From: Paludisphaera mucosa
Lineage (GTDB): Bacteria; Planctomycetota; Planctomycetia; Isosphaerales; Isosphaeraceae
Length of the DNA: 64,000 nt
Assembly (NCBI RefSeq): GCF_029589435.1
Contig: NZ_JARRAG010000005.1
Span: 38,765 to 102,764, forward strand
Reading direction: 5' to 3'
The notes beneath the pieces are model-generated. The model was given only the letters and a program-made list of their open reading frames with translations. It made no database searches and was not told the origin of the DNA. A program made the translations under genes and the position numbers. This document shows, one piece after another, positions 1 to 64,000 of this stretch (positions are counted from its first letter, which is position 1; every line of letters begins with the position of its first letter).

Positions 1-1674
1 CGCGACGGGCGGGAGCTCGCCATCGACGACAGTGCAGCCCCCGTCTGGGGCGAAGGCGGCGAGCTCGTCGGCGTCGTCATGGTGTTTCGAGACGTCACGG
101 AACGCAGGTTGAATGAACACCTCGTCGACACGGCCAGGAATTTCGCCGAGAGCATCATCAGCACGGTGCGGGAGCCGCTCCTCGTCCTGAACGCCGATCT
201 CCACGTCAAGTCGGCCAACCGTTCCTTTTACGAGACCTTCCGGGTCGCACCTTCCGAGACCGAGGGTCGGTTCATCTACGACCTCGGCGATGGGCAGTGG
301 GACATCCCGGCGCTCAGGACCTTGCTCGAAGAAGTCATCCCTCGCGACAGCACGTTCAACGACTTCGAAGTGGAGCACGACTTCGAGGACGTCGGCCGGA
401 AGACGATGTTGCTCAACGCCCGACGCTTCCCCCCCGAAGGAAAGTGGGACCTCATCCTCCTCGCCATCGCCGACGTCACCGAACGCAGACGACTCGATCG
501 GGAACGCGAAGCCATGTTGCTGGAGGCCGAAGCGGCGAGGACCAAGGCGGAGGCGACCGCCGTCAAACTCGCGGAAGCCGACCTGCACAAGAATCAGTTC
601 CTGGCGATGCTCGCCCACGAGCTCAGGAACCCGCTCGCGGCCGTGCGGAACGCCGTGGAAGTCGCATCCCGCTCCGGTTCGAGGGAAGACCTCGAGTGGA
701 GCCGGGACGTGACCGCCCGGCAGGTCGGCAACTTCTCCCACCTCATCAACGACCTCCTGGACGTCGCCCGGATCACCGAGGGCAAGATCCTGCTCCGCAA
801 GGAACTCATCGATGCGGCACAGGTCGCCCTCTATGCCGTCGCGGCCGTAAAACCCATCGTCGAAGAACGGAAGCACGAGCTTCTGCTCTCGTTCACGTCC
901 ACCGACTTGAAGCTCGAAGCCGACTCCACCCGATTGGAGCAGATCCTCGTCAACCTCCTCACGAACGCCGCCAAATACACGCCGGCCGGAGGGCACATCC
1001 AGCTCATCGTCGGCGTCGAAGGGGGCGACGTGGTGTTTCGCGTGCGGGACGACGGCCTCGGCATAGCTCCCGAGCTGCTCCCGCGGATGTTCGACCTTTT
1101 CACCCAGGCCGACCGTTCGCTCGACCGCTCGGAGGGCGGGCTCGGCATCGGGCTCACGCTCGTCAGGTCGCTGGCCGAGCTCCACGGCGGCAACGTCACC
1201 GCGACGAGCGACGGCCCCGGCGAGGGGAGCGAGTTCGTCGTCCGACTTCCCGCCTCTGAAGCCCGGACCGAGGCCGCGTCCGAGGCAAATGAGGAACCCG
1301 AGGCTTCGACGGCCCGACGGTTCCGCGTGCTCGTCGTCGATGACAACGTGGACACGGCGGACGGTATGGCGATGCTGCTCAAACTCTCCGGCCATGACGC
1401 CCGCGTCGCCCACTCCGCCGAATCCGCCCTCGACGTGGCCCGTGATTTCCTGCCGGAGGTGATGCTCCTCGACATCGGCCTCCCGGGTATGAACGGATAT
1501 GAGCTGGCGTCCGCATTTCGAGGGCTGGAGTCGAGCAAAGGTTCCGTCCTGATCGCCGTCTCCGGCTACGGCGAACCCCAGGCGCGAGACCGCTCGAAGG
1601 AAGCGGGGTTCGACCACCACCTCGTGAAGCCTGCGAGTTTCGACGCCGTCCTCGCCCTCCTCGGCGACGTCTAG
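1..1674 (+). CDS. Hybrid PAS sensor histidine kinase with C-terminal receiver (5' end outside window)
   Basis: This reading frame is already open at the first base, so the gene begins upstream. The visible part starts inside a PAS domain that ends with the typical FRDVTER stretch near base 100. A second PAS domain follows (about 140-490, ending ADVTERRR), then a short coiled segment and the HisKA dimerisation domain. The phospho-acceptor His of the AHELRNPL H-box is the codon at 616-618. The HATPase part shows the N-box (LVNLLTNAAKYTP), the G1 motif (DDGLGIAP) and the G2 motif (GLGIGLTLV). A receiver domain closes the protein: VLVVDD opens it and the phospho-acceptor Asp of LLDIGLPG is at 1471-1473. 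No membrane segment is visible in this part. It is probably a cytoplasmic two-component hybrid kinase. The signal sensed is unknown and no partner gene is in the window. Confidence 0.93.
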   Translation, partial: RDGRELAIDDSAAPVWGEGGELVGVVMVFRDVTERRLNEHLVDTARNFAESIISTVREPLLVLNADLHVKSANRSFYETFRVAPSETEGRFIYDLGDGQWDIPALRTLLEEVIPRDSTFNDFEVEHDFEDVGRKTMLLNARRFPPEGKWDLILLAIADVTERRRLDREREAMLLEAEAARTKAEATAVKLAEADLHKNQFLAMLAHELRNPLAAVRNAVEVASRSGSREDLEWSRDVTARQVGNFSHLINDLLDVARITEGKILLRKELIDAAQVALYAVAAVKPIVEERKHELLLSFTSTDLKLEADSTRLEQILVNLLTNAAKYTPAGGHIQLIVGVEGGDVVFRVRDDGLGIAPELLPRMFDLFTQADRSLDRSEGGLGIGLTLVRSLAELHGGNVTATSDGPGEGSEFVVRLPASEARTEAASEANEEPEASTARRFRVLVVDDNVDTADGMAMLLKLSGHDARVAHSAESALDVARDFLPEVMLLDIGLPGMNGYELASAFRGLESSKGSVLIAVSGYGEPQARDRSKEAGFDHHLVKPASFDAVLALLGDV

Positions 1675-2100
1675 GAATCCGCGTCGGGACGAGTCGCGGC
1701 CGGGTCCGGATCCCACGTCGGCGGGCCGGGGGCCTCGATCGATCGCGGCGTCGACGGGGCCGTCGCGGCGTAATGCACGCTAGCGGACATTTCCCTTGCA
1801 TCCTGAAGCGAATTCGTATTTAATGTTTTTGGGATCAAAATATTTTGTTTAATGAATAAATTTCGACGCGCGGTCGGGGGACGGTTTCACGCCGACGGGT
1901 CCTACCCGTCGAACGGGATCGACGCCGGGAAGACCGCCGTCGCCGGGCGGCTGCGACGGGGTCCCATGGGGCGGGGCCGGGCCGGCTGCTCAAGGGCGTC
2001 GGGGCGACGTGCCTGGCGGCGACGAGGCGGAGCGACGGACGCGCGTGGGCCGGATCCGAAGGCCGAGAGCCTCCACCCTTCACCCTGAAAGCTGGGGAGC
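1675..2100. other. Intergenic stretch with an AT-rich island
   Basis: No convincing gene is visible. Bases about 1810-1865 form a distinct AT-rich island in otherwise very GC-rich DNA and may hold a promoter for the genes downstream, but no clear -35/-10 pair can be assigned. Confidence 0.4.
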
Positions 2101-2580
2101 ATGTCCAAAGACGCCCGGACGGTCGTGGTCTCGCTGGCCGTCCTGAGGTTGGCCGTCCCGCGCGAGGGGGGCCGCGGATTCCCATGCCCCACCTGCGAGG
2201 AACCCCTCGACGTCCATCAACCCGACTGCGGCAACCCCGACCGCATGCTGGGCGTCTGCTACGGCTGCAGGAGGTGGACCGTGATCGACGTGATCCCCGG
2301 GGCCGACGAGGTCGCGGTCATGCAGTTGTCGAATGCCGCAGGCTTCGAGGAGGGCCGGCCCGCCGCCGGGACCCTTGCGACGCCGCGAGGGCCGGCGTCG
2401 TCGCGCGCACCTCAGTCGCCTGGGCCGCGGACTCGCACCCGAATCGACGAGGCGTCGCCATGCTCGTCCGACTCGAGGACGCCCAAGGCCGGCCCATATT
2501 CGTCGAATCGGACGCCGTCGCGCCCTTCGGCGGCGCCCAGGTCGCCATGGACCACACGGTCGAGCAGGTCGCCGGGATGA
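2101..2580 (+). CDS. Small zinc-ribbon-like hypothetical protein
   Basis: The first 80 or so residues look coding and carry two Cys pairs (CPTCEEPL about 40 residues in, then CYGCRRW) with a CGNPDR segment between them. This is a zinc-ribbon arrangement typical of small proteins that bind nucleic acid or assist protein contacts. From about residue 85 the sequence turns into Pro/Arg/Ser-rich low complexity exactly where a diverged duplication begins (near 2370). The original 3' end may therefore have been lost and the present tail may be read-through. The start at 2101 is preceded by a weak purine-rich stretch (GGGGAG) very close to the ATG. The function is unknown; only the N-terminal half should be trusted. 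Confidence 0.45.
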   Translation: MSKDARTVVVSLAVLRLAVPREGGRGFPCPTCEEPLDVHQPDCGNPDRMLGVCYGCRRWTVIDVIPGADEVAVMQLSNAAGFEEGRPAAGTLATPRGPASSRAPQSPGPRTRTRIDEASPCSSDSRTPKAGPYSSNRTPSRPSAAPRSPWTTRSSRSPG

Positions 2581-2627
2581 TCGAGGCCGCCGTGGCCGCG
2601 TCCCGATCCGCCCGGGCCCCGCGGTGA
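2460..2627 (+). CDS. Small hypothetical protein, first gene of the decayed duplicate
   Basis: This 55-residue frame begins MLVRLEDAQGRP and continues with a DHTVEQVAGMIEAA segment. It is clearly paralogous to the protein starting at 4170 (MFVRLEDARGRP, then DHAPEEVAEMIE). The pattern of a short strand, a Gly turn and a closing helix with EVA-MIE resembles small FlbD-like proteins, but the middle is shorter than in that family, so the similarity is only suggestive. The frame itself is still open, although its downstream partner gene is broken. It could be a surviving gene or part of a decaying unit. Confidence 0.4.
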   Translation: MLVRLEDAQGRPIFVESDAVAPFGGAQVAMDHTVEQVAGMIEAAVAASRSARAPR

Positions 2628-2639
2628 CCTGAGCACACG

Positions 2640-2925
2640 GCTCCGCCGGACGTCGAGGCGGCCCGCGACGCCTGGAAACTCGTGATCGAGAACCAATGGC
2701 CCGGCGTCGCGAGGTCGTTCACCGTCTCATTCGATGGTCAGCCGGCGTAGGGGCATGCCTGCTGGCCCCAGCCGGCCGGCGTTCTCGTCGCTGGCGGAGG
2801 GGGCTTCCGATTCCCGCGACCTGATCTGGGTGCTCGGGACGGAGCGGCCGAGGACCGTCGGCGTCTCGTGGATCGACGACCATGATCGCGCTCACGGCCG
2901 GACCATGTGGAAGGCGGGCCGATAG
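2640..2925 (+). pseudogene. Broken copy of the 4352-4645 hypothetical gene
   Basis: Read in the right frames, this stretch gives AWKLVIENQWPGVARSF, a TAG stop where the intact paralogue has Gln (CAG), GHACW, then after a 2-base deletion FSSLAEGASDSRDLIWV and VGVSWIDD. The intact copy at 4352-4645 reads TWRIAVANHGPGVARSI, then GHACW and FSSLEEGASDSRDLI. Both lesions lie within about 40 bases near 2748-2785. The original function is unknown. Confidence 0.7.
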
Positions 2926-3094
2926 CCCTCGGTCTCGTCGCACGCGCCGACGTCCCACGCATCGCCCGTCACATTCGGCTGGACGCGCTGCGAATCCTGG
3001 CGTCGTTCGCCGGACGCGGCACTCATGGGGGGCAGGTCCAGGCACCCGCGCCGCCGCTTCGACGGGAGAGGCCGCCGACGCGGAGCCGCTTCAG

Positions 3095-3435
3095 ATGAGG
3101 CGGTCCTTCATGATGCTCATGCGAGAGGCGGGGTCCAGCCCGTCGACGATGGGCGAGGCGATGAACGCGACGACGACCGTCGAGGGGATCATCGACGACA
3201 CGCCTGAGCGGGCGGAGGCGGGGATCGGGCGCGCGTACGGGTGGGTCTTCCACGACCCGACATCCGACGTCCGGAAGGCCTACGTCCGAGGCCGAGGCCC
3301 CGCCGAGAAGCCGCACGCCGCGGCGAAGGCCGAGCTCGACGCGCGGCGCGCGACCGCGCGGCCGCCCATCCGGGGTCGACCGAGGGCCGCGTCATCGCGG
3401 CCGTGGAGCGTCGGCGGACCGAGGGCGGAAGCTGA
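3095..3435 (+). pseudogene. Possible degraded hypothetical gene
   Basis: A frame starting at 3095 gives a plausible segment (GIGRAYGWVFHDPTSD, then VRKAYVRGRG and AAAKAELDARRA), after which the composition becomes Arg/Pro-rich. A different frame ending at 3435 carries the more natural looking tail (EGRVIAAVERRRTEGGS). This suggests one frameshift near 3340-3370. No family is recognised and no ribosome binding site is obvious. It could equally be fortuitous open frame in GC-rich DNA. Confidence 0.2.
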
Positions 3436-3451
3436 AGTCCGCAAGTTTTCG

Positions 3452-3790
3452 TCAGGCTCCGTCCTTCGGCGTCCATTTGTGGTCCCGCCGCTTCCTGACC
3501 CGCTCGCCGACGTCGTCGACGTCGAACGCGGGTATGTCCAGCCGGCCCACCTGCCGGCCCCACGTGCGCCGCACTTCGGTCGTCTCGGCCTCGGGGGAGG
3601 GGTCTCCCTGCGTCGGCTCGCCGGCGGGCTCGGGCGTCGGCTCGGAGGAGGGCTCGGGCGTCGTCGGGGGCGTCGGCACCGGCTTTTCCACGCTCGCCGA
3701 CACGCGCCGGAAGGCCCCTTTCGCCGTTTTCATGCGCCACATCTCCTCCAGCCGGGCGGCGTCCTCCCGTTCCAGTTCGGGACAGATCAT
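3452..3790 (-). CDS. Hypothetical protein with Pro/Thr/Glu-rich middle
   Basis: The frame is open to 3829, but the ATG at 3790 is chosen because an AAGGAC ribosome binding site lies 8-9 bases upstream of it on the minus strand. The 112-residue product starts with a charged helical segment (ELEREDAARLEEMWRMK). A roughly 35-residue linker rich in Pro, Thr and Glu follows (PTPPTTPEPSSEPTPEP), and the end is basic (VRKRRDHKWTPKDG). No signal peptide or membrane segment is visible. The linker suggests a short surface- or partner-binding protein, but no function can be given. An AT-rich region lies immediately upstream and could carry its promoter. Confidence 0.55.
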   Translation of the reverse strand: MICPELEREDAARLEEMWRMKTAKGAFRRVSASVEKPVPTPPTTPEPSSEPTPEPAGEPTQGDPSPEAETTEVRRTWGRQVGRLDIPAFDVDDVGERVRKRRDHKWTPKDGA

Positions 3791-3834
3791 GTCGTGCCGT
3801 CCTTGAGTGACGATCATATTTATTATCAACTCGA

Positions 3835-3850
3835 CTTATTTCCAAATAAG
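3835..3850. repeat. Short AT-rich palindrome upstream of the 3790 gene
   Basis: CTTATTT and AAATAAG form perfect 7-bp arms around a 2-base centre. The palindrome lies about 45 bases upstream of the minus-strand start at 3790, inside an AT-rich promoter-like stretch (3815-3965). It could be an operator, but this is only positional evidence. Confidence 0.35.
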
Positions 3851-4084
3851 CAAATCATGAACCAATTCACGCTTTAAACTTCGCGGATCGGGGCCGGCGA
3901 CGACCAAACATTTCGGGGATCGATTAATATTAAGCTTGAATTTATGATAATTTGCTTGATTAACATATGGAGGTCGGCGTACCGTGTAGCCGTGGCAGGG
4001 GTCGGCGTCGACACCTAATCGCGGCTGACGGTTCGGAACCGTCGCCGCTTCCCCTGACTCGCCCTGAGAACGCCGCCGGTCGTC

Positions 4085-4640
4085 TTGCGAAGCCGCGAGG
4101 GCCGGCGGCGTCGCGCGCACCTCGGTCGTCTGGAATCTGCACTCGAACCCGAACCGACGAGGCGTCGTCATGTTTGTCCGACTCGAGGACGCCCGAGGCC
4201 GGCCCGCATTCGTCGAATCGGGCGGTGCCGTCGCCGTGGACCATGCGCCCGAGGAAGTCGCCGAAATGATCGAGGTCGCCGCCGGGCCGCGTGGGGCCGG
4301 GTCGTGGTCCCGCCGCCGGACGTTGCAGCCGGTCGAATGCGTGGAGGACGTATGAGCGTCGACGCCAGGATCATCAAGGTGGACCGCGACACCTGGAGGA
4401 TCGCGGTCGCGAACCATGGACCCGGCGTCGCGAGATCGATCGCCGTCTCCATCGATGGGAAGCCGGCGCAGGGGCATGCCTGCTGGGCCCCCGGCCGGCC
4501 CGGGTTCTCGTCGCTGGAGGAAGGGGCTTCCGACTCCCGCGACCTGATCCTGGCGTTCGAGGTGGAGAGGCCGAGGGCCATCGCCGTCTCATGGATCGAC
4601 GGCGGCGGCCGCAGGTGCGACCAGCTCGTGGTGGTGCCGA
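4085..4640 (+). repeat. Intact copy of the duplicated two-gene unit (partner at 2370-2925)
   Basis: This is the better preserved copy. Both genes in it (4170-4355 and 4352-4645) are open and overlap by four bases, whereas the partner at 2370-2925 carries a stop and a deletion. Confidence 0.75.
4170..4355 (+). CDS. Small hypothetical protein, first gene of the intact duplicated unit
   Basis: The product is 61 residues. The first 35 (MFVRLEDARGRPAFVES, then VAVDHAPEEVAEMIE) match the paralogue at 2460 closely; the last 20 differ and are less regular. The stop codon overlaps the ATG of the next gene (ATGA at 4352-4355), so the two are probably translationally coupled. The strand-turn-helix pattern is reminiscent of small FlbD-like proteins, but it is too short and divergent to name. 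No signal peptide is present. Confidence 0.5.
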   Translation: MFVRLEDARGRPAFVESGGAVAVDHAPEEVAEMIEVAAGPRGAGSWSRRRTLQPVECVEDV

Positions 4641-4645
4641 GATGA
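4352..4645 (+). CDS. Hypothetical protein, second gene of the intact duplicated unit
   Basis: The 97-residue product starts at an ATG overlapping the previous stop (ATGA). It reads as an all-beta domain: RIIKVDRDTWRIAVANHGPG, then ARSIAVSIDGKPA, GHACW and a final AIAVSWIDGG strand. The preserved segments shared with the broken copy (GVARS, GHACW, EGASDSRDLI) imply past selection on the protein. The stop overlaps yet another ATG at 4642, but what follows (4642-4986) is Arg/Pro-rich and unconvincing. No family is recognised. Confidence 0.55.
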   Translation: MSVDARIIKVDRDTWRIAVANHGPGVARSIAVSIDGKPAQGHACWAPGRPGFSSLEEGASDSRDLILAFEVERPRAIAVSWIDGGGRRCDQLVVVPR

Positions 4646-5397
4646 AGCCCGACGCTGCATCCGGTCGGACGCCGGCCTCGCCGAACCGAGCAGATGGAAC
4701 GGATGCGGGCGATGCAGCCCGACGCGCCGTGCCTGCTCATGCGGGGTTCGGGCCGGCGGGCCCGCGCCGGAGGAACCGGCGACGACTCGCACCATCACGA
4801 CCCGCTGCGACCGAGGCCGTGAGGACCGTCGCGGCCCCCGAGTTGTACCGCCCCGTGCGTCGGGCGGGCTTTCGCACGGAGGGACGCCGGTCCCCGCGGG
4901 TGGTTCTCGGCGACGCCCTCCCCGTGCTCCGGGCCTCGTCCGCCGGCAGGTCGACGAGGCCTCGGAGGCCCAGGCGGGCCGGATGACCTATGCACGACGG
5001 AACGCTCGGAGTCAACCGGAATCCGAACGTTCCGGACGCTTCCGAGGGATGACTGCGACGACGGGCGTCGGCCCGAGGATCGACGTCCGTCCGGCCCACG
5101 CACCGACCCGCGACGGGGCGCGTCGCGGGCGCCGCCGGTCCCCGCTTGACGGTTCTCGACGACGCCCGCGACGCCCCGCATCCCCCTTGTTCGGAGTTCG
5201 CCGGGGACGCGGGAGCCCATGTGGGCCGCGAGAAATATAGGCGGCGGCGAAGGGTCGCGATCCTAATGCTGTCGAATATCGACGCGACGACCTCGGCGGG
5301 CGAGGCCGGATGTAACGCGAGGTTGGACGCACCGACGTCCCACGAAACCAAGGGCCGGCGAGGCGGGATTTTACGAGCGCGAGTCTCGCGCGGCGGC
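4646..5397. other. Region without a convincing gene
   Basis: Open frames exist on both strands but are Arg/Pro/Ser-rich and show no domain. The best short candidate is a 42-residue plus frame at about 4694-4822 (MERMRAMQPDAPCLL, ending in a His/Asp-rich tail), which cannot be supported further. Confidence 0.3.
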
Positions 5398-5763
5398 TCA
5401 GCGGCCGAGGAGCCGGCTGGCCCCCATGCGGATCGCCACCCAGAGGCGGCGGCCGGGGAGCCAGCGGGCGTCGATCCCCGGGTGGGGCTGGGGCGGGACG
5501 TCGTGTCGCAAGTAGACCTCCACGGGCAACACCGTCGAATCGACCTCCACGGTCGTCAGCTCGCTCCACCAGGCCTGCTCGGATGCGTCCGCCTCGGGGA
5601 CGGCCGCGGGCGGTGGAGGTGCGGGGGCCGGGGGGCTGCCGCCCCACCACCGCCGGCCGCCGGCCTGGGGTGCGGCGGCCGCCGGCCGAGAAACGAAGGC
5701 CAGGGTGGCGGGCTGTTCGGACGAGGCGTCGGTGATGTCGATCAGCTCGGGGCGCGCATTCAT
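5398..5763 (-). CDS. Hypothetical protein with Pro/Ala-rich linker
   Basis: This 121-residue product starts at 5763 with an AGAGG ribosome binding site a few bases upstream. It has a short N-terminal segment (MNARPELIDITDASSEQPA), a Gly/Trp/Pro-rich linker (RRWWGGSPPAPAPPPP) and a better conserved-looking C-terminal domain with TTVEVDSTVLPVEVYLRHD and WLPGRRLWVAIRMGASRLL. There is no signal peptide. The function is unknown. An 8-bp inverted repeat sits just upstream (5797-5833). It points the same way as the plasmid partition-type genes at 6013-7361 but is separated from them by 250 bases. Confidence 0.6.
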   Translation of the reverse strand: MNARPELIDITDASSEQPATLAFVSRPAAAAPQAGGRRWWGGSPPAPAPPPPAAVPEADASEQAWWSELTTVEVDSTVLPVEVYLRHDVPPQPHPGIDARWLPGRRLWVAIRMGASRLLGR

Positions 5764-5796
5764 GGTTGACCTCTGGGGGTTGTGGGTGCGCGCCCC

Positions 5797-5833
5797 ATTG
5801 TAGCCACCCTATGCTTATTAAACTCGCTACAAT
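5797..5833 (-). promoter_or_regulatory. Inverted repeat upstream of the 5763 gene
   Basis: ATTGTAGC (5797-5804) and GCTACAAT (5826-5833) are perfect 8-bp inverted arms separated by 21 bases. They begin 34 bases upstream of the start codon, in the expected promoter position, and could be an operator or an RNA hairpin in the leader. No T-run follows, so a terminator is less likely. Confidence 0.35.
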
Positions 5834-6012
5834 CCCCCTGATCCTCAAATAGCCTACATCCCTTAAAGTCAACGCACCTGTGACGTCTGGTTGGATGTCC
5901 CCTGAGGGCCAGCCGATCTGCTCGAGGGCGTTGCCCCGCGCGATAGAAATAAAGCAGGCCGGTGCCCTCGCGGGCTCCGGCTTTCTTCGTCTGAGATCAT
6001 CGTCGCCAGCGG

Positions 6013-6240
6013 CTATTCTCCGCTCAATGCGTCTTCCCCCTCGTGCCAGACTCGGAGACGAAAGAGGCCGCCTTCCCACAGTGAGATCGTTTCGACGTTG
6101 AGCACGCGGATCCCCGCCGAGGCGATCCAGTCGTTCGCGGCCTCGACGGCCTGGTCGAACGTCATCGACTCGGCGTCCTTCCCGAGGCCGAAGAATCCCG
6201 GCCGGGCGAGCTTCTGCTGAAAGTCGCGATAAGCGATCAA
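6013..6240 (-). CDS. Small hypothetical protein with TTG start, downstream of the ParA/RHH pair
   Basis: The start is a TTG at 6240, picked because a near-perfect AAGGAGG lies five bases upstream and there is no ATG in a sensible place. The product is 75 residues: IAYRDFQQKLARPGFFGL, then MTFDQAVEAANDWIASAG, and a strand-rich end (IRVLNVETISLWEGGLFRLRVW). The layout suggests a small alpha/beta domain. It follows the RHH gene by 25 bases on the same strand, so it is likely the third gene of the parA operon. No function is assigned. Confidence 0.6.
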   Translation of the reverse strand: MIAYRDFQQKLARPGFFGLGKDAESMTFDQAVEAANDWIASAGIRVLNVETISLWEGGLFRLRVWHEGEDALSGE

Positions 6241-6265
6241 GCCGCCCTCCTTCCGATCGAATCGG

Positions 6266-6616
6266 TCACGCCGCGTCTTCCGACTCGGACGACCCCGACG
6301 ACCGCACCACGCGATGGTCTGGGACGTGGCGGTCCAGAAGGGCCGCGACGTATTCGGAGATCGTCCGGCCGCGGCGGTGTGACTGCACCAGGATCCGCTC
6401 GAACAGGTCGTCGGGCAGGTGGATGGTCCGCGGCTTGATTCGCTTCGCCGACGAGGCGGCGGCGCGGGCCTTGGCGGACGCGGCGCCCCCCCTGCCCTTC
6501 GACGGGCTCGGCTCGGCCTCGGCCATCTCCTCGACCTCGGGCTCGAACGGCTTAGGCTGCGTCTTCTCGCGCTCCAGGACCCCGGCGAGCATGCTCGGTT
6601 TCTTCGGATCGGCCAT
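6266..6616 (-). CDS. Ribbon-helix-helix protein, probable partition partner of ParA
   Basis: The 116-residue protein has a flexible, charged N-terminal half (about residues 1-60, Glu/Ala/Lys-rich) and a C-terminal ribbon-helix-helix domain: KPRTIHLPDDLFERILVQSH, then RRGRTISEYVAALLDRHV. This domain architecture (unstructured N tail, RHH C domain) is that of ParG-like and CopG-like centromere-binding proteins. Those act with a ParA-type ATPase in segregation and repress their own operon. The gene starts inside the 3' end of parA (65-base overlap) and is followed by the 6240 gene, so the three are probably one operon. A plain transcriptional repressor remains possible. Confidence 0.72.
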   Translation of the reverse strand: MADPKKPSMLAGVLEREKTQPKPFEPEVEEMAEAEPSPSKGRGGAASAKARAAASSAKRIKPRTIHLPDDLFERILVQSHRRGRTISEYVAALLDRHVPDHRVVRSSGSSESEDAA

Positions 6617-7361
6617 GGGAAAGCACCTCGTCGATCAGGGCTTCGAACGCCGTCGCGGCGGGCGACTTCGGCGCGTGGTCTAGGATCGTCAGGCCGCGGG
6701 CGTGGGCGGCCTCGATGGCGGCTGAGAGCGGGATCGTGGCTTTGTGGACCAGCCCGCCGAACGTTTCGCGGAGCTGACGTTCCACATCGCGGCTGGTGGC
6801 GTCCTTGCGGGCCTTGCACAACACCAGGCCGGCGAGCCTGAGCCCGGGGTTGTAGGCGTCGCGGATCTCCTCCACGGCCCGCCTGAGGTCCACCAGGCCG
6901 AGCACCGCGTACATCGCGGCGTCGACCGGAGCGACGACTTCCGTGGCCGCCGTCAGGACGTTGATCGTCGACAGGTTGAGCGACGGGCCCGAGTCGATGA
7001 GGACCTCGTCGTACCCGCGGACGTCGACCAGGGCCGACCGGAGGCGCGTGTCCCGCCCGAGCTCCTGGGCGAGGGCGATGTTCGCCCCGCCGAGGGAAGA
7101 TCCGGCCGGCAGGACGTCGAGCCCCTCGGTGGGCGTCGGCCGGATCGCGTCGACCGCGGCGGCGTGGCGCAGGAGGACCTCGCCCAAGCCGACGTCTCCG
7201 CCCCCCTGCCCTCGCGTCACCGTCCAGGTCGCATGCCCCTGCGCGTCAGCGTCGATCAGCAGCACGCGCCGGCCGCGCTTCGCCAGCCCGACGGCGATGG
7301 TCGCCGCGCAGGTCGACTTGCCGACACCGCCCTTGAGGTTCACGAACGCGATCCGTCGCAT
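6552..7361 (-). CDS. parA: ParA-family partition ATPase (first system)
   Basis: The product is a deviant Walker ATPase. From the ATG at 7361 the P-loop KGGVGKST is at residues 10-17, with the family's signature first Lys. It is followed by LLIDADAQGHAT (Walker A') and EVLIDSGPSLNL (Walker B region). The frame is open to 7391, but the start at 7361 gives the usual short N terminus (MRRIAFVNLKGG) and has a GATAAGG stretch just upstream. At about 269 residues, with no N-terminal helix-turn-helix domain, it resembles type Ib ParA proteins, which usually work with an RHH partner, as found directly downstream. An IS element ends only about 100 bases upstream of the start and may affect its expression. 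Confidence 0.88.
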   Translation of the reverse strand: MRRIAFVNLKGGVGKSTCAATIAVGLAKRGRRVLLIDADAQGHATWTVTRGQGGGDVGLGEVLLRHAAAVDAIRPTPTEGLDVLPAGSSLGGANIALAQELGRDTRLRSALVDVRGYDEVLIDSGPSLNLSTINVLTAATEVVAPVDAAMYAVLGLVDLRRAVEEIRDAYNPGLRLAGLVLCKARKDATSRDVERQLRETFGGLVHKATIPLSAAIEAAHARGLTILDHAPKSPAATAFEALIDEVLSHGRSEETEHARRGPGAREDAA

Positions 7362-7463
7362 CGGCCTTATCCCCATTCCTGGAAGGATCATCGTTCGCGA
7401 CGGCCTGGGGCTTGAGCGTCGGGACGTCCAAACGTCGGAGGATCGCGGCGCCGGCCCTCTCAG

Positions 7464-8402
7464 AGGCTATCCGGTAAGACTCCAGGGCCGTACGTTGTTG
7501 GGGTGGAAGGACGCCCCGACGACCCGCCGCCCCAAGGACGACCCGCGTGCGCAAGCCCTATCCCTCGGATCTGACCGACGAGCAATGGGCGATCCTGGAG
7601 CCCATGATCACGATCAATACGGACGGGCGGCCGCGGATCATTGACATGCGCGAGGTCGTCGACGCGATCCTTTATCTGAACCGCTCGGGCTGCCAGTGGG
7701 ACATGCTGCCGCACGACCTGCCGGCGAAGAGCACGGTCTACGACCACTTCGCCCGCTGGCGCGACGACGGCACCTGGAAGCGGGTCCAGGAGGCCCTGCG
7801 GCGGCGGGTCCGCGAGGCGGCCGGCCGCGACCCGGCCCCCAAGGTCGGCTGCATCGACAGCCAGACGGTCAAGGGGGCCGAGGTGGGCGGGACTCGGGGC
7901 TACGACGGCGGCAAGAAGCCGTCGGGCCGGAAGCGTCACATCGTCGTGGACTCGCTGGGCCTGCTGCTGGCCGTGCTGGTCTCGGCGGCGAACCTCGACG
8001 ACGGGACGTGGGCCCCGCGCGTGCTGGCCCGCCTGACCGCCGGGCAGTGCACGCGGCTGGAGGCCGTGCGGGGCGACGCCAAGTACCGGAACCACGCGCT
8101 GGACCGCTGGCTGGCGGACGGGCGAAGGATCGGGGCGTACGTCGTGGAAGTCGTCGAGCGGCCGCCCGGCTCGGTCGGGTTCGTCCACGTCGCGAAACGC
8201 TGGGTCGTGGAGCGGACGTTCGCCTGGATCGGCCGCTCGCGGCGCAACAGCCGCGACTACGAGCGGCTGGAGATCTCGTCCGAGGCGATGATCATGCTCG
8301 GGTCGATCCATCGCATGCTCCGGACGTTGGAACCCGATCTATACGATCCGCCCGCGCCCTTCAAATACCGCGAAAACCAGGGATTGGTTACCGGATAGCT
8401 TC
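7464..8402 (+). mobile_element. IS5-family-like insertion sequence
   Basis: The element is bounded by inverted repeats sharing GCTATCCGGTAA (7466-7477 and, inverted, 8388-8399). The match extends outward to about 15 of 16 positions. It holds a single transposase gene (7547-8398) whose stop lies inside the right repeat. Flanking triplets are TCA on the left and TTA on the right, which fits a TNA target preference but is not an exact duplication. The element sits just upstream of the ParA gene at 7361. Confidence 0.85.
7547..8398 (+). CDS. IS5-family DDE transposase
   Basis: The 283-residue protein begins at a GTG with AAGGA eight bases upstream. Its N terminus (YPSDLTDEQWAILEPM) and the segment CQWDMLPHDLPAKSTVYDHF are typical of the IS5 N-terminal DUF4096-like domain. 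The catalytic DDE core shows GCIDSQTVKG (first Asp), RGDAKYR (second Asp) and VERTFAWIGRSRR (Glu). The frame is full length and uninterrupted, so the element may be active. The gene fills nearly the whole element, as expected for a one-frame IS5 member. Confidence 0.93.
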   Translation: MRKPYPSDLTDEQWAILEPMITINTDGRPRIIDMREVVDAILYLNRSGCQWDMLPHDLPAKSTVYDHFARWRDDGTWKRVQEALRRRVREAAGRDPAPKVGCIDSQTVKGAEVGGTRGYDGGKKPSGRKRHIVVDSLGLLLAVLVSAANLDDGTWAPRVLARLTAGQCTRLEAVRGDAKYRNHALDRWLADGRRIGAYVVEVVERPPGSVGFVHVAKRWVVERTFAWIGRSRRNSRDYERLEISSEAMIMLGSIHRMLRTLEPDLYDPPAPFKYRENQGLVTG

Positions 8403-8579
8403 TTACAGGGCGAACGTGGGGTCGATGACGCCGTAGTCCCGGTCGTCCTTCCAACAGCCTGCCTGCCGGCTGTCGCCGAAGTGGGACCCGGCCGAGGACG
8501 CAGCACCGGCGCTCGTGGCATCGCCGTCGATCGAGAAAGACTTCTCGCAGTCGTCGGTCCATTCGATCGCGCCGACCCC
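8403..8579 (-). pseudogene. Orphan 3' coding fragment next to the IS
   Basis: A minus-strand frame open for 58 codons has a protein-like sequence (AIEWTDDCEKSFSIDG, then HFGDSRQAGCWKDD and YGVIDPTFAL). It ends in a stop that coincides with the IS right boundary. There is no start codon in the frame; a stop lies immediately upstream. The NVIDP/VIDPTFAL-like end recalls the C termini of some planctomycete DUF1559 proteins, but this is too short to assign. It is probably debris from a gene disrupted here. Confidence 0.25.
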
Positions 8580-8795
8580 TTACGCCCGGCTATCCGCCGA
8601 GGGCCGGAACTGGTGCGGCGTATTCACGAGCGCGCCGGACGCTCGCGGGTCAGGCCTTTGGATCAGGGCGTCTTCGAATGCCGTGGCAATCCGGTGGGAC
8701 GAGAACTTTGGTAGAACCGCTGCATGCTTCGTTGAGTGCTCCGAATTCGGCCGTGGACATGGGGCCGCCATCTAGAAAGAGGGCGGGGGACGAGG

Positions 8796-9821
8796 ATGGC
8801 CGGAGGACGACCCTGCCGAGGGTTCACCCTGATCGAGGCGATCGTGGTCGTCGCGGTGATCGGCGTGCTGGTCGCCCTGCTGCTGCCGGCCGTCCAGGCG
8901 GCGCGCGAGGCCGCCCGTCGGATGGGATGCGTCGGCAACCTGAAGCAGCTCGCCCTGGCGGCGGCCGGATACGAGCATCAGGTGGGCTGCTATCCGATGG
9001 GGAACCCCGTCCGCACGGACGCCAGGTTCCCCCAGGCCGTCCTCGACGGCCACAGCGTCTTCGTCGCGCTGCTGCCCTTCCTGGAGCAGAAGCCGCTCTT
9101 CGACGCGTTCAACTTCGACAGGTCGATCAACTACTGCGACAACGCGACGGCCATCGCCACGAGGGTGGCCGTCCTCTCCTGCCCGAGCGACCACGCGGCC
9201 GGCGGGCCGAAGCCCGCCCTCTACTGGCTGATCGACGCCGTAGGGCCGTCGATGACGAACATCTCCTCGTACGCCGGCTGTTCGGGGATGGTCTATCGAT
9301 ATCCGGCGTCGGCCGCGGAGATCGCGAGGATGCCGCTCCACAACCGGCAGTGCGACGGCGTGTTCTTCGTGGACAGCCGCGTCCGCCGGGCGGAGATCGC
9401 GGACGGCGCGAGCAACACTCTCATGTTCTGCGAGCGGGCCCACGCGCGACTGACGATCCCCGGGCCCGACGAGTACCACTGGTGGTCCGACGGCTGGATG
9501 TGCGACAACCATTTCCTGACGGCGTTCCCGATCAACCCGACCATCGCCCCAGACCCGGCCGGCTACTACGGCTACACGGCGCAACTCTGGGCGGCCTCCA
9601 GCCTGCACGGGGGCGGCGCGAACTTCGCGATGTGCGACGGATCGGTACGGTTCCTCAAGGACTCGATCGACACCATGGCCGTCGACGGCAACGGCATCCC
9701 GGTGGGGGTCGCTGGCAACGTCGAAGTCGGCGTCACCTTCGCCCCCGGGACGAGGTTCGGGGTGTATCAGCATCTCGGCAGCAGGGCGGGCGGAGAGGTC
9801 GTGGGCGCGGACGCTTACTGA
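8796..9821 (+). CDS. DUF1559 pilin-like protein (H-X9-DG family)
   Basis: The start at 8796 gives a prepilin-type leader: MAGGRPCRG, cleavage before FTLIE with the conserved Glu at mature position 5, and a hydrophobic stretch (VVVVAVIGVLVALLLPAV). AREAARR follows, the hallmark of the DUF1559 family that is hugely expanded in planctomycetes. The body contains the usual Cys-bearing segments and a C-terminal SLHGGGANFAMCDGSVRFL, the H-X9-DG motif. At 341 residues it is of normal family length. These proteins are thought to be exported pseudopilin-like surface proteins; the role of any one of them is unknown. It stands alone, about 260 bases before the sigma factor gene. Confidence 0.93.
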   Translation: MAGGRPCRGFTLIEAIVVVAVIGVLVALLLPAVQAAREAARRMGCVGNLKQLALAAAGYEHQVGCYPMGNPVRTDARFPQAVLDGHSVFVALLPFLEQKPLFDAFNFDRSINYCDNATAIATRVAVLSCPSDHAAGGPKPALYWLIDAVGPSMTNISSYAGCSGMVYRYPASAAEIARMPLHNRQCDGVFFVDSRVRRAEIADGASNTLMFCERAHARLTIPGPDEYHWWSDGWMCDNHFLTAFPINPTIAPDPAGYYGYTAQLWAASSLHGGGANFAMCDGSVRFLKDSIDTMAVDGNGIPVGVAGNVEVGVTFAPGTRFGVYQHLGSRAGGEVVGADAY

Positions 9822-10078
9822 AGGCGCGCCGGCCCGGGTCGCGCGAGCCCGCCTGAGTCGCTAAGCCGGCCTCGCGTCCCGGGCGGGCCGTCGGCCCCGC
9901 ACCCGATCGAGAGCCCGGTCCGCGTCGGCCGTGCGCCGAGGGGTCCGGGTCCATCGCGATCACGGGGGACTTCGGGAAACGCCTTGCCGCGGCCTCGCGA
10001 GTCCGCAAACATAATTGCATGCCGGCACTGGCCGGCGGCCCGACGCCGGGGCCGGACGCGGCGACGGACGTCATCCTC

Positions 10079-10660
10079 ATGGGCGAACGCCAGGCCGTCA
10101 CGCAGATCCTCGATGCCATCGGCGGCGGCGACCCGAAGGCCGCCCGCGAGCTGCTCCCCCTCGTCTACGACGAGCTCCGCGCCCTGGCCTCGCGCCGCCT
10201 CGCGGGCGAGTCGCCCGGGCAGACCCTCCAGGCCACCGCCCTGGTGCACGAGGCGTACCTGCGGCTGGTGGGGCCCGACGACCCCCGGCCCTGGAACGAC
10301 CGCCGGCACTTCTACGCCGCCGCCGCCGAGGCGATGCGTCGCATCCTGATCGATCGCGCCCGCGACCGTAGGCGCCTAAAGCGGGGGGGGACGCGACGTC
10401 GCGAGCCCCTGGCGCTGGAGCACCTCCTGGACGACGACGCCCCGCCCGACGACCTGATCGCCCTCGACGAGGCGGTGGAGAGGCTGACGCAGGTCGACCC
10501 CGGCGCCGCCGAGCTGGCCAAGCTCCGCCTCTTCGCCGGCCTGGGGCTGGGAGAGTCGGCCAGGACGCTCGGCATGCCCCGGCGCTCGGCCGACCGCCTG
10601 TGGGCCTTCGCCCGGTCCTGGCTCTTCGTGGCCTTGAACCCGCCCGACCCGGCGGGCTGA
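10079..10660 (+). CDS. ECF-type RNA polymerase sigma factor
   Basis: The product matches the ECF subgroup common in planctomycetes and acidobacteria. It has an N-terminal region with GDPKAARELLPLVYDELR, then LASRRLAGESPGQTLQATAL, VHEAYLRLV and RRHFYAAAAEAMRRILIDRA (region 2), and a C-terminal region-4 helix-turn-helix (LFAGLGLGESARTLGMPRR, with SADRLWAFARSWLF). The start at 10079 is chosen because family members begin just before this first helix; an ATG at 10019 would add 20 residues. The gene lies 76 bases before a large Ser/Thr kinase on the same strand. This pairing is typical of planctomycetes, where the kinase is thought to take part in controlling the sigma factor. No anti-sigma factor is visible. 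Confidence 0.9.
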   Translation: MGERQAVTQILDAIGGGDPKAARELLPLVYDELRALASRRLAGESPGQTLQATALVHEAYLRLVGPDDPRPWNDRRHFYAAAAEAMRRILIDRARDRRRLKRGGTRRREPLALEHLLDDDAPPDDLIALDEAVERLTQVDPGAAELAKLRLFAGLGLGESARTLGMPRRSADRLWAFARSWLFVALNPPDPAG

Positions 10661-10736
10661 CGCCCGGAATCTTGGCGCACCCGCGGCCCGGACGGGGCTT
10701 ACTCGGGGGATCCCTCCTCAAACTCTAGAGGCCTCG

Positions 10737-13700
10737 ATGCCCCCCCGCGATCTCCGCTCGATATTCCTCGGTGCCGTCGACCTCCCCCCCGGCCCGGGTC
10801 GGGACGCCTTCCTCGACGAGGCGTGCGACGGCGGCCCGGCGCTGCGCGCCCAAATGGAGGCCCTGCTGCGGGCCCACGAAGCCGCCGGCGGCTTCGTCGA
10901 CTCCCCGACCACCGGGGCGTCCCCCGACGCCGACGCTCCCCCGGGGGCGGCGGTCGATGCCGAGGCGTCGCGGACGGGGATCGGGTCGCGCATCGGGCCC
11001 TACAAGCTCCTCCAGGTCATCGGCGAGGGGGGGATGGGCGTGGTCTTCATGGCCGAGCAGGAGAGGCCCGTGCGTCGCAGGGTCGCCCTGAAGGTCATCC
11101 GGGCCGGCATGGACACCGGCCAGGTCGTGGCGCGGTTCGAGGCCGAGCGGCAGGCCCTCGCCCTGATGGATCATCCCAACATCGCCAGGATCCTCGACGG
11201 AGGCGCCACCGACGCGGGCCGGCCCTACTTCGTGATGGAGCTGATCGCGGGCGTCCCCATCACCCGATTCTGCGACGAGGCCGGGCTCTCGCTCCAGGAG
11301 CGGCTGAAATTGTTCACGGCCGTCTGCGGCGCGGTCCAGCACGCACACCAGAAGGGGGTCGTCCATCGCGACCTGAAGCCCTCCAACATCCTGGTCGCGA
11401 CGGTCGACGGCCGACCGACGCCCAAGGTGATCGACTTCGGCGTGGCCAAGGCGATCGAGCAGCGGCTGACCGAGCGGACGATGTTCACGCAGTTCGGCGC
11501 GCTCGTCGGCACGCCCCAGTACATGAGCCCCGAGCAGGCCGACGTCGGCGGCCTGGACGTAGACACGCGGAGCGACGTCTACTCGCTCGGGGTGATCCTG
11601 TACGAGCTGCTCACCGGCAGCACCCCCCTGGAGCGCGACGGCCTCGTGGGGGCGGCCGTCGCCGCGATCCTGCTCCGCATCCGCGAGGAGGAGCCGCCCC
11701 GGCCCAGCACGCGCATCTCGGAGTCGTCGCAGAAGCTGGCCTCCCTGTCCGCCGTCCGCGGCGTCGAGCCGGCGCGGCTGACGAGGATCGTCCGCGGCGA
11801 CCTCGACTGGATCGTGATGAAGGCGCTGGAGAAGCAGAGGTCGCGCCGCTACGACTCGGCGGCCGGGCTCGCCCGGGACGTCCGCCGACACCTCGACGGC
11901 GACCCGGTGGAGGCCCGCCCGCCGTCCTCGCGTTACAAGCTGGGCAAGTTCGCCCGCAAGCATCGCGCGGCGCTGGCCGCGGCCGCCGGCCTCGCGCTGA
12001 TCCTCGCGGCCGCGACGGCGGTCAGCGCCGCGATGGCCGTCGCGGCCTCGAGGGCGAGGGCGCGGTCGGAGGCCGCCCGCAAGGAGGCCGAGGCGACCAC
12101 GCGCATCCTGATCGACCTGTTCCGCCTGCCCGACCCGAAGCTGCGGCGGAAGAACGTCCGGGTGGGAGAGCTGCTCGACGGGGCGATCGAGAAGGTCGAG
12201 GGCGACGAGGCCGTCTCCGACGGCCTCCGGGCGAGGGTGCTGCGCCAGCTGAAGTCGGCCCGAGACGCGGCGGGGGCGCCGGGCCCCAGGATGGCCGACC
12301 TGATGACCGGGGCCGTCCGCGACGTGATCGGGGGCGGCGCGACCATCCCGCCGAGGGTGCGCGGCAGGCTCCTCTACGCCCTGGGCCTGACGTGCCTCAC
12401 CCTCAACAACGACGGCGCGGCCTCGCACGACGCGATGGCGGAGGCGGCGCGGATCGGGGACGAACTCCTCGATCCGGACGACCCCGAGCTGCTCGCGACG
12501 CGGGCCGAGGTGGTCAACGAGGGCATCCCCCGGCCGTTCGACGACCGCCTGGAACGCTATGCGCGAGAGACCATCCGACGCTGCGAGCGCACGCTCGGCC
12601 GCGACGACGGGCTCACGCTCCACGCCCGCAGCCTCCTGGCCATTTATCTGGGCGACAATCGGCGGTTCGACGGGACGGTCGAATTCGCGCGGGAGACGTT
12701 GAGGCTGGCGGAGAGCCGCTACCGGCCGTGGGACGAGCCCGTATACGAGGCGAGGACGGTCCTCGGGTCCCTCCATCACCAGACCGGGGATTTCCAGGAG
12801 GCTTACGCGGTCGCCGGCCGCAATTACGAGGCGATGTCCCGGCCGCCGGGCCCGGGCCCCCGTTCCTACGACGCGATCCTCGTCCAGGGCCAGCTCGCCC
12901 AGCAGGCGTACCAGACGAGCCGCCTCGAAGAATCCATCGACGTTCGGAAGGACGTCGTCGAGAAGTGCGTCGAACTCCTGGGCGAGGGCCATTCCCTGAC
13001 CCTGGCGAACCGGAGACAGTTGGGCGCCGCCCAGTGGGATCTCGGTCGGCGGGAGGAGGGCATGGCGGAGATGCGCCGCGTCCTGGCGCGCGCCCGCGTG
13101 GAACTCGGCGAAGCCGACCTCTTCACCCTCCAGCTGCGATCCCTCGTCGTCCGGCTGGACGCCCTCCCGCCCGCGAACGCCGCCGAGGCGATCCCCGAGC
13201 TGCGGGCGGTGGCGGCCTCGATCGGCGACGATTTGAGCGCGACGTCGAGATTCCTCTTGATGGACGAGGTGAAATTTTCGCTCGTCTATTGCGAGTTGTG
13301 GACGGGCCGGTTCGAGCAGGCCGAGAAGGACTGCGAGGACTTGGTCGCGCTCGTGGAGGACCGCCGCCGCAGATTCGGACGCGACGATTGGATCCGGCAG
13401 AGGGAATTCCGGGCCAAGCTGCAGCTGGCGGCCGCGCGGCTCTGCCTGTCGAAGTTCGCCGACGCCCGCCTGCTGGTCGACGAGGTGGCCGGACAGATCC
13501 CCGAGGGCGAGGAGGACATGGGCGAGCTCCTGAACGAGGCCCGCTACCAACGGGCGGCCATCTGCACGCTCGAGGGGCGGGCGGCCGAAGCCCTCGAAAT
13601 CTCGAAGGACATCGAACGGCATCACGAGAGCCTCGACCTCCCCCGCGACGTGATCCCCCATCGCCTGCGGCTGCTCGAGGCCGATTGTCATTTCCAACTC

Positions 13701-14051
13701 GGCCGCTACGACGAGGCCGAGCGTCTCTGGGATGAGACGATCCCGCACCTGCCCCCGGACTTGGCGGAGTTCCGCCTGCGTTGGGGCATCCAATCCCGTC
13801 AGGGCGCCGTCTACATGAAGCGAGGGGAATACGCCAGGGCCGAGCCCTTGATCACGGCCGGTTATCAGGAGATGAAGGACCGCGAGCGGCTGGTCGAACC
13901 CTCCATCCGGCCCCGGCTGGCCGAGAACGCCCGGCGGGTCGTGGACCTCTACGAGCGTTGGGGCAAGCCGGACCGGGCCGCCGAGTGGCGGGCGCGGGTG
14001 GGGCGGCTCGACTCGCCGGGGCTCCCGGAGGACGTCTTCGCGCGACCATGA
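10737..14051 (+). CDS. Membrane Ser/Thr protein kinase with TPR-like C-terminal region
   Basis: This 1104-residue Hanks-type kinase has a variable N terminus (1-80). The kinase domain at about 85-370 shows a glycine loop (IGEGGMGVVF), catalytic Lys119 in VALKVI, HRDLKPSN with Asp212, and DFG Asp233. One membrane segment lies at about 410-435 (LAAAAGLALILAAATAVSA). The rest (about 450-1104) is helical and TPR-like, with recurring motifs such as YARETIRRCERTLGRDD and VLARARVELGEADLF. The kinase is probably cytoplasmic with the TPR region outside or periplasmic, where it could bind a ligand or partner. It follows the ECF sigma gene and is probably co-transcribed with it. All catalytic residues are present, so it should be active. 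Confidence 0.94.
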   Translation: MPPRDLRSIFLGAVDLPPGPGRDAFLDEACDGGPALRAQMEALLRAHEAAGGFVDSPTTGASPDADAPPGAAVDAEASRTGIGSRIGPYKLLQVIGEGGMGVVFMAEQERPVRRRVALKVIRAGMDTGQVVARFEAERQALALMDHPNIARILDGGATDAGRPYFVMELIAGVPITRFCDEAGLSLQERLKLFTAVCGAVQHAHQKGVVHRDLKPSNILVATVDGRPTPKVIDFGVAKAIEQRLTERTMFTQFGALVGTPQYMSPEQADVGGLDVDTRSDVYSLGVILYELLTGSTPLERDGLVGAAVAAILLRIREEEPPRPSTRISESSQKLASLSAVRGVEPARLTRIVRGDLDWIVMKALEKQRSRRYDSAAGLARDVRRHLDGDPVEARPPSSRYKLGKFARKHRAALAAAAGLALILAAATAVSAAMAVAASRARARSEAARKEAEATTRILIDLFRLPDPKLRRKNVRVGELLDGAIEKVEGDEAVSDGLRARVLRQLKSARDAAGAPGPRMADLMTGAVRDVIGGGATIPPRVRGRLLYALGLTCLTLNNDGAASHDAMAEAARIGDELLDPDDPELLATRAEVVNEGIPRPFDDRLERYARETIRRCERTLGRDDGLTLHARSLLAIYLGDNRRFDGTVEFARETLRLAESRYRPWDEPVYEARTVLGSLHHQTGDFQEAYAVAGRNYEAMSRPPGPGPRSYDAILVQGQLAQQAYQTSRLEESIDVRKDVVEKCVELLGEGHSLTLANRRQLGAAQWDLGRREEGMAEMRRVLARARVELGEADLFTLQLRSLVVRLDALPPANAAEAIPELRAVAASIGDDLSATSRFLLMDEVKFSLVYCELWTGRFEQAEKDCEDLVALVEDRRRRFGRDDWIRQREFRAKLQLAAARLCLSKFADARLLVDEVAGQIPEGEEDMGELLNEARYQRAAICTLEGRAAEALEISKDIERHHESLDLPRDVIPHRLRLLEADCHFQLGRYDEAERLWDETIPHLPPDLAEFRLRWGIQSRQGAVYMKRGEYARAEPLITAGYQEMKDRERLVEPSIRPRLAENARRVVDLYERWGKPDRAAEWRARVGRLDSPGLPEDVFARP

Positions 14052-14400
14052 TCCGTCCCGCCCCCGACCGTGGTCCGGGGACGATCCGCGCGCGGCTCGA
14101 TCCACCCTACGGTCCTCATGCTCGAGGCGACGGTCGTCCTACGCCCGCCCGGAGGGACCTCGCGAGCCCCGGTCGGGTCGCCCCGCGGGGCGCGACACCG
14201 CCGGCGTCGTGAATGGGTTCGGACGTAGCGCCGCCGAATCGATGCATCCGTCCGTCGGCCTTGCGTCCGACGCACGATCGCCTCGGAAAAAACATCGGCC
14301 GAGCTGGCGCATGTCGTGGAGGGACGGTGCTTATGGGGGGGTGAGGGCCGCCAGTCGCGGCGACCGGACTCGAACCCTGAACCCCGAACGGGAACGCCCC
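14052..14400. other. Intergenic stretch, no gene seen
   Basis: The frame of the downstream gene is open back to 14209, but the preceding sequence is Arg/Ser/Pro-rich and has no planctomycete-type leader. The start at 14401 is therefore preferred and this stretch is left non-coding. No hairpin with a T-run was seen after the kinase gene. Confidence 0.3.
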
Positions 14401-15879
14401 ATGAATCTCCTGAACCTACTCCGAGGCGGGAAGCGAAGCATCCGACCGTCGGCCCGTCGTCGGACGCTTTTCGCCGGCCGCGTCCTGGAGGGCCTGGAAG
14501 ATCGTCGACTGCTGGCGACCTATGCGACCTCGTCCGGCCTGAGACTCGCCCTCGCAGACGGTCCGACGCCGAGATCCGAGGCGGTCGTCGAGAATACAGA
14601 CGCCAGGGTGCCGGCCGGTTGGCTCGCGCCCTCCGACGGCCTCCCTCCCCTGCGACCCCTCTTGCCCCGAAACGGCGATGCGAGGCCTTTTCCGTCGCGG
14701 GGCGTCGGCGAGGGTGCCTATGGGCCCAGAACTTCAGTCCGCATTGCAATACCCACGCCGACTCCCCCGAGGCCGACTCCCACGCCGACTCCCCCGAGGC
14801 CGACTCCCACGCCGACTCCCCCGAGGCCGACTCCCACGCCGACGGGTTTGGAGACCTATGAAGCGGGAGACCTGAACATCTCGGTCGACATCGGCGACGT
14901 CAACGCGGACGGCAAGCCGGACGTACTGGTGTCGAATCACAATAACGACGGTGAGCCGTCGCTCAACATCCTGCTGAACAAGGGGGATGGCACGTTACTG
15001 CCGAAGGTCGGGTACGACGGCGGCCTTCATGCCGACCAGGCGAAGCTGGCGGACATGGACGGCGACGGGAAGCTCGACGTCGTGGCGATGAACTGGGGAG
15101 GCCAGGTGAGCGTCCTGAAGGGCCGCGGCGACGGCACCTTCGCGCCCCGGGCCGCCTATCCGAGCGGCGGTGAATCGCAGACCGGGATGGCGGTCGTCGA
15201 CCTCAACGGGGATGGCAGGCTGGATGTGGCCACGTCCCAGTATTATACGGGATATGTCAACGTATTGCTGAACGACGGGGATGGAACTTTGAGGCCTGTT
15301 GTCAGCCGTCGGACGACCTCGGGCGTCTTCTGGGTCGCGGCGGCCGACGTGGACTCGGACGGGAAGGCCGACCTGATCTCGGCGACCTGGGACTCGCGCG
15401 AGGGCAACGTGTTCCTGAACCGCGGGGACGGCGAGTTCGCCGCCCCGACGACGTTCGGCCTCGGCTACAACGTCACGCACCTGGCCGTCGGCGACCTCGA
15501 CCGGGACGGAAAGGCCGACCTGGTCGCCTCGAACACGGGCGACGGGACGATCGGCGTGCTGCTGGGCCGGGGCGACGGGACGTTCGCCCCCCAGAAGACG
15601 TATGCGGCGCCGGGCGTCGGCAACGCGGCCGTCGCCGACCTCGACCGCGACGGCGTGCCGGACGTGGTCGCGACCGACTTCGGCGACGGGGCGATCAGCC
15701 TCTTCCGGGGGGTCGGCGACGGGACGTTCGGGGCCCGCCGGGCGATCGCGATGGGGGCGGGCCCGGCCGGGGTCGCCGTCGGCGACCTGGACGGCGACGG
15801 CCTGGCCGACGTCGTGACGGCCAACCGGAACGACCGACGCATAAGCATCTTGAGGGGCAGGTTTCGACCGGGTTCGTGA
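14401..15879 (+). CDS. Secreted FG-GAP/VCBS repeat protein with PTP-rich linker
   Basis: The 492-residue product starts MNLLNLLRGGKRSIRPSARR and has the planctomycete export-associated motif LEDRRLLA at about residue 35. After a linker with three perfect 9-residue PTPTPPRPT repeats come seven FG-GAP/VCBS blades. Each carries a Ca-binding loop: DVNADGKPD, DMDGDGKLD, DLNGDGRLD, DVDSDGKAD, DLDRDGKAD, DLDRDGVPD and DLDGDGLAD. This predicts a seven-bladed integrin-alpha-like beta-propeller on the cell surface, probably binding calcium and a protein or glycan partner. No enzyme motif is present. It stands alone and its target is unknown. Confidence 0.88.
   Translation: MNLLNLLRGGKRSIRPSARRRTLFAGRVLEGLEDRRLLATYATSSGLRLALADGPTPRSEAVVENTDARVPAGWLAPSDGLPPLRPLLPRNGDARPFPSRGVGEGAYGPRTSVRIAIPTPTPPRPTPTPTPPRPTPTPTPPRPTPTPTGLETYEAGDLNISVDIGDVNADGKPDVLVSNHNNDGEPSLNILLNKGDGTLLPKVGYDGGLHADQAKLADMDGDGKLDVVAMNWGGQVSVLKGRGDGTFAPRAAYPSGGESQTGMAVVDLNGDGRLDVATSQYYTGYVNVLLNDGDGTLRPVVSRRTTSGVFWVAAADVDSDGKADLISATWDSREGNVFLNRGDGEFAAPTTFGLGYNVTHLAVGDLDRDGKADLVASNTGDGTIGVLLGRGDGTFAPQKTYAAPGVGNAAVADLDRDGVPDVVATDFGDGAISLFRGVGDGTFGARRAIAMGAGPAGVAVGDLDGDGLADVVTANRNDRRISILRGRFRPGS
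14752..14832 (+). repeat. Three tandem 27-bp repeats encoding PTPTPPRPT
   Basis: Three identical 27-base units (14752-14778, 14779-14805 and 14806-14832) followed by a partial unit encode the Pro/Thr linker between leader and propeller of the 14401 protein. Copy number is likely to vary by slippage. Confidence 0.9.
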
Positions 15880-16658
15880 TCCGAGCCGATGCGACGTGGA
15901 GGTGCAAGGGCGGCCCCGGGGTCGCCCTTCTTCATGCCCCGCCTTCCGAGATCACCTTCGGCAGATACGGGTCGCCTGGCCGTTCGAAAGCGCGGGAAGG
16001 TCGGTCCGGCGGCCGGCTCGACGAGCCGCCGTCGCATCCGCTGGGACGATCGGCCTGGGGGCGTTGCAGGCGGCCGTCCATCGAACAGGCCCCCTACTCC
16101 GTCCAAGCCGAACCTAGGTGCCATTATCGGACGCAGTAAGGACCCGACTCAAAGGACTTGGCTTAACGAGACGACACGGCGGCCGCCCGGGCTTCCGCCC
16201 TGAATCGAATCCTCGCCACAGGTTCAGTTTGCGTAACGGCGTTCTGGGTTCGACCCTTATAAGTCGGCGGGCGACTCTTCCGGATCGGCGCGGGAGCTGT
16301 CGACGGCGTCGCCTGATGAGTCCCTTCGGCCATCGCCTTTAGGAGGCTCAGGGCGGACGCCGAGCCGACCGACTTAACGATCGTGAACTCGGCGATCGAC
16401 CCGATGACCTGGTTGAACGTCGAAGCCGGCTCCGTAAGCCGTGGTTCGGACTTCGCGCCGGACTTGACGGCTCGGCCGTCGCGTAGGGGTGCATTTAGTT
16501 GGCGAAAGCCCGCGGCATTCCAGGGAGCCGACGCCGCCGCTGCCGACAGCCTTCGACGCATAACGACCGACGGCGTCGGTGATTGGACGACGCCCGCCGG
16601 GCCGCGTCGTCATCACCGTAGCAAGCCGCGCCTAAATGGCCGCAAGGTCCATCACGGG
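15880..16658. other. Intergenic region with no firm gene
   Basis: A minus-strand frame at 16163-16561 has one protein-like segment (TFNQVIGSIAEFTIVKSVGS) but otherwise Arg/Ala-rich sequence, and no ribosome binding site. I cannot support it as a gene. The word CCATTATCGGACGC at 16121-16134 recurs elsewhere in the window (see 26437) and may mark an old IS junction. Confidence 0.3.
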
Positions 16659-19600
16659 TCAACGACGGCGGAGGATCGACGGGCGGCGATTCGCTCCGGC
16701 GAGGATGCCGCCGTCGAAGGCCGCGGCGTAGCCGATCGACGGGACGGCGATCCGGAACCGTCGCTGGAGTCGGAGGCGGCTGTTGAACGACAGGGTGACC
16801 GAGCGGGTCGCGGGGTCGTAAGTCGCGGCGCGGACCGGGATCCGCACGCCGACGCCGCGAGGCCCGATCGGGCCGGTCACGACGTATCGGTCCGGATTCG
16901 AGGCGACGGAGGTGTCGACGTCGCCGCTGAATGTCAAGACGAGGGTCGTCGGTTGGGCGTGGAAGCCGTATCGGAGGAGGTTGACGACGGACGGGATCAG
17001 CGGGGCGTTCGGCTGGATGACCGTCGACACCGATCCCGAGGCGCTCTGCGCGACGTCGGCGTTCCCGGAAAACACCGCCCGGAAGTCGTGGACGCCGGGT
17101 GCGAGGTCGGCGAGCGACAGGCTCGCCGCGCCGCCGACCAGCGGCGCGGAGCCGATCAAGACGTCGCCGTCGTAGAAGAACACCGTCCCGGTCAGGTCGA
17201 CCGCGCCGGGAGACGTCGCGACGATCGACGAGGTGAGGGTCGCCGATCGCCCTGAGACCGCGACCGTCAGCGACGAGGCGGTCGTCGCCGGGGCCACGAC
17301 GACGGCGACCGGAGCGTTCGAAGTCGCGGAGGAAAAGTTTGCATCTCCGGAATAGACGGCTCGGATCAGGTGGTTCCCGGCCCTCAGGGAACTCGTCGTG
17401 AACGACGCGAAGCCGGAGCTCGCGCCCGCCGATCCAGCGTCCAGGCCGGCGAGGCGTAGCTGCCCGATGGGCGCGGAGCCGAGAAAGACCTCGCCGTCGT
17501 AGAAGGCGACGGTCCCGGTCATCAGGGTCACGCCGTCGGACGGCGCCGCGAAGGCGGCCGTCAGCGTCACGTCCTGGCCGAAGAAGACCTGCGACGGCGA
17601 GGCCGAGATCTCGCCGGAGGCGGTTGTCGACCTCTCGACGACCACGACGACGGGACCGGACGTGGTCGGAGCGAACAGGGCGTCGCCGCTGTAGCTGGCG
17701 GTGAGCGTCGCGGCGCCGACCGCGAGACCGGCCGGGATGGTATAGACGGCGACGCCGTTCGGGCCGATCGGGACCTCGGCCAGGATGGTCTCGCCGATGC
17801 GGAAGACGACGGTCCCCGTCGGAATCGGCCCTGGTCCTTCACGCGAGATCGTCGCGGCGACGGTGATCGGTCCGCCGAAGACGGCGGGGTCGGGGGACGC
17901 GACGACGCTCGCGGACGTGGCGGTTTTCACGGAGACGTCGACCACGATCGCCCCGAGGTCGGCGACGGCGGCGATCGCGTTTCCGGCCAGGTCTTTCACG
18001 CCGCCGGCGACCACCGAGATCACATACTCGCCCTGGAAGCTCCCGGCCCAGGTGGCCGCGGGGGCGGCGACGGTGTAGGTGACGACGTCGCCGACGACCG
18101 TGAAGCCGGTCACCGTCGCGCCGTTGCCCACCGTGATGTTCCCGACCCCGAAGGTCGAAGGGTCGATCCCCGAGGCCCCGCCGCCGTAGGCGATTCTCAC
18201 TGTCGTCGTCGACGCCTCGCCCGCCGCGGCGTTGACCGGAGGTGCGGCCGTCAGAGTCGCCGTCGGGAGGGCCGTGGCGACGAGGAACGATCCGAGGTCG
18301 GCGACGGCTGCGATCGCGTTTCCGGCCAGGTCCTTCACGCCGCCGGCGACCACCGAGATCACATACTCGCCCTGGAAGCTCCCGGCCCAGGTGGCCGCGG
18401 GGGCGGCGACGGTGTAGGTGACGACGTCGCCGACGACCGTGAAGCCGGTCACCGTCGCGCCGTTGCCCACCGTGATGTTCCCGACCCCGAAGGTCGAAGG
18501 GTCGATCCCCGAGGCGCCGCCGTTGTAAGTGACGGAGATCATCGTGTTCGAGGAACCTCCGCTCGCGTTGTCGACGGTCGGGGCGCTCGCGAGGGTCGCC
18601 GTGGGCAGGGCCGTGGCGACGAAGAACGAGCCGAGGTCGGCGACGGCGGCGATCGGGTTGCCGGCCAGGTCCTTCACGCCGCCGGCGACCACCGAGACCG
18701 TGTAAACGCCCTGCGCGCTGGCGGCCCAGGTGGCCGAAGGCGCGGCGACGGTGTACGTCACCACGCCGCCCGCGACCGCGAACCCGGTCACCGTCGCGCC
18801 GTTGCCCACCGTGATGTTCCCGACCCCGATCGAGGCCGGGTCGATCCCCGCGGTCGCGTCGGAATAGGTGACGGCGACCGTCGTCGTCGACGCCCCGGCC
18901 GCCGCGTTCGTGACCGTCGGGGCGGCGGTCAGCGACGCCGTCGGCGCCACCGTGTCGACGAGGAACGACCCGAGGGAGGCGGCGGCGATCGCGTTGCCCA
19001 CCATATCCGTCACGCTACCCGCCACGACCGAAATCGCGTAGGGGCCCTGGACGCTGGCGGCCCAGGTGGGGAATGGCGCAGAGACGGAGTAGGTGACGAC
19101 GTTCCCCGAAACCGAGTATCCGATGACGGTCGCGCCGTTGCCGACCGTGATGTTTCCGACGCCGAAGCTTGCGGGATCGAGGCCGACCGCACCGCTGCCG
19201 TAGGCGACGCTGACCGAGGTCGAGAATCCCGAGGCGTCGGCGGCGTTGACAGTCGGTGCGCTCGCGAGTGTCGCCGTGGGCAGGGCCGTGGCGACGAAGA
19301 ACGAGCCGAGGTCGGCGACGGCGGCGATCGGGTTGCCGGCCAGGTCCTTCACGCCGCCGGCGACCACCGAGACCGTGTAAACGCCCTGCGCGCTGGCGGC
19401 CCAGGTGGCCGAAGGCGCGGCGACGGTGTACGTCACCACGCCGCCCGCGACCGCGAACCCGGTCACCGTCGCGCCGTTGCCCACCGTGATGTTCCCGACC
19501 CCGATCGAGGCCGGGTCGATCCCCGCGGTCGCGTCGGAATAGGTGACGGCGACCGTCGTCGTCGACGCCCCGGCCGCCGCGTTCGTGACCGTCGGGGCGG

Positions 19601-22475
19601 CGGTCAGCGACGCCGTCGGCGCCACCGTGTCGACGAGGAACGACCCGAGGGAGGCGGCGGCGATCGCGTTGCCCACCATATCCGTCACGCTACCCGCCAC
19701 GACCGAGACGGTGTAGGTGCCTTGAGCACCGGCGGCCCAGGTGGCCGTGGGGGCGGCGACGGTGTAGGTGACGACGTCGCCGACGACCGTGAAGCCGGTC
19801 ACCGTCGCGCCGTTGCCCACGATGATGTTCCCGACCCCGAAGGTCGAAGGGTCGACCCCGGAGGCTCCGCCGTCGTAGGCGACGCTGAGCGGCGTGGTAG
19901 CAAGAGCGCCGGAGGCGGCGTTGACCGGCGGCACGTTCGCTAGGACGGCGGTTGGGAGGGTCGTGTCGACGAGGAACGAGCCGAGGTCGGCGACGGCGGC
20001 GATCGGGTTGCCGGCCAGGTCCTTCACGCCGCCGGCGACCACCGAGACCGTGTAAACGCCCTGCGCGCTGGCGGCCCAGGTGGCCGAAGGCGCGGCGACG
20101 GTGTACGTCACCACGCCGCCCGCGACCGCGAACCCGGTCACCGTCGCGCCGTTGCCCACCGTGATGTTCCCGACCCCGATCGAGGCCGGGTCGATCCCCG
20201 CGGTCGCGTCGGAATAGGTGACGGCGATGCTGGTGGTGGCCAGGCCGGAGGACATGGCGTCGACCGCCAGGGCGGATGTGAGGGTCGCCGTCGGTGGAAC
20301 GGTGTCGACGAGGAACGAGCCGAGGTCGGCGACGGCTGCGATCGGGTTGCCGGCCAGGTCTTTCACGCCCCCAGCGACCACCGAGATCACATACTCGCCC
20401 TGGAAGCTCCCGGCCCAGGTGGCCGCGGGGGCGGTGACGGTGTAGGTGACGACGTCGCCGGAGACGCTGAATCCCGTGACGGTGGCACCGTTGCCGACCG
20501 TGATGTTCCCGAGCCCGAAGGTCGCCGCGTCGATCCCGCTGCCCGAGTTATCGGTGTAGGTGACGACGACGTTGGTCGTTACGGCGGCCGCACCCGCGAC
20601 GTTGATCGTCGTCGCGGCGTCGAGCGTCGCGGAAGGGAGGAGGAGGATCTGGAAGGCGCCGACGTCGGACGCGCTGGCGGGACGCACGACGCCCCGCTGG
20701 TCTACGGTCGGGATCGTGATCCCGAAGACGACCGACCCACCTGAAAGTCCGGCAGTCGCGGTTTGCATGAGCAGGGCGACGGTCGGGGTCGGACCGTCGT
20801 TGTCGGCGAGGCCGGCCGGATCAAGGTCGACGGTGGACGTGTCGTCGACGCCGCCCGTCGCGAAGGCCCCGGTCACGCCGTAGACGATGTTCGTATACGC
20901 CGCGCCGTCGAGGGAGGCCGTCGCCGTATTCGTGTTCGACCCGCCGCTCCCGATGCTCTTCGCCGAAGCGTCGAGCGTGAGGATGAGGTTATTCTGGGCG
21001 CCCCCCTCGCTGACGAGGATCGAGTTGGCCAGCTCGACGCTCGCGGACACGGGGCCTCCCTTGGTGAACGCTGCGCCCGACCGCCACTCTCGCCCGAAAG
21101 TGAGGCTGTAGACGTCCAGGCCGTTGGAGACGACGGCCGACTGCGCGCCGCCGGTCCCCGAGACCGTCGTGTTCAGGGCGAAGGTGGCGTTGACGAGGAC
21201 GACCGAGCCGTTGAGGTTGAAGACGCCGCCGCCGAACCCGCCGCCGGCCTGGGCCTGCTTGGCCGAGTTCCCGCCCGTCGCGTAATTGCCGGCGATCGTG
21301 GAGTTGACGATGGTCAGGTCGCCGGTGAAGTTGAAGATGGCCCCACCCATGCCGCCGCCGCCGCCGCCGCCGCCGTTGCCGAGCGCCTGGCTTCCGCTCG
21401 CCCCCGCTCCCCATCCGCCCTCCCGACCGCCGGCGGAGGGGTTGCTGGCGCCGCCGCCGCCGCCGAAGCCTCCGTCTCCGCCCGAACCACCGCCGCCGAA
21501 CACGGCGTTTCCGCCGCCGCCGCCGCCGAACCCTCCGCCCGCTCCTTCACCGTTTCCGCCGCCGCCGCCGCCGACGCCGCCGCCGCCCGCGCCCATGATC
21601 GTGGAGATGCCTCCCTGGCCGAACGAACCGCCGGGGTCGGAGCCTAACCCCGACGACGCGCCGCCGCCGCCATCGCCCCCGACCGCCCCGCTTCCGGCTC
21701 CGCCGAGATTGCCGCTGCCGCCGCCCGGCCCGGCCCCCCCGGGGTCGCTGGCGTTGAATCCGCCGCCGCCGCCGTTGGCTGAAAAATTGCCCTCTCCCCC
21801 GGCTCCTCCGACCGCTCCCGGCGCCGTCCCGCCGAATCCGCCGCCCGCGCCCCCGGTTGCATCTTCACCGATGCCGCCGCCGCCGCTGCCCGATCCGACG
21901 TTGGTGCCGCCGCCGACGGCGCCGCCGCCGGCGATGGTGACGCCGTTTAGATTCACGGCGCCCATGTTGAAGATCGCGCCTCCCGCGCCCATGCCGCCGC
22001 CGCCGTTTCCGGCGTCGCCGCCCTTCGCGAGGCCGTTGGAGAGAGTCAGGTTGCTGAGGTTCAAGGTTCCGAACGCGACGCCGCTCTGGGCGGCCGCGAC
22101 GTAGAAGAATCGGAAGTCCGGAGTCCCGACCGCGCCGCTCCGTTGCAGGAGGGCGCCGCTGATCGGGTCGCCGTTGATCGTCAGGTCACCGACGATCGCC
22201 GGGAGCGCGTTCGGGCCGTACCAGTAGTTGTCGGCCTGGGTGAAGGTGTATGTGCCCGACAGGTTGATCGTATCGGCCGGATCGACGTTGGCGTTCGCCG
22301 TCTCGACCGCCGTCACAAGGTCCGAGACGAGCCCGCTGGATACGTTGAAGACGGCCGGCACGGTGCGGTCTTCCAGGTGCTCGATCGAACACTTGCGGCT
22401 GCGGGCCTTGGAACGCGCGGCCTGGCGGCCCTTGCGAAGTGACGGGAACCCGCGATATCGATTGCTGCCGGACAT
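16659..22475 (-). CDS. Giant secreted Gly-rich and Ig-like repeat surface protein
   Basis: The start at 22475 is chosen because GAGGAG lies about 10 bases upstream. The open frame runs further, but its extra 72 residues look non-coding. The 1938-residue product has the planctomycete leader motif LEDRTVPAVF at about residue 35. It then has a beta-helix-like region (NLTLSNGLAKGG, INLSGTYTF) with a very Gly-rich stretch (about 150-340). Eight repeats of about 105 residues follow, each with GNITVGNGATVTGF, VVTYTV and VVAGGVKDLAGN (one reads VVAGSVTDMVGN). Three Big_3-type Ig domains close the repeats (PTGTVVFRIGE, MTGTVAFYDGE, LTGTVFFYDGD), and the C-terminal region is basic. It is probably a cell-surface adhesin or matrix protein. 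Several repeats are nearly identical in DNA (see repeat entries). Confidence 0.88.
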   Translation of the reverse strand: MSGSNRYRGFPSLRKGRQAARSKARSRKCSIEHLEDRTVPAVFNVSSGLVSDLVTAVETANANVDPADTINLSGTYTFTQADNYWYGPNALPAIVGDLTINGDPISGALLQRSGAVGTPDFRFFYVAAAQSGVAFGTLNLSNLTLSNGLAKGGDAGNGGGGMGAGGAIFNMGAVNLNGVTIAGGGAVGGGTNVGSGSGGGGIGEDATGGAGGGFGGTAPGAVGGAGGEGNFSANGGGGGFNASDPGGAGPGGGSGNLGGAGSGAVGGDGGGGASSGLGSDPGGSFGQGGISTIMGAGGGGVGGGGGGNGEGAGGGFGGGGGGNAVFGGGGSGGDGGFGGGGGASNPSAGGREGGWGAGASGSQALGNGGGGGGGGMGGAIFNFTGDLTIVNSTIAGNYATGGNSAKQAQAGGGFGGGVFNLNGSVVLVNATFALNTTVSGTGGAQSAVVSNGLDVYSLTFGREWRSGAAFTKGGPVSASVELANSILVSEGGAQNNLILTLDASAKSIGSGGSNTNTATASLDGAAYTNIVYGVTGAFATGGVDDTSTVDLDPAGLADNDGPTPTVALLMQTATAGLSGGSVVFGITIPTVDQRGVVRPASASDVGAFQILLLPSATLDAATTINVAGAAAVTTNVVVTYTDNSGSGIDAATFGLGNITVGNGATVTGFSVSGDVVTYTVTAPAATWAGSFQGEYVISVVAGGVKDLAGNPIAAVADLGSFLVDTVPPTATLTSALAVDAMSSGLATTSIAVTYSDATAGIDPASIGVGNITVGNGATVTGFAVAGGVVTYTVAAPSATWAASAQGVYTVSVVAGGVKDLAGNPIAAVADLGSFLVDTTLPTAVLANVPPVNAASGALATTPLSVAYDGGASGVDPSTFGVGNIIVGNGATVTGFTVVGDVVTYTVAAPTATWAAGAQGTYTVSVVAGSVTDMVGNAIAAASLGSFLVDTVAPTASLTAAPTVTNAAAGASTTTVAVTYSDATAGIDPASIGVGNITVGNGATVTGFAVAGGVVTYTVAAPSATWAASAQGVYTVSVVAGGVKDLAGNPIAAVADLGSFFVATALPTATLASAPTVNAADASGFSTSVSVAYGSGAVGLDPASFGVGNITVGNGATVIGYSVSGNVVTYSVSAPFPTWAASVQGPYAISVVAGSVTDMVGNAIAAASLGSFLVDTVAPTASLTAAPTVTNAAAGASTTTVAVTYSDATAGIDPASIGVGNITVGNGATVTGFAVAGGVVTYTVAAPSATWAASAQGVYTVSVVAGGVKDLAGNPIAAVADLGSFFVATALPTATLASAPTVDNASGGSSNTMISVTYNGGASGIDPSTFGVGNITVGNGATVTGFTVVGDVVTYTVAAPAATWAGSFQGEYVISVVAGGVKDLAGNAIAAVADLGSFLVATALPTATLTAAPPVNAAAGEASTTTVRIAYGGGASGIDPSTFGVGNITVGNGATVTGFTVVGDVVTYTVAAPAATWAGSFQGEYVISVVAGGVKDLAGNAIAAVADLGAIVVDVSVKTATSASVVASPDPAVFGGPITVAATISREGPGPIPTGTVVFRIGETILAEVPIGPNGVAVYTIPAGLAVGAATLTASYSGDALFAPTTSGPVVVVVERSTTASGEISASPSQVFFGQDVTLTAAFAAPSDGVTLMTGTVAFYDGEVFLGSAPIGQLRLAGLDAGSAGASSGFASFTTSSLRAGNHLIRAVYSGDANFSSATSNAPVAVVVAPATTASSLTVAVSGRSATLTSSIVATSPGAVDLTGTVFFYDGDVLIGSAPLVGGAASLSLADLAPGVHDFRAVFSGNADVAQSASGSVSTVIQPNAPLIPSVVNLLRYGFHAQPTTLVLTFSGDVDTSVASNPDRYVVTGPIGPRGVGVRIPVRAATYDPATRSVTLSFNSRLRLQRRFRIAVPSIGYAAAFDGGILAGANRRPSILRRR
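18583..19033 (-). repeat. Near-identical internal repeat, copy A
   Basis: About 450 bases are almost identical to 19258-19708, with a period of exactly 675 bases. Only scattered differences were seen on reading (for example GAGGGTCGCC against GAGTGTCGCC near the start). It encodes one whole Ig-like repeat plus part of the next in the giant surface protein. Confidence 0.85.
19258..19708 (-). repeat. Near-identical internal repeat, copy B
   Basis: Partner of 18583-19033. The high DNA identity, not just protein similarity, points to recent duplication or gene conversion inside the coding region. A third, shorter copy of the core lies around 19980-20240. Confidence 0.85.
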
Positions 22476-24000
22476 GTTGTTCACGCTCCTCGAGCTTGAT
22501 TGCGACCTGGCGACCATCGGCCCGGAGGGGCGTTGTTGCGGAGGGTTCGCGGCGGCCCTCGGGCGATTTAGCCGCCGAGAGGACAGCCTAAGATGGCTTT
22601 TAGGAGCCCGTCGGTTTCCCACTAAATCAATATCTAATTGGGTTTGCGACGAATCGTCGAGTTCTTTCCGGGACAACTTAATAAAGGGTACCACAAGTTA
22701 ATGAAATCCGTATTAGAAAATACAAATAAATATTTATGAATTGAGAAAGGCTGCGCGTCGACGCCGCCGCCGCCCCGCAGCTTCGGTAGCAGTGGTGAAG
22801 GCGGGCTGCGTCGTCCTTCGGACCCAGGGGGCTGTCCGAAGTCGATCTGGAGTCCTTCGCAGCAGCTCCCGACGACGGCCGCCGAGCCCGCCCCCGACCG
22901 ACTCGGGCGGACCCGCCCGAGTCGGTCGGCTCCGCACCTGGAGCTACCGAAGCTCGACCTGGCGGGGTGGCGGCTCGAGCTTGTTCGGATCCGGCCTGCA
23001 CGGAGTTGAGAAGTGCAGGTCGGTCCTCGCGCGGCTCAGCCGCAGTTGGGAGGCGCAGGTGACCTTGTCGGCGTGCAGCCCCGGCGTCGTCCGGCACACC
23101 GACGCACGGGGCCTGCGTCCGCGGCGGCACCCCCAAGAGCTTCGGCGGGTCGTGCAGGGCCGCATCCACGCGGCGCTGAAGACTCCCAGGCGGTATGGGC
23201 GGCGCTCGACCGGCAGCTGACCCAGGCCCGGCCTTCAAACCAATCGGTCAGGATCCGAGCGACTTGGTCACGGCGTCCGACGTCGAGCTCGGGGCCGGCC
23301 CCGCCTGGGAACACGGCGTCGGCGCCATGGCCGGGGAGATCTCGGTGCCGGTCTCGCACGGCCTGGGGACGTTAGCCGAGGCGGGCGGCGATGCATGGTC
23401 GCGATCAGCCGGCATGCGAGCCGAGGCCAAGTCGTGGCCTCCGCCACGCAAACTCGAGCCCATAGGCCTCCCCACCAACGGACCCGATTACCCGGGCCGT
23501 CCGGCTCGTTGGCCTCCTGGTCGCCTGCCTCAAGCGACCTGGAGTCGTGTTCCTCGTCGGCGTCGGCTCGACGGGGTCTTCAAGCCGTGGGAGTCGAGAG
23601 GTCGACTATTCAGGCCCCATGCCAACGCCGATCCCGGCCAGCCACTCACGACCCTCGTCGTCAGGACACTTTTCCAAGTGCGAGAATAACCCCCATTATC
23701 AGACCCACCGACGATGGCGGGGGTGGAGTAGACTCGCGACGCCGTGAAGGCGCTCACCCGATCTCGGAAGGCGATCGAGGCTCGGAAGACGGGCATCACG
23801 AGCACGGCCGGGGAGCTCACTCCGACCTGCCGACGATACGATCCCAGGAGCGACGAATACCGCGGACTGCTGCGGGCGTACCTCGAGTTCCAGACGAGGC
23901 CGATCCCCGCCCCGGATTCTCCATGCCCGGAAGAATTACAGGACGGCGAGGATCGACGAGCCGCCTGCCTGGGGCGAATCCGTCGGCTGCGGCTATTTCG
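22476..24000. other. AT-rich upstream region and gene-poor debris
   Basis: Bases about 22600-22740 are AT-rich and probably hold the promoter of the minus-strand giant gene. From 22741 to 24000 no frame shows a convincing protein. One plus frame with a GTG start near 23744 has a plausible piece (RYDPRSDEYRGLLRAYLEFQ) but runs into the antisense of the HigA gene. The word CCATTATCAGAC at 23693-23704 resembles the one at 26437 and may be another old IS junction. Confidence 0.35.
22894..22929. repeat. Perfect 16-bp inverted repeat with 4-base loop
   Basis: CCGACCGACTCGGGCG (22894-22909) and CGCCCGAGTCGGTCGG (22914-22929) are exact reverse complements around GACC. The hairpin would be very stable. 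No T-run flanks it on either strand, so it is not a standard intrinsic terminator. It lies in gene-poor DNA. Confidence 0.8.
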
Positions 24001-24522
24001 TCATGTCCTCGGCAGGAAGACCGCCGGCGGAACCTTGAAGAAGCGAGCGAGGTCGACGACTTGGGACTTGGTGAGGTTTCGGGCGCCGCGAAGTACGGCG
24101 GAGACGGTGGACTGCGAGATGCCGACCTCGTCCCGGAGGTCGGTCTGGCTGACCCCTTTTTGCTCCATCAGCAAGCCGAGGACGTCGGCCTCGGAGGCGT
24201 CCGGGATCGGGCGCGTCCCGGCCTCGTAAGCCTCGACGAGGCCCGTGAGGACGGCCAGATACGATTCCGCGCCCTCGTCCAGGTCCCGACACATCAGAGT
24301 CTCGACCGTCGCCAACGCCTCGCCGAGGTGGGCGTCGTCCCGGATGGGTTGCAGCGGGAACTTCTTCACCAGGGCGAGATAGTTCCGAAGGTGGAAGGGG
24401 GGCGTGAGGGACGCCGTCGGCTTCATACGCTTCGCCTTCGCCATCCCGCCGGACGAGGCTGGAAGGCCGGCGGCCTCGTGCCGCTTCGGGACCTTGGCCC
24501 GTGATCCTTTCTTGATCGTCAT
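24001..24522 (-). CDS. higA: HigA-type antitoxin with XRE helix-turn-helix
   Basis: The 173-residue protein has a basic N-terminal extension of about 35 residues, then a helical region (HLRNYLALVKKFPLQPIRDD, then AHLGEALATVETLM) typical of HigA2-like antitoxins. A C-terminal XRE-type helix-turn-helix follows (LLMEQKGVSQTDLRDEVGI, then SQSTVSAVLRGARNLTKSQV). It neutralises the HigB-type toxin encoded just upstream and should bind operator DNA to repress the pair. The ATG overlaps the toxin stop (ATGA at 24519-24522), so translation is coupled. The toxin-first order is the rule for higBA and supports the call. Confidence 0.88.
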   Translation of the reverse strand: MTIKKGSRAKVPKRHEAAGLPASSGGMAKAKRMKPTASLTPPFHLRNYLALVKKFPLQPIRDDAHLGEALATVETLMCRDLDEGAESYLAVLTGLVEAYEAGTRPIPDASEADVLGLLMEQKGVSQTDLRDEVGISQSTVSAVLRGARNLTKSQVVDLARFFKVPPAVFLPRT

Positions 24523-24923
24523 CGTCTTCCACCTCTCTTAAGGGCCTTGCCCTCAGGCTTCTCTTTCGGCGACGCGACCGCCCCCGCCTTGGATTTCCCG
24601 GGCGGGTCGGGCTCATGGCACCCGCATTGGTCGGGCCATAGATCCCTGTCGTATTCCTTGTGGTCCATCACCCGTTTGATGAACACGATGGCTCGGGCGA
24701 AATCGACCTTGGCGATGATCCGATAGTGATTGCCGCCGACGTCGAAGACGAAGCAATTGCCTACCTTGTCGGCCGCGCGGAACGTCTGCTGGAGTTCTCC
24801 GAAGTTGGCCCAGACCATGGCCTCGGTGAGCTTGTACCAGGCTCTCATGCGAGACTCGGCCTGAGGATCTCCCGGCCGAGATCGCCAGAAATCTCGCAGC
24901 GGCGCCAAGGTCAATACGTGCAT
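24519..24923 (-). CDS. higB: HigB-type mRNA interferase toxin
   Basis: The 134-residue product matches the HigB_toxin family: MHVLTLAPLRDFW at the start, RAWYKLTEAMVWANFGELQQ, TFRAADKVGNCFVFDVGG and NHYRIIAKVDFARAIVFIKR, then VMDHKEYD. These are the positions conserved in ribosome-dependent mRNA-cleaving HigB toxins, including the basic and Tyr residues near the end. A 30-residue Lys/Glu/Gly-rich tail after WPDQCGCHEPDPP is longer than usual. It is transcribed first in the operon with the antitoxin overlapping by four bases. Two operator-like palindromes lie just upstream (24961-25011). Confidence 0.9.
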   Translation of the reverse strand: MHVLTLAPLRDFWRSRPGDPQAESRMRAWYKLTEAMVWANFGELQQTFRAADKVGNCFVFDVGGNHYRIIAKVDFARAIVFIKRVMDHKEYDRDLWPDQCGCHEPDPPGKSKAGAVASPKEKPEGKALKRGGRR

Positions 24924-24960
24924 GTCGGTTTCCCGGAAGTCGCAGCGGCCCTGGGCCTAC

Positions 24961-25011
24961 TATCGCAGAATGCGTTGAACGCGTCCAGGCCAAGTATCGC
25001 GTATTGCGATA
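24961..25011 (-). promoter_or_regulatory. Putative HigA operator region
   Basis: A perfect inverted repeat TATCGC-N5-GCGATA lies at 24995-25011, and a second imperfect copy (TATCGC-N5-GCG) at 24961-24974. The two lie about 40-90 bases upstream of higB, the expected place for operator sites of a HigBA repressor complex. Confidence 0.55.
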
Positions 25012-25132
25012 GGATGGTCCTGTCGTCGCCCGGGGTCGAAGGCCTGGGGGCCCGCACGACGCAGTCCGGCGCGTATGCAAGCCGGGACCTTGTCGCAACG
25101 TCGGGAGAAGGCGAAGCCGGGGTGGATCGGCT

Positions 25133-26402
25133 CCAGGGCGATTGCACCATAAGCTATGATCCGAACAAGACTTGTTCGAGATAGCCGGTGTTGCATGCGG
25201 CCTTGAGACGCTTGTTCTTCACGCCGACCTTCTCGGTCTTCTCGTTCTTGAGCAGGCCGAGGGCCGCCCGGCGGACGACGCTGAGGTTGGCGTCGGCCAG
25301 CCCGGCGCGGACGCGGCAGCGGTCCTCGCCGAAGGTGACGTCGAGCTGCCAGTGCAGCGAATTCTCGATCCCCCAGTGGCCTCGGACCGCATCCGCGAAC
25401 GCCTCGGCGTCCAGGCGGCGGCTGAGGATGTAATACCGCACGGCGTCGCTCGGCCTGCCGTCGCGCGTCGAGACGCTGATCGCCACGCCGATGGCCGCCA
25501 GGTCCGGCCACCGCTCGCGGTCCGGGAGGTCGGCCGGGGCGTCGCAGACGTAATACGACCGATGCTCGACCCGGCCGTGCCCCTTCTCCTTCGTCTCACG
25601 GCGGCCGACCTTGACGCGGGCGAAGTCGTCCTCCATGTGCCCCAGGAAGAAGTCCTCGACGCCGCGGTGCAGCGTCGGCTGATTGTCCTTCACGGCCAGG
25701 ACGTAGTCGGCCTTGCGATCGAGGATCGTCCGGGCGATCTCCGTCTGGCAGCCCATCGCGTCGATCGTCACCAGGCAGCCCTCCAGCTCCAGCATGCGGA
25801 GCAGCTCGGGGATGGCCGTGATCTCGTTGGACTTCTCGTCGACGACCACCTGCCCGAGGCTCAGCCGGGCGTCCGTCGCCCACGCCGAGACCATGTGGAT
25901 CGCCGACTTGCCCGACGCCCGGTCGAAGCTCCCGCGCAGCGTCTTGCCGTCGATCGCCACGGCCCGCCCGGCGGTCGCCTCGTGCAGGGCGGCGATCCAG
26001 CCCAGCAGGCATCTCTCGAAGGCCCCCGGGTCGAGGGCGCGGAAGATGGCGTTGAAGCGGTCGTGCGAGGGGACGCCGGCGGAGAGGTCGAGGAACTTCG
26101 CGAGCCAGTCGCGCCGCTCGCGGCCCCAGAGCGCGATCGAGACGAAGTCGTCCGCGCCGGCGACGACGGCGTAGACCGCGATGACGACGACGTTGATCAG
26201 CGGATAGGTGACCTTGCGACGCCTCGGGTCGGCCAGGCTCGCGAAGTGGTCCTGGAGGCGGACCGACGGAGATGGGGAATCGGGGTCGGGCGACGTCATG
26301 ATCGAGGATCTCGGTCGACCCACCCGCCGGGCACCGGCCCGACCGTCGCGGGCCGATCCTCAAGATCCTCGCAAATCACCCATCATGGCGCAATCGCCCT
26401 GG
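25133..26402 (-). mobile_element. ISAs1-family-like insertion sequence with 8-bp target duplication
   Basis: The ends are inverted repeats of 18 bases with one mismatch: CCAGGGCGATTGCACCAT (25133-25150) and, inverted, 26385-26402. Immediately outside both ends is the same octamer GATCGGCT (25125-25132 and 26403-26410), a perfect target site duplication. With an intact transposase this indicates a recent insertion. It lies about 200 bases upstream of higB. Confidence 0.93.
25154..26299 (-). CDS. ISAs1-family transposase
   Basis: The start at 26299 (MTSPDPDSPSPSVRL) is preferred over the longer frame to 26323; neither has a strong ribosome binding site. The 381-residue protein shows the DDE_Tnp_ISAs1 layout. 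The N-terminal part has HFASLADPRRRKVTYPLINV and ALWGRERRDWLAKFL. The core has GRAVAIDGKTLRGSFDR (first Asp), VTIDAMGCQTEIARTI (second Asp) and DYVLAVKDNQPTLH. The C-terminal part has VRGHWGIENSLHWQLDVTF (Glu) and EDRCRVR. Length and motifs are complete, so it is probably active. Confidence 0.94.
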   Translation of the reverse strand: MTSPDPDSPSPSVRLQDHFASLADPRRRKVTYPLINVVVIAVYAVVAGADDFVSIALWGRERRDWLAKFLDLSAGVPSHDRFNAIFRALDPGAFERCLLGWIAALHEATAGRAVAIDGKTLRGSFDRASGKSAIHMVSAWATDARLSLGQVVVDEKSNEITAIPELLRMLELEGCLVTIDAMGCQTEIARTILDRKADYVLAVKDNQPTLHRGVEDFFLGHMEDDFARVKVGRRETKEKGHGRVEHRSYYVCDAPADLPDRERWPDLAAIGVAISVSTRDGRPSDAVRYYILSRRLDAEAFADAVRGHWGIENSLHWQLDVTFGEDRCRVRAGLADANLSVVRRAALGLLKNEKTEKVGVKNKRLKAACNTGYLEQVLFGS

Positions 26403-26586
26403 GATCGGCTCAAGTCGAGCCGAACCAGTATAACGCCCATTATCGGACGCTGAAGCCCGCTCGCACTTCCACCCTTCTGCGTGGCTTTTCGCCGACTGTC
26501 GAGGCGTCCGAAAGCGGCCGTCCAGCCCGCGTCCACGCTCGATGACGCATCATCGTTACAAGACATAAAGGGCGTGGTTTTCACTG

Positions 26587-26787
26587 GTGTGCACGTATGT
26601 CAATGACTCCAATTATAGAAGGGCTGCGCGGTGCCGACCGCCGGAGCGCGTCGGCGTCCCGACGGTCGGCCGGGCGTTCTCGCCGCTCGCGCCCGATGGA
26701 TTCGCAGAAGTGCGGGAGGCCACCGCCGGCATCCCGGGGAGCATGGCCCAAGCCGTCGTCGACGAGGTGAGGGCGGAAAGGTTCTAG
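26587..26787 (+). pseudogene. Remnant of a VapB-like antitoxin gene
   Basis: The last 40 or so residues of this frame (FAEVREATAGIPGSMAQAVV, then DEVRAERF) read like the end of a small antitoxin, and its stop abuts the ATG of the VapC-like frame. The front half is not antitoxin-like, so the gene is probably truncated. Assignment rests mainly on its position. Confidence 0.35.
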
Positions 26788-26950
26788 ATGCCCCGCTCCT
26801 TCTTCGACGCGAGCACCCTCGTCAAGCAACACCATGTCGAGGCCGGCATCCTCCAAGGTCCAAGCCGTACTCAGCCCCCCCGGTGCGGAGTCCTTGATCT
26901 CGAGGCTCTTGGCCCTTGAGGTGTTCTCCAGTTTCGCCCGAGATTTGCGA
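26788..26950 (+). pseudogene. Frameshifted VapC (PIN-domain) toxin remnant
   Basis: The frame starts MPRSFFDASTLVKQHHVEAG, which is the classic VapC opening with the first catalytic Asp. About 20 codons later it loses homology. The matching continuation (LISRLLALEVFSSFARDLRS, the second PIN helix with Glu) is found in another frame from about 26890. One frameshift near 26845-26885 therefore breaks the gene, and the C-terminal part with the last acidic residues is not recognisable. Confidence 0.6.
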
Positions 26951-27477
26951 TCACGCCGGTCGTGGAAAGTGCGCCGAGCTTTGTGGGCATGGAACTCTCG
27001 TGGGGGCCCTTCCGGAGGATCAACTCCAGCTATCCAACCGGCCTGCCTCGGCGACCATACCCGTTGGGGTAGACCCCGGTCGCCACTGCACAAGGATGCG
27101 GTTCACGCCGGGTCCATCGATCACGGGCGGACGGCTTCGCGTGGAGTGCCTCGACCAGAACTGCTTCACCAGTCTGGAAGACGCCAGAGAGGGGGCGGAA
27201 CGTGTCACGTCGAGGACAATGGACGTCTCCTCGACGGCGCACTCGTCTGCCCGGCCATCAGGATAATCGAGTCAATTACTGAATTCATGTTCACTGATAT
27301 GTAAATGCAAAAAGCTCTCGTTTCTCCGGTCCAGCTTCTCGGTGCGCATCACGCCCCATTGATCTGGGGGCGAATTGAACCTCAACGGCCGGATCGAGCT
27401 CGACATGAACGCCCGTATACACCTGCTGTAGCTCATACGGCCCCTGGTGACATGACCGTCGGATCTACCTCAGGATG
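26951..27477. other. No recognisable gene
   Basis: Open frames here are probably shadows of the decayed toxin region. An AT-rich patch lies at about 27265-27320. Nothing else can be supported. Confidence 0.3.
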
Positions 27478-28095
27478 TCATGAATCTCGAGGAACGCCGG
27501 GGGGCGTATGATGTGAGTGTGCATAGGTCATGAGTTTCCGACGCGAGGCGAGGAACCTGGTCAGGACCAAGCATGCGATCGTCGCCTGAACTACGGCGGT
27601 GGGCTCCGGCACCATGACGAGTTGAGCGCCCGACTCTCCGCCCAAGACGTCGAACTCGAGTCGGCTCAGGTCGACTGTGCCGGGGTCTGTACTGCTGAGA
27701 AACGTGTAGCCTGACAATATGCCGCCGATCGCAATATCCGCCGCTTCGGTGAGCGAGAAGTAATTCAACTCGTCGGCGACGGGGGGCAAGGGTGCGAAGA
27801 AATCCCAGTCGGCCATCGGGATTCCGTTCACGTTTTTCGGCGCGGTGATGAAACTCGAGGCGTCCAGGCCGAAGACGGTGTTGGCCCCTATGAGGTTGAG
27901 CCCACTGATGGTTTCAGATCGGCCCGTTTCCGGGTTGATGAACAGCCTGTTCACGATCGTCAAGTCGTACTCGTAAAGGCCGCCGCCGATCGAATGGGCC
28001 GTCACGATCAATTCGCCCCGAGCGGCGGGCGCGACGGCCAGCACGGCCGTGACGACGGAGATCTGGAAGACGGCGAACGTCTTGATACTCATCAT
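27478..28095 (-). CDS. PEP-CTERM-type exported protein
   Basis: The 205-residue protein has an N-terminal signal peptide (MMSIKTFAVFQISVVTAVLA, then AARG), a beta-rich body (LYEYDLTIVNRLFIN, AIGGILSGYTFLSS) and, near the C terminus, VPEPTAVVQATIACLVLTRF followed by RRK. That is the sorting signal recognised by exosortase-type systems. Unusually, about 19 residues (LMTYAHSHHTPPGVPRDS) follow the basic anchor, where the family normally stops. A lost stop codon may have extended it. It lies 78 bases downstream of the 28174 gene on the same strand and could be co-transcribed. The function is unknown. Confidence 0.78.
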   Translation of the reverse strand: MMSIKTFAVFQISVVTAVLAVAPAARGELIVTAHSIGGGLYEYDLTIVNRLFINPETGRSETISGLNLIGANTVFGLDASSFITAPKNVNGIPMADWDFFAPLPPVADELNYFSLTEAADIAIGGILSGYTFLSSTDPGTVDLSRLEFDVLGGESGAQLVMVPEPTAVVQATIACLVLTRFLASRRKLMTYAHSHHTPPGVPRDS

Positions 28096-28173
28096 AAATT
28101 TACTCGTTGAGAAAACGCGGCCGCCGTCGCCGGGGCTCGAGACAGGTTCGTGGGACGTTCGGGAGGGTCCACC

Positions 28174-29436
28174 TCAAGGCGTGAATTGCTGTACCGTCAG
28201 CGGCCCGTCGAGTCGGTCGCCCTCGCTCACGAGGACCAGGAGGCCGCCTTGGCCGTCGGGCTCCAGGTCGTGAGGGTAAGATCCCGCGGGCAAGTTGAAC
28301 CGAGACGTCGACTCTCCGGTCGTCGGGTCCAGGGTGACGATGGCCGAGTCCGACGTCGGGGGGCTGAGTTCCTGCCCATTGAGGGAGGCATAGAGACGTC
28401 CATTCACCCAGGCCAGACCGTTGATGAGTGGGCTCGCCGCCATCTCAGACAGGATCACGCCGTCGGATTTCCGAATCCTGACGATGGAATAGTCCTGCCG
28501 GCCCGCACGGACCCCCTGCAGCCAGAACTCCTGGCCGTTCAGCGCGATCCCTCCCCATCGGCCCGCCGGCAAGGGGATCGACCCCTCGACGCCTCCGCCG
28601 GCGTTGGCGTCGAGCCTGTAAAGCTTCGCCTCATCGTAGACGATCTGCCACACGTCCGATCCATCGGCCACCGCCCCGCCTTTTTGACCTTTCAAGGGAA
28701 GCACCTCGAGCAGGCTCCCGTCGCTAGGGTCGAAAAGCTGGATCGTGCCGTCAACGTCCGTGGTTCGGACCGGGATTCCACCCGTCGCGAGCCCGGCGCG
28801 TCCGGCCTCTCCCATCCCGGTCCCCAAGATGAGGTTCGAGGTCAGATCCCGGATCTCGAAGTTGAGGATCTGGTCCGCGTTTCGGGAGCAGACGATTCCG
28901 ATGTTCCTCGACGCGCCGGCGAGCGTCACCGTGGCTTTCGCCGTGATTCTCGTAGGCCCTCCCGCATTTTCAGAGGTGATTTCGACGCTCTTGAGGTCGT
29001 TCGACCTTATGAGCGTACGCGTCGCGGCGTTGTAGAATTCCAGGAAGCTCAACCGAGGTGAAGCATTCGACAAGGAATGTGCGTCGGACTCGTCCGGAAC
29101 CCCCAGGACTGAGACCCGAACCAGGGACGCCTGGTTGTGGTTGCGCGGGTCGATGAATTTGCCCGCAAAGACTACAAGGTAGACGGGGGTCTGGCACGCG
29201 GCCGCGTAGACGGCGGGCCCCGTGTTCCCCAGGAAATCCTGCCTCGTCGGCAGAGCCAGCCCCGCATAGATCGTCGCGTCCCCAGGGAGGTTCAAGATCA
29301 CCCGAAGAGCGGGCTGCTGGAATGCAGTGGCTTTATCTGACAGGAGCAGAAGGCCGGCCGGGCCGACTCCCGCGATCGCCATGATCTCCCCGAGGAAGCG
29401 CCTCCGACGAGATCCGGATTTCTGCTTGGGGTTCAC
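28174..29436 (-). CDS. Tat-exported propeller-like protein, paralogue of the 43445-44776 gene
   Basis: The 420-residue protein begins with a twin-arginine-like leader (SRRRRFLGEIMAIAGVGPAG). Residues 40-220 form a beta-rich domain with no recognised family. The C-terminal 200 residues are propeller-like with DVWQIVY, WGGIALNG and INGLAWVNGRLYASLNGQEL, and they end with a blade containing PHDLEPDG. The same motif string occurs in the protein encoded at 43445-44776, so the two are paralogues. They flank the enediyne-type operon on the same strand. This suggests, but does not prove, a shared extracytoplasmic role with that pathway. No catalytic motif is visible. Confidence 0.72.
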   Translation of the reverse strand: MNPKQKSGSRRRRFLGEIMAIAGVGPAGLLLLSDKATAFQQPALRVILNLPGDATIYAGLALPTRQDFLGNTGPAVYAAACQTPVYLVVFAGKFIDPRNHNQASLVRVSVLGVPDESDAHSLSNASPRLSFLEFYNAATRTLIRSNDLKSVEITSENAGGPTRITAKATVTLAGASRNIGIVCSRNADQILNFEIRDLTSNLILGTGMGEAGRAGLATGGIPVRTTDVDGTIQLFDPSDGSLLEVLPLKGQKGGAVADGSDVWQIVYDEAKLYRLDANAGGGVEGSIPLPAGRWGGIALNGQEFWLQGVRAGRQDYSIVRIRKSDGVILSEMAASPLINGLAWVNGRLYASLNGQELSPPTSDSAIVTLDPTTGESTSRFNLPAGSYPHDLEPDGQGGLLVLVSEGDRLDGPLTVQQFTP

Positions 29437-30129
29437 GATTCACCTGGATTGCTCGGGTGTCCGTTACGCCAGACCGTTCGATCGTGCGAGATCCAATCCG
29501 CCGAGGGGATCCGCACCCATCCGACGCAAGCCGACCGTGGAAACCGGTCGATCGCCCAACGAGTCGAAAGACGAGACATGCCAGGCTTCCTTGCCGTCCT
29601 CTTGAGCCGAGCTTTGAGCATGACCAAATCGACCGGATATGTTCAATTGATACGATGTCAAATCGAAGCAACCGGGGCTGATAAGCGTCACCCGATGCCG
29701 AACGCGTGTCGTCGCGTCTGGAAATGAAGCGCCGTTGGAATCCATTCTTGTCGACGAGTTCAGGTCGTCAAACGGCAGGATAGACCTATTGGCCGGCATG
29801 TCAAATTAAAATCCGATATTTTCGCTCCAAGACGACTCCGCCCCGACCTGCTGCTGGACCGGCTCGGTTTCAGGTCGTGTGGAGCTGGCGAGATGAGAAA
29901 CCGTCCAGGTAAGTCAGACCCCGGGTCGCCTGACGGACGACGGAGTCGGCGGAGACGTTCGCGTAGGCCCTCGCATCCGCCCATGGCTTCAAGGCGTCCG
30001 AGCGTGCGAACCTGCGACAACTCATTTGATGGGATATCGATACATCGATTTCAATCGACCAAGATCGGGCACGAACGTGCTCCCGGCCCTCGTCGCGTCG
30101 CTTGCGCCGGAGGTCGGCTGTGGATTGGC
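29437..30129. other. Intergenic region between the PKS gene and the 29436 gene
   Basis: No convincing gene. Short frames on both strands are Arg/Ser-rich. Two lower-GC patches (about 29620-29670 and 29790-29830) could hold a promoter for the 29436 gene. No hairpin with a T-run was found after the PKS stop at 30130. Confidence 0.35.
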
Positions 30130-33100
30130 TCAGGAGAACTCGGCCAGTGCTGTTCGAAGAGCTTCGGGGATCGGGGACGGCGTCGGCCCGGCGGGACCGC
30201 GCCGCAGGCAGGCGACGCTTTGTCTGCCGCACGCGACCAAGAGCTCGCCGTCGCTCGAGACCCGCCAGTAATCGAAATGGAATGCGATGGAGTAAGTCCC
30301 CAGGGACTCAAGACTCATCCGCACGGCGACCTCGTCGAAGGGTTTCAATTCCGATAGAAAGTCGCAGGAGACGTTCGTGGTGACCAGGGCGATGTCGCGC
30401 TCCAGCGCGGCCAGGACGGCGGGGGCGTGGTCGCGGAGGAACATTTCCCGGCAGCGGCCTTGCCATCTCAGATGGTTGACGAAATAGATGTTCCCGAGGA
30501 GGTTCGACTCCTCGAGGCCGATCACGTGCCTGTACTCGTAGGTCCGCCGCCGCCCCCCTTCGTCGGCATGCAGACCGTTCAGCTGCGGGGGTCGCACGGC
30601 CAGGGCGACGGCGATCAAATCGGGCTCGCCGGCGACCGGCAGCACGTGAGCCAGGACCGTCGCTCCCCCGGCCCGGAAGGTCTCCCAGCCTCCCGAATCC
30701 GTCGTCTCGTGGACGAGAGTGTCGGGGTCGATGGAGCCGAGCTTCTGCAAGCTCTCCGAGGCGGCCCAGACGCGGGCGGCCGCGGCGTCGAGCCCGCCTC
30801 CGGCTTCGTCCGCCAGCCTGCGGGCCAGGCCCAAACGGTGTTCGCCGAGGACACCCAGCCAATCGTCCACCGGGCGAGCCCGAGCGGGCTCGACGTCGCA
30901 CCCGAGGGGCCAGCGCCCGACGGCCGCAAGGGTCAGCATTCCGGCGTGAGCTGCCGAAGAATGAAGGCCTTTGAAGGCGTCAGGCTTTCCGTCCGGGCGA
31001 CGTCGCACCGGAGTCGCGTCTCCAAACGCCCGAGCCATCGCGCGGTCCGTACGACTGCGACGATCGGCCGCCTCCCCGGTTTCCACGGCGAAGGCCACCT
31101 CCAAGCCCGGCGCCAGCTCGCTCGCCCGACGCTCGAGATAAGGAGCTAGTAAAACGGCGGGCCACCGGCCGATGTTGTGCGTCGACCCGATGACTTTCAG
31201 TCGAAGCCCTTCCCAGCGTTCGACGGGCGTCGCATTCGCGTCGAAGATCGTCAAGTCGTATGTGAAGACGCCGTCGTCGCACGACCGCTCGTCGGCGACC
31301 ACGCGACGCGGGCCCTTCCGCCAGACGGGGTCGGCGATGATCCGACGTACGCCGACCGGTAGGACCGAAACGTGAGGGATGCAGGCCTGGACGCAGTGCA
31401 CGGCCGCGTCGCGGGCTCCTGGGTCGCCCAGAATCGGCTCCTCTTCCGGGCGGTCTCCGAACCAGTTGCGGCGGTCGGAGGGGGCGACCTCCGCGCGGCA
31501 GGCCTTGGCGGTCAGCCGGTCGTAGCTTCGCAAGCGTCGGAACCGTCCGCCCTGAAACAGTAGGGCACCGTACAACTCCCGCTCGGGGTCGAGCGACAAC
31601 CGATCTACGGCCTCGCCCGCACCGGGGTCGTGGATCCCGGCGGCCCAGGGATGCTCCGGACCTGATCGGAAAGTGGCCCGGAAATGATCGAGGTGATACC
31701 CCGTCGCGTGACACCTCAGCGCGACCTCCACGACGCCCCCCTCTCTGACGAGGGCCACGAGGCGGACGGTCGTCGATCCCGCGTCGTCGATGATGATCGG
31801 GCGTTCGAATGCGACTTCCTCGATGATGGTCGGCATCGGTCCCTGTCCGCGCATCACGCCCGCCACGGCCTGGGCCATCGCCTCCAACCCGATCACGGCG
31901 GGCAGAAGCCTTTCCCCCTGGAACACGTGGTCGTCGAGGTAGGGGTCGGCCTTCCGTGAAAGGTCGGTCTCGGCGACCAGTTCGATGCCCGGGTAGTCGA
32001 TGAGGAGCCGGTCGAGAAATCGAAGAGCGGGTAGGGGCGGGCGGGCGAGCGACAGCGTCGGCGAATCGCCGATACGGCCGGCGACGACCACCGAAGCGTG
32101 TGGCGGACGCTTCGCGACGAGCGCGGTGAACAGGGCGGCCCCCGTTTCGGTCGGTATCGGCCCGACTCCCTCGCGCGTCAACGCCTCGATTCGACCGAGC
32201 CGCTCCCCCATCCCGACGCTGGCCCAGACCGACCACTCCAACGCCAGGCAGTAGCAGGCCGGGTGCTCAGCCTGGAATCGCCCGGTCAACTCGGTCTGCC
32301 AGGCGTTCGCCAGGGCGTAATGGGCCTCACCTCGCATCCCGGTGCGGGCGATGATCGAGCCGAAGGTCACGAGCAAGTGGATCCTACGAGAGGACACGGC
32401 GTCGAGCACGTTCCGGAGGCCCTGAACTTTCGGGGCCGATGTGCGCTGGAGCAACTCCAGGTCCAGTTCGACGAGGGGCCGGGGCTCGTTCACTCCGGCT
32501 GCATGGACCACCGCGGTGATCGGCCCGAGACCGGCCTCGACCGTCGCGACTGCCCGGCGGACCTCGTCGGCGTGGGTCACGTCGGCGGAGGCGTATTGGC
32601 AGTCCACCCCCGCGGCTCGGATCCGCTGCAGGTTTGCGGCCAAGTCGGGGTCGTCCTCGGGCCGGGCCCGCCCCATCAGGCCCAGCCGCACGCCGGTGCG
32701 ACGGGCCAACTCCAGGGCGCATTCCGCGGCGACCCCCTTCCCCCCGCCCGTGACGAGCACCACGTCTTCCGACCCGAGTGAATGTCGGGCCGGCGGGCTC
32801 CCGAGGGGACCGAGGGGCCGAAGCGACGGTTCGAACCTATGCCCGGAGCTGTCGTAGCGGACCTCGACGAAGCCGCGACCAGTTGGGGCCTCGGCGACTA
32901 CCCAGGCGGCCGCGTCGGGGTGGCTCAGGGGGACCACGACGGCCGCCGTATCAAGCCACGGCGCTTCGAGGTGGACGGACTTGGCGAACGCGGCGCCGAC
33001 CCCGCCCGAGCCGACCACCAGAAACCGCCCGTCCGTGGCCAGTTTCAGCGCGGCCCTGGCCCCCTCCAGGAGGAGTTCGAGCCAACTCGACTCGGCCTCG

Positions 33101-36100
33101 TCGGGTAGGACCACGGCGACGCCGGGGCCGCCCGCACGGCCCAGAGTCCGCCCGAGCTCTTGCGCGATCCCGTCGCCGGTCGGGGCCACGATGTGCCAGG
33201 ATACGTCTCCGTCGGCCGATGCGGATCGGGGCGGGCGAGTCTTCTCGACCCACTCGACCGTGAACGGCCTGACCCAATCTCCCAGCCCGAGGGCGGCCGA
33301 GGGAGCGTCGCTCGCCTTCGTTCCGCCCCAGGCCGATTCCTCCAGTGCCGCCGCCGCCTCGGCCACGGTCACGTTCGCAAATCGTGTGGGAAGGACGGGG
33401 GCGGGCATGCCCAGTCGTCGGGCCGCCTCGACGACCAGTTGACTGACCGCAATCGAGTTCAGGTGCAAATCACGCAGGAGCCGATGGTCGTCGCCGACCT
33501 CCTCGACGGGAAGCTCCGTCCTCTCGGCCACGAGCCTTCGGACCACGTCGACGGCCCGACCCTGAACGGACACTCCAATCGTCGGGGCCTCAAGGTCCTG
33601 TCGCGATCCCGGGACCTCCACCCGCTCTGCAGTCGCGCCTCGCGGCGATTCGAGAGGATCGGACGGGGAAATGGATTCACACGGGTTCGTGAAGAATCGG
33701 GGCGTGGCGCCGAGGTCCAGGGGGCGGAGAAAGCGGTCTTCGAAGAGCACGCCAGGCCGGACGGCGCATCCGGCCGCGAACGCCGCGGCGACCGCCCCGA
33801 GGAGCCCGCGGAACGAGGCTCCCCCGACGTCCAACGACACGACATGGGAGGCGCCGCTCTCAGCCGCCAGTCCTCCGAGGACGTCGCCCGGGCCGACCTC
33901 GACCCAAAGATCGATCCCCTCGCACGCGGAGAATGCCTCGACGAAGCGAATCGGGGCGGTGACCTGGCGGCAGAGAATCGAGGCGAGGTCCGCGTCGCGT
34001 TCCAGCAGCGCTCCGGTGACCGTCGAGACGACGGCTTTCCGAGGCGGGGCGAGCCTCTCGCGGCCGATCGCCTCGGCCAAGGGCGTCATCGCGTCGGCGA
34101 CGAGGGGGGAGTGGAATGCCCGAGAGACCCCGAGGATCGTCGCCGCCACCCCCGCCAAGCGGGCTCGCTCGACCACCCGAGCCACGGCGCAGGTCGGCCC
34201 GGAGACGACCGTCTGCCGTGGAGAATTCAGGGCGGCGACGACGACCGGCTCGCCGTCGATCAGAGTTTCGGCCCACGTCCGGTCTGCGCCGAGACTCGCC
34301 ATAGCTCCAGCGTCCCCTCCGGCCACGCATCCGGCCATCGCCCGCCCCCGCGCCTTCGCCAGACGCATCAGGGTCGTCGCGTCGATGCAGCCGCCCCAGT
34401 ACAGCGCGGACAGTTCCCCGACGCTGTGCCCGACGCCGACCTCGGCGACGAGCCCAACCTCGTCGAGCACGGCGAGGCCCGCGATCGCGGCGGCCAGGAT
34501 CGCCGGCTGCGCGACATCAGTCGACCGGCCGTCGCGGACTTCCGGCAGGTCGGCCGTCTCGTAAGCCCGACGAACCGCCGGGAACCGGCGAGCCCAGGAG
34601 TCCGGAGCCCGGTACACGGGAGATCCCTGGCCGGGGAAGAGGAATCCGACGCGCGGGGTTTCGCAGCCCTCCCCTACAAAGACGCCGTTGCGAACGTCAA
34701 GCCGGGTGCCCGGGCCGTCGTCGAGCCTGAGACGAAGGACCTCGAGCCGCTTCACAAGTTCGGCGGGCGTCGAGGCGACGACCGCCGCCCGATATGGCTT
34801 TCGTCGGGGGCCGAGTCGGAAGGCCAGGGTGCCGGCCGCGTCGGTCAGCTCGGAGCGAGACAGCCCCGGGGCGAGACGGTGGAAGTCCTCGATCCAGGCT
34901 CGCAGCGCCCCCGCTGAGTCCTCCTCGAAGACGAACAACTCGGCGTCCTGGGGCGACCGGAGCAGGCGCGACTGCTCCGGCGTTAGAGACCGCCGTCGCT
35001 GGGCTTCGAGGTTCTCAAGCACGACGTGAACGTTGATCCCTCCGAAGCCCATGGCGCTGACGCCGGCGCGGAACGGGAGGTCCGCGGGCCATGGCTCGCC
35101 GTCGGTGGGCGCGCGCAGTGCGGCCGTTGGGGCGGTCAGCTCCGGGTGGGGGATGTCGCAGCTGGTGGCGGGAGGGATCACCTGGACGTCAAGGGCCATG
35201 ACCGCCTTGATCAGACCGGCGACGCCGGCGGCGGCCTTCGTGTGACCGATGTTCGCCTTGACCGACCCGACGGCCGTCGGACCAGACACGACCTCCCGGT
35301 CGGCCTCGCGGCGAGCGCGGCCTAGAGCCCGGAGTTCGGTCGCATCGCCCACGGCCGTGCCGGTGCCGTGCCCCTCGAAGTAGGCGACCGAGTCGATGCC
35401 GAACCCGGCGCGCCGATAAGCCCTCCGCAGGGCGAGGACCTGGCCCTCCACCTCCGGACGGGTCAATCCACCATGGCCGTCGGACGAGACTCCCCAACCG
35501 GGGAGCGTACATCGGATTCGCTTCCCCTGGGCGAGCGCGTCCTCCCAGCGCATGAGCACGACGACGCCGCACCCCTCACCCGGCCAGAATCCGTCCGAAC
35601 GGGCGTCGAAGACCCGCATCTCCCCGCTCGTCAGCGCTCCGGCCTTGGCGAACCCCACGAGCTCGAAAGGGTCGAGGCTGACGTCCACGCCGCCCGCGAG
35701 GGCCACGTCGAGGTCGCCGACCGACAGGGCGGTGCAGGCGTGGACGACCGCCAGCAGCGACGAAGCGCACGCCGCATCGACGGTCGAGCCGCCCCCGTTG
35801 AAGCCGAAGTGGTTGCAGATCCGGCCGGCGATCGTGTTCGAGAGGCCGCCGGAAAGCGTCTCGGGGCCGACCGGCGGGAACGGCGCCTTGTAGCGAACCT
35901 CCAGCTCGTCCAGGAACTTCCGCCGCCGATCAGGCGGCCATCCTTCGCTCGTCAGCGCCGAGGCGATCGTGCGGCGGACGTACGGCCAGCGCAGGCGGAG
36001 GGCCTGGGCCCGAGAGGTTTCTCCCGTAAGAGTGTTGCCCAGATAGACGCCGGTCTGTTCGCGGGGCAGGTCCGCACCGTCGGGGAAGCCGGCGTCGACC

Positions 36101-36405
36101 AGCGCCCGATCGGCGACGTCCAGCGCCAGCCAGTGGACCGGGTCGGCGGCGCGGAAGGCCTCGCCTGAGACCCGGAAGCGGACCCGGTCGAACTCGTAGT
36201 CGCGGATGACGGCCGCCTCGGTCGCGCAGGTGTGGTCCGGGGCGTCCAGGCCCTCGACGAAATAGGCGTCGAGGTCGAGCCGTTCGCGTGGGAGACGTCG
36301 GAACGCCCGACGGCGAGCCAGCGCGTTCTCCCAGAGCGCCTGCGGCGAAGGGGCGTCGGCGAACTCGCAGGCCATACCAATGATCGCGATCCGCTTGGTG
36401 CTCAT
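30130..36405 (-). CDS. pksE: Enediyne-type iterative type I polyketide synthase with fused thioesterase
   Basis: The 2091-residue enzyme has the domain order of enediyne polyketide synthases: KS (1-430; Cys213, His346, His388), AT (about 590-860; GHSVGE, Ser661), ACP (about 950-1015; DLHLNSIAV, Ser984), KR (about 1215-1440; TGGGKGVAAECA, Tyr1363) and DH (about 1480-1740; His1493 in HVFQGERLLP). An integrated phosphopantetheinyl transferase follows (about 1755-1935; GCDVEP with Asp1837 and Glu1839, then Glu1884 and Lys1888). In known systems this core builds a linear polyene on its own ACP. The last 140 residues are a hot-dog thioesterase like CalE7/DynE7 (EESNLLGNIYFVNHLRWQGR), which is normally a separate protein. 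The ATG overlaps the unbU stop by four bases. All key residues appear intact. Confidence 0.95.
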   Translation of the reverse strand: MSTKRIAIIGMACEFADAPSPQALWENALARRRAFRRLPRERLDLDAYFVEGLDAPDHTCATEAAVIRDYEFDRVRFRVSGEAFRAADPVHWLALDVADRALVDAGFPDGADLPREQTGVYLGNTLTGETSRAQALRLRWPYVRRTIASALTSEGWPPDRRRKFLDELEVRYKAPFPPVGPETLSGGLSNTIAGRICNHFGFNGGGSTVDAACASSLLAVVHACTALSVGDLDVALAGGVDVSLDPFELVGFAKAGALTSGEMRVFDARSDGFWPGEGCGVVVLMRWEDALAQGKRIRCTLPGWGVSSDGHGGLTRPEVEGQVLALRRAYRRAGFGIDSVAYFEGHGTGTAVGDATELRALGRARREADREVVSGPTAVGSVKANIGHTKAAAGVAGLIKAVMALDVQVIPPATSCDIPHPELTAPTAALRAPTDGEPWPADLPFRAGVSAMGFGGINVHVVLENLEAQRRRSLTPEQSRLLRSPQDAELFVFEEDSAGALRAWIEDFHRLAPGLSRSELTDAAGTLAFRLGPRRKPYRAAVVASTPAELVKRLEVLRLRLDDGPGTRLDVRNGVFVGEGCETPRVGFLFPGQGSPVYRAPDSWARRFPAVRRAYETADLPEVRDGRSTDVAQPAILAAAIAGLAVLDEVGLVAEVGVGHSVGELSALYWGGCIDATTLMRLAKARGRAMAGCVAGGDAGAMASLGADRTWAETLIDGEPVVVAALNSPRQTVVSGPTCAVARVVERARLAGVAATILGVSRAFHSPLVADAMTPLAEAIGRERLAPPRKAVVSTVTGALLERDADLASILCRQVTAPIRFVEAFSACEGIDLWVEVGPGDVLGGLAAESGASHVVSLDVGGASFRGLLGAVAAAFAAGCAVRPGVLFEDRFLRPLDLGATPRFFTNPCESISPSDPLESPRGATAERVEVPGSRQDLEAPTIGVSVQGRAVDVVRRLVAERTELPVEEVGDDHRLLRDLHLNSIAVSQLVVEAARRLGMPAPVLPTRFANVTVAEAAAALEESAWGGTKASDAPSAALGLGDWVRPFTVEWVEKTRPPRSASADGDVSWHIVAPTGDGIAQELGRTLGRAGGPGVAVVLPDEAESSWLELLLEGARAALKLATDGRFLVVGSGGVGAAFAKSVHLEAPWLDTAAVVVPLSHPDAAAWVVAEAPTGRGFVEVRYDSSGHRFEPSLRPLGPLGSPPARHSLGSEDVVLVTGGGKGVAAECALELARRTGVRLGLMGRARPEDDPDLAANLQRIRAAGVDCQYASADVTHADEVRRAVATVEAGLGPITAVVHAAGVNEPRPLVELDLELLQRTSAPKVQGLRNVLDAVSSRRIHLLVTFGSIIARTGMRGEAHYALANAWQTELTGRFQAEHPACYCLALEWSVWASVGMGERLGRIEALTREGVGPIPTETGAALFTALVAKRPPHASVVVAGRIGDSPTLSLARPPLPALRFLDRLLIDYPGIELVAETDLSRKADPYLDDHVFQGERLLPAVIGLEAMAQAVAGVMRGQGPMPTIIEEVAFERPIIIDDAGSTTVRLVALVREGGVVEVALRCHATGYHLDHFRATFRSGPEHPWAAGIHDPGAGEAVDRLSLDPERELYGALLFQGGRFRRLRSYDRLTAKACRAEVAPSDRRNWFGDRPEEEPILGDPGARDAAVHCVQACIPHVSVLPVGVRRIIADPVWRKGPRRVVADERSCDDGVFTYDLTIFDANATPVERWEGLRLKVIGSTHNIGRWPAVLLAPYLERRASELAPGLEVAFAVETGEAADRRSRTDRAMARAFGDATPVRRRPDGKPDAFKGLHSSAAHAGMLTLAAVGRWPLGCDVEPARARPVDDWLGVLGEHRLGLARRLADEAGGGLDAAAARVWAASESLQKLGSIDPDTLVHETTDSGGWETFRAGGATVLAHVLPVAGEPDLIAVALAVRPPQLNGLHADEGGRRRTYEYRHVIGLEESNLLGNIYFVNHLRWQGRCREMFLRDHAPAVLAALERDIALVTTNVSCDFLSELKPFDEVAVRMSLESLGTYSIAFHFDYWRVSSDGELLVACGRQSVACLRRGPAGPTPSPIPEALRTALAEFS

Positions 36406-37367
36406 CGCTCCGCGGTCTCCAGCACCGGCGCCCCCACTTGCGTAACCGGCGACGATGCGTGAGACGCTCTAGTCGCGCGGGCCGGCGACCGTCTTCGGGG
36501 CCGGCCCGAGTAAGCCAGTGCGGCCCCGCGAAGCGAACAGACCAGCAGGAGCGAGAAGAAGAGCCCGAACACGACGTGCGAAGCGGTGAGCGCCCCGTAC
36601 ACCGCCGCCACCGCGCCGCCGAAAAGGAGCTGCCCCCCCAGCGACGACGGCGTCGTGCCCGGGTCCGTCACCATGTAGAAGGTGAACAATAAAAACGCCA
36701 TCCCGGTCATCGGCAGCAGCGTCGCCGTCAAGGGCGTGCCCCCGACTTGGCTGCGAATCACCGCCTGAATCACGAAGCCCCCCAACCAACCGAAGATCAA
36801 GGGCATCTTCCTGGTGAACCTTGTATTCAGGAACGTGCCGGATATCACCAGTATCAGCGGCAGGAACCAGTCGCCGGCCCCCGTCAGGTTCTCGGTGAAC
36901 TGGTACGGCGGCGCGATGCCGACCCAGGGGAAGGCGAGCAGGGTGACGGCGATCCCTGTATTCGAAGGGTTCAGGCAGTGTCGCACCCCCGACCCCACCG
37001 GCACCCGCACCAGCGATTTTGAGCTGATGGCGACGGCCGCCGCGAAGGCGATCGGCGTCAGACGATCGTTGGCGTACAGGAGCATCGCGACGGCCAACCC
37101 CGAAATGTGGGCTGGGAGCAGGAAGTCGACGTAACGACCGACGCCGCCTGCGAACCGGCACGGGCGGTCCTCTGACCAGGCGTTCGCGGCCTCAAGGGTC
37201 AGCTCCAGAAGATATGCTGTGGCCAGGGCTACGAGCGGCTGGGCCCACGACTGCTCAAACCCCAGGATCGAATGTCCCAAGAGGTTGAGGATCGTGATCG
37301 CCGCCGCAAACCGTCGCAGGGCGGCAAGTCGGAGGCCGTCCGCCGTCGCGGGGGTCCGCTGCGTCAT
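36402..37367 (-). CDS. unbU: UnbU-like enediyne cassette membrane protein (RnfD/NqrB fold)
   Basis: The 321-residue polytopic membrane protein has about eight hydrophobic segments and the RnfD/NqrB-family signatures CLNPSNTGIAVTLLAFPWVG and TFYMVTDPGTTPSSLGGQ. Proteins of this type (UnbU, E5) are a constant member of enediyne gene cassettes next to the polyketide synthase; their exact role is not settled. A redox or transport function is suggested by the ion-pumping relatives. The start overlaps the unbV stop (ATGA) and the stop overlaps the pksE start (ATGA), so all are translated from one message. The last 35 residues are Arg/Ser-rich and probably cytoplasmic. Confidence 0.93.
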   Translation of the reverse strand: MTQRTPATADGLRLAALRRFAAAITILNLLGHSILGFEQSWAQPLVALATAYLLELTLEAANAWSEDRPCRFAGGVGRYVDFLLPAHISGLAVAMLLYANDRLTPIAFAAAVAISSKSLVRVPVGSGVRHCLNPSNTGIAVTLLAFPWVGIAPPYQFTENLTGAGDWFLPLILVISGTFLNTRFTRKMPLIFGWLGGFVIQAVIRSQVGGTPLTATLLPMTGMAFLLFTFYMVTDPGTTPSSLGGQLLFGGAVAAVYGALTASHVVFGLFFSLLLVCSLRGAALAYSGRPRRRSPARATRASHASSPVTQVGAPVLETAER

Positions 37368-39367
37368 CGGTCGACGCCTCCCATTTCAGTCCGGGACGTC
37401 ACCCCCGCAGGGATGGCCCTCTTGAGCTCCGACCAGCCGAGTTGGACGGTGTGCCAGCCGGGCGGAAGGCTCAATTCCTCCCGCCGGACCTGCCCATTCG
37501 GGTCGCGCCATCTCAATGTGATCGAGAGCAACGTCCCCGGCGTCACCGGGCCGAGCCCGAAATGGAGGTCGGGGCTGCGCTTGCCGGAGTGGCCGTTGCC
37601 GCCGTCGCACTGCGCGACGAGGCGGCGTCCGCTCGGCAAGGCGACGGACGCCTCAGCCCCGATCGCCGGCCGGCCGGGCGTGTCGGGGCCTGGGTGGCCC
37701 GTTCGGGCCGATGTGGCCTCGGGCCGCAGGGGCAAACGCAAGTGCAGGCCCAGGAAAGCGTCGGAACCCGTCGACTCGTTATGGTGGAAGGTCGACGCGG
37801 CCCACTGGTTGGCGACCGCGAAGTCGAGCCTGCCGTCGCCGTCGACGTCGGCCGTGGCGATCCCGCGGCTGACCCCGGGCTCGGCCAGTCCCAGCTCCGC
37901 GGACAGGTCGACGAACCGGCCCCCGAACCGGACGAAGAACGGGTTGCGCCGACCGCCGCTGAGATCGTCCCCTGACGCGAACCGTGGCCAGTTCCCAGGG
38001 TCGCTCAGCAGCTCATCATGGCCCATCGCCAATTCCTGGAGCTCCGGCCAGCGATCCACGTCTCCCTTCATGAACCCGACCGCCTGAAGCGCCTCCAGGT
38101 CCCCGTCGTTGTCGAAGTCCGCCAGCCTCGCCTCCCAGCCCCAACCGCTCCGAGACAGCCCAAGCTCCTCGCTCCGATCGACGTAGGGCGCGACGCCCTC
38201 TCGGAAGGATCCGGCCTCGCCCGTGCTGATGAACGCGAAGTGACTCTCGAGCAGGGCGAACTCGGTCGCGATGTTGCTCACGAACAGGTCGAGAAGGCCG
38301 TCGCCGTTGAGGTCGCCGAAGTCGACGCCCATTCCTTTAAACGAGTCGCGCCCGAGCACCTTCGACGACGGGGTGGTCAGTCCACGACGTCCCTCCACCG
38401 GGGCGAACCGGATCGAACCCGGATGCGACCGGTTGTGCAACAGGCGGTCGGGGCCGAAGTCGTTCGCGAAGTAGAGCTCGGGGAGCAGGTCGCCGTCGAG
38501 GTCCGCAGCACCGACGGCGAGGGTCCAACCGTACAGGGTCGAATCGTCGAGGACGCCAGCCTCCTCGCGGAAGCGGACGTCGGGCTCGCCTCCCGACGTC
38601 GCGTCCGACCATATGAAGATGTGTTTTTCACCAGAATTGAACGCGCGGGACATCGACCGCTGCATGGAAGCCGTGCCTCGCGTGTCGACGTCGAGGATGC
38701 GCGATCCATCGGGGAAATAGTTGGCGACCACCAGGTCGGCGTGGCCGTCGCCGTCGAGGTCGGCGAGCGTCGCCGCGTTCGTGAACCACCGGTCGGACGT
38801 GGATGATACCTCGCGGGGGGCGAACGCCGAGCGCGCCGGCCCGGTCTCGCGGCTGGGCCGGCGGAGGAAGGCCACGGGGGTCCGGCCCCAATAATATACG
38901 AGCACGTCGGCCAGCCCGTCCTCGTTCAGGTCGCCGACCAGGGACCCCATGGGAGCCATCGTCGCCGGCTCGTAGTGCAGAGGGTTCGGATCCAGCGTGA
39001 ACGGCTCGTATCGGTCGGGTGTCCCCGGTGCCGGGGCGAGGATCACCCTGTCGGTCCGCGTGTCGACGTAGACCACGTCGTTCGGCAATCCGTCGCCGTC
39101 CAGGTCGTGCAGCGCGACGGCGGCGCCCACCGAGGAGATCCAGGCCGAAATACCCTCCAGCCGTGGGTGGACCGAACGCCGTGACCGAGGCTGCGGGCTG
39201 GTCCCGACCGGCTCGGGCAACTCGACCGTCGTGAACCGGAAACGGGCCGCTACCCTTTCGCGAAGGGCGATCTGCGGGTAGGAAGGCCGCGCCGCCGCGT
39301 ACAGGGTCGCAAGCACCGAAATCGCGATGAGCCGAGCCGCGTTCCGTCGAAGGATCGAGGTCGTCAT
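37364..39367 (-). CDS. unbV: UnbV-like enediyne cassette protein (FG-GAP repeats, ASPIC/UnbV domain)
   Basis: The start at 39367 is preferred to the longer frame because its ATG overlaps the unbL stop (ATGA), as at the other junctions of this operon. The 667-residue product has a signal-like N terminus (NAARLIAISVLATLYAAA). A propeller of FG-GAP repeats follows, with Ca loops (DLDGDGLPND, DLNEDGLADV, DLDGDGHADL, DLNGDGLLDL, DVDGDGRLDF). The ASPIC/UnbV C-terminal domain is IGAEASVALPSGRRLVAQCD, then NGHSGKRSPDLHFGLG. UnbV proteins (E4) belong to the conserved enediyne core, but their biochemical role is unknown. The CRTAC1-like architecture means an extracytoplasmic site is likely. Confidence 0.93.
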   Translation of the reverse strand: MTTSILRRNAARLIAISVLATLYAAARPSYPQIALRERVAARFRFTTVELPEPVGTSPQPRSRRSVHPRLEGISAWISSVGAAVALHDLDGDGLPNDVVYVDTRTDRVILAPAPGTPDRYEPFTLDPNPLHYEPATMAPMGSLVGDLNEDGLADVLVYYWGRTPVAFLRRPSRETGPARSAFAPREVSSTSDRWFTNAATLADLDGDGHADLVVANYFPDGSRILDVDTRGTASMQRSMSRAFNSGEKHIFIWSDATSGGEPDVRFREEAGVLDDSTLYGWTLAVGAADLDGDLLPELYFANDFGPDRLLHNRSHPGSIRFAPVEGRRGLTTPSSKVLGRDSFKGMGVDFGDLNGDGLLDLFVSNIATEFALLESHFAFISTGEAGSFREGVAPYVDRSEELGLSRSGWGWEARLADFDNDGDLEALQAVGFMKGDVDRWPELQELAMGHDELLSDPGNWPRFASGDDLSGGRRNPFFVRFGGRFVDLSAELGLAEPGVSRGIATADVDGDGRLDFAVANQWAASTFHHNESTGSDAFLGLHLRLPLRPEATSARTGHPGPDTPGRPAIGAEASVALPSGRRLVAQCDGGNGHSGKRSPDLHFGLGPVTPGTLLSITLRWRDPNGQVRREELSLPPGWHTVQLGWSELKRAIPAGVTSRTEMGGVDR

Positions 39368-40320
39368 GCCGCGATGCCCCCCCCCGACAACCGCGTTCGG
39401 ATCCGCGCCCGCCAAATTTCGTAGACCGGAACGGCCGACTGGTCCCCGGGCAGGTCGATCAGGGCGTCATCGGTCACGACGGCCGCCTCCTCGGCGCCTC
39501 GGCCGCAAAGCACGCGACAAGCCAGTTCGGTGTGGGCGGCGGGGTTCCTCGCGCGTTGCCTGGCCTTCGCGGCGAACGCCGCCCCCTGGGCCAGCTGCTC
39601 CGGGTCCGGGCAGGCCGCCCGGAGGGCGGTGATCTCGTCCCGACCGACGCCGCCCGCATATCCGCAGGCAAGCCCTACGCCCGCCCACAAGTCAACTCGA
39701 CGATCGGGTGCGAACGTCCCAATTCGACGGGCGATTCGGCCGACGTCCGCCCCTTCCGCAAACCAGAGGCTGCGTCCGAGGCCCTGGTCGAACGCCCGCA
39801 AGGCGTAGCCCGCGAACTCACCGGGCGACTCGCACGCGTCGAGATATCGGGGCGGGTGAAAGTAGCCTTGGTGGAAGCCATAGCCGTCGACTGCGAGCCA
39901 ACCGAGCAACGGGTCGAGGCCGCGGAGCAACCGTCCGGACCCCCATGGCAGCCGAGCGAGTGCGCAACCGAACCCGACATGGAGCATGTAGACGTGCGGG
40001 GCGCCTGGGCCGTGCAGGAGGGCCCGGAAGCGACTTGCACCCCACGGGGTCAGTCCGTCGAGAATCGCCGCCGCCATCGCCGCCCCTTCGTACGCGAAGC
40101 CGCGAGTCTCGACGGCGAATCCATCAAGGCGCTCTCCCAACCCGACCACGTTCGGAGCTTCCAGCGCAGCGTTGTACCCCGCGATGAAGACTCGCCCGAC
40201 CGATTCGAGGCGCTGGTGAGCCTCGATGCCGGCCTCGCGGAATCCCCGACGCACGAAACCGGCCTCCTCCGCCTCGATGCCCAGCCAGCTCCGGCGAAAC
40301 CGGCGATATAGCACTCCCAC
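39364..40320 (-). CDS. unbL: UnbL-like enediyne cassette protein (DUF1702)
   Basis: The gene starts with GTG at 40320, preceded by a weak GGGGAA stretch. The 318-residue product matches DUF1702 along its length: RRSWLGIEAEEAGFVRRGF at the N terminus, EGAAMAAAILDGLTPW, then HVYMLHVGFGCALARLPWG, GYGFHQGYFHPPRY and WFAEGADVGRIARRIG, then WAGVGLACGYAGGV. DUF1702 proteins (UnbL, E3) are found almost only with enediyne polyketide synthases and are part of the minimal cassette. The reaction is unknown. It is the first of the four core genes here and lies 121 bases after the amine oxidase gene. Confidence 0.94.
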   Translation of the reverse strand: MGVLYRRFRRSWLGIEAEEAGFVRRGFREAGIEAHQRLESVGRVFIAGYNAALEAPNVVGLGERLDGFAVETRGFAYEGAAMAAAILDGLTPWGASRFRALLHGPGAPHVYMLHVGFGCALARLPWGSGRLLRGLDPLLGWLAVDGYGFHQGYFHPPRYLDACESPGEFAGYALRAFDQGLGRSLWFAEGADVGRIARRIGTFAPDRRVDLWAGVGLACGYAGGVGRDEITALRAACPDPEQLAQGAAFAAKARQRARNPAAHTELACRVLCGRGAEEAAVVTDDALIDLPGDQSAVPVYEIWRARIRTRLSGGGIAA

Positions 40321-40441
40321 GTTCGTTTCCCCGAGCTACAAGGCGGCTTCTCAAACACCACGATCCCGATCGTGGCGAATCCTGGGCTCTCGAGACCCGC
40401 GCTACGAACTCGATGCGGGCGGTTGAACCTGTCAGGCGTCA

Positions 40442-41923
40442 TCAGGTGAGGGCCGATATTTCGTGCGCGACCCGCTGGCCTGACTCGAGGGCGCCGTTCA
40501 TCCAGCCGGGGAAGACCGAGGCGTGATCGCCCGCGAAGTGAAGCCGTCCCTCGCGACGTGCGAGAAGAGACCCCATTTCTGATTCCTGGCCTGGCAGGAA
40601 GACGGGATACGCCCCCCGGGCGAATGGTTCTCTGCCCCACCGAATTGCGACGGCCTCCTCGACCTCGGAGCCCAGGCCGGGGTGGATCTTCTCGCCGATG
40701 CCGATGGCCGTGCGGATGAGCTCCGGGGTTGTTCCAACCTGGTCGAGAGGACCCGCTCGGCCCATCGCATAGAAGACCATCAGTCCTCGCCCGTCCGCCC
40801 GATCGGACCAATCTTGATAGAGAATCGACTGGATCGGCAGGTCCGTGTACGTGACCCCTCCTCGACGGCCACCCTCACCCTCCCAGAACCGGCGGCGGCA
40901 CTGCAGCACGACTTTCGTGGCGGGCTCGTAGTTGAGTTCGCGGACCGCCCGGGCCTTCTCCGGCGAGAGCGCGGGCTCGAATACGACGTCCCGCAGGACC
41001 GAGAAGGGGACGGCCAACACGACTCGCTCGGCGACTAATCTTTCGCGACGACCATCCCGAATAAAGCAGACGACCGGCCGAGGCCCGCCGTGCTCCACAC
41101 GGACGACCTCGATTCCGTACTGGACGGCGTCCTTCAAACGACCGGCCATGAGCTTCGGAAGCCGATCGTTCCCCCCATCGATCGTGAAGAAACCGTCGTG
41201 GTAGTCATGCAGTTCCTCGCGGAAGTTGGCGAGGAACGCCGTATGTAAAAACGGCGCGAAACCCAACATGTCGCCGATCATCCGCAGCCCTTCGGTCGAG
41301 ACCTGGCGAGACTTCAGGAACTCGCCGAGCGACAGATGGTCGAGGTCGCTCAATTCGCGCGGCCAGGGGTTGACCGTCGGTGGCAGACGAAGTCGCATGT
41401 AGGGCTCGAGGGACCGCTCCCAGAGTCCGATCGGCCCCAGCCGGCGCTCCTCCTCCGGCAGTTCATACGGCAGAAGCTCCGGCCGACTTCGCACGTCGGA
41501 GCCCCGAAGCGCCCGGCCCCGAACGTAGTAATTTCGGTTCTCCTGGTCGGATCGCACGGGTCGGGGCTTCAGTCCGAACTTGCGAGCGAACCCCAGGGTG
41601 AGTGAATGGCTCGCGGGGATCCGCCACGGGCCCAACTCCACGTTGAATCCGTCGCGAAACGGGGCTCGGGCAGTCCGGACTCGCCCACCCGGCTCGGAAC
41701 GGGCCTCCAGCACCCGCACGGGAACTCCGCGCTCGGCGAGCTCAAGGGCGGCGGCGAGGCCCGCCAGGCCAGCCCCGACGACGACCACGGGAGGGCGGTC
41801 GTCGGAGCTGCTCGGCGGCCCGGCCCTCGTCCACGTCGCCCCGAAGGCGGAGCCGGCGCCGATCAGGAAGCGCCTCCGACTCGGAAGGGCGACTTCGGGA
41901 TCGAGGCCGGCCGTGGTCGTCAT
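40442..41923 (-). CDS. Tat-exported FAD-dependent amine oxidase
   Basis: The 493-residue flavoprotein has a twin-arginine leader (SRRRFLIGAGSAFGATWTRA) and then a dinucleotide-binding site (PVVVVGAGLAGLAAALELAE, with the Glu of VRVLEARSEPGGRVRT binding ribose). The C-terminal FAD motif is RLHFAGDHASVFPGWMNGAL, followed by ESGQRVAHEI. These are the marks of flavin monoamine/L-amino-acid oxidases. It would oxidise an amine substrate outside the cytoplasm, releasing peroxide. Its start overlaps the stop of the 41920 gene (ATGA), tying it to the operon that continues into unbL-unbV-unbU-pksE. It might modify the pathway product or supply an oxidant, but this is inference; the substrate cannot be read from the sequence. 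Confidence 0.88.
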   Translation of the reverse strand: MTTTAGLDPEVALPSRRRFLIGAGSAFGATWTRAGPPSSSDDRPPVVVVGAGLAGLAAALELAERGVPVRVLEARSEPGGRVRTARAPFRDGFNVELGPWRIPASHSLTLGFARKFGLKPRPVRSDQENRNYYVRGRALRGSDVRSRPELLPYELPEEERRLGPIGLWERSLEPYMRLRLPPTVNPWPRELSDLDHLSLGEFLKSRQVSTEGLRMIGDMLGFAPFLHTAFLANFREELHDYHDGFFTIDGGNDRLPKLMAGRLKDAVQYGIEVVRVEHGGPRPVVCFIRDGRRERLVAERVVLAVPFSVLRDVVFEPALSPEKARAVRELNYEPATKVVLQCRRRFWEGEGGRRGGVTYTDLPIQSILYQDWSDRADGRGLMVFYAMGRAGPLDQVGTTPELIRTAIGIGEKIHPGLGSEVEEAVAIRWGREPFARGAYPVFLPGQESEMGSLLARREGRLHFAGDHASVFPGWMNGALESGQRVAHEISALT

Positions 41924-43401
41924 CGAGCCCCCCCCGTAATCTCACGGCCGCGGCTCGGGCCGACATCCACGACGCGCCCGTCGTTCGGGACGTTCGGGGC
42001 GCCCTGACCTCGATTGATCGTCCGATAGGCTGTCGTGGTCGCGCGCGGCTCGTCGGCCTTGCCGTCGTGATCCAGGTCGAGCCAGCCGGCCGCGGTGCAT
42101 ATCGTCTCAGGGAGGTTCAGGTCGAGGATCCCGTCTCCATCCTCGTCGGTCATCTTGCCCTTCCAGGTGCCGGAGACGAAGGCGTTGCAGTATTCCCCCT
42201 TGTCATCGTCGGCGACGACCGCCCGCAGGAACTCGCCGCGGTCGAGGGTGCTGCCGTCCCCGTCGTCGTCGTCGAGCAGTTGGGCCATCGAGACGTAGCC
42301 CCAGCTCAGGAAGTTGCCTTTCACGTAGCGGATCGCGAAGTCGTCTCGCACGGGGATGTTGGGATCCAACTTCCACTGGCCGACGCGCACGAAGTTGACG
42401 TCCCCGTCCATTACGCCGGCGCTGGTGTTGCCGATCTGGCCCGAGACGAAGAAGGGCCGCTTTTCCGTCGAGACGAACGCGAAATTCGCGGTGTTCGGGT
42501 TGGTCCGCTCGGTCAAGCCGTGGAATCGGAAGGTCTCGTAGTGGGGGGCGCCGTCGGTGTAATAGTTCTTGATGCGCTTCGTCATCACCATGCGATGCTC
42601 CCGCGAAGCCACGGTGGTGTTCGCGTGGCATTTGCCGAAGACCTCCTCGATCTTCAGCGGCGAGAGCACGACCTTGACCCACGTTTTGAGCGGGGTCTTC
42701 ACGTAGACGTTGCAGAGGATATGCAGCGGGATCGACTGGTCGAAGACTCTCCCGGCGTAGCCGCGGACCTTTCGGCTGCCGAACCCCACGACCCCGACTC
42801 CCAACTCTTCGTGGAAGATGGAGGCCCACTCGCGGACCTCGATGTTGGAATCCTCCAGGGCCGTCTTCACGAAACCGACCGCGTTCGTCCCCCCGAATTT
42901 CGCGGCCGCCCAGAGAGCATCGATCCGGACCCTGGGATCCGCCTCGTTCTGGTAAGCCCGCAGTAATCCCGGCACGGCCTTTTCGCGATGCCGGTCGGCG
43001 TACTCGAAGACCGCCTGCTCCCGAAGCGTCGAGGAGTTGCCGACTCCCATGGCTTTGATCACCTCGGCGTCGGAGCGGGTGTCGAACCGACGACTGACGC
43101 GGTCGAGCGCGACCCGAAAATGCGTCCATTCGGCCGGGTCGACGCCGAGGTCCGTGGCGACCATGGCCTTCAGGTCGTCTCCCAGGTTGAGTTGCGACGG
43201 AACGACGTCGATCTCGCGCTCCTGCGTCAAACCGCCGCCAGGCGCGGGGGTCGCGGGCTTGACGGGTTCCTGCGCGGACGGCCTCACCGCCGGGACGACG
43301 GTGAACGCGGCCATGAGCAATCCCCGAGCAATAAACCGAATGGGTTGAGGAGCCAACACAGACGCCCTCCTTTCCACAAAATTCGATGGGGCTTTGGGCA
43401 C
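41920..43401 (-). CDS. Exported HEAT-like repeat protein of unknown function
   Basis: The 493-residue protein has an N-terminal signal region (ARGLLMAAFTVVPAVRPSAQ). A helical HEAT-like segment follows at about 110-200 (NSSTLREQAVFEYADRHREK, then AVPGLLRAYQNEADPRVRID, then ALWAAAKFGGTNAVGFVKTA). The C-terminal half is beta-rich and unfamiliar, with KCHANTTVASREHRMVMTKR and late acidic loops (DDDDGDGSTLDRGE, DEDGDGILDLNLPE, DLDHDGKADEP) that look Ca-binding. It is the first gene of the probable operon leading to the enediyne core and overlaps the amine oxidase start by four bases. The CHANT-type Cys/His stretch could bind metal or haem, but there is no CXXCH. No function is assigned. Confidence 0.8.
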   Translation of the reverse strand: MPKAPSNFVERRASVLAPQPIRFIARGLLMAAFTVVPAVRPSAQEPVKPATPAPGGGLTQEREIDVVPSQLNLGDDLKAMVATDLGVDPAEWTHFRVALDRVSRRFDTRSDAEVIKAMGVGNSSTLREQAVFEYADRHREKAVPGLLRAYQNEADPRVRIDALWAAAKFGGTNAVGFVKTALEDSNIEVREWASIFHEELGVGVVGFGSRKVRGYAGRVFDQSIPLHILCNVYVKTPLKTWVKVVLSPLKIEEVFGKCHANTTVASREHRMVMTKRIKNYYTDGAPHYETFRFHGLTERTNPNTANFAFVSTEKRPFFVSGQIGNTSAGVMDGDVNFVRVGQWKLDPNIPVRDDFAIRYVKGNFLSWGYVSMAQLLDDDDGDGSTLDRGEFLRAVVADDDKGEYCNAFVSGTWKGKMTDEDGDGILDLNLPETICTAAGWLDLDHDGKADEPRATTTAYRTINRGQGAPNVPNDGRVVDVGPSRGREITGGAR

Positions 43402-43444
43402 TCCTGGAAACCTGAACGGAAGTCTCGACGAACCAGTGACGCGC

Positions 43445-44776
43445 TTATCGCTTGGGCATGATCATCCTGCGCAGCGAGAGCGGCGCGTCGAAGTATCCCT
43501 GCGCCGTGCAAGTGCATATCAGCAATGAACCGTCGCCATCGTGTTCCAGCTCGTGGGCGAATACACCGTCGGGCATGGCGTATTCTTCGGGCTTGAATGC
43601 GCCGGTCGCCGCGTCCAGCTCCCGAATGGATGATCCAAGCCTCATCGGACGCAGTTCCTGGCCGTTGATGGCCGCATACAGCCGGCCCCCGATCCAGGCC
43701 AGCCCGTTGATCGCCGGGTCTGCCGGTGATTCCTTCAGGACCCTCCCGTCTTCCCGGCTGATCGTCACGAGGACGTACCCTTGGTCCGTGCTTCGCTTGC
43801 CATGGATCCACAGATTCTTCCCGTCGAAGGCGAGGCCGCCCCAGTGGCCCTTACCCGGCGTCGGTATCGAGCCGACGATCCTCGCCTTGGGAGTGAGCCC
43901 GATCTCGACGATCTTCGATGCGCTGTAGACGATCTGCCAGACGTGTTCGCCGTCCCAAACCGATCCACCCATTTGTCCCTCGATCTTCAGCTCGTCGAGG
44001 GCTTGTCCGTTTCCCGCATCGAGGACGCGCACGATCCCCTCGGATTTCCCGTGGGGTCGTTTCAGCTGGATCGTCGAGTCCATGCTCGGGGCGTACTTGC
44101 TCGACGCAAGGACCGTTCCGGTCGTGTTCCGGATTGAGAAGGACAACGGCCCGTCCAGGTTGGAGACGTCGAACCGGATAGGCGTCGCGGCTCCGTCGCG
44201 ATCCATCACGGCTTCGCCGGTCAACTCGAACTTCCTGGGGACCGATCCGGTCAGGGTGTAGCGCCTGATCGTGTTGGTCTTCATCACGACTGCGCCGTTC
44301 GGGTCGAGAACCTCGAGCGTCCCATTGATCGCCTCGGTATCCTCGATCGAATCCGCAGTGACTTTCTCGGGGGCGCCGAGGAAGTCCAGCCTGAGCGACG
44401 AGGTTCCGGCGTTGCGGTCCATCGGAGTGGCGGACACCACGAGGTTATGGATCTGCCCGAACGAGTTGATCGGCCCGCCTCCGCCGCAGCCCGAGACGAC
44501 CAGGACGGACCTCTCGGCGCTGGCGGCGTCTCTGAATCTGGCGAGCGACACGCCGGCCAGTTCTGCAGCGCTGCCAGGGAGTTTCAATATCTCCGGCACA
44601 GCCGCCGACGGAGGTTCCGCACCGGTCGCCGGTTGATCCGCTGCGTCGTGGAATTCCGGGGGATTCATCACAGCGAGTGCAGGAAGAACACCCGTGAGGA
44701 TTGCCGCCGCCAGCAGCAGGATCGGCGCGCCTGGCGCAGAGAGAACGAGCCGCCTCTCGGCACGGAAGACGTCCAT
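43445..44776 (-). CDS. Exported propeller-like protein, paralogue of the 28174-29436 gene
   Basis: The start at 44776 has GAGGAG about 10 bases upstream. The 443-residue product has a hydrophobic leader (APGAPILLLAAAILTGVLPA), a beta-rich N-terminal domain, and a C-terminal propeller-like region with EHVWQIVY, HWGGLAFDG and INGLAWIGGRLYAAINGQEL, then FAHELEHDGDG. The same string is seen in the 28174 protein. A SGCGGGG segment near residue 110 is unusual. It lies 43 bases upstream of the HEAT-like gene on the same strand and may be the first gene of the whole operon. The function is unknown. Confidence 0.75.
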   Translation of the reverse strand: MDVFRAERRLVLSAPGAPILLLAAAILTGVLPALAVMNPPEFHDAADQPATGAEPPSAAVPEILKLPGSAAELAGVSLARFRDAASAERSVLVVSGCGGGGPINSFGQIHNLVVSATPMDRNAGTSSLRLDFLGAPEKVTADSIEDTEAINGTLEVLDPNGAVVMKTNTIRRYTLTGSVPRKFELTGEAVMDRDGAATPIRFDVSNLDGPLSFSIRNTTGTVLASSKYAPSMDSTIQLKRPHGKSEGIVRVLDAGNGQALDELKIEGQMGGSVWDGEHVWQIVYSASKIVEIGLTPKARIVGSIPTPGKGHWGGLAFDGKNLWIHGKRSTDQGYVLVTISREDGRVLKESPADPAINGLAWIGGRLYAAINGQELRPMRLGSSIRELDAATGAFKPEEYAMPDGVFAHELEHDGDGSLLICTCTAQGYFDAPLSLRRMIMPKR

Positions 44777-45318
44777 TTCACCTATTCTCCTCGTGGTCTG
44801 AATGATTCAGTGCGAAATGACGACCCTCCCACCGAATATCCCGCCGGTACAGCCCGATCGGCGGCTAGGTCCGAGACTGCCGACTCGAATTCTACAAGGC
44901 GATGGGTCTGGAATCGGTCGGCACGGCTGCCCTAATCGCCCAGGTCGAGCCGTTGGACAGATCTATGGATCCTTGCGTCGCTTCGCGGCGATCACAGTAG
45001 CTCGGCGGCCTCAAGAGACATGTGTGGTTCGAGGAGGCGAGTTACGTCCCTCGGACTTGCAACGGAATTCGGCCGAGTCTCAGTTAGGCTCACTCTACAA
45101 ATCGCCCCTCCGATCGCCAAAGAAAAAGTCGAAAACCCTGTGACGAATTTGGAATGCTTCGGGCCTTTGCGGTTGCCGCCGAAAGGGTCGTTCGACTCCC
45201 CTTTCTGATGGCCGGGCGGAAACGTCTCTGGCGATGTGGCGGCGCGCCCCGCCAGAATCGACTTCCGTCGAAATGAGCCGCCTCTCGCCCAGGATGCGCG
45301 TTTCAACAAGGAGGCAGG
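44777..45318. other. Divergent intergenic region, probable promoters of both sides
   Basis: This stretch separates the minus-strand operon (first gene starting at 44776) from the plus-strand VOC gene (45319). It must hold the promoters for both, although I could not pick out firm -35/-10 boxes. No gene is convincing within it. Confidence 0.45.
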
Positions 45319-45687
45319 ATGAAGTTCACGTCCGGCGAAATCAACGTCGTATGTACTGACGCGCCGAAAAGTCTCTACTTCTACACACGTGTTCTCGGGT
45401 TCGAGCTCGTTGAGGAAGAGGACGGGGCTTATCGGCTCAGGAATGGAGACGTCTTCTACCTGCTATTGCCCTTCGCAACCGGGCCGTCGCCACACCGAAG
45501 TTATTGCGCATGCGCGAGCATCTCGTTCGACCTCATGACGGTCGACGTGCGGGGTGCGGCCGATCATTTTTCTGCCCATGGCGTCCTGTTCGAGAAGCCC
45601 TTCGCCGAGGGTTCTCGCAGTTTCATCATAAGAGACCCGGACGACAACATCATCGAAATCATCGAGGCCGTTGATGGCCTCCGCTGA
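45319..45687 (+). CDS. VOC-fold (glyoxalase/bleomycin-resistance superfamily) protein
   Basis: An AAGGAGG lies six bases before the ATG, the strongest ribosome binding site in this part of the window. The 122-residue product has the paired beta-alpha-beta-beta-beta modules of the VOC fold: EINVVCTDAPKSLYFYTRVL, then GFELVEEEDGAYRLRNGD, and FDLMTVDVRGAADHFSAHGV, ending RSFIIRDPDDNIIEIIEA with the usual C-terminal Glu. Some members of this superfamily bind and sequester drugs (bleomycin, mitomycin types); others are metal enzymes. It is transcribed divergently from the enediyne-type operon, so a self-protection role is possible but untested. Confidence 0.85.
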   Translation: MKFTSGEINVVCTDAPKSLYFYTRVLGFELVEEEDGAYRLRNGDVFYLLLPFATGPSPHRSYCACASISFDLMTVDVRGAADHFSAHGVLFEKPFAEGSRSFIIRDPDDNIIEIIEAVDGLR

Positions 45688-45689
45688 TC

Positions 45690-46170
45690 TCGGGCAACGA
45701 TTCAAGCTCCGGCGGGGATGAGAAGGCTGCGCGGCGACTGAGCGGCGGGCTTGAATCGCGATGACGAGGATGTCGATCAGGTCGCGGCCCGGGAGACGGC
45801 AGGATTCGAAGGCGGCCAGGATTCGCTCCACCTACCACGACCCGGCCGGCGAGTCGGTCTCGAAGCTGGTCTTGCGTCGGCGGACGGAGTGATGCAGGGC
45901 CCGCTCGGCGGCGTCGTTCCTCGGCTCGACGCCCTCGTCGTCCTCTTCGAGCCGCGGCGGACCCCGCGTTTCAAACGCGTTTGCACCCCGCGATGCAGCC
46001 AGGGCTGCCTCCGTTTTGCGAACGACCGTCGCGCGAGCGCCAGATTCAGGCGGGCTTCCACACGGGGCGATGCGAGCCTCGAACGCGGCGACCACTGCCG
46101 CGACGACGATCAGGGCCTCCGCCGGGATCGCATCCCAAATCGCCTGCGGTATGCTCCTCAGCCGCATCAT
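45690..46170 (-). pseudogene. IS66-family transposase (TnpC) remnant with internal deletion
   Basis: On the minus strand the N-terminal IS66 segment (IPQAIWDAIPAEALIVVAAV, then VAAFEARIA) is joined, after about 40 unrelated residues, directly to the C-terminal segment (NDAAERALHHSVRRRKTSFE, then TDSPAGSW). The frame continues after a TAG stop with VERILAAFESCRLPGRDLID. About 300 residues of the catalytic core are missing and there is a nonsense codon at about 45832. No terminal repeats were found. It is dead IS debris between the VOC gene and the TolC-like genes. Confidence 0.75.
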
Positions 46171-46394
46171 GACTCGATGATGCGCAGCCCGCCCGCTTCA
46201 GCTCAGGCACCGACCCATGAACACTCACCGAGCGACCACGGCCAACCTCTTGAAAGCCCTCGGGCGGCCCAGGCGCAGCGGGCGTTAGGCGGCGAACGAC
46301 TGGGCGGGTTAAAGCCGCAATGTTGACCGCGCCGATAAGGATGAACGCGACGATTGGGCCGCCCCCGGACGGATCCGACGGCACCGGAGGTAGT

Positions 46395-48038
46395 ATGGGT
46401 CTAATACGGCACAAAGGCATGGCTGTGGGCCTGGTCGCGGTTTGCCTGATCGCCGGGCGACCCGGCGGGGCGCATTCTCAGGACGTTTCACCGGCTCGCC
46501 GGCCGATCGCCGAGTCGGGCGTGATCCCTGAGGCCGCGCCCCTGGGCGATATGGTGAAGGGCCGGCGCGACGAGATCGTCCGTCCCCCTTCGCCGGCGAC
46601 CCTCCTGGAGCCGGAGGTCCGGCCGATCGACCTGAACACGGCGCTGCGGCTGGCCGGGGCCCAGAACCCGCAGCTGCTGATCGCCCGCCAGCGGGTCGTC
46701 GAGGCGTCGGCGCTGCAGCAGCTCGCCGCGGCGCAGTTCCTGCCGTCGCTCAACGCGGGCGGGAACTACGACACGCACACGGGCAACCTGCAGCAGTCGA
46801 ACGGCAACATCCTCTCCGTCAACCGCTCGGCCCTCTACCTCGGCGCCGGCAGCGGGGCGGTGGCCGCAGGCACCGTCAACGTCCCGGGCGTGGTCCTCGA
46901 AGGGAACGTCGCGGTCGCCGTGTTCGGCTACCTCGCGTCGCGGCAGGTCGTGGCCCAGCGCGGCTTCGACGCCTGGGCCGTCCGCAACCAGGCGTTCCTG
47001 CAGACGACCCTCGCCTATTCGGAGCTGCTGCGGGCCGAGGGCCGCCGCGCGATCGCCTTGCAGGTGCGCGACGAGGCGAAGCGGGTGGCCGACCTGACCG
47101 CGTCGTACGCCAACGCCGGCCAGGGCCGCGCCGCCGACGCCCACCGGGCGCAGACCGAACTGGAGAGCCGCGAGTACGACGTCCAGGCGGCCGAGGAGGC
47201 CGTCCTCGTCTCGTCGGCGCGGCTCTGCTTCGTGCTGAACGTCGACCCCTCGCTCCGGCTGCACCCCACCGACGCCTTCGTCGTCCCACATCCGATCGTC
47301 CCCGACCCGACGCCAGTCGCGGAGCTGATCGCGCTGGGGCTGCTCCAGCGCCCCGAGCTGAAGGACCGCCAGGCGGCCATCCGCGAGTCGCTCGTCATGC
47401 TCGAAGGGGCCCGCGCCCTGCCCTTCTCTCCCACCGTGCTGATCGGCTACAGCGCCGGCGGCTTCGGCGGCGGCAGCAACCTCGTCCGACCCGTGTTCGG
47501 CGGCTTCGGCGGCCGATCGGATTACGACGTGGTGGCCTACTGGACCCTGCGCAACCTGGGCGTCGGTAATGCGTCCCTGATCAACCTGGCCAAGGCCCGT
47601 CTGGGCGTGGCGAAGTATCAGGAGATCGCGATCCTCGACCGCGTGCGGGCCGAGGTGGCCGAGGCCTACGCCAAGACCCACGCCCGCTACGCGCGGATCG
47701 GGACGTCGCAGAAGGCCGTCGCGAGCGGCGTGAAGGGGTTCCGCGAGGACCTGATCCGGATCGAGAACACGGTGGCCCCGGCCATCGAGACCGTCGACAG
47801 CCTCCGCCTGCTCGCCCGCGCCCGGTTCGCGTACCTCGACGCGATCATCGACTACGACCGGGCGCAGTTCGAGCTCTACGTCGCCCTGGGCCAGCCGCCC
47901 GCCGACATGCTCGCCCACCCGGCGCCGGTCGACGGCGTGGGGCCGACCGCCGCGGCGACGAAGCCAGCCACCCCCGCCGGCGACGTCCCGCCGGAAACGC
48001 CCGCCGCGCCCGGCAACGGCCCGCCTTCCGGCCCTTGA
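46395..48038 (+). CDS. TolC-like outer-membrane efflux protein (first of two)
   Basis: The start at 46395 is chosen for the GGAGG five bases upstream and because it gives a proper signal peptide (MAVGLVAVCLIAGRPGGAHS). The 547-residue protein has the two OEP repeats of TolC-type proteins. The first is DLNTALRLAGAQNPQLLIAR with coiled-coil helices (LAYSELLRAEGRRAIALQVR). The second begins at GLLQRPELKDRQAAIRESLV and contains a Gly-rich turn (GGFGGGSNL) and RVRAEVAEAYAKTHARYARI. The C-terminal tail is Pro/Ala-rich. It would form the outer-membrane duct of a tripartite pump. The gene after it encodes a second such protein 26 bases downstream, and the RND pump genes converge from the other side. 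Confidence 0.88.
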   Translation: MGLIRHKGMAVGLVAVCLIAGRPGGAHSQDVSPARRPIAESGVIPEAAPLGDMVKGRRDEIVRPPSPATLLEPEVRPIDLNTALRLAGAQNPQLLIARQRVVEASALQQLAAAQFLPSLNAGGNYDTHTGNLQQSNGNILSVNRSALYLGAGSGAVAAGTVNVPGVVLEGNVAVAVFGYLASRQVVAQRGFDAWAVRNQAFLQTTLAYSELLRAEGRRAIALQVRDEAKRVADLTASYANAGQGRAADAHRAQTELESREYDVQAAEEAVLVSSARLCFVLNVDPSLRLHPTDAFVVPHPIVPDPTPVAELIALGLLQRPELKDRQAAIRESLVMLEGARALPFSPTVLIGYSAGGFGGGSNLVRPVFGGFGGRSDYDVVAYWTLRNLGVGNASLINLAKARLGVAKYQEIAILDRVRAEVAEAYAKTHARYARIGTSQKAVASGVKGFREDLIRIENTVAPAIETVDSLRLLARARFAYLDAIIDYDRAQFELYVALGQPPADMLAHPAPVDGVGPTAAATKPATPAGDVPPETPAAPGNGPPSGP

Positions 48039-48064
48039 CCGTCGCGAGGTTCGAGTGAGAGGCG

Positions 48065-49861
48065 ATGATGGAGCCGGGGAGGGGGGGCCGAAGGATGGCG
48101 AGACCGGGACGTCGGAGAAACCGGGCGGCCACGCCCCGAACGCCCTTGCGATGGACCTGCGCCTCGGTCCTGCTGGCTGCCCTGCTCCCCGGCTGCGCCA
48201 TCTCCCGGAACGCGTCGGGGACGCGGGCCGCGGCCGGCGAACCGTCGCCCGCGCGTTCCGTCGCCGCCAAGGAGGCGGCGTCGCGAGGATCCGGCCGTCG
48301 AGGCCGTACCGGTCCTCAACGGCAGCCCGCCTCCGCCGCGGGCCCGATCGATCGCGAGGTCGTGCCGACGTCGAACGCCGCGCCCCCTCCGCCGGGCGAT
48401 TTCGAGGCGCCATCGATCCCCCCCAAGGATTCCGAGTTCGCGATCGACCTGACGGCGGCCCTGCGGCTGGCCGAGGCCGAGAACCCGCTGATCGCCGAGG
48501 CGCGGCAGCGGATCGGCGAGGCCGCCGCCGCGTTGCAGGGGGCGCAGGTCCTGCTGCTCCCCTCGCTCAACCTGGGGACGACCTACCACAACCACCTCGG
48601 CAACCTCCAGCGCTCCTCGGGGCGGATCCTCGACCTGCGGGAGCAGTCGCTCTACTTCGGCGGCGGGTCGGACGTCTTCGCCGCCAGCACCGTCGAGGTC
48701 CCGGCCGTCAGCATCTTCAGCCCGTTGACCGACGCCGTTTTTGAGCCCCTGGCCGCGCGGCAGCAGGTCGTGAGGACGCGGTTCGACGCCAGGGCGACCG
48801 CCAACAGCATCCTCCTGGAGGTCTCGCAGCAGTACTTCGAGCTGATGGCGACCGAGGCCTTCCTCAGGGTCCGCCGCGAGACCGCCGAACAGGGGACCGA
48901 GGTCGCCCGGCTGACGCGGGCCTACGCCGACGCCGGGGAAGGCCGCGACGCCGACGCCGAGCGCGCCGCCACCGAACTGAGCCTGATCGTCGTCGAGGTC
49001 CGCCAGGCCGAGGAGGAGGCCGCCGTCGCGGCGGCCCGGCTGGCGCACCGCCTCCACCTCGACCAGGCGGTGCGGATCCGGCCGATCGCCCCCGCCGCCG
49101 AGGTCGTCACGATCGTCGATCCGGCGCGGACGCTGCCCGAGCTGCTGGAGGCCGCTCTGGCCGGCCGGCCCGAGGTCGGGGCGCGATCGGCCGCGATCGA
49201 CGCGGCGGAGTACCGCCACAAGCAGGAGCAGTTCCGCCCGCTCCTCCCCACGCTCTGGGTCGGTTTCAGCGCCGGCGGCTTCGGCGGCGGCGGCAGCCCC
49301 TTCGGCACCCAGCTCGGGAACTTCGGCGGCCGCAGCGACTTCGACGTCTCCCTCTTCTGGACGGTCCGCAACCTGGGGATGGGCAACCTCTCGCTCCAGC
49401 GCCGCCGCGAGGCCGAGGTCGGCCAGGCGGTCGGCGAGCGGGCCCGGACGATCGCCGAGGTCCGCGCCGAGGTGGCCTCCGCCTACGCTTCGGTCGCGGC
49501 CTCGCGTCGCCAGGTCGACGTGACCGCCTTCCAGCTCGCCAGCGCCGAGAAGGGCTTCCGGGAGGACTTGGATCGGATCCGCAGCACGGTCGGCCGGCCC
49601 ATCGAGGTCGTCAACAGCCTCCAACTGCTGAACAACGCCCGCATCGCCCGCATCCGCGCCGTGACCGACTACAACCAGGCCGAGTTGCGGCTCTTCGTCG
49701 CCCTCGGCTCCCCTCCCCCGCTGAGCGGCCCGGCCGACGCGCCCCTCCCCGCGGCCCCCATCGCCTCGCCGCCGCTGCCCCCGCTCGCCGGCCTCGTCGC
49801 CCCTGGGCCGCTCCCCTTCCCGCGCCACGCCACGCCGTCGAGGGGGGATGCCGCCCCCTGA
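48065..49861 (+). CDS. TolC-like outer-membrane efflux lipoprotein (second of two)
   Basis: The 598-residue product has a basic N terminus, then a lipoprotein signal with lipobox LLPGC (after WTCASVLLAA), so it is probably lipidated. The linker is Arg/Ala-rich. The body resembles the preceding protein closely: DLTAALRLAEAENPLIAEAR, then VLLLPSLNLGTTYHNHLGNL, GFSAGGFGGGGSPFG and VRAEVASAYASVAASRRQVD, then NSLQLLNNARIARIRAVTDY. The two are paralogues arranged in tandem, which is unusual. They may form a mixed duct or serve different pumps. The only RND pump in the window lies convergently at 51022-55841. Confidence 0.86.
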   Translation: MMEPGRGGRRMARPGRRRNRAATPRTPLRWTCASVLLAALLPGCAISRNASGTRAAAGEPSPARSVAAKEAASRGSGRRGRTGPQRQPASAAGPIDREVVPTSNAAPPPPGDFEAPSIPPKDSEFAIDLTAALRLAEAENPLIAEARQRIGEAAAALQGAQVLLLPSLNLGTTYHNHLGNLQRSSGRILDLREQSLYFGGGSDVFAASTVEVPAVSIFSPLTDAVFEPLAARQQVVRTRFDARATANSILLEVSQQYFELMATEAFLRVRRETAEQGTEVARLTRAYADAGEGRDADAERAATELSLIVVEVRQAEEEAAVAAARLAHRLHLDQAVRIRPIAPAAEVVTIVDPARTLPELLEAALAGRPEVGARSAAIDAAEYRHKQEQFRPLLPTLWVGFSAGGFGGGGSPFGTQLGNFGGRSDFDVSLFWTVRNLGMGNLSLQRRREAEVGQAVGERARTIAEVRAEVASAYASVAASRRQVDVTAFQLASAEKGFREDLDRIRSTVGRPIEVVNSLQLLNNARIARIRAVTDYNQAELRLFVALGSPPPLSGPADAPLPAAPIASPPLPPLAGLVAPGPLPFPRHATPSRGDAAP

Positions 49862-50245
49862 TTCGGCCTACCTTGTTTCATTCGGCGATCCGATATCCGC
49901 CTCATGGCTCCCCTCGATCCGAGCGATTACGGAGATTCGCCGCGGCCGCCATTTCGAGATTGGCGATCATGGCCCATGATCATACTGGGAACGCTTGCGC
50001 GGGCGAGCGTCATCGATGATCGGGCGAATGGCGACGAGTTCCCGAGACCCTCGAACGGGCGGAAAATCATGAGAGGCGCGCAAGTCGATCCAGGACTGAA
50101 AATCGATCTTACGCTTATGATATGATTGAACTTGCGTCCGATGGCTTCGTTGGTCGCGACGACGAAGGAAGCCGAACCGAAGCCGATCGACCTGGCGGAG
50201 GTCTCGTCCGCGCATGGGGCGGGCGACGCCCCTGGGGAGGAGGGC
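49862..50245. other. Convergent intergenic region
   Basis: The stretch separates the plus-strand TolC pair from the minus-strand pump operon. Minus and plus frames around 49967-50215 have weakly protein-like pieces but no family, start signal or domain. No clear terminator hairpin with T-run was seen. Confidence 0.3.
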
Positions 50246-50899
50246 TTACAGGTCCCTGGGGTGGGCGGCCTCGTACTGGGCGAAGTCCAGCCAGTAGATC
50301 GGGAAGGCTCTCAGGACCTGGCGGCCGAAGGGGTCGACGACCTGGAAGTCGAGCTGGTTGATGCCGTCGGTCAGGGTCGTGGAGTAGCGGAAATAGCCGT
50401 GCTCGTCGGCCACGACGGCCGGCCCGCGGAGCTTGAGGTCGGTCGCGCCGACGCCCGAGAAGACGAGGGCCCCGGGCGTCGTGCGGCCGACGACGGTCGG
50501 CGTCCGACTGTGCGTGGTCCCGCCGCTGTTGCTCGGCAGCGAGCCCCGGGCCTGGTCCTCGGGGGCGAGCTTGACCTGCAGGTTCAGCGGGATCCTGGGG
50601 CTGATCGGCGGCAGGATCCGGAGCAGGATCCGGCCGTCGTCCTGGCCGATCTGGTCGTTGTGGTTCAGGTCGTAGGCGGGATCGTAGCGCGGGCCGCCGG
50701 CCGAGCTGAGGTAGGCCGCGACGAACCCCTGGAGGACCTCCAGCGTGCCCGCCGACCCGAAGGCGGTCGTGGCGGCGACCGGGGACGCGGGAGCGACTTC
50801 CGCCGCTCGGGGGCCCTGGACGAGGCGGGTCGAGCTGGGCAGCCGCCGGGCTTCGAGGGCCTCGAGACCGAGGGCGACGCCTGGGGATCGGGCGGCCAT
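50246..50899 (-). CDS. Exported dockerin-like/EF-hand protein
   Basis: AAGGAGG lies five bases before the ATG at 50899. The 217-residue product begins MAARSPGVALGLEALEARRL, a variant of the planctomycete LEDR leader motif. It then has one dockerin/EF-hand-like loop (YDLNHNDQIGQDDGRILLRI) at about residues 75-95 and a beta-sandwich-like C-terminal part (TDLKLRGPAVVADEHGYFRY, then STTLTDGINQLDFQVVDPFG). It is probably secreted and Ca-binding. It lies 122 bases downstream of the adaptor gene on the same strand and may belong to the pump operon. Its role is unknown. Confidence 0.75.
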   Translation of the reverse strand: MAARSPGVALGLEALEARRLPSSTRLVQGPRAAEVAPASPVAATTAFGSAGTLEVLQGFVAAYLSSAGGPRYDPAYDLNHNDQIGQDDGRILLRILPPISPRIPLNLQVKLAPEDQARGSLPSNSGGTTHSRTPTVVGRTTPGALVFSGVGATDLKLRGPAVVADEHGYFRYSTTLTDGINQLDFQVVDPFGRQVLRAFPIYWLDFAQYEAAHPRDL

Positions 50900-51021
50900 G
50901 GAATCCTCCTTCGCCTGGAACGTGGGGCGACGCCCGACCTGGCGCGCCATAAGGGTTCGATCGGCCCGCCATCCGGCTTTCTGCAGGAATACCGAGCGTG
51001 GCGCGAGCGTCGACCTCCCCG

Positions 51022-52476
51022 TCAGCCGTGGTGCGGGCCTCCGCCCGCGGCAGCCTGAGAGTCCGCCTGGCGGGTCGGTCCCGCTGCCGGAGCGACCCGG
51101 ACCGGCGTCCCGTCGCCGACGGCGCCCGTGTTGAGGATGGCCTGGTCCTCGGGGCTCATGCCCGAGAGGATCTGGACCCGGAGCCCGTCGTCGGCGCCGA
51201 TCTCGACGCGCGTCTTGCGGGCGACGCCGTCCTTGACGACGTAGACGTCCGCCTTGCCCCCCTTCGACTCGCCCACGAGGACCGAGGCGGGGAGCGTCGA
51301 GCCCTTCGACTCCCGGTCGAGCAGGATGGAGGCGACGCCGTACATGCCGGGCCGGATCTTCCCTTCCGGGTTCGGCAGGTCGATCTCGGTGTGCATGGTC
51401 CGGGTGGTCGGATCCTCGGATTGGGCGAACCGCGAGACCGTCCCCTTGAAGACCTGGCCCGCGAGCGCGTCGAGCGTGACCTCGGCCGCGTCGCCGACGT
51501 CCGTCCAGGCGACGTCGCGGTCGGGGACCTGGGTGACGACGCGGACCTCGTCGATCCGCGCGATCGCCAGCAGCGGCGTCACCCCCCCCTCCTCCGCCGA
51601 CCGGATGAACGCCCCCGGGAAGACGTTCCGCCGGGTCACCACGCCGTCGAACGGCGCCGTGATCTTCGTGTAGGCGACGAGGACCCGGGCCTTCGCGAGC
51701 TTCGAACGGGCGACGTCGACGTTGGCCCTCGCCTCCACCACGTCGGCCTGGGACTTCTTCACCCGCGCCGCCGCGGCGGCGAGCTGGGCCTCGGCGTTCA
51801 GGACCCCCTTGCGCGAGCCCAGCTCGGAGGCCCGCGCCGACTCGTAGCCTTCCTCCTCCTCGTCGGCGATCTGCTGCGGGATCGCCTGCTTGGCCACCAG
51901 GTCGCGGTACCGCGCGAACTTCTTCTCGTGGTAGGTTCGCATCGAGGCGTAGCGGTCGACCTCGGCCCTCGCCTGCTCCACGGCCGTCGCGAAGGCCGCG
52001 CGGTCCGCGGCCGCCGACTCGACGAAGGCCTCGGCCTGCACCACGGCCGCCTCGGCCTGCTCGAGGTCGGCGGCGGCCCGGTTCGCCTCCTCCACGATCT
52101 CCGGGTCGTCGATTTCCGCCAGCAGCTGGCCCGCCTTGACCGAGTCGCCGTAGTCGACGTGCAGCTTCGCCAGGTAGCCCGAGACCTTGGCGTACAGGTC
52201 GGCCTCCTGGTACGGCTGCACGGTGCCGATCTGCGAGCTGGTCCGCTGGATGCCCCCCTCCGAGAGCCGGACGACCCGGACGGCGACGGGCTCGACGCTC
52301 GCCCGGGATTCGTCCTGTGTGGGAGCCGGGCGCACCTCGCCCCGGCGGCTCGCGAAATGCCAGCTCAGGGCGGCGCCCGCAAGGCCGATCGCGGCGGTCG
52401 CGAGGATCGGCTTCCTCCAGGAACGCTTGCCGCCCCGCGACGCCTCGCCGGCCTCGACTTCGACTGTGCTCGACAC
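51022..52476 (-). CDS. HlyD/RND-type periplasmic adaptor protein
   Basis: The 484-residue membrane-fusion protein has a single N-terminal membrane anchor (PILATAAIGLAGAALSWHFA). The lipoyl half-motif is YLAKLHVDYGDSVKAGQLLA, and a long coiled coil follows at about 115-255 (EANRAAADLEQAEAAVVQAE to VEARANVDVARSKLAKARVL). The second lipoyl half is ITAPFDGVVTRRNVFPGAFI, then a beta-barrel domain with EVTLDALAGQVFKGTVSRFA and a membrane-proximal domain. It links the inner-membrane RND pump encoded 77 bases upstream to an outer-membrane TolC-like duct. A Gly/His-rich tail (GGGPHHG) could bind metal, but this is weak. Confidence 0.92.
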   Translation of the reverse strand: MSSTVEVEAGEASRGGKRSWRKPILATAAIGLAGAALSWHFASRRGEVRPAPTQDESRASVEPVAVRVVRLSEGGIQRTSSQIGTVQPYQEADLYAKVSGYLAKLHVDYGDSVKAGQLLAEIDDPEIVEEANRAAADLEQAEAAVVQAEAFVESAAADRAAFATAVEQARAEVDRYASMRTYHEKKFARYRDLVAKQAIPQQIADEEEEGYESARASELGSRKGVLNAEAQLAAAAARVKKSQADVVEARANVDVARSKLAKARVLVAYTKITAPFDGVVTRRNVFPGAFIRSAEEGGVTPLLAIARIDEVRVVTQVPDRDVAWTDVGDAAEVTLDALAGQVFKGTVSRFAQSEDPTTRTMHTEIDLPNPEGKIRPGMYGVASILLDRESKGSTLPASVLVGESKGGKADVYVVKDGVARKTRVEIGADDGLRVQILSGMSPEDQAILNTGAVGDGTPVRVAPAAGPTRQADSQAAAGGGPHHG

Positions 52477-52553
52477 GGCCCCACCCCTTCCCGTCGGATC
52501 GTTCGCTGGAATACCCTAAAGCCGGCGATGCGTCGGTCATCCCCCGGACGCGC

Positions 52554-55500
52554 TCAACCGTCGTCGCCGGGGCCCTCGTCGTCGTCATGCCCGCCCTCGC
52601 GGTCGCGGACGAGCAGCGCGTAGAGGCAGGGGAGGACGAACAGGGTCGCCGGCTCGCCGGCCGCGAGCCCCCCCAGGATCGCGCGCGCCAGCGGGGCGTT
52701 GGCCTCGCTCCCCCGCTCCAGGGCCAGGGCGCTGGGGATCAGCGCGAAGAAGGCGGCGACGGCCGTCATGGTCACGGGCTTCACCCGGATCGAGGCCGAC
52801 TTGAAGATCGCCTGGGTCGGCGTCAGCTTCTCGGCGTGCCGCAGCTCCTGCGCGAAGTCGGTCATGAGCACCGTGTTCGCCACCTTGATCCCGACGACGA
52901 AGATGAACCCCAGCAGCGACTGGACGTTCACGGCCGTCCCCGTCAGGTAGAGCGTCGGCAGGATGCCGATCAGGCAGAGCGGCACGATGAGCATGACGGT
53001 CAGCGGCACGACCCACGACTTGTCGAGCGCGACCATCAGGAAGTAGATCAGCACCGACGCCGCGACGAGCCCGTATCCGAGGTTGCGGAAGGTGTCCTGC
53101 ATCCGCGCGTACTCGCCGCTCAGCACGATCTTCGAGCCCTTCAGCAGCGAATGGCCCTTCTTCCCAGGGTCGAAGGGCACCCACGAGCCGTCCGACCGCC
53201 GCTCGCCGAAGTCCTCGAGGGCCCGGGTCACCTCGTCGGAGACGTGGCCGAGGTCGCGGCCGTATACGCCCATCGAGAGGTCGATCGTCGGCTGGATGTT
53301 GTCGTGCGTGACCTCCGTAGGCACCGTGGTCCGCCGCAACGAGACCAGGTTGCTCAGCGGGATCGCCTTGCGCTGGTCCTTGCTGGTGATCGGGATGTTC
53401 AGCAGGGTCTCGATCGACTTGATGTCCCCCTCGGGGTACTGCACGCCCACGAAGTACTGGTTGCCGCCCACCGGGTCGATCCAGAAGTTCTTCTTGTTGA
53501 ACTGGATCGACGAGTTGAGCGCCGCGACCACGTTCTTCATGACGTCCGACTGCGTCAGCCCCAGGTCGGCCGCCTTGGCCCGGTCGACGTCGATGACGTA
53601 CTCGGGATAGTCGAGCCGCTGGATGATCCGGGCGTCGACCACGCCGTCGACCTTCACGCAGCGGGCGCGGATCCGCTCGGCCAGTGTGCAGGCCGTCCGC
53701 TGGTCCTTGCCCGTTACGCGGATGTTGATCGGCGTCGACTTGCCCTCGTTCATGGCCCCCCGCACCAGGCCCCCCGAGTCGAACCCGAAGTCGCAGTCGG
53801 TGAATCGCGGGTCCTTGGTCACGCCGGTGCGGACGAGATGCACATACTCTTGTGCCGACTTGCCGCGATGCTCGTGGAGCTGTACCTTGACGACCGCGTC
53901 CATGGGCCCGGCGTTGGGCGTGTACGCGGCCGACCAGTCCGCGTTGACGCCGATCTCCGAGACGATCTGCTCGAGGTCGTGGTGGGGGATCGTCGCCTTG
54001 ATGAACTCCTCGAGCTGGGCCACCTTCTCCTCGGTCTTCTCGATCCGCGTCCCGCTCGGGGCGCGGAGGTACATCTCGAAGGCCCCGCCGTCGACCTCGG
54101 GGTAGAACTCCCGGCGCATGATCGGCCACATCAGGATCAGCGTCGCGGCGAGGAGGCTGAAGGCCGTCCCGACGACGAGCAGGCGGCGCCGCAGGACCAG
54201 GCCCAGGAGGCGGGCGTACGCCGCGAAGGCGGCGTCCATCCCCCGCTCCCACCGCGCGAAGGCCCGCGCCACGAACCCCGGCCGCGGGCCGTCGTCGCGA
54301 TCGTCCCCCTCGCCGCCCGGGGCGCCCGACTCGCGGCCGTGGCCGTGGCCGTGGCCGCTGAGCCAGGCGGCGCTGCACATCGGGACGAGGGTCCGCGAGA
54401 GGATGTAGGACGAGCACATCGCGAAGGCCACGGCGAGCGTCATCGGCATGAACAGGAACTCGCCCATGCCCGGCATCAACGCCAGCGGGGCGAGCACCAG
54501 GAAGGTGCAGAGCGTCGAGACCAGCTCCGGCAGCGCGACCTCGCTCGCCCCCAGATACGCGGCGTCCTTCGGCGTCGCCCCCAGGCCCAGGTGCCGGTGC
54601 GTGTTCTCCAGGCAGATGATCGCGCTGTCGATCATCGGCCCGATGGCCAGCGTCAGGCCGGCCAGCGTCATCACGTTGATCGTCTGGCCGGCGTAGTAGA
54701 GGAAGATGCACGCCGAGAGCACCGCGATCGGCAGCGTCATCACCGCGATGGCCGTCATCCGGATCTGGCCCAGGAACAGCAGGATCGTCAGCGAGCAGAG
54801 GATCGCGCCCAGCACCCCCTCCTGCACGAGGCTGGAGATGGCCTGCCGGACGAACACCGACTGGTCCATGACCAGCTTGAGCTGGATGCCGCCCCGGGTG
54901 AGGCGGGCGGTGAACTCGTCCAGCCTGGCGCGCACGCTGTTGACGACCGCCAGGGTGCTGGCCCCGAGCTGGCGGAAGATCGGGATGTAGACCTCGCGGC
55001 GGCCGTCGATCCGCACGACGTTCGTCTGGATGAACGAGGCGTCCTTGGTCGTCGCCACGTCCCGGAGGTACGAGACGTTGCCGACCTCGGAGCGGAGCGG
55101 GATGTCCCCCATCTCGGCGGGGTAGTCGAACATCGAGTTCGAATCGAGGGCGTAGTCGACGTCGCCGAGCTTGGCGTCCCCCGTCGGCAGGAAGACGTTA
55201 TACTGGTCCATCGCGTTCATCACGTCGAGGGGCGAAAGCCGGCGGGCCTCGAGCTTCTGGCGGTCGAGGTACGCCATGACCGCCCGGATCTTGCCGCCGT
55301 ACACGACCGGGGCGATCGCGCCGTTGATGCTCATGACCATGTTGCGGACCTCGTACCGCCCCACGTCGTAGAGGATCGACTCGTTCTGCGAGCCGTCCGG
55401 GCTGTCGACGGCGAGGATGCCCACGGGGGTCGTCCCCGTCGGGTCGAACGGCAGGATCACCGGCGGCAGCGTCCCCGGCGGCAGGCTCGGGACGGCCGCC

Positions 55501-55841
55501 GTGGCCAGCGAATTGACCTGCGTCAGCGCCCCGTTGGGGTCGACCCCGCTCCGGAAGAAGTCCCGGACGACGCTGGCCCCGACGATCGACCGCGACTCCT
55601 GCCGCAGCGTGCCGTTCGCCTGCCCGACCCAGCGTTCCATCCGATTGGTGACGTCCTTCTCGACGCTCGCCGCGGGCATCCCCGAGTAGAACGTCAGCAC
55701 CTGCACCGCCGGGCTGCGGAAGACAGGCAGGATGTCGATCGGGATCATGGATATCGACACCCCGCCGATCAGCACGAGCGTCAAGCAGAAGACCACGACC
55801 GCGTGCGGATTGCGCAGCGAGGCGCGGATCAAGCCGTTCAT
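52554..55841 (-). CDS. RND-family inner-membrane efflux transporter
   Basis: The 1095-residue protein is a full-length AcrB/CzcA-type pump. Helix 1 is VVVFCLTLVLIGGVSISMIP. Two large periplasmic loops and the 12-helix layout follow (for example LCSLTILLFLGQIRMTAIAV and GLVAASVLIYFLMVALDKSW). In helix 4 only one acidic residue, Asp405 of GPMIDSAIICLEN, is present. That resembles heavy-metal pumps of the CusA type more than AcrB with its Asp pair, yet the loops do not show an obvious metal-binding Met cluster. The substrate is thus open. It heads the adaptor gene and could export a toxic product of the enediyne-type locus, but no direct link is visible. Confidence 0.93.
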   Translation of the reverse strand: MNGLIRASLRNPHAVVVFCLTLVLIGGVSISMIPIDILPVFRSPAVQVLTFYSGMPAASVEKDVTNRMERWVGQANGTLRQESRSIVGASVVRDFFRSGVDPNGALTQVNSLATAAVPSLPPGTLPPVILPFDPTGTTPVGILAVDSPDGSQNESILYDVGRYEVRNMVMSINGAIAPVVYGGKIRAVMAYLDRQKLEARRLSPLDVMNAMDQYNVFLPTGDAKLGDVDYALDSNSMFDYPAEMGDIPLRSEVGNVSYLRDVATTKDASFIQTNVVRIDGRREVYIPIFRQLGASTLAVVNSVRARLDEFTARLTRGGIQLKLVMDQSVFVRQAISSLVQEGVLGAILCSLTILLFLGQIRMTAIAVMTLPIAVLSACIFLYYAGQTINVMTLAGLTLAIGPMIDSAIICLENTHRHLGLGATPKDAAYLGASEVALPELVSTLCTFLVLAPLALMPGMGEFLFMPMTLAVAFAMCSSYILSRTLVPMCSAAWLSGHGHGHGRESGAPGGEGDDRDDGPRPGFVARAFARWERGMDAAFAAYARLLGLVLRRRLLVVGTAFSLLAATLILMWPIMRREFYPEVDGGAFEMYLRAPSGTRIEKTEEKVAQLEEFIKATIPHHDLEQIVSEIGVNADWSAAYTPNAGPMDAVVKVQLHEHRGKSAQEYVHLVRTGVTKDPRFTDCDFGFDSGGLVRGAMNEGKSTPINIRVTGKDQRTACTLAERIRARCVKVDGVVDARIIQRLDYPEYVIDVDRAKAADLGLTQSDVMKNVVAALNSSIQFNKKNFWIDPVGGNQYFVGVQYPEGDIKSIETLLNIPITSKDQRKAIPLSNLVSLRRTTVPTEVTHDNIQPTIDLSMGVYGRDLGHVSDEVTRALEDFGERRSDGSWVPFDPGKKGHSLLKGSKIVLSGEYARMQDTFRNLGYGLVAASVLIYFLMVALDKSWVVPLTVMLIVPLCLIGILPTLYLTGTAVNVQSLLGFIFVVGIKVANTVLMTDFAQELRHAEKLTPTQAIFKSASIRVKPVTMTAVAAFFALIPSALALERGSEANAPLARAILGGLAAGEPATLFVLPCLYALLVRDREGGHDDDEGPGDDG

Positions 55842-55951
55842 TCGGATGTCTCCCAGGACGGGCGAGATGGCGCGCGGCTGGGGCCGTCCCGGGGAGGGCG
55901 GCCGCGGCGTGAAAGCGTGGAGACGACGGGGTGGACCGGCTTGAGGCCGGC

Positions 55952-56290
55952 TCAGCAGCGCGGGCGGTCGGGGACGTGGACCGGCGCGAGGCCGGTGCGG
56001 GAGAGGAGGGCGAGGAGGTCGGAGCGATAGGCCGAGACGGCGATCGCCCCGCCTTCACGACGTCCGGCCGATACCTTTCTCCGGGTCGAACCCAGCGGTT
56101 CAGCGGGGTCGACGCGACGTTGCAGGACGAGGGCCGGTCGCCCGGCCCTGGGAGCCGGCCATACGCAGACCCGGATGATGAAGCGGGCCTCGGACCCGGC
56201 CGCGGAGTGGCTGGCGGCGATCGGGCAGGCGACGACGCGGAGCACCAGCAGCGTCATCAGGAGCCTGGGAATTCCTGCCGATGCCCGCAT
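55952..56290 (-). CDS. Small exported hypothetical protein upstream of the RND pump
   Basis: The ATG at 56290 has AGAGGA about 6 bases upstream; the longer frame to 56419 lacks a site. The 112-residue product has a signal peptide (PRLLMTLLVLRVVACPIAAS) followed by a short domain (ARFIIRVCVWPAPRAGRPAL and ISAYRSDLLALLSRTGLAPV-like end). No family is recognised. It is 110 bases upstream of the pump gene on the same strand, so it may be the first gene of the efflux operon. Confidence 0.5.
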   Translation of the reverse strand: MRASAGIPRLLMTLLVLRVVACPIAASHSAAGSEARFIIRVCVWPAPRAGRPALVLQRRVDPAEPLGSTRRKVSAGRREGGAIAVSAYRSDLLALLSRTGLAPVHVPDRPRC

Positions 56291-56663
56291 GAGGTCCTCT
56301 TGAGTTCGAGAGCCCCTTCCAGCCGCCGTGCATGCCCGGCCGAAACAGGAGAACTTGACGTCCGGGCCGAGGACGCGGGGACGTTGCAGAGGCTGCTCGT
56401 CCCTCCTTGAAGGAACCATGCCTCTTCAATTTGCGTGAATTTTCATTAATACAAAAACCAGCCTGGCGGTCAAGATCTGGCGGACCCATTTCTGGCACGT
56501 GGGCCCGCACCGGCGACTTCCGGGGGATTCCTCAGCCATCGCCCTGATCCACGAACTTGATCTCGTGACTGGCAAGACTGCGGACTTCCAGCGTATCGAT
56601 CAATTGGACAACCCACACACGCGGGTCAACTGGCGGTAAACCAGCGGGGAGTGACCTTGGAAA

Positions 56664-56922
56664 CCGGCACTTTGGGGTACGCCTAGGAAGCAGGCGACAT
56701 CCGAGTGTCGGCACTTTGAGGTACGAATACCCGCCGTGCGCATGGCCGGGGATGGTTAATCCACTCCTACGAGCCCTCCGATCCCTTAATCCTTCCCCAT
56801 TTCACGGTTAAAGCCCGTCCGTCACTTTGAGGTACAGCCCTTCGCCAGTGCTTCGGCGGTCGGCACTTTGGGGTACTGACTCGATTTTCACTGCCCTGAG
56901 AAGGCGGCACCTTGGGGTTCGC
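56664..56922 (+). repeat. Five degenerate iterons
   Basis: Imperfect copies of the origin iteron core (CGGCACYTTGRGGTAC) occur at 56664-56682, 56709-56728, 56821-56837, 56861-56879 and 56905-56922, all in the same direction as the perfect array that follows. They are spaced irregularly and probably extend the initiator-binding region. Confidence 0.8.
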
Positions 56923-56924
56923 GC

Positions 56925-57056
56925 CCGGCACCTTGAGGTACGGGATCCGGCACCTTGAGGTACGGGATCCGGCACCTTGAGGTACGGGATCCGGCACCTT
57001 GAGGTACGGGATCCGGCACCTTGAGGTACGGGATCCGGCACCTTGAGGTACGGGAT
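56925..57056 (+). repeat. oriV: Plasmid origin: six perfect tandem 22-bp iterons
   Basis: Six identical, directly repeated 22-base units with core GGCACCTTGAGGTACGGGAT run without gaps from 56925 to 57056, two turns of DNA per unit. An AT-rich stretch (about 57060-57190) follows and then the initiator gene at 57192. Tandem iterons, AT-rich DNA and rep make a standard iteron-controlled replication origin. The units could also control copy number by handcuffing and rep autoregulation. Confidence 0.92.
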
Positions 57057-57191
57057 CGATGCTGAAATTCTTTCCAAGGTCCAATTACTAAATACTTTAC
57101 CGTCACCGTATTTCCGCCTAGACTATTAGACTTTGCAGGACTCAAAAGAAAGACAACAACAAGGGACGGGTGGTGATGTTTTTTTGAAAGT

Positions 57192-58673
57192 ATGTTTATG
57201 GATACCGATTCTCCGCCCTCCACCGACTCGATGCCGGTCAACACCATCCGGGTGGAGACCGCGCTCTCCCGTTACCCGGTCCACCGGCTGGCGAGGAAGG
57301 GCAGCATCAAGATCGAGGTCAACGAGTCCAACGAGCGGGGCGAGGCCACGCTCAAGTGGAAAGTCAGCTACAACAGCGAGTACGGCCAACCGGGGCCGCT
57401 GGCCTACAAGCTCGACACGTTGATCATCAACCGCCGCATCGAGGAAGCCCGGCGGCCGATCCCACGCATGCTCAAGCTCGGCAGCCTGAGCGACATCTGC
57501 CGCGAGCTAGGGCTGGCCGACAGCGGCAAGAATCGCAGCGACATCAAGCGATCGCTCTTTCAGAACGCCTTCGCGGGCATCACGTCGAGGACGGAATACC
57601 GCCGGAACGACGGTACAGAGCAGACGCTGGAAGCGGCCTTCACCCGCTACAGCGTCATCCTGACCGGCGAAAAGCTCCCCGGCGGCAAGAAGGCCGACGG
57701 CGTCTACATCGTCCTCAACGACGTGTTCATCCAGGTGATCAACGGGGCCATGGCACGACCCCTTGACTACGACTACCTGAAGAGCCTGCCCCCCGCCCCG
57801 CAGCGGTTCTACGAGCTGCTGAGTTTCCAGATGTACGCCGCCCTCAAATACGACCGGCCGCGGGCGAGGATCACCTACTCCGACTTCTGTGCCCACGCCC
57901 CCCAGACCCGGCACCTGGATTGGGAGCACGCCCGGAGCCAGATGAACAAGATTCTCAAGCCGCACAAGGAATCCGGCTACATCGCCAAGGTCGACTACCA
58001 GGATACGACCGACGGCGAAGGCCGCCCCGATTGGGTGATGCTCTTCATGCCCGGCCCGAAGGCCCGGGCGGAATACCGCGCCTTCACCAAACGCGGCGGT
58101 CCGAGCGTGCTGGAGATCGAGCCGCTGGAATTCTCGCCGCCGCTCAACGCCGCCGACCAGGCGGAGCGTGACCTGGTCGAGCGTGGCGTGACGGCGGCCG
58201 TCGCCGCGGAATTGGTCCGCGAGCACGCCGAGGAGAAAATTCGCGCGCAGATGGAGCGTATGGACTGGCTGACCGCCAAGCAGCCCGAAAAGATCGCCGA
58301 GCCCGCGGCTTATCTGGTGCAGGCGATCAAGAACGACTACGCACCGCCGAAGGGCTATATTTCGCTCGCCGAGCGGCAGCGGCGGCAGGAAGCCCGCCAG
58401 GCGAAAGAACGCGACGCCGCCGAAAAGCGTCGCCGGGAGTTGGAACTGGAGCAGCGGAAATCGACGCTGCTGAAACTGGCCGGGGCTCATATACAGCGGC
58501 TTGACCCGGCCCAGCTGCAGGAACTTGAAGCCGAAGCCTTGGCCCAGGCCGGCCTCGACATGCGGCTGAATCTCGAAAATCCGGCCATGGCCGGATTCCG
58601 CAAAACCCTGATGACCAGCCTGCTCAGGGAGTTTGTGGCGGCGAAGCTGGAACGCGATCAGGTGGATGCATAG
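57192..58673 (+). CDS. rep: Plasmid replication initiator protein (RepA/RPA-like)
   Basis: The 493-residue protein starts just after the iteron array. ATGs at 57192 and 57198 are both possible, and neither has a clear ribosome binding site. It has the layout of iteron-binding initiators of the RPA/TrfA-like group: an N-terminal winged-helix region (KLGSLSDICRELGLADSGKN, then RSDIKRSLFQNAF), a second winged helix (PQRFYELLSFQMYAALKYDR, then ITYSDFCAHAPQTRHLDWEH, then MNKILKPHKESGYIAKVDYQ), and a long charged coiled coil at about 390-430 (ERQRRQEARQAKERDAAEKR). It would bind the iterons, open the AT-rich DNA and recruit the host replisome. Family naming is by layout and context. Confidence 0.85.
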   Translation: MFMDTDSPPSTDSMPVNTIRVETALSRYPVHRLARKGSIKIEVNESNERGEATLKWKVSYNSEYGQPGPLAYKLDTLIINRRIEEARRPIPRMLKLGSLSDICRELGLADSGKNRSDIKRSLFQNAFAGITSRTEYRRNDGTEQTLEAAFTRYSVILTGEKLPGGKKADGVYIVLNDVFIQVINGAMARPLDYDYLKSLPPAPQRFYELLSFQMYAALKYDRPRARITYSDFCAHAPQTRHLDWEHARSQMNKILKPHKESGYIAKVDYQDTTDGEGRPDWVMLFMPGPKARAEYRAFTKRGGPSVLEIEPLEFSPPLNAADQAERDLVERGVTAAVAAELVREHAEEKIRAQMERMDWLTAKQPEKIAEPAAYLVQAIKNDYAPPKGYISLAERQRRQEARQAKERDAAEKRRRELELEQRKSTLLKLAGAHIQRLDPAQLQELEAEALAQAGLDMRLNLENPAMAGFRKTLMTSLLREFVAAKLERDQVDA

Positions 58674-59086
58674 GCTCCCCCGCCCCGTGAACGCCGCTAC
58701 AGACGCGAAATCCGTTCATACGAATGATTTTATATATAAGACAAATGATCGTGCCATTAAGCGTTCGAGGCATTCGCTCCGCGGCCGCGTCTTCGAGATC
58801 TACGACTTGCATCGCCGCTTCATGGCCAACGGCTCGGCGCGTCTGGATCGGTCGAGGCTGATCACCGGCCTCGGCCTCGCCGCCTCCGCACCGACGTCAG
58901 CCAGGCCCTCCGCGACCTCGATCCCCGCCCCGTCCGTTTCAATCAACGTCATCTGTGGACCTCATATCGCGACTCCGTTGGGGTCGGTCAGGCCGTGTCC
59001 TCCAATTCGACCGACCCCCCGAACGCCTCACGCGTTGGTCGTGGTGTGTGGGCCGCGAGTCTGCGGCCCCACCCAGGCCGACCTCC
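58674..59086. other. Convergent gap between rep and parB
   Basis: No gene supported. A short AT-rich patch at about 58720-58755 lies just after rep. No T-run hairpin was identified. Confidence 0.3.
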
Positions 59087-60016
59087 TCACGCGGCCACGT
59101 CGGCGTCCCCGCGCCGCTCTCCCTCGAGGCTGCGGATCGCCTCACTCAGGGCCTGGACGGCCGAGTCGGTCTCGACGCCGGTTTTCTTCTCAAGGGTGAT
59201 CTTGTATCCCCCGAACCTGAGGACGCGCACCTGCGGCGCGCGCCGCTTCGTCGCCTTGGCCGTCGTCTTCCGGCCCGACTTCGGCGTCCGGATCTGTCTC
59301 GCCAGGTCGTCGCGGGTCAGCCCCTGGTCGACCGCCGCGGCCGCCATGCGGACCTGCTCTCGGGGATCGTCCAGCTTGGCGATCTGGTAGGCGGCCGACG
59401 AGCCGAGCCCCCCCTGCTCCACCTGACGCTGAACCGACTCTGGCAGCTTGAGCAGCGACAGCGTCTTGACGACGTGGGATTTCGAGACGGCGAGCTCCTC
59501 GGCGAGACGCTCCATCGTCCAGCCTTCGCGGTCCATCAGGGCCCGGAACGCGTGCGATTGCTCCATCGCCGTGAGGTCCTCACGCAGGCAGTTCTCGACG
59601 ACCTGGATCGCCAGCCGTTCGTCGTCGCCGAGCGGAGCCTCGCGGACGACGCACTGGAGCTTGGCCAGCCCCGCAATCCCGGCCGCCCTCCATCGCCGTT
59701 CCCCGAGGAGCACGACGTACCGGCCGCTCCCTTCGTCCCAGCGGACTTGGATCGGCTGCAGCTGGCCCTTGCGACGGAGCGATTCGGCGAGCCTCTCGAG
59801 GGCCTCGACATCGAACTCTTTCCGGGGTTGGTCGGGATCCGGGACGATCCGGTCGATCTCGATCTCCGAGACGTCTCGGGACCGGGTCACGCCGAGGAGT
59901 TTGGCGGGGGTCGCGCGAGGGCCGGCCGTCGGGGCCGTAGCCGAGCGGTCGAAGTCGCCGAGCGATTCCCGGATGTTCGAGAGGTTCGCCCTGAGCATCT
60001 CGTGCTTGCCGCTCAT
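59087..60016 (-). CDS. parB: ParB-family centromere-binding partition protein
   Basis: The 309-residue protein has the ParB N-terminal CTPase domain (EIEIDRIVPDPDQPRKEFDV, then RKGQLQPIQVRWDEG, YVVLLGERRWRAAGIAGL with the GERRxRA motif, and VVENCLREDLTAMEQSHAF). A central helix-turn-helix follows (EELAVSKSHVVKTLSLLKLP), and the C-terminal part is basic with a likely dimerisation segment (GYKITLEKKTGVETDSAVQA). It binds parS sites and works with ParA to place plasmid copies in daughter cells. The ATG overlaps the parA stop by four bases. Candidate parS palindromes lie upstream of parA at 60854-61209. Confidence 0.93.
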   Translation of the reverse strand: MSGKHEMLRANLSNIRESLGDFDRSATAPTAGPRATPAKLLGVTRSRDVSEIEIDRIVPDPDQPRKEFDVEALERLAESLRRKGQLQPIQVRWDEGSGRYVVLLGERRWRAAGIAGLAKLQCVVREAPLGDDERLAIQVVENCLREDLTAMEQSHAFRALMDREGWTMERLAEELAVSKSHVVKTLSLLKLPESVQRQVEQGGLGSSAAYQIAKLDDPREQVRMAAAAVDQGLTRDDLARQIRTPKSGRKTTAKATKRRAPQVRVLRFGGYKITLEKKTGVETDSAVQALSEAIRSLEGERRGDADVAA

Positions 60017-60828
60017 GCCGCCACTCCTTTCGCCGTAGGCTGGACGCCTTCGGTCCTCGACAGCAGTTCCTCGGCGATCGCCCTGATCGCCTTGGCCGCC
60101 GCGCCCTTGGGCTTGTACTGCGTGATCGTCTTCCGCTGGGCGATGGCCTCGGGGAACTCCGCCGCCTCGGGCATCCGGGCTGCAAATACGAGGTCGCCGT
60201 AAGCCTCGCGTACGTTGGCCTCATAGACCTGATGGAGCGCCCGGCGAGACTGGACCATCGTCAGCAGGTAGCCGAGCAACGTCACCGGGTACCCCTCCGA
60301 TCGGACGAGGTCCAACGAGTCCAGCACGTCGGCGATGCCTTGGGCCCCGTAGTCTTCGGGCTGCACCGGGACGACGAGATGGTTCGACGCGGCCAGCGCG
60401 GCGAAGCTGCAGCCGTAGAGGTTGGGCGGGCAGTCGATCAGGGCGAGGTCGTAATCGCCCGCGACCTCGACGAGGAATTCACGAAGCGTCTCCCGGGATT
60501 CGCGGCTGGCGGTCGTCGGGTCGGCGACGTTGTACACGGACGCGGCGCGGGATCCGGGGACCAGGTGGAGGCCCGCCAGGCCGGTCTCGTGGATCACCTG
60601 CCCCGGGTGCGGGAGGTCGCCGGCCAGGATTGGCGCGATCGTCGACGACGGGTCCAAGGTCCGCGTCGCGGACGGCCCCCACCACCCTTGCGTCAGGCTG
60701 GCTTGCGGGTCGGCGTCGACGATGAGCACGCGTTTACCGAGAACGCTCGCGAGGGTGCCTGAAAGATGATGCGTGCAACTCGTCTTCCCGACTCCCCCCT
60801 TCTGGTTCAAGAGCGTCACCACGAGCAT
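60013..60828 (-). CDS. parA: ParA-family partition ATPase (second system)
   Basis: AGGAGG lies six bases before the ATG at 60828. The 271-residue product has a deviant Walker A QKGGVGKTS (about residues 9-17), Walker A' VLIVDADPQASLTQG and Walker B region DLALIDCPPNLYG. VVPVQPEDYGAQGIADVLD and the closing TITQYKPKGAAAKAIRAIAE are typical of chromosomal/plasmid ParA of the Soj type. It forms a coupled pair with parB (ATGA overlap). This is a complete ParABS-type system next to the origin, distinct from the ParA/RHH pair at 6266-7361. Confidence 0.95.
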   Translation of the reverse strand: MLVVTLLNQKGGVGKTSCTHHLSGTLASVLGKRVLIVDADPQASLTQGWWGPSATRTLDPSSTIAPILAGDLPHPGQVIHETGLAGLHLVPGSRAASVYNVADPTTASRESRETLREFLVEVAGDYDLALIDCPPNLYGCSFAALAASNHLVVPVQPEDYGAQGIADVLDSLDLVRSEGYPVTLLGYLLTMVQSRRALHQVYEANVREAYGDLVFAARMPEAAEFPEAIAQRKTITQYKPKGAAAKAIRAIAEELLSRTEGVQPTAKGVAA

Positions 60829-60853
60829 GTTGCGCCTCCTAGGCGGGGCGAGG

Positions 60854-61209
60854 TTCCCGGGGAAGTCAGACGTGCGACGCCCTCGAAGGCCCGGCCTACC
60901 CGGGAAGCGGGATTCCCGGGGAACCCGCGACGTCGTCAGCCCCGTTCATCGGCCATCTGGGGGGGCGGAGTTGACCCCGTCTCGCGATCGGCCATCAATG
61001 GGCCGGAGAGGGGCCGCACGCGGCAAATCCCCCAGGAATCCCTTCGGCGCGGATGGGACGCCGCGTGTTTGATTCTCGGGGAACCCTGGGGGGCGTCGAC
61101 CTTGGATTCCGCTTGGCCGTGGCACCGCTTGATGGAAGGTCTTCCGCGATGGGTTCCCCGGGAATCCACCAATCTCGCAGGCCGTCCGAGCGGCTCATTT
61201 CCCAGGAAC
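60854..61209. repeat. parS: Cluster of TTCCCNGGGAA palindromes, candidate parS centromere
   Basis: Perfect TTCCC-N-GGGAA sites lie at 60854-60864, 60913-60923 and 61155-61165. A one-mismatch copy is at 61073-61083 (TTCTCGGGGAA) and weaker copies are at 61028-61038 and 61200-61209. One further perfect site is at 62831-62841. Clustering directly upstream of parAB is what a ParB-binding centromere would show. Confidence 0.6.
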
Positions 61210-61210
61210 T
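61118..61210. repeat. 93-bp imperfect repeat, copy 1 (partner 62795-62887)
   Basis: Starting at CGTGGCACCGC, this block aligns without gaps to 62795-62887. Both contain GCGATG, a TTCCCNGGGAA palindrome followed by ATCCACCA, then GCCGTCCG and CATTTC(C/T)CAG. It includes the last candidate parS sites upstream of parAB. Confidence 0.8.
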
Positions 61211-61289
61211 CATCGCGCGGTCTCGGGCTCCGGGTGACGATCGACGGGCTGCGGCTTCTGGGAAGGCACGTCGTCAGTCACGTGCGTGA

Positions 61290-61850
61290 TCGGCCGTCGA
61301 TTCGGATCGCGAGGACGTGCGCGAGTGGGCCGATGAACTCGACGCTGTGGGCGTGCGTCCGGACCGCCGCTTCACCCGACGAACCTTCGGATACCTCCGC
61401 GGCCAGCTCTCGGGGGTCGAGCGCAAGAACGGCTGGCAGCTCGCCGATCCAGCACCTCATCGGGCCCGGGCCGACTGGGACGCCGATCGGATCCGCTACG
61501 ACCTGGTCGCCTACGCCCGCGAACGCCTGGCCGTCGCCGAGGACGTCCTGATCGTCGACGACTCCGGGCTCCTCGAGGAGGGGGACGAGTCGGCCGACAT
61601 TCGGCGGCGGTACAGCGGCACCGTCGGCCTGATCGAGAACCGAAAGGTCGGCGTCTTCCCGCGTTCGCGGGCCTCAAGGGCATGTGCTGCTGGATCGGGA
61701 GTTGTACCTGCCCAGGCGCTGAGCCGACGGCCCCGACCGCCGCGTCGCGGAACGCGTTCCGGAGGACGTCGCGTTCGCCACCCAACCGCAGTTGGCCGAG
61801 CGGATGCTTGAACGGGCCTGGAAGTCCGGCGTGAAGGACCTCCGAGAGGG
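61290..61850 (+). pseudogene. IS701-family-like transposase remnant
   Basis: The first part reads VREWADELDAVGVRPDRRFT, then FGYLRGQLSGVERKNGWQLA, RADWDADRIRYDLVAYARER and VLIVDDSGLLEEGDESADIR, then YSGTVGLIENRKVGVF. This is the N-terminal half of an IS701-type DDE transposase, with the first catalytic Asp in VDDSG. After about 61660 the homologous sequence (FAGLKGHVLLDRELYLPRR-like, then ADGPDRRVAERVPEDVAFAT) continues only in other frames, with at least two frameshifts and a stop. The gene ends abruptly near 61850 beside the antitoxin gene. It has no start codon of its own and no inverted repeats were found. It is a dead fragment. Confidence 0.8.
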
Positions 61851-61863
61851 GAGGGGTGTCGCG

Positions 61864-62229
61864 TCACTTCGCGGCGAGCTGCATCCGCCGGGTCCAGAGG
61901 TCGGGGAACTCCTGGACGTCGTCCAGGTAGCGGGCGGCGATCGTGGGGACGGCCCGCTTCCCCTGCTCCCACTTCTGGAGCGTCGGGACCGACACGCCGA
62001 GGAACTTCGCGAGCACGGCCTGGCTGGCGCCGAGCCTGGCCCGCACCGCCCTCACTTCTTCCGGGCCATACGCTCGCGGGTCCAGGTCGAGCTTGACCGT
62101 GCGGATCGTCAGCCGCTTCTCCAGTGGCTCGCCCGATTCCAGGGCCTCGACCACCGATTCCAGCCCGGCGATCAGCCGATCGCCCAGGGAAAGCCCTGTC
62201 TTCATCGCGGGAGCCTTATTCTTCTTCAT
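61864..62229 (-). CDS. XRE-type antitoxin
   Basis: The start at 62229 overlaps the toxin stop (ATGA). The 121-residue protein has a Lys-rich start, a helical linker (SLGDRLIAGLESVVEALESG) and a C-terminal helix-turn-helix (VRAVRARLGASQAVLAKFLG, then VSVPTLQKWEQGKRAVP). This is the layout of HigA/MqsA-like antitoxins that bind DNA and block a RelE-fold toxin encoded upstream. The final part (TIAARYLDDVQEFPDLWTRR) is usual for the group. It should repress its operon together with the toxin. The gene abuts the transposase remnant on one side. Confidence 0.85.
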   Translation of the reverse strand: MKKNKAPAMKTGLSLGDRLIAGLESVVEALESGEPLEKRLTIRTVKLDLDPRAYGPEEVRAVRARLGASQAVLAKFLGVSVPTLQKWEQGKRAVPTIAARYLDDVQEFPDLWTRRMQLAAK

Positions 62230-62639
62230 GGCTTCTGAGCCTCCTTCTCCAAGCCCGCCTTGACCGTGGCGACGAGCTTCGCGACGGCGTTCCGCTCGGC
62301 CTTGGTCAGATTCTCGCGCTCGGACTTCGACAGGGTCACGACGAGGACGACGACGGCATGCTCGACGACGGGGAGGTAGAAGACCCGGAACCCGCCGCTC
62401 TTTCCCCGGCCGGAGCCGGGGGCCGAGAACCGGATCTTGCGGACGCCGTTCGTCCCGGCGACCACGGCCCAGGCCGTCGGGCGGGACGCGAGGGTCAGTT
62501 GCAGAACGTGCAGGTCGGCCTCGGTCAGGCCCAGCCCCGTCCACTCGGCGAAGAAACCGGCGACCTCGATGAACCGCGGCAGGCCGTCGACCGGGACGTC
62601 GTTCGCGGCCAGCTCCCTCCGATGTTCGTCACTGTACAT
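62226..62639 (-). CDS. RelE/HigB-type toxin
   Basis: The 137-residue protein shows the RelE2-like pattern: PRFIEVAGFFAEWTGLGLTE, ADLHVLQLTLASRPTAWAVV, then GTNGVRKIRFSAPGSGRGKS with the basic strand expected in mRNA interferases. GGFRVFYLPVVEHAVVVLVV and TLSKSERENLTKAERNAVAK close it. It most likely cleaves translated mRNA when free of its antitoxin. It is transcribed first, with the antitoxin gene overlapping by four bases. It is unrelated in detail to the HigB at 24519, so the plasmid carries two different intact toxin modules. Confidence 0.87.
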   Translation of the reverse strand: MYSDEHRRELAANDVPVDGLPRFIEVAGFFAEWTGLGLTEADLHVLQLTLASRPTAWAVVAGTNGVRKIRFSAPGSGRGKSGGFRVFYLPVVEHAVVVLVVTLSKSERENLTKAERNAVAKLVATVKAGLEKEAQKP

Positions 62640-63261
62640 CGCCTCCTCCCCGCCCCTCGTTCCAGCCTGAACTATAACCCGATGGGTGATATATCGCCAG
62701 TGACGATCTACCAGGATTGATCGCCCGTCGGGTCACGAAACAGCATGGCACCGGCGGTCTCGCGAGGCAGAGGCCGGAAGCCGCTACCTTAGGCGTGGCA
62801 CCGCCTGGCGGAAGATAAGCCGCGATGAATTTCCCAGGGAATCCACCAGCCTCGCTGAGCCGTCCGGGCGACGCATTTCTCAGACTCCCATTGAACCGTC
62901 TTAGGATTCGGATGACCTTCGGCGATTTGGAGCTGGGACGCGGGTCCCCGGCCGTGTAGGGGGCCAGCTGCCTTCCATCGGGCTTTCGCCCTGAACGAAG
63001 GGCCGGGCTCCGTCGTCCTTGCAGACGGGGGCGTGGTACGACCAGCCGGAAGGCCAAGGACTCGAGCCGCGGGCGCACGCTGGAATAGCGGGTCCCGAGA
63101 TCGCTGAGCCGCCCGCGCCCGGCCCCTCGCCACGATCCGTAAAGCGTTTCCAATATGTATGATGCGTCGATATGTCGCATCGTTTGAATTCGCCATGGTC
63201 GTGTCCACCACCATGGCGAGAACAAACGACGTCGGGATTGCGGATCGACGTGGCCGACGGC
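62640..63261. other. Gene-poor stretch with repeats
   Basis: No convincing gene. It contains the second 93-bp repeat (62795-62887), an inverted repeat CGCCATGGT/ACCATGGCG (63191-63199 and 63210-63218) and GATGCG/CGCATC arms (63161-63166 and 63176-63181). These may be recombination or IS debris. Confidence 0.35.
62795..62887. repeat. 93-bp imperfect repeat, copy 2 (partner 61118-61210)
   Basis: Co-linear with 61118-61210 and includes a perfect TTCCCAGGGAA palindrome at 62831-62841. The two copies bracket the IS701 remnant and the toxin-antitoxin pair. Confidence 0.8.
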
Positions 63262-63310
63262 TAAGGAAAAGCCGCGGGGCGCCGGGGCCGAAGCCCCGGC
63301 GCCCCGCGGC
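63262..63310 (-). terminator. Strong intrinsic terminator of the recombinase-like gene
   Basis: A perfect 18-bp GC-rich inverted repeat (63271-63288 and 63293-63310) with a CGAA loop is followed on the minus strand by TTTTCC. It lies 26 bases after the stop of the minus-strand gene ending at 63337, so it fits a rho-independent terminator for that gene. Confidence 0.85.
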
Positions 63311-63336
63311 GTGTCGGGCCGGCGAGGGCCCCGGGG

Positions 63337-64000
63337 TCAGGCCGGCGAGGGCCGAGGGCCGTCGTCGGCGGGCTTCGGGGCGCGCCGGTTCAGCAGCCTG
63401 CGACGCGTGCGGCCGTCCGGCACGACCCGGCCCACGAGGCCGCAGGCGTGTTGGATCGCCTTGACCGCCGTGGTGCGGTCGCAGCCCAGCCGGGCCGCGA
63501 TGTCGCCATACGGCAGCCCCAGGTCGCAGAGCCTGAGGGCGTCGTCGGCCATCCGAATGAACGGGGCCGGCTCGAGGGTCGGCTCCGCCAGCGTCGCCCG
63601 GCGGGAGCGGCCGTCCGGCTCCGGCAGGCCGCGGCTGCCGTACCAATGGCCCAGGGCCTTGTACGTCATGTTCCGGGTGATCCCGAGCTCGGCGGCGATC
63701 GCCTTGTACAGCAGGCCCCGGTCGTACGCCTCCTTGACGGCGTCGGCGTAAAGCTCGTAGGGCGGCGGCTCGCGGAAGTCGATCGCGACCTCCTCCCCCG
63801 CCGCGTCCGCGCCCGGGGCCGGGACGCCCGGCAGGCGGAGGCGGAACGTCCCCCGGAGCCAGCCCCGCTTGGGCTCGCGGCCGCCCATCTGGACCAGGTC
63901 GACGCGGCCCCCGGTGAGCATGTCGACGACCTCCCGGACCTCGCGGTCCTCGAAGGCGTCGCCCCCCTTCGCAGCCTCCTCGAGGATCACGCCCAGCCGC
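63337..64000 (-). CDS. C-terminal part of a probable site-specific recombinase or related DNA-binding protein (5' end outside window)
   Basis: The frame is open to the window edge, so the gene begins further on. The visible 220 residues start RLGVILEEAAKGGDAFEDRE, then VVDMLTGGRVDLVQMGGREP and WLRGTFRLRL, a strand-rich piece like the end of large serine recombinases. Two helix-turn-helix-like segments follow: ADAVKEAYDRGLLYKAIAAE with LGITRNMTYKALGHWYGSRG, and ALRLCDLGLPYGDIAARLGC with DRTTAVKAIQHACG. No catalytic N-terminal domain is in view, so the recombinase call is tentative; a transcription factor is the alternative. A strong terminator follows. Confidence 0.5.
   Translation of the reverse strand, partial: RLGVILEEAAKGGDAFEDREVREVVDMLTGGRVDLVQMGGREPKRGWLRGTFRLRLPGVPAPGADAAGEEVAIDFREPPPYELYADAVKEAYDRGLLYKAIAAELGITRNMTYKALGHWYGSRGLPEPDGRSRRATLAEPTLEPAPFIRMADDALRLCDLGLPYGDIAARLGCDRTTAVKAIQHACGLVGRVVPDGRTRRRLLNRRAPKPADDGPRPSPA

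What the first reader, a model, noticed from the sequence alone, without database searches (positions are those of the whole stretch)
30130..40320. Enediyne core cassette (unbL-unbV-unbU-pksE) on a planctomycete-type plasmid
Four adjacent minus-strand genes joined by ATGA overlaps match the conserved enediyne minimal set: DUF1702 (UnbL), FG-GAP/ASPIC (UnbV), RnfD-like (UnbU) and a KS-AT-ACP-KR-DH-PPTase synthase with intact Cys213/His346/His388, Ser661, Ser984, Tyr1363, His1493 and Asp1837. Enediyne loci are best known from actinomycetes. A copy on a mobile replicon in a planctomycete would be a new source and a possible route of transfer.
Basis: partly seen in the sequence, partly recalled or inferred. 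Interest (0 to 1): 0.95.

Follow-up and report, generated by a model that had tools for sequence, protein, structure and literature searches.

The report
Enediyne-type gene cassette on planctomycete plasmid
A likely plasmid of a planctomycete bacterium carries relatives of all five parts of the gene set behind the enediyne anticancer antibiotics, with the chain-releasing enzyme fused onto the main synthase; it is predicted to make an enediyne-type precursor, in a phylum for which my paper searches found no report of one.

Summary
Confirmed, with additions. The four minus-strand genes at 30130-40320 encode relatives of the enediyne cassette: DUF1702/E3, ASPIC/E4, RnfD-like/E5 and PKSE. Catalytic residues match SgcE of C-1027. 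KS-AT trees put it among enediyne PKSs, apart from PUFA synthases, in a planctomycete clade with Aquisphaera insulae, Paludisphaera soli and Tautonia rosea. Grouping it with the seven actinomycete PKSs sampled is rejected (p-AU 9e-85), so a recent actinomycete origin is unlikely. The fusion is a minority state: 9 of 119 listed homologues, 0 of 41 loci with an uncut PKSE. The 102,764-bp contig looks like a circular plasmid (Rep, seven 22-bp repeats, ParAB, a recombinase gene reading across its ends). Enediyne loci on Streptomyces plasmids are known, and related planctomycete genomes are already public under generic names. Of 18 C-1027 region proteins queried, only the six cassette ones have homologues on the contig, so a finished enediyne is uncertain; a polyene or iodo-polyyne precursor is the better prediction. 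A small bleomycin-resistance-family protein and an RND pump nearby may protect the host. New variant of a known kind.

The parts
30130..36405 (-). pksE: enediyne-type iterative PKS (E) fused to E10 thioesterase, 2091 aa
35161..36396 (-). KS domain (residues 4-415; Cys213, His346, His388)
33856..34650 (-). AT domain (about residues 586-850; Ser661); DynE8 structures 4amn/4amo match this part
33346..33546 (-). ACP (residues 954-1020; Ser984)
32221..32766 (-). KR domain (about residues 1214-1395; Tyr1363)
31183..31983 (-). DH domain (residues 1475-1741; His1493)
30616..31068 (-). integrated PPTase region (about residues 1780-1930; Asp1837 aligns with SgcE Asp1827); no Pfam hit, placed by alignment
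30133..30540 (-).
36402..37367 (-). unbU / E5, RnfD/NqrB-like membrane protein
   Evidence: (53% to the C-1027 homologue)
37364..39415 (-). unbV / E4, FG-GAP plus ASPIC; more likely start is the ATG at 39367
   Evidence: (46%)
39364..40320 (-). unbL / E3, DUF1702
   Evidence: (42%)
40442..41923 (-). flavin amine oxidase, L-amino-acid-oxidase-like, with a twin-arginine-like N-terminus (by eye); same strand, 121 bp upstream of unbL; link to the cassette unproven
41920..43401 (-). HEAT-repeat protein, signal-like N-terminus (by eye); ATGA overlap with the oxidase gene; homologues beside cyanobacterial cassettes L030 and L060
43445..44776 (-). protein of unknown family, 31.5% identical over 419 aa to 28174-29436
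28174..29436 (-). paralogue of 43445-44776 on the other side of the operon; twin-arginine-like N-terminus (by eye)
27478..28095 (-). small protein with PEP-CTERM-like tail (VPEP, hydrophobic stretch, RR; by eye)
45319..45687 (+). 122-aa glyoxalase/bleomycin-resistance (VOC) family protein, candidate self-resistance or binding protein; a homologue lies between unbU and pksE in Microseira (L028:7624-7986)
46320..49861 (+). two outer-membrane efflux (OEP) genes, 46320-48038 and 48065-49861
51022..52476 (-). HlyD/CusB-type adaptor of the efflux system
52554..55841 (-). AcrB-type RND pump
56905..57057 (.). seven 22-bp iteron-like direct repeats before the Rep gene
57192..58673 (+). candidate plasmid replication initiator (493 aa)
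59087..60828 (-). parB (59087-60016) and parA (60013-60828)
63337..63990 (-). C-terminal part of a serine recombinase that reads across the contig end into C5:1-1547
25133..26402 (-). insertion sequence: DDE transposase 25154-26323 inside 18-bp terminal inverted repeats

Best explanation
A likely plasmid of a Paludisphaera-related planctomycete carries, in four overlapping genes, relatives of all five parts of the conserved enediyne polyketide-synthase cassette (E3, E4, E5, E and E10), with the E10 thioesterase fused to the end of the synthase, and it is predicted to make and release a long conjugated polyene that UnbL, UnbV and UnbU would turn into an iodinated polyyne, the likely shared precursor of enediynes. 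Shown here: the genes, their homology to the C-1027 cassette, intact catalytic residues, the fusion, the tree position and the plasmid-type replication genes. Inferred from characterised relatives: (1) the PPTase region arms the ACP; (2) KS, AT, KR and DH build the chain iteratively; (3) the fused thioesterase takes over the release done elsewhere by free-standing E10; (4) the RnfD-like membrane protein UnbU carries electrons for desaturation, together with UnbL and the FG-GAP protein UnbV. Open: whether the product goes on to a bicyclic enediyne, because none of the 12 non-cassette C-1027 region proteins queried has a homologue on this contig; and whether the neighbouring oxidase, VOC-family protein and RND pump act on, bind or export it.
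Against: No product is known to me for any planctomycete cassette. 12 of 18 C-1027 region proteins have no homologue on the contig at E 1e-3, the flavin reductase, P450 and GMC oxidoreductase among them. UnbU is below the Pfam cut-off. The iodinated-polyyne step rests on Gui et al. 2024, of which I saw only the title in another paper's reference list; its content is recalled, and a 2024 paper still calls the roles of E3, E4 and E5 uncertain (PMC11069151, passage). In SgcE's cluster E10 is free-standing, so a fused enzyme could release a different chain. The secreted PEP-CTERM family common beside sister loci is absent here.
Confidence: 0.85

Rival explanations
1. The cassette makes a finished, cyclised enediyne, with ring-forming and tailoring enzymes that are unrelated to the C-1027 ones or coded elsewhere in the genome (for example the flavin oxidase 40442-41923), and the VOC protein at 45319 sequesters it.
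For: PMC5181780 passages say that no conservation was seen between enediyne clusters beyond the cassette. A flavoenzyme lies directly upstream on the same strand. A 122-aa glyoxalase/bleomycin-resistance family protein lies 0.5 kb beyond the upstream genes; TnmS1-S3 of tiancimycin are described as bleomycin-resistance-like sequestration proteins (PMC6804068, PMC9854587, passages); its homologue in Microseira sits between unbU and pksE (29% over 103 aa, 1 of 83 loci). A tripartite RND pump is close by.
Against: No P450, flavin reductase or GMC relative on the contig at E 1e-3. No homologue of the flavin oxidase beside the 83 loci at E 1e-6. VOC proteins are a large family with many functions; the best PDB match here is an N-demethylindolmycin synthase at 1e-4.
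Confidence: 0.3
2. The cassette makes a linear polyene pigment or lipid only; UnbL, UnbV and UnbU modify it or place it in the membrane rather than forming alkynes.
For: Sister cassettes outside actinomycetes often sit beside PEP-CTERM proteins and, in Isosphaeraceae, exporter genes. UnbU is a membrane protein by its fold. Loci with UnbL, UnbV and UnbU and a discrete KS but no PKSE exist, so these three are not tied to PKSE.
Against: UnbL, UnbV and UnbU are 42-53% identical to the proteins that accompany SgcE. The order unbL-unbV-unbU-pksE recurs in many of the 83 loci compared.
Confidence: 0.22
3. It is a polyunsaturated fatty-acid (PUFA) synthase relative, not an enediyne PKS.
For: TIGR02813 (PfaA) matches at 496 bits, and PUFA synthases are common in this family: 16 of 40 genomes searched, own included, have a match over the cut-off.
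Against: 496 bits is under half of the PfaA cut-off of 1010. The genome has a separate PfaA-like gene on C2. The tree separates the two with 100/100. E3, E4, E5 and E10 partners are present.
Confidence: 0.02
4. The locus was recently acquired from an actinomycete by plasmid transfer.
For: Actinomycete plasmids carry enediyne loci. Presence in the planctomycete family is patchy, 6 of 45 genomes.
Against: A clade of the window sequence plus the 7 actinomycete sequences sampled is rejected, log-likelihood 110.8 lower, p-AU 8.6e-85. The nearest rows with a named origin are planctomycete. The G+C of the cassette is within the range of the window.
Confidence: 0.02

Closest known systems
C-1027 enediyne PKS cassette (sgcE3, E4, E5, E, E10) on Streptomyces globisporus plasmid SGLP1, NZ_CP013739.1
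   Same: All five cassette parts homologous (38-53% identity); same order DUF1702, CRTAC1/UnbV, RnfD/UnbU, PKS; also on a plasmid.
   Different: There E10 is a separate gene about 6.5 kb downstream, DUF1702 is doubled, and P450, flavin reductase and GMC genes surround it; the tree places the two in separate clades.
Isosphaeraceae sister loci: Aquisphaera insulae JC669 (L033), Paludisphaera soli JC670 (L043), Tautonia rosea (P0008, contig of 193,566 bp)
   Same: Same planctomycete clade. Order unbL, unbV, unbU, pksE in Aquisphaera and P. soli; unbL, unbV and the synthase seen in Tautonia. The Tautonia contig also bears Rep, ParA and ParB relatives.
   Different: In Aquisphaera and P. soli E10 is a free-standing gene overlapping pksE by 14 bp, and a secreted PEP-CTERM family lies beside unbL, with MacB, ABC and HlyD family genes in P. 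soli and MacB and HlyD family genes in Aquisphaera. The window has an RND pump and other neighbours.
CalE7 / DynE7 / 4i4j ACP-polyene thioesterases
   Same: The C-terminal domain matches over nearly its whole length at E 1e-39 to 1e-43, including the stretch around NL-GN-YF and WQG-CRE.
   Different: Free-standing proteins there; fused to the PKS here.
Non-actinobacterial enediyne-type cassettes already in print: Methyloprofundus INp10 (PMC8788690, passages), cyanobacteria (PMC4247773, passages), metagenomic enediyne KSs (PMC10308959, passages)
   Same: Cassette or KS homologues outside Actinobacteria with unknown products.
   Different: Planctomycetota are not named as an enediyne source in those passages; no fusion is mentioned there.
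PUFA synthase PfaA
   Same: Related iterative KS-AT architecture.
   Different: Below the family cut-off and on the other side of a 100/100 branch.

Membership tests
Enediyne PKS cassette (E3/E4/E5/E/E10) | PKSE with KS, AT, ACP, KR, DH and integrated PPTase, catalytic residues intact | tested here: met
   the PPTase is placed by alignment to SgcE only, no Pfam hit
Enediyne PKS cassette (E3/E4/E5/E/E10) | KS groups with enediyne PKSs, not with PUFA synthases | tested here: met
   SgcE of C-1027 is the only characterised enediyne PKS in the trees
Enediyne PKS cassette (E3/E4/E5/E/E10) | E10 thioesterase | tested here: met
   present as a fused domain, not a separate gene
Enediyne PKS cassette (E3/E4/E5/E/E10) | E3 (DUF1702) and E4 (ASPIC/UnbV) homologues adjacent | tested here: met
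Enediyne PKS cassette (E3/E4/E5/E/E10) | E5 (UnbU, RnfD-like) homologue adjacent | tested here: met
   (53%); the Pfam score itself is below cut-off
Enediyne PKS cassette (E3/E4/E5/E/E10) | makes a conjugated polyene and iodinated polyyne precursor | not testable with these tools
   needs expression and LC-MS
Mature C-1027-type enediyne gene cluster | tailoring genes beyond the cassette (flavin reductase, P450, DUF5987, GMC, TIGR03084) | tested here: not met
   12 of 18 queries had no hit on the contig at E 1e-3; the chromosome was not searched with them
Mature enediyne gene cluster | self-resistance or sequestration protein | tested here: inconclusive
   a VOC/bleomycin-resistance family protein lies at 45319-45687; function untested, no chromoprotein or self-sacrifice protein was sought
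PUFA synthase (PfaA) | NCBIfam TIGR02813 over its cut-off | tested here: not met
   496.2 bits against 1010.1
PUFA synthase (PfaA) | KS in the PUFA clade | tested here: not met
Plasmid | own replication initiator with iterons and partition genes | tested here: met
   candidate Rep with one copy on each of own contigs C3-C7, seven 22-bp repeats, ParA and ParB; Rep is so named from this distribution, no library names it
Plasmid | circular, separate from the chromosome | tested here: inconclusive
   one recombinase ORF of 736 aa reads across the joined contig ends; no reads to confirm
Conjugative or mobilisable plasmid | relaxase or type IV secretion genes | tested here: inconclusive
   none among the C5 proteins given to Pfam, which are not the whole gene set

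The most novel reading that the evidence does not exclude
A free-standing enediyne-precursor plasmid: the cassette is the whole pathway, the fused PKSE-thioesterase hands its chain to UnbL, UnbV and UnbU at the membrane, and the product is a linear iodinated polyyne that works as such, finished or held outside the cytoplasm by the exported oxidase and secreted proteins, bound by the VOC protein and pumped out by the RND system. Outside actinomycetes this would be the older, broader job of the enediyne cassette, with surface PEP-CTERM proteins as partners instead of tailoring enzymes.
Probability: 0.25. Interest if true: 0.8.

Novelty: new variant of a known kind. Interest (0 to 1): 0.5.

Why it matters
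Enediynes are among the most potent antitumour compounds, and their core-forming step is shared by one cassette. A naturally condensed, four-gene form in a phylum with few known metabolites, without the C-1027 tailoring genes on its replicon, is a clean subject for asking what the cassette alone makes. The repeated E-E10 fusions suggest that the synthase and its thioesterase act as one machine. The wide non-actinomycete distribution with secreted PEP-CTERM neighbours suggests that the cassette has a role older or broader than actinomycete antibiotics.
Full report
What is there. Pfam gives DUF1702 (351 bits) for unbL, FG-GAP plus UnbV_ASPIC for unbV, a below-cut-off RnfD match (23.3 against 27.7) for unbU, and KS, AT, PP-binding, KR and PKS dehydratase for pksE. 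The synthase does not end with the PPTase. Residues 1966-2087 match 4HBT_2, and in the PDB the C-terminal 216 residues hit the enediyne ACP-polyene thioesterases 4i4j, CalE7 and DynE7 at E 7e-43 to 3.5e-39. All five cassette parts, which PMC5181780 (passages read) gives as E3/E4/E5/E/E10, are therefore present in four genes.

Homology to a characterised cassette. I took the C-1027 locus from plasmid SGLP1 and compared 18 of the 31 annotated proteins of that stretch with the whole 102.8-kb contig. Six hit: both DUF1702 proteins (38% and 42%), UnbV (46%), UnbU (53%), SgcE (46.5% over 1943 columns) and E10 (49%). Twelve did not at E 1e-3, among them the flavin reductase, the P450, the DUF5987, the GMC oxidoreductase and the TIGR03084 protein. 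Alignment with SgcE and eight homologues puts Cys213, His346, His388, Ser661, Ser984, Tyr1363, His1493 and Asp1837 in columns identical in all ten.

Family tree. A homology search listed 120 synthases, the window's own included (4327 at E<=1e-50 among 7986 scored). From 191 usable KS-AT regions I used all 72 from loci (PUFA synthases and two repeats of own sequences among them), 30 of the 119 listed proteins, and the window: 103 rows, 101 different, and 50 of those for IQ-TREE. The window sequence lies on the enediyne side of a 100/100 branch from three planctomycete PUFA synthases, in a clade of 14 rows (100/99) that holds Aquisphaera insulae, Paludisphaera soli and Tautonia rosea, closest to the unnamed P0002, P0003 and P0004 (100/100). 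The seven actinomycete enediyne PKSs, SgcE among them, form their own clade (100/100). Forcing the window into one clade with them costs 110.8 log units (p-AU 8.6e-85). SgcE is the only characterised enediyne PKS in these trees. The own genome also has a separate PfaA-like gene on contig C2.

The fusion. The thioesterase is inside the synthase in 9 of the 119 other listed homologues. Among 53 loci with a PKSE over 600 bits it is fused in 0, separate in 37, not found in the stretch in 4, and undecidable in 12 because the gene is cut. On both trees at least six changes of state are needed, and one origin for all eight fused rows of the smaller tree is rejected (p-AU 4.8e-7). A listed protein without the domain was counted as unfused; P0004 may be truncated, which could lower the count. 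In several unfused loci the two genes overlap by a few bases (14 in Aquisphaera and P. soli), so fusion is a short step.

The replicon. The window is bases 38765-102764 of a 102,764-bp contig. Joining its end to its start gives one open frame of 736 aa with GC3 0.96, whose N-terminal part (L013:3-1547) holds Resolvase and Recombinase domains. A 493-aa protein at 57192-58673 has one homologue on each of own contigs C3, C4, C5, C6 and C7 and homologues in other relatives (20 of 44 genomes examined, own included, have a match). Seven 22-bp repeats lie just before it, and the repeat-plus-gene stretch is 81% identical over 1209 bp to a 42.5-kb contig of a congener without a UnbL match. ParA and ParB are next to it. 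This reads as an iteron plasmid. The Tautonia contig of 193,566 bp that holds its cassette also holds Rep, ParA and ParB relatives, so plasmid carriage may recur. PMC5352709 (title and passages) describes a pool of plasmids shared by Isosphaeraceae.

Distribution. UnbL occurs in 6 of 45 genomes of the family, own included (5 of 21 genera; 3 of 26 among the well-finished), in own plus 1 of 5 other genomes of the genus, and DUF1702 in 6 of 392 sampled planctomycete genomes, two of these weak at 60 and 28 bits. Enediyne-type loci on plasmids are not new: 49 plasmid records hold a UnbL relative, 47 of them Streptomyces.

Neighbours. Upstream on the same strand are a flavin oxidase close to L-amino-acid oxidases, a HEAT protein with relatives beside two cyanobacterial cassettes, and a protein whose paralogue (31.5% over 419 aa) stands on the other side of the operon. 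Twin-arginine and signal-like N-termini are my reading by eye. A small protein with a PEP-CTERM-like tail (by eye) follows at 27478-28095. Beyond the upstream genes, on the plus strand, is a 122-aa glyoxalase/bleomycin-resistance family protein at 45319-45687 (47.6 bits; best PDB match an N-demethylindolmycin synthase at 1e-4, with FosA-type and mitomycin-binding proteins lower down). One of the 83 loci has a homologue, and there it sits between unbU and pksE (Microseira, L028:7624-7986, 29% over 103 aa). TnmS1-S3 of tiancimycin are described as bleomycin-resistance-like proteins that sequester the enediyne (passages of PMC6804068 and PMC9854587). A self-resistance role here is therefore a reasonable guess, no more. 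An RND pump with adaptor and two outer-membrane factors follows (46320-55841).

Sister neighbourhoods. A secreted PEP-CTERM family, unrelated by profile to anything on this contig, sits in 25 of the 79 loci at E<=1e-5, 21 at 1e-10, and in none of the 13 actinomycete loci (most of the stronger hits were used to build the profile). P. soli and L132 also have MacB, ABC and HlyD family genes there, and Aquisphaera MacB and HlyD ones (Pfam was run on the P. soli proteins only). I read this as a sign of export and surface handling; it is an inference.

What is new. Cassette or KS homologues outside actinomycetes are in print for cyanobacteria, methanotrophs and several phyla (passages of PMC4247773, PMC8788690, PMC10308959). 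Planctomycetota are not in the enediyne list of PMC10308959; none of the 19 papers holding 'enediyne' and 'planctomycet' shows a planctomycete enediyne locus by title or abstract start (listing only); and a 2025 review names a type III PKS as the only targeted planctomycete cluster (PMC12078418, passages; the listing counts no 'enediyne' in it). The library lacks most subscription papers, Rudolf et al. 2016 among them, so absence in print is not shown. The verdict is a new variant of a known kind.

Noticed in passing
L072:6692-14999 and L097:5251-14553 (Schlesneria MAGs); also L085, L087, L095, L017: Planctomycete loci with unbL-unbV-unbU and a thioesterase-like protein but no PKSE hit of 250 bits in the stretch; in L072 and L097 a discrete KS (417 and 415 aa) and a small gene (an ACP by Pfam in L072) lie upstream, like a type II version of the enediyne cassette.
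   Followed up: partly
L066, L073, L077, L080, L081, L092, L096, L099, L101: Arrays of several DUF1702 genes, beside a PKS of a separate clade (about 30% identical to the window synthase where measured) in most of them, in Chloroflexota and actinomycetes; a distinct DUF1702 system.
   Followed up: partly
L033:9117-9902, L043:9083-9892 and 25 of 79 loci in all: A secreted PEP-CTERM family (G.D...T and DTIV.R motifs) recurs beside enediyne-type cassettes outside actinomycetes and matched no Pfam family in the one member scanned; it could be a surface carrier or partner.
   Followed up: partly
window 16659-22694 (repeats about 17937-20538): A 2011-aa protein with bacterial Ig-like domains and long internal tandem repeats (75-89% identical blocks).
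   Followed up: no
window 24001-24923; 62226-62639: HigB-type toxin with an HTH antitoxin candidate, and a RelE-like gene below its cut-off, as expected for plasmid maintenance.
   Followed up: no
L013:8687-15452 (C5:8687-15452): Helicase-like, FokI-cleavage-like and AAA/cold-shock genes in a row, perhaps a defence or restriction island; weak DrmD and REase matches.
   Followed up: no
window 10019-15879: ECF sigma factor, Ser/Thr kinase with TPRs and an FG-GAP protein in a row.
   Followed up: no
   Followed up: partly
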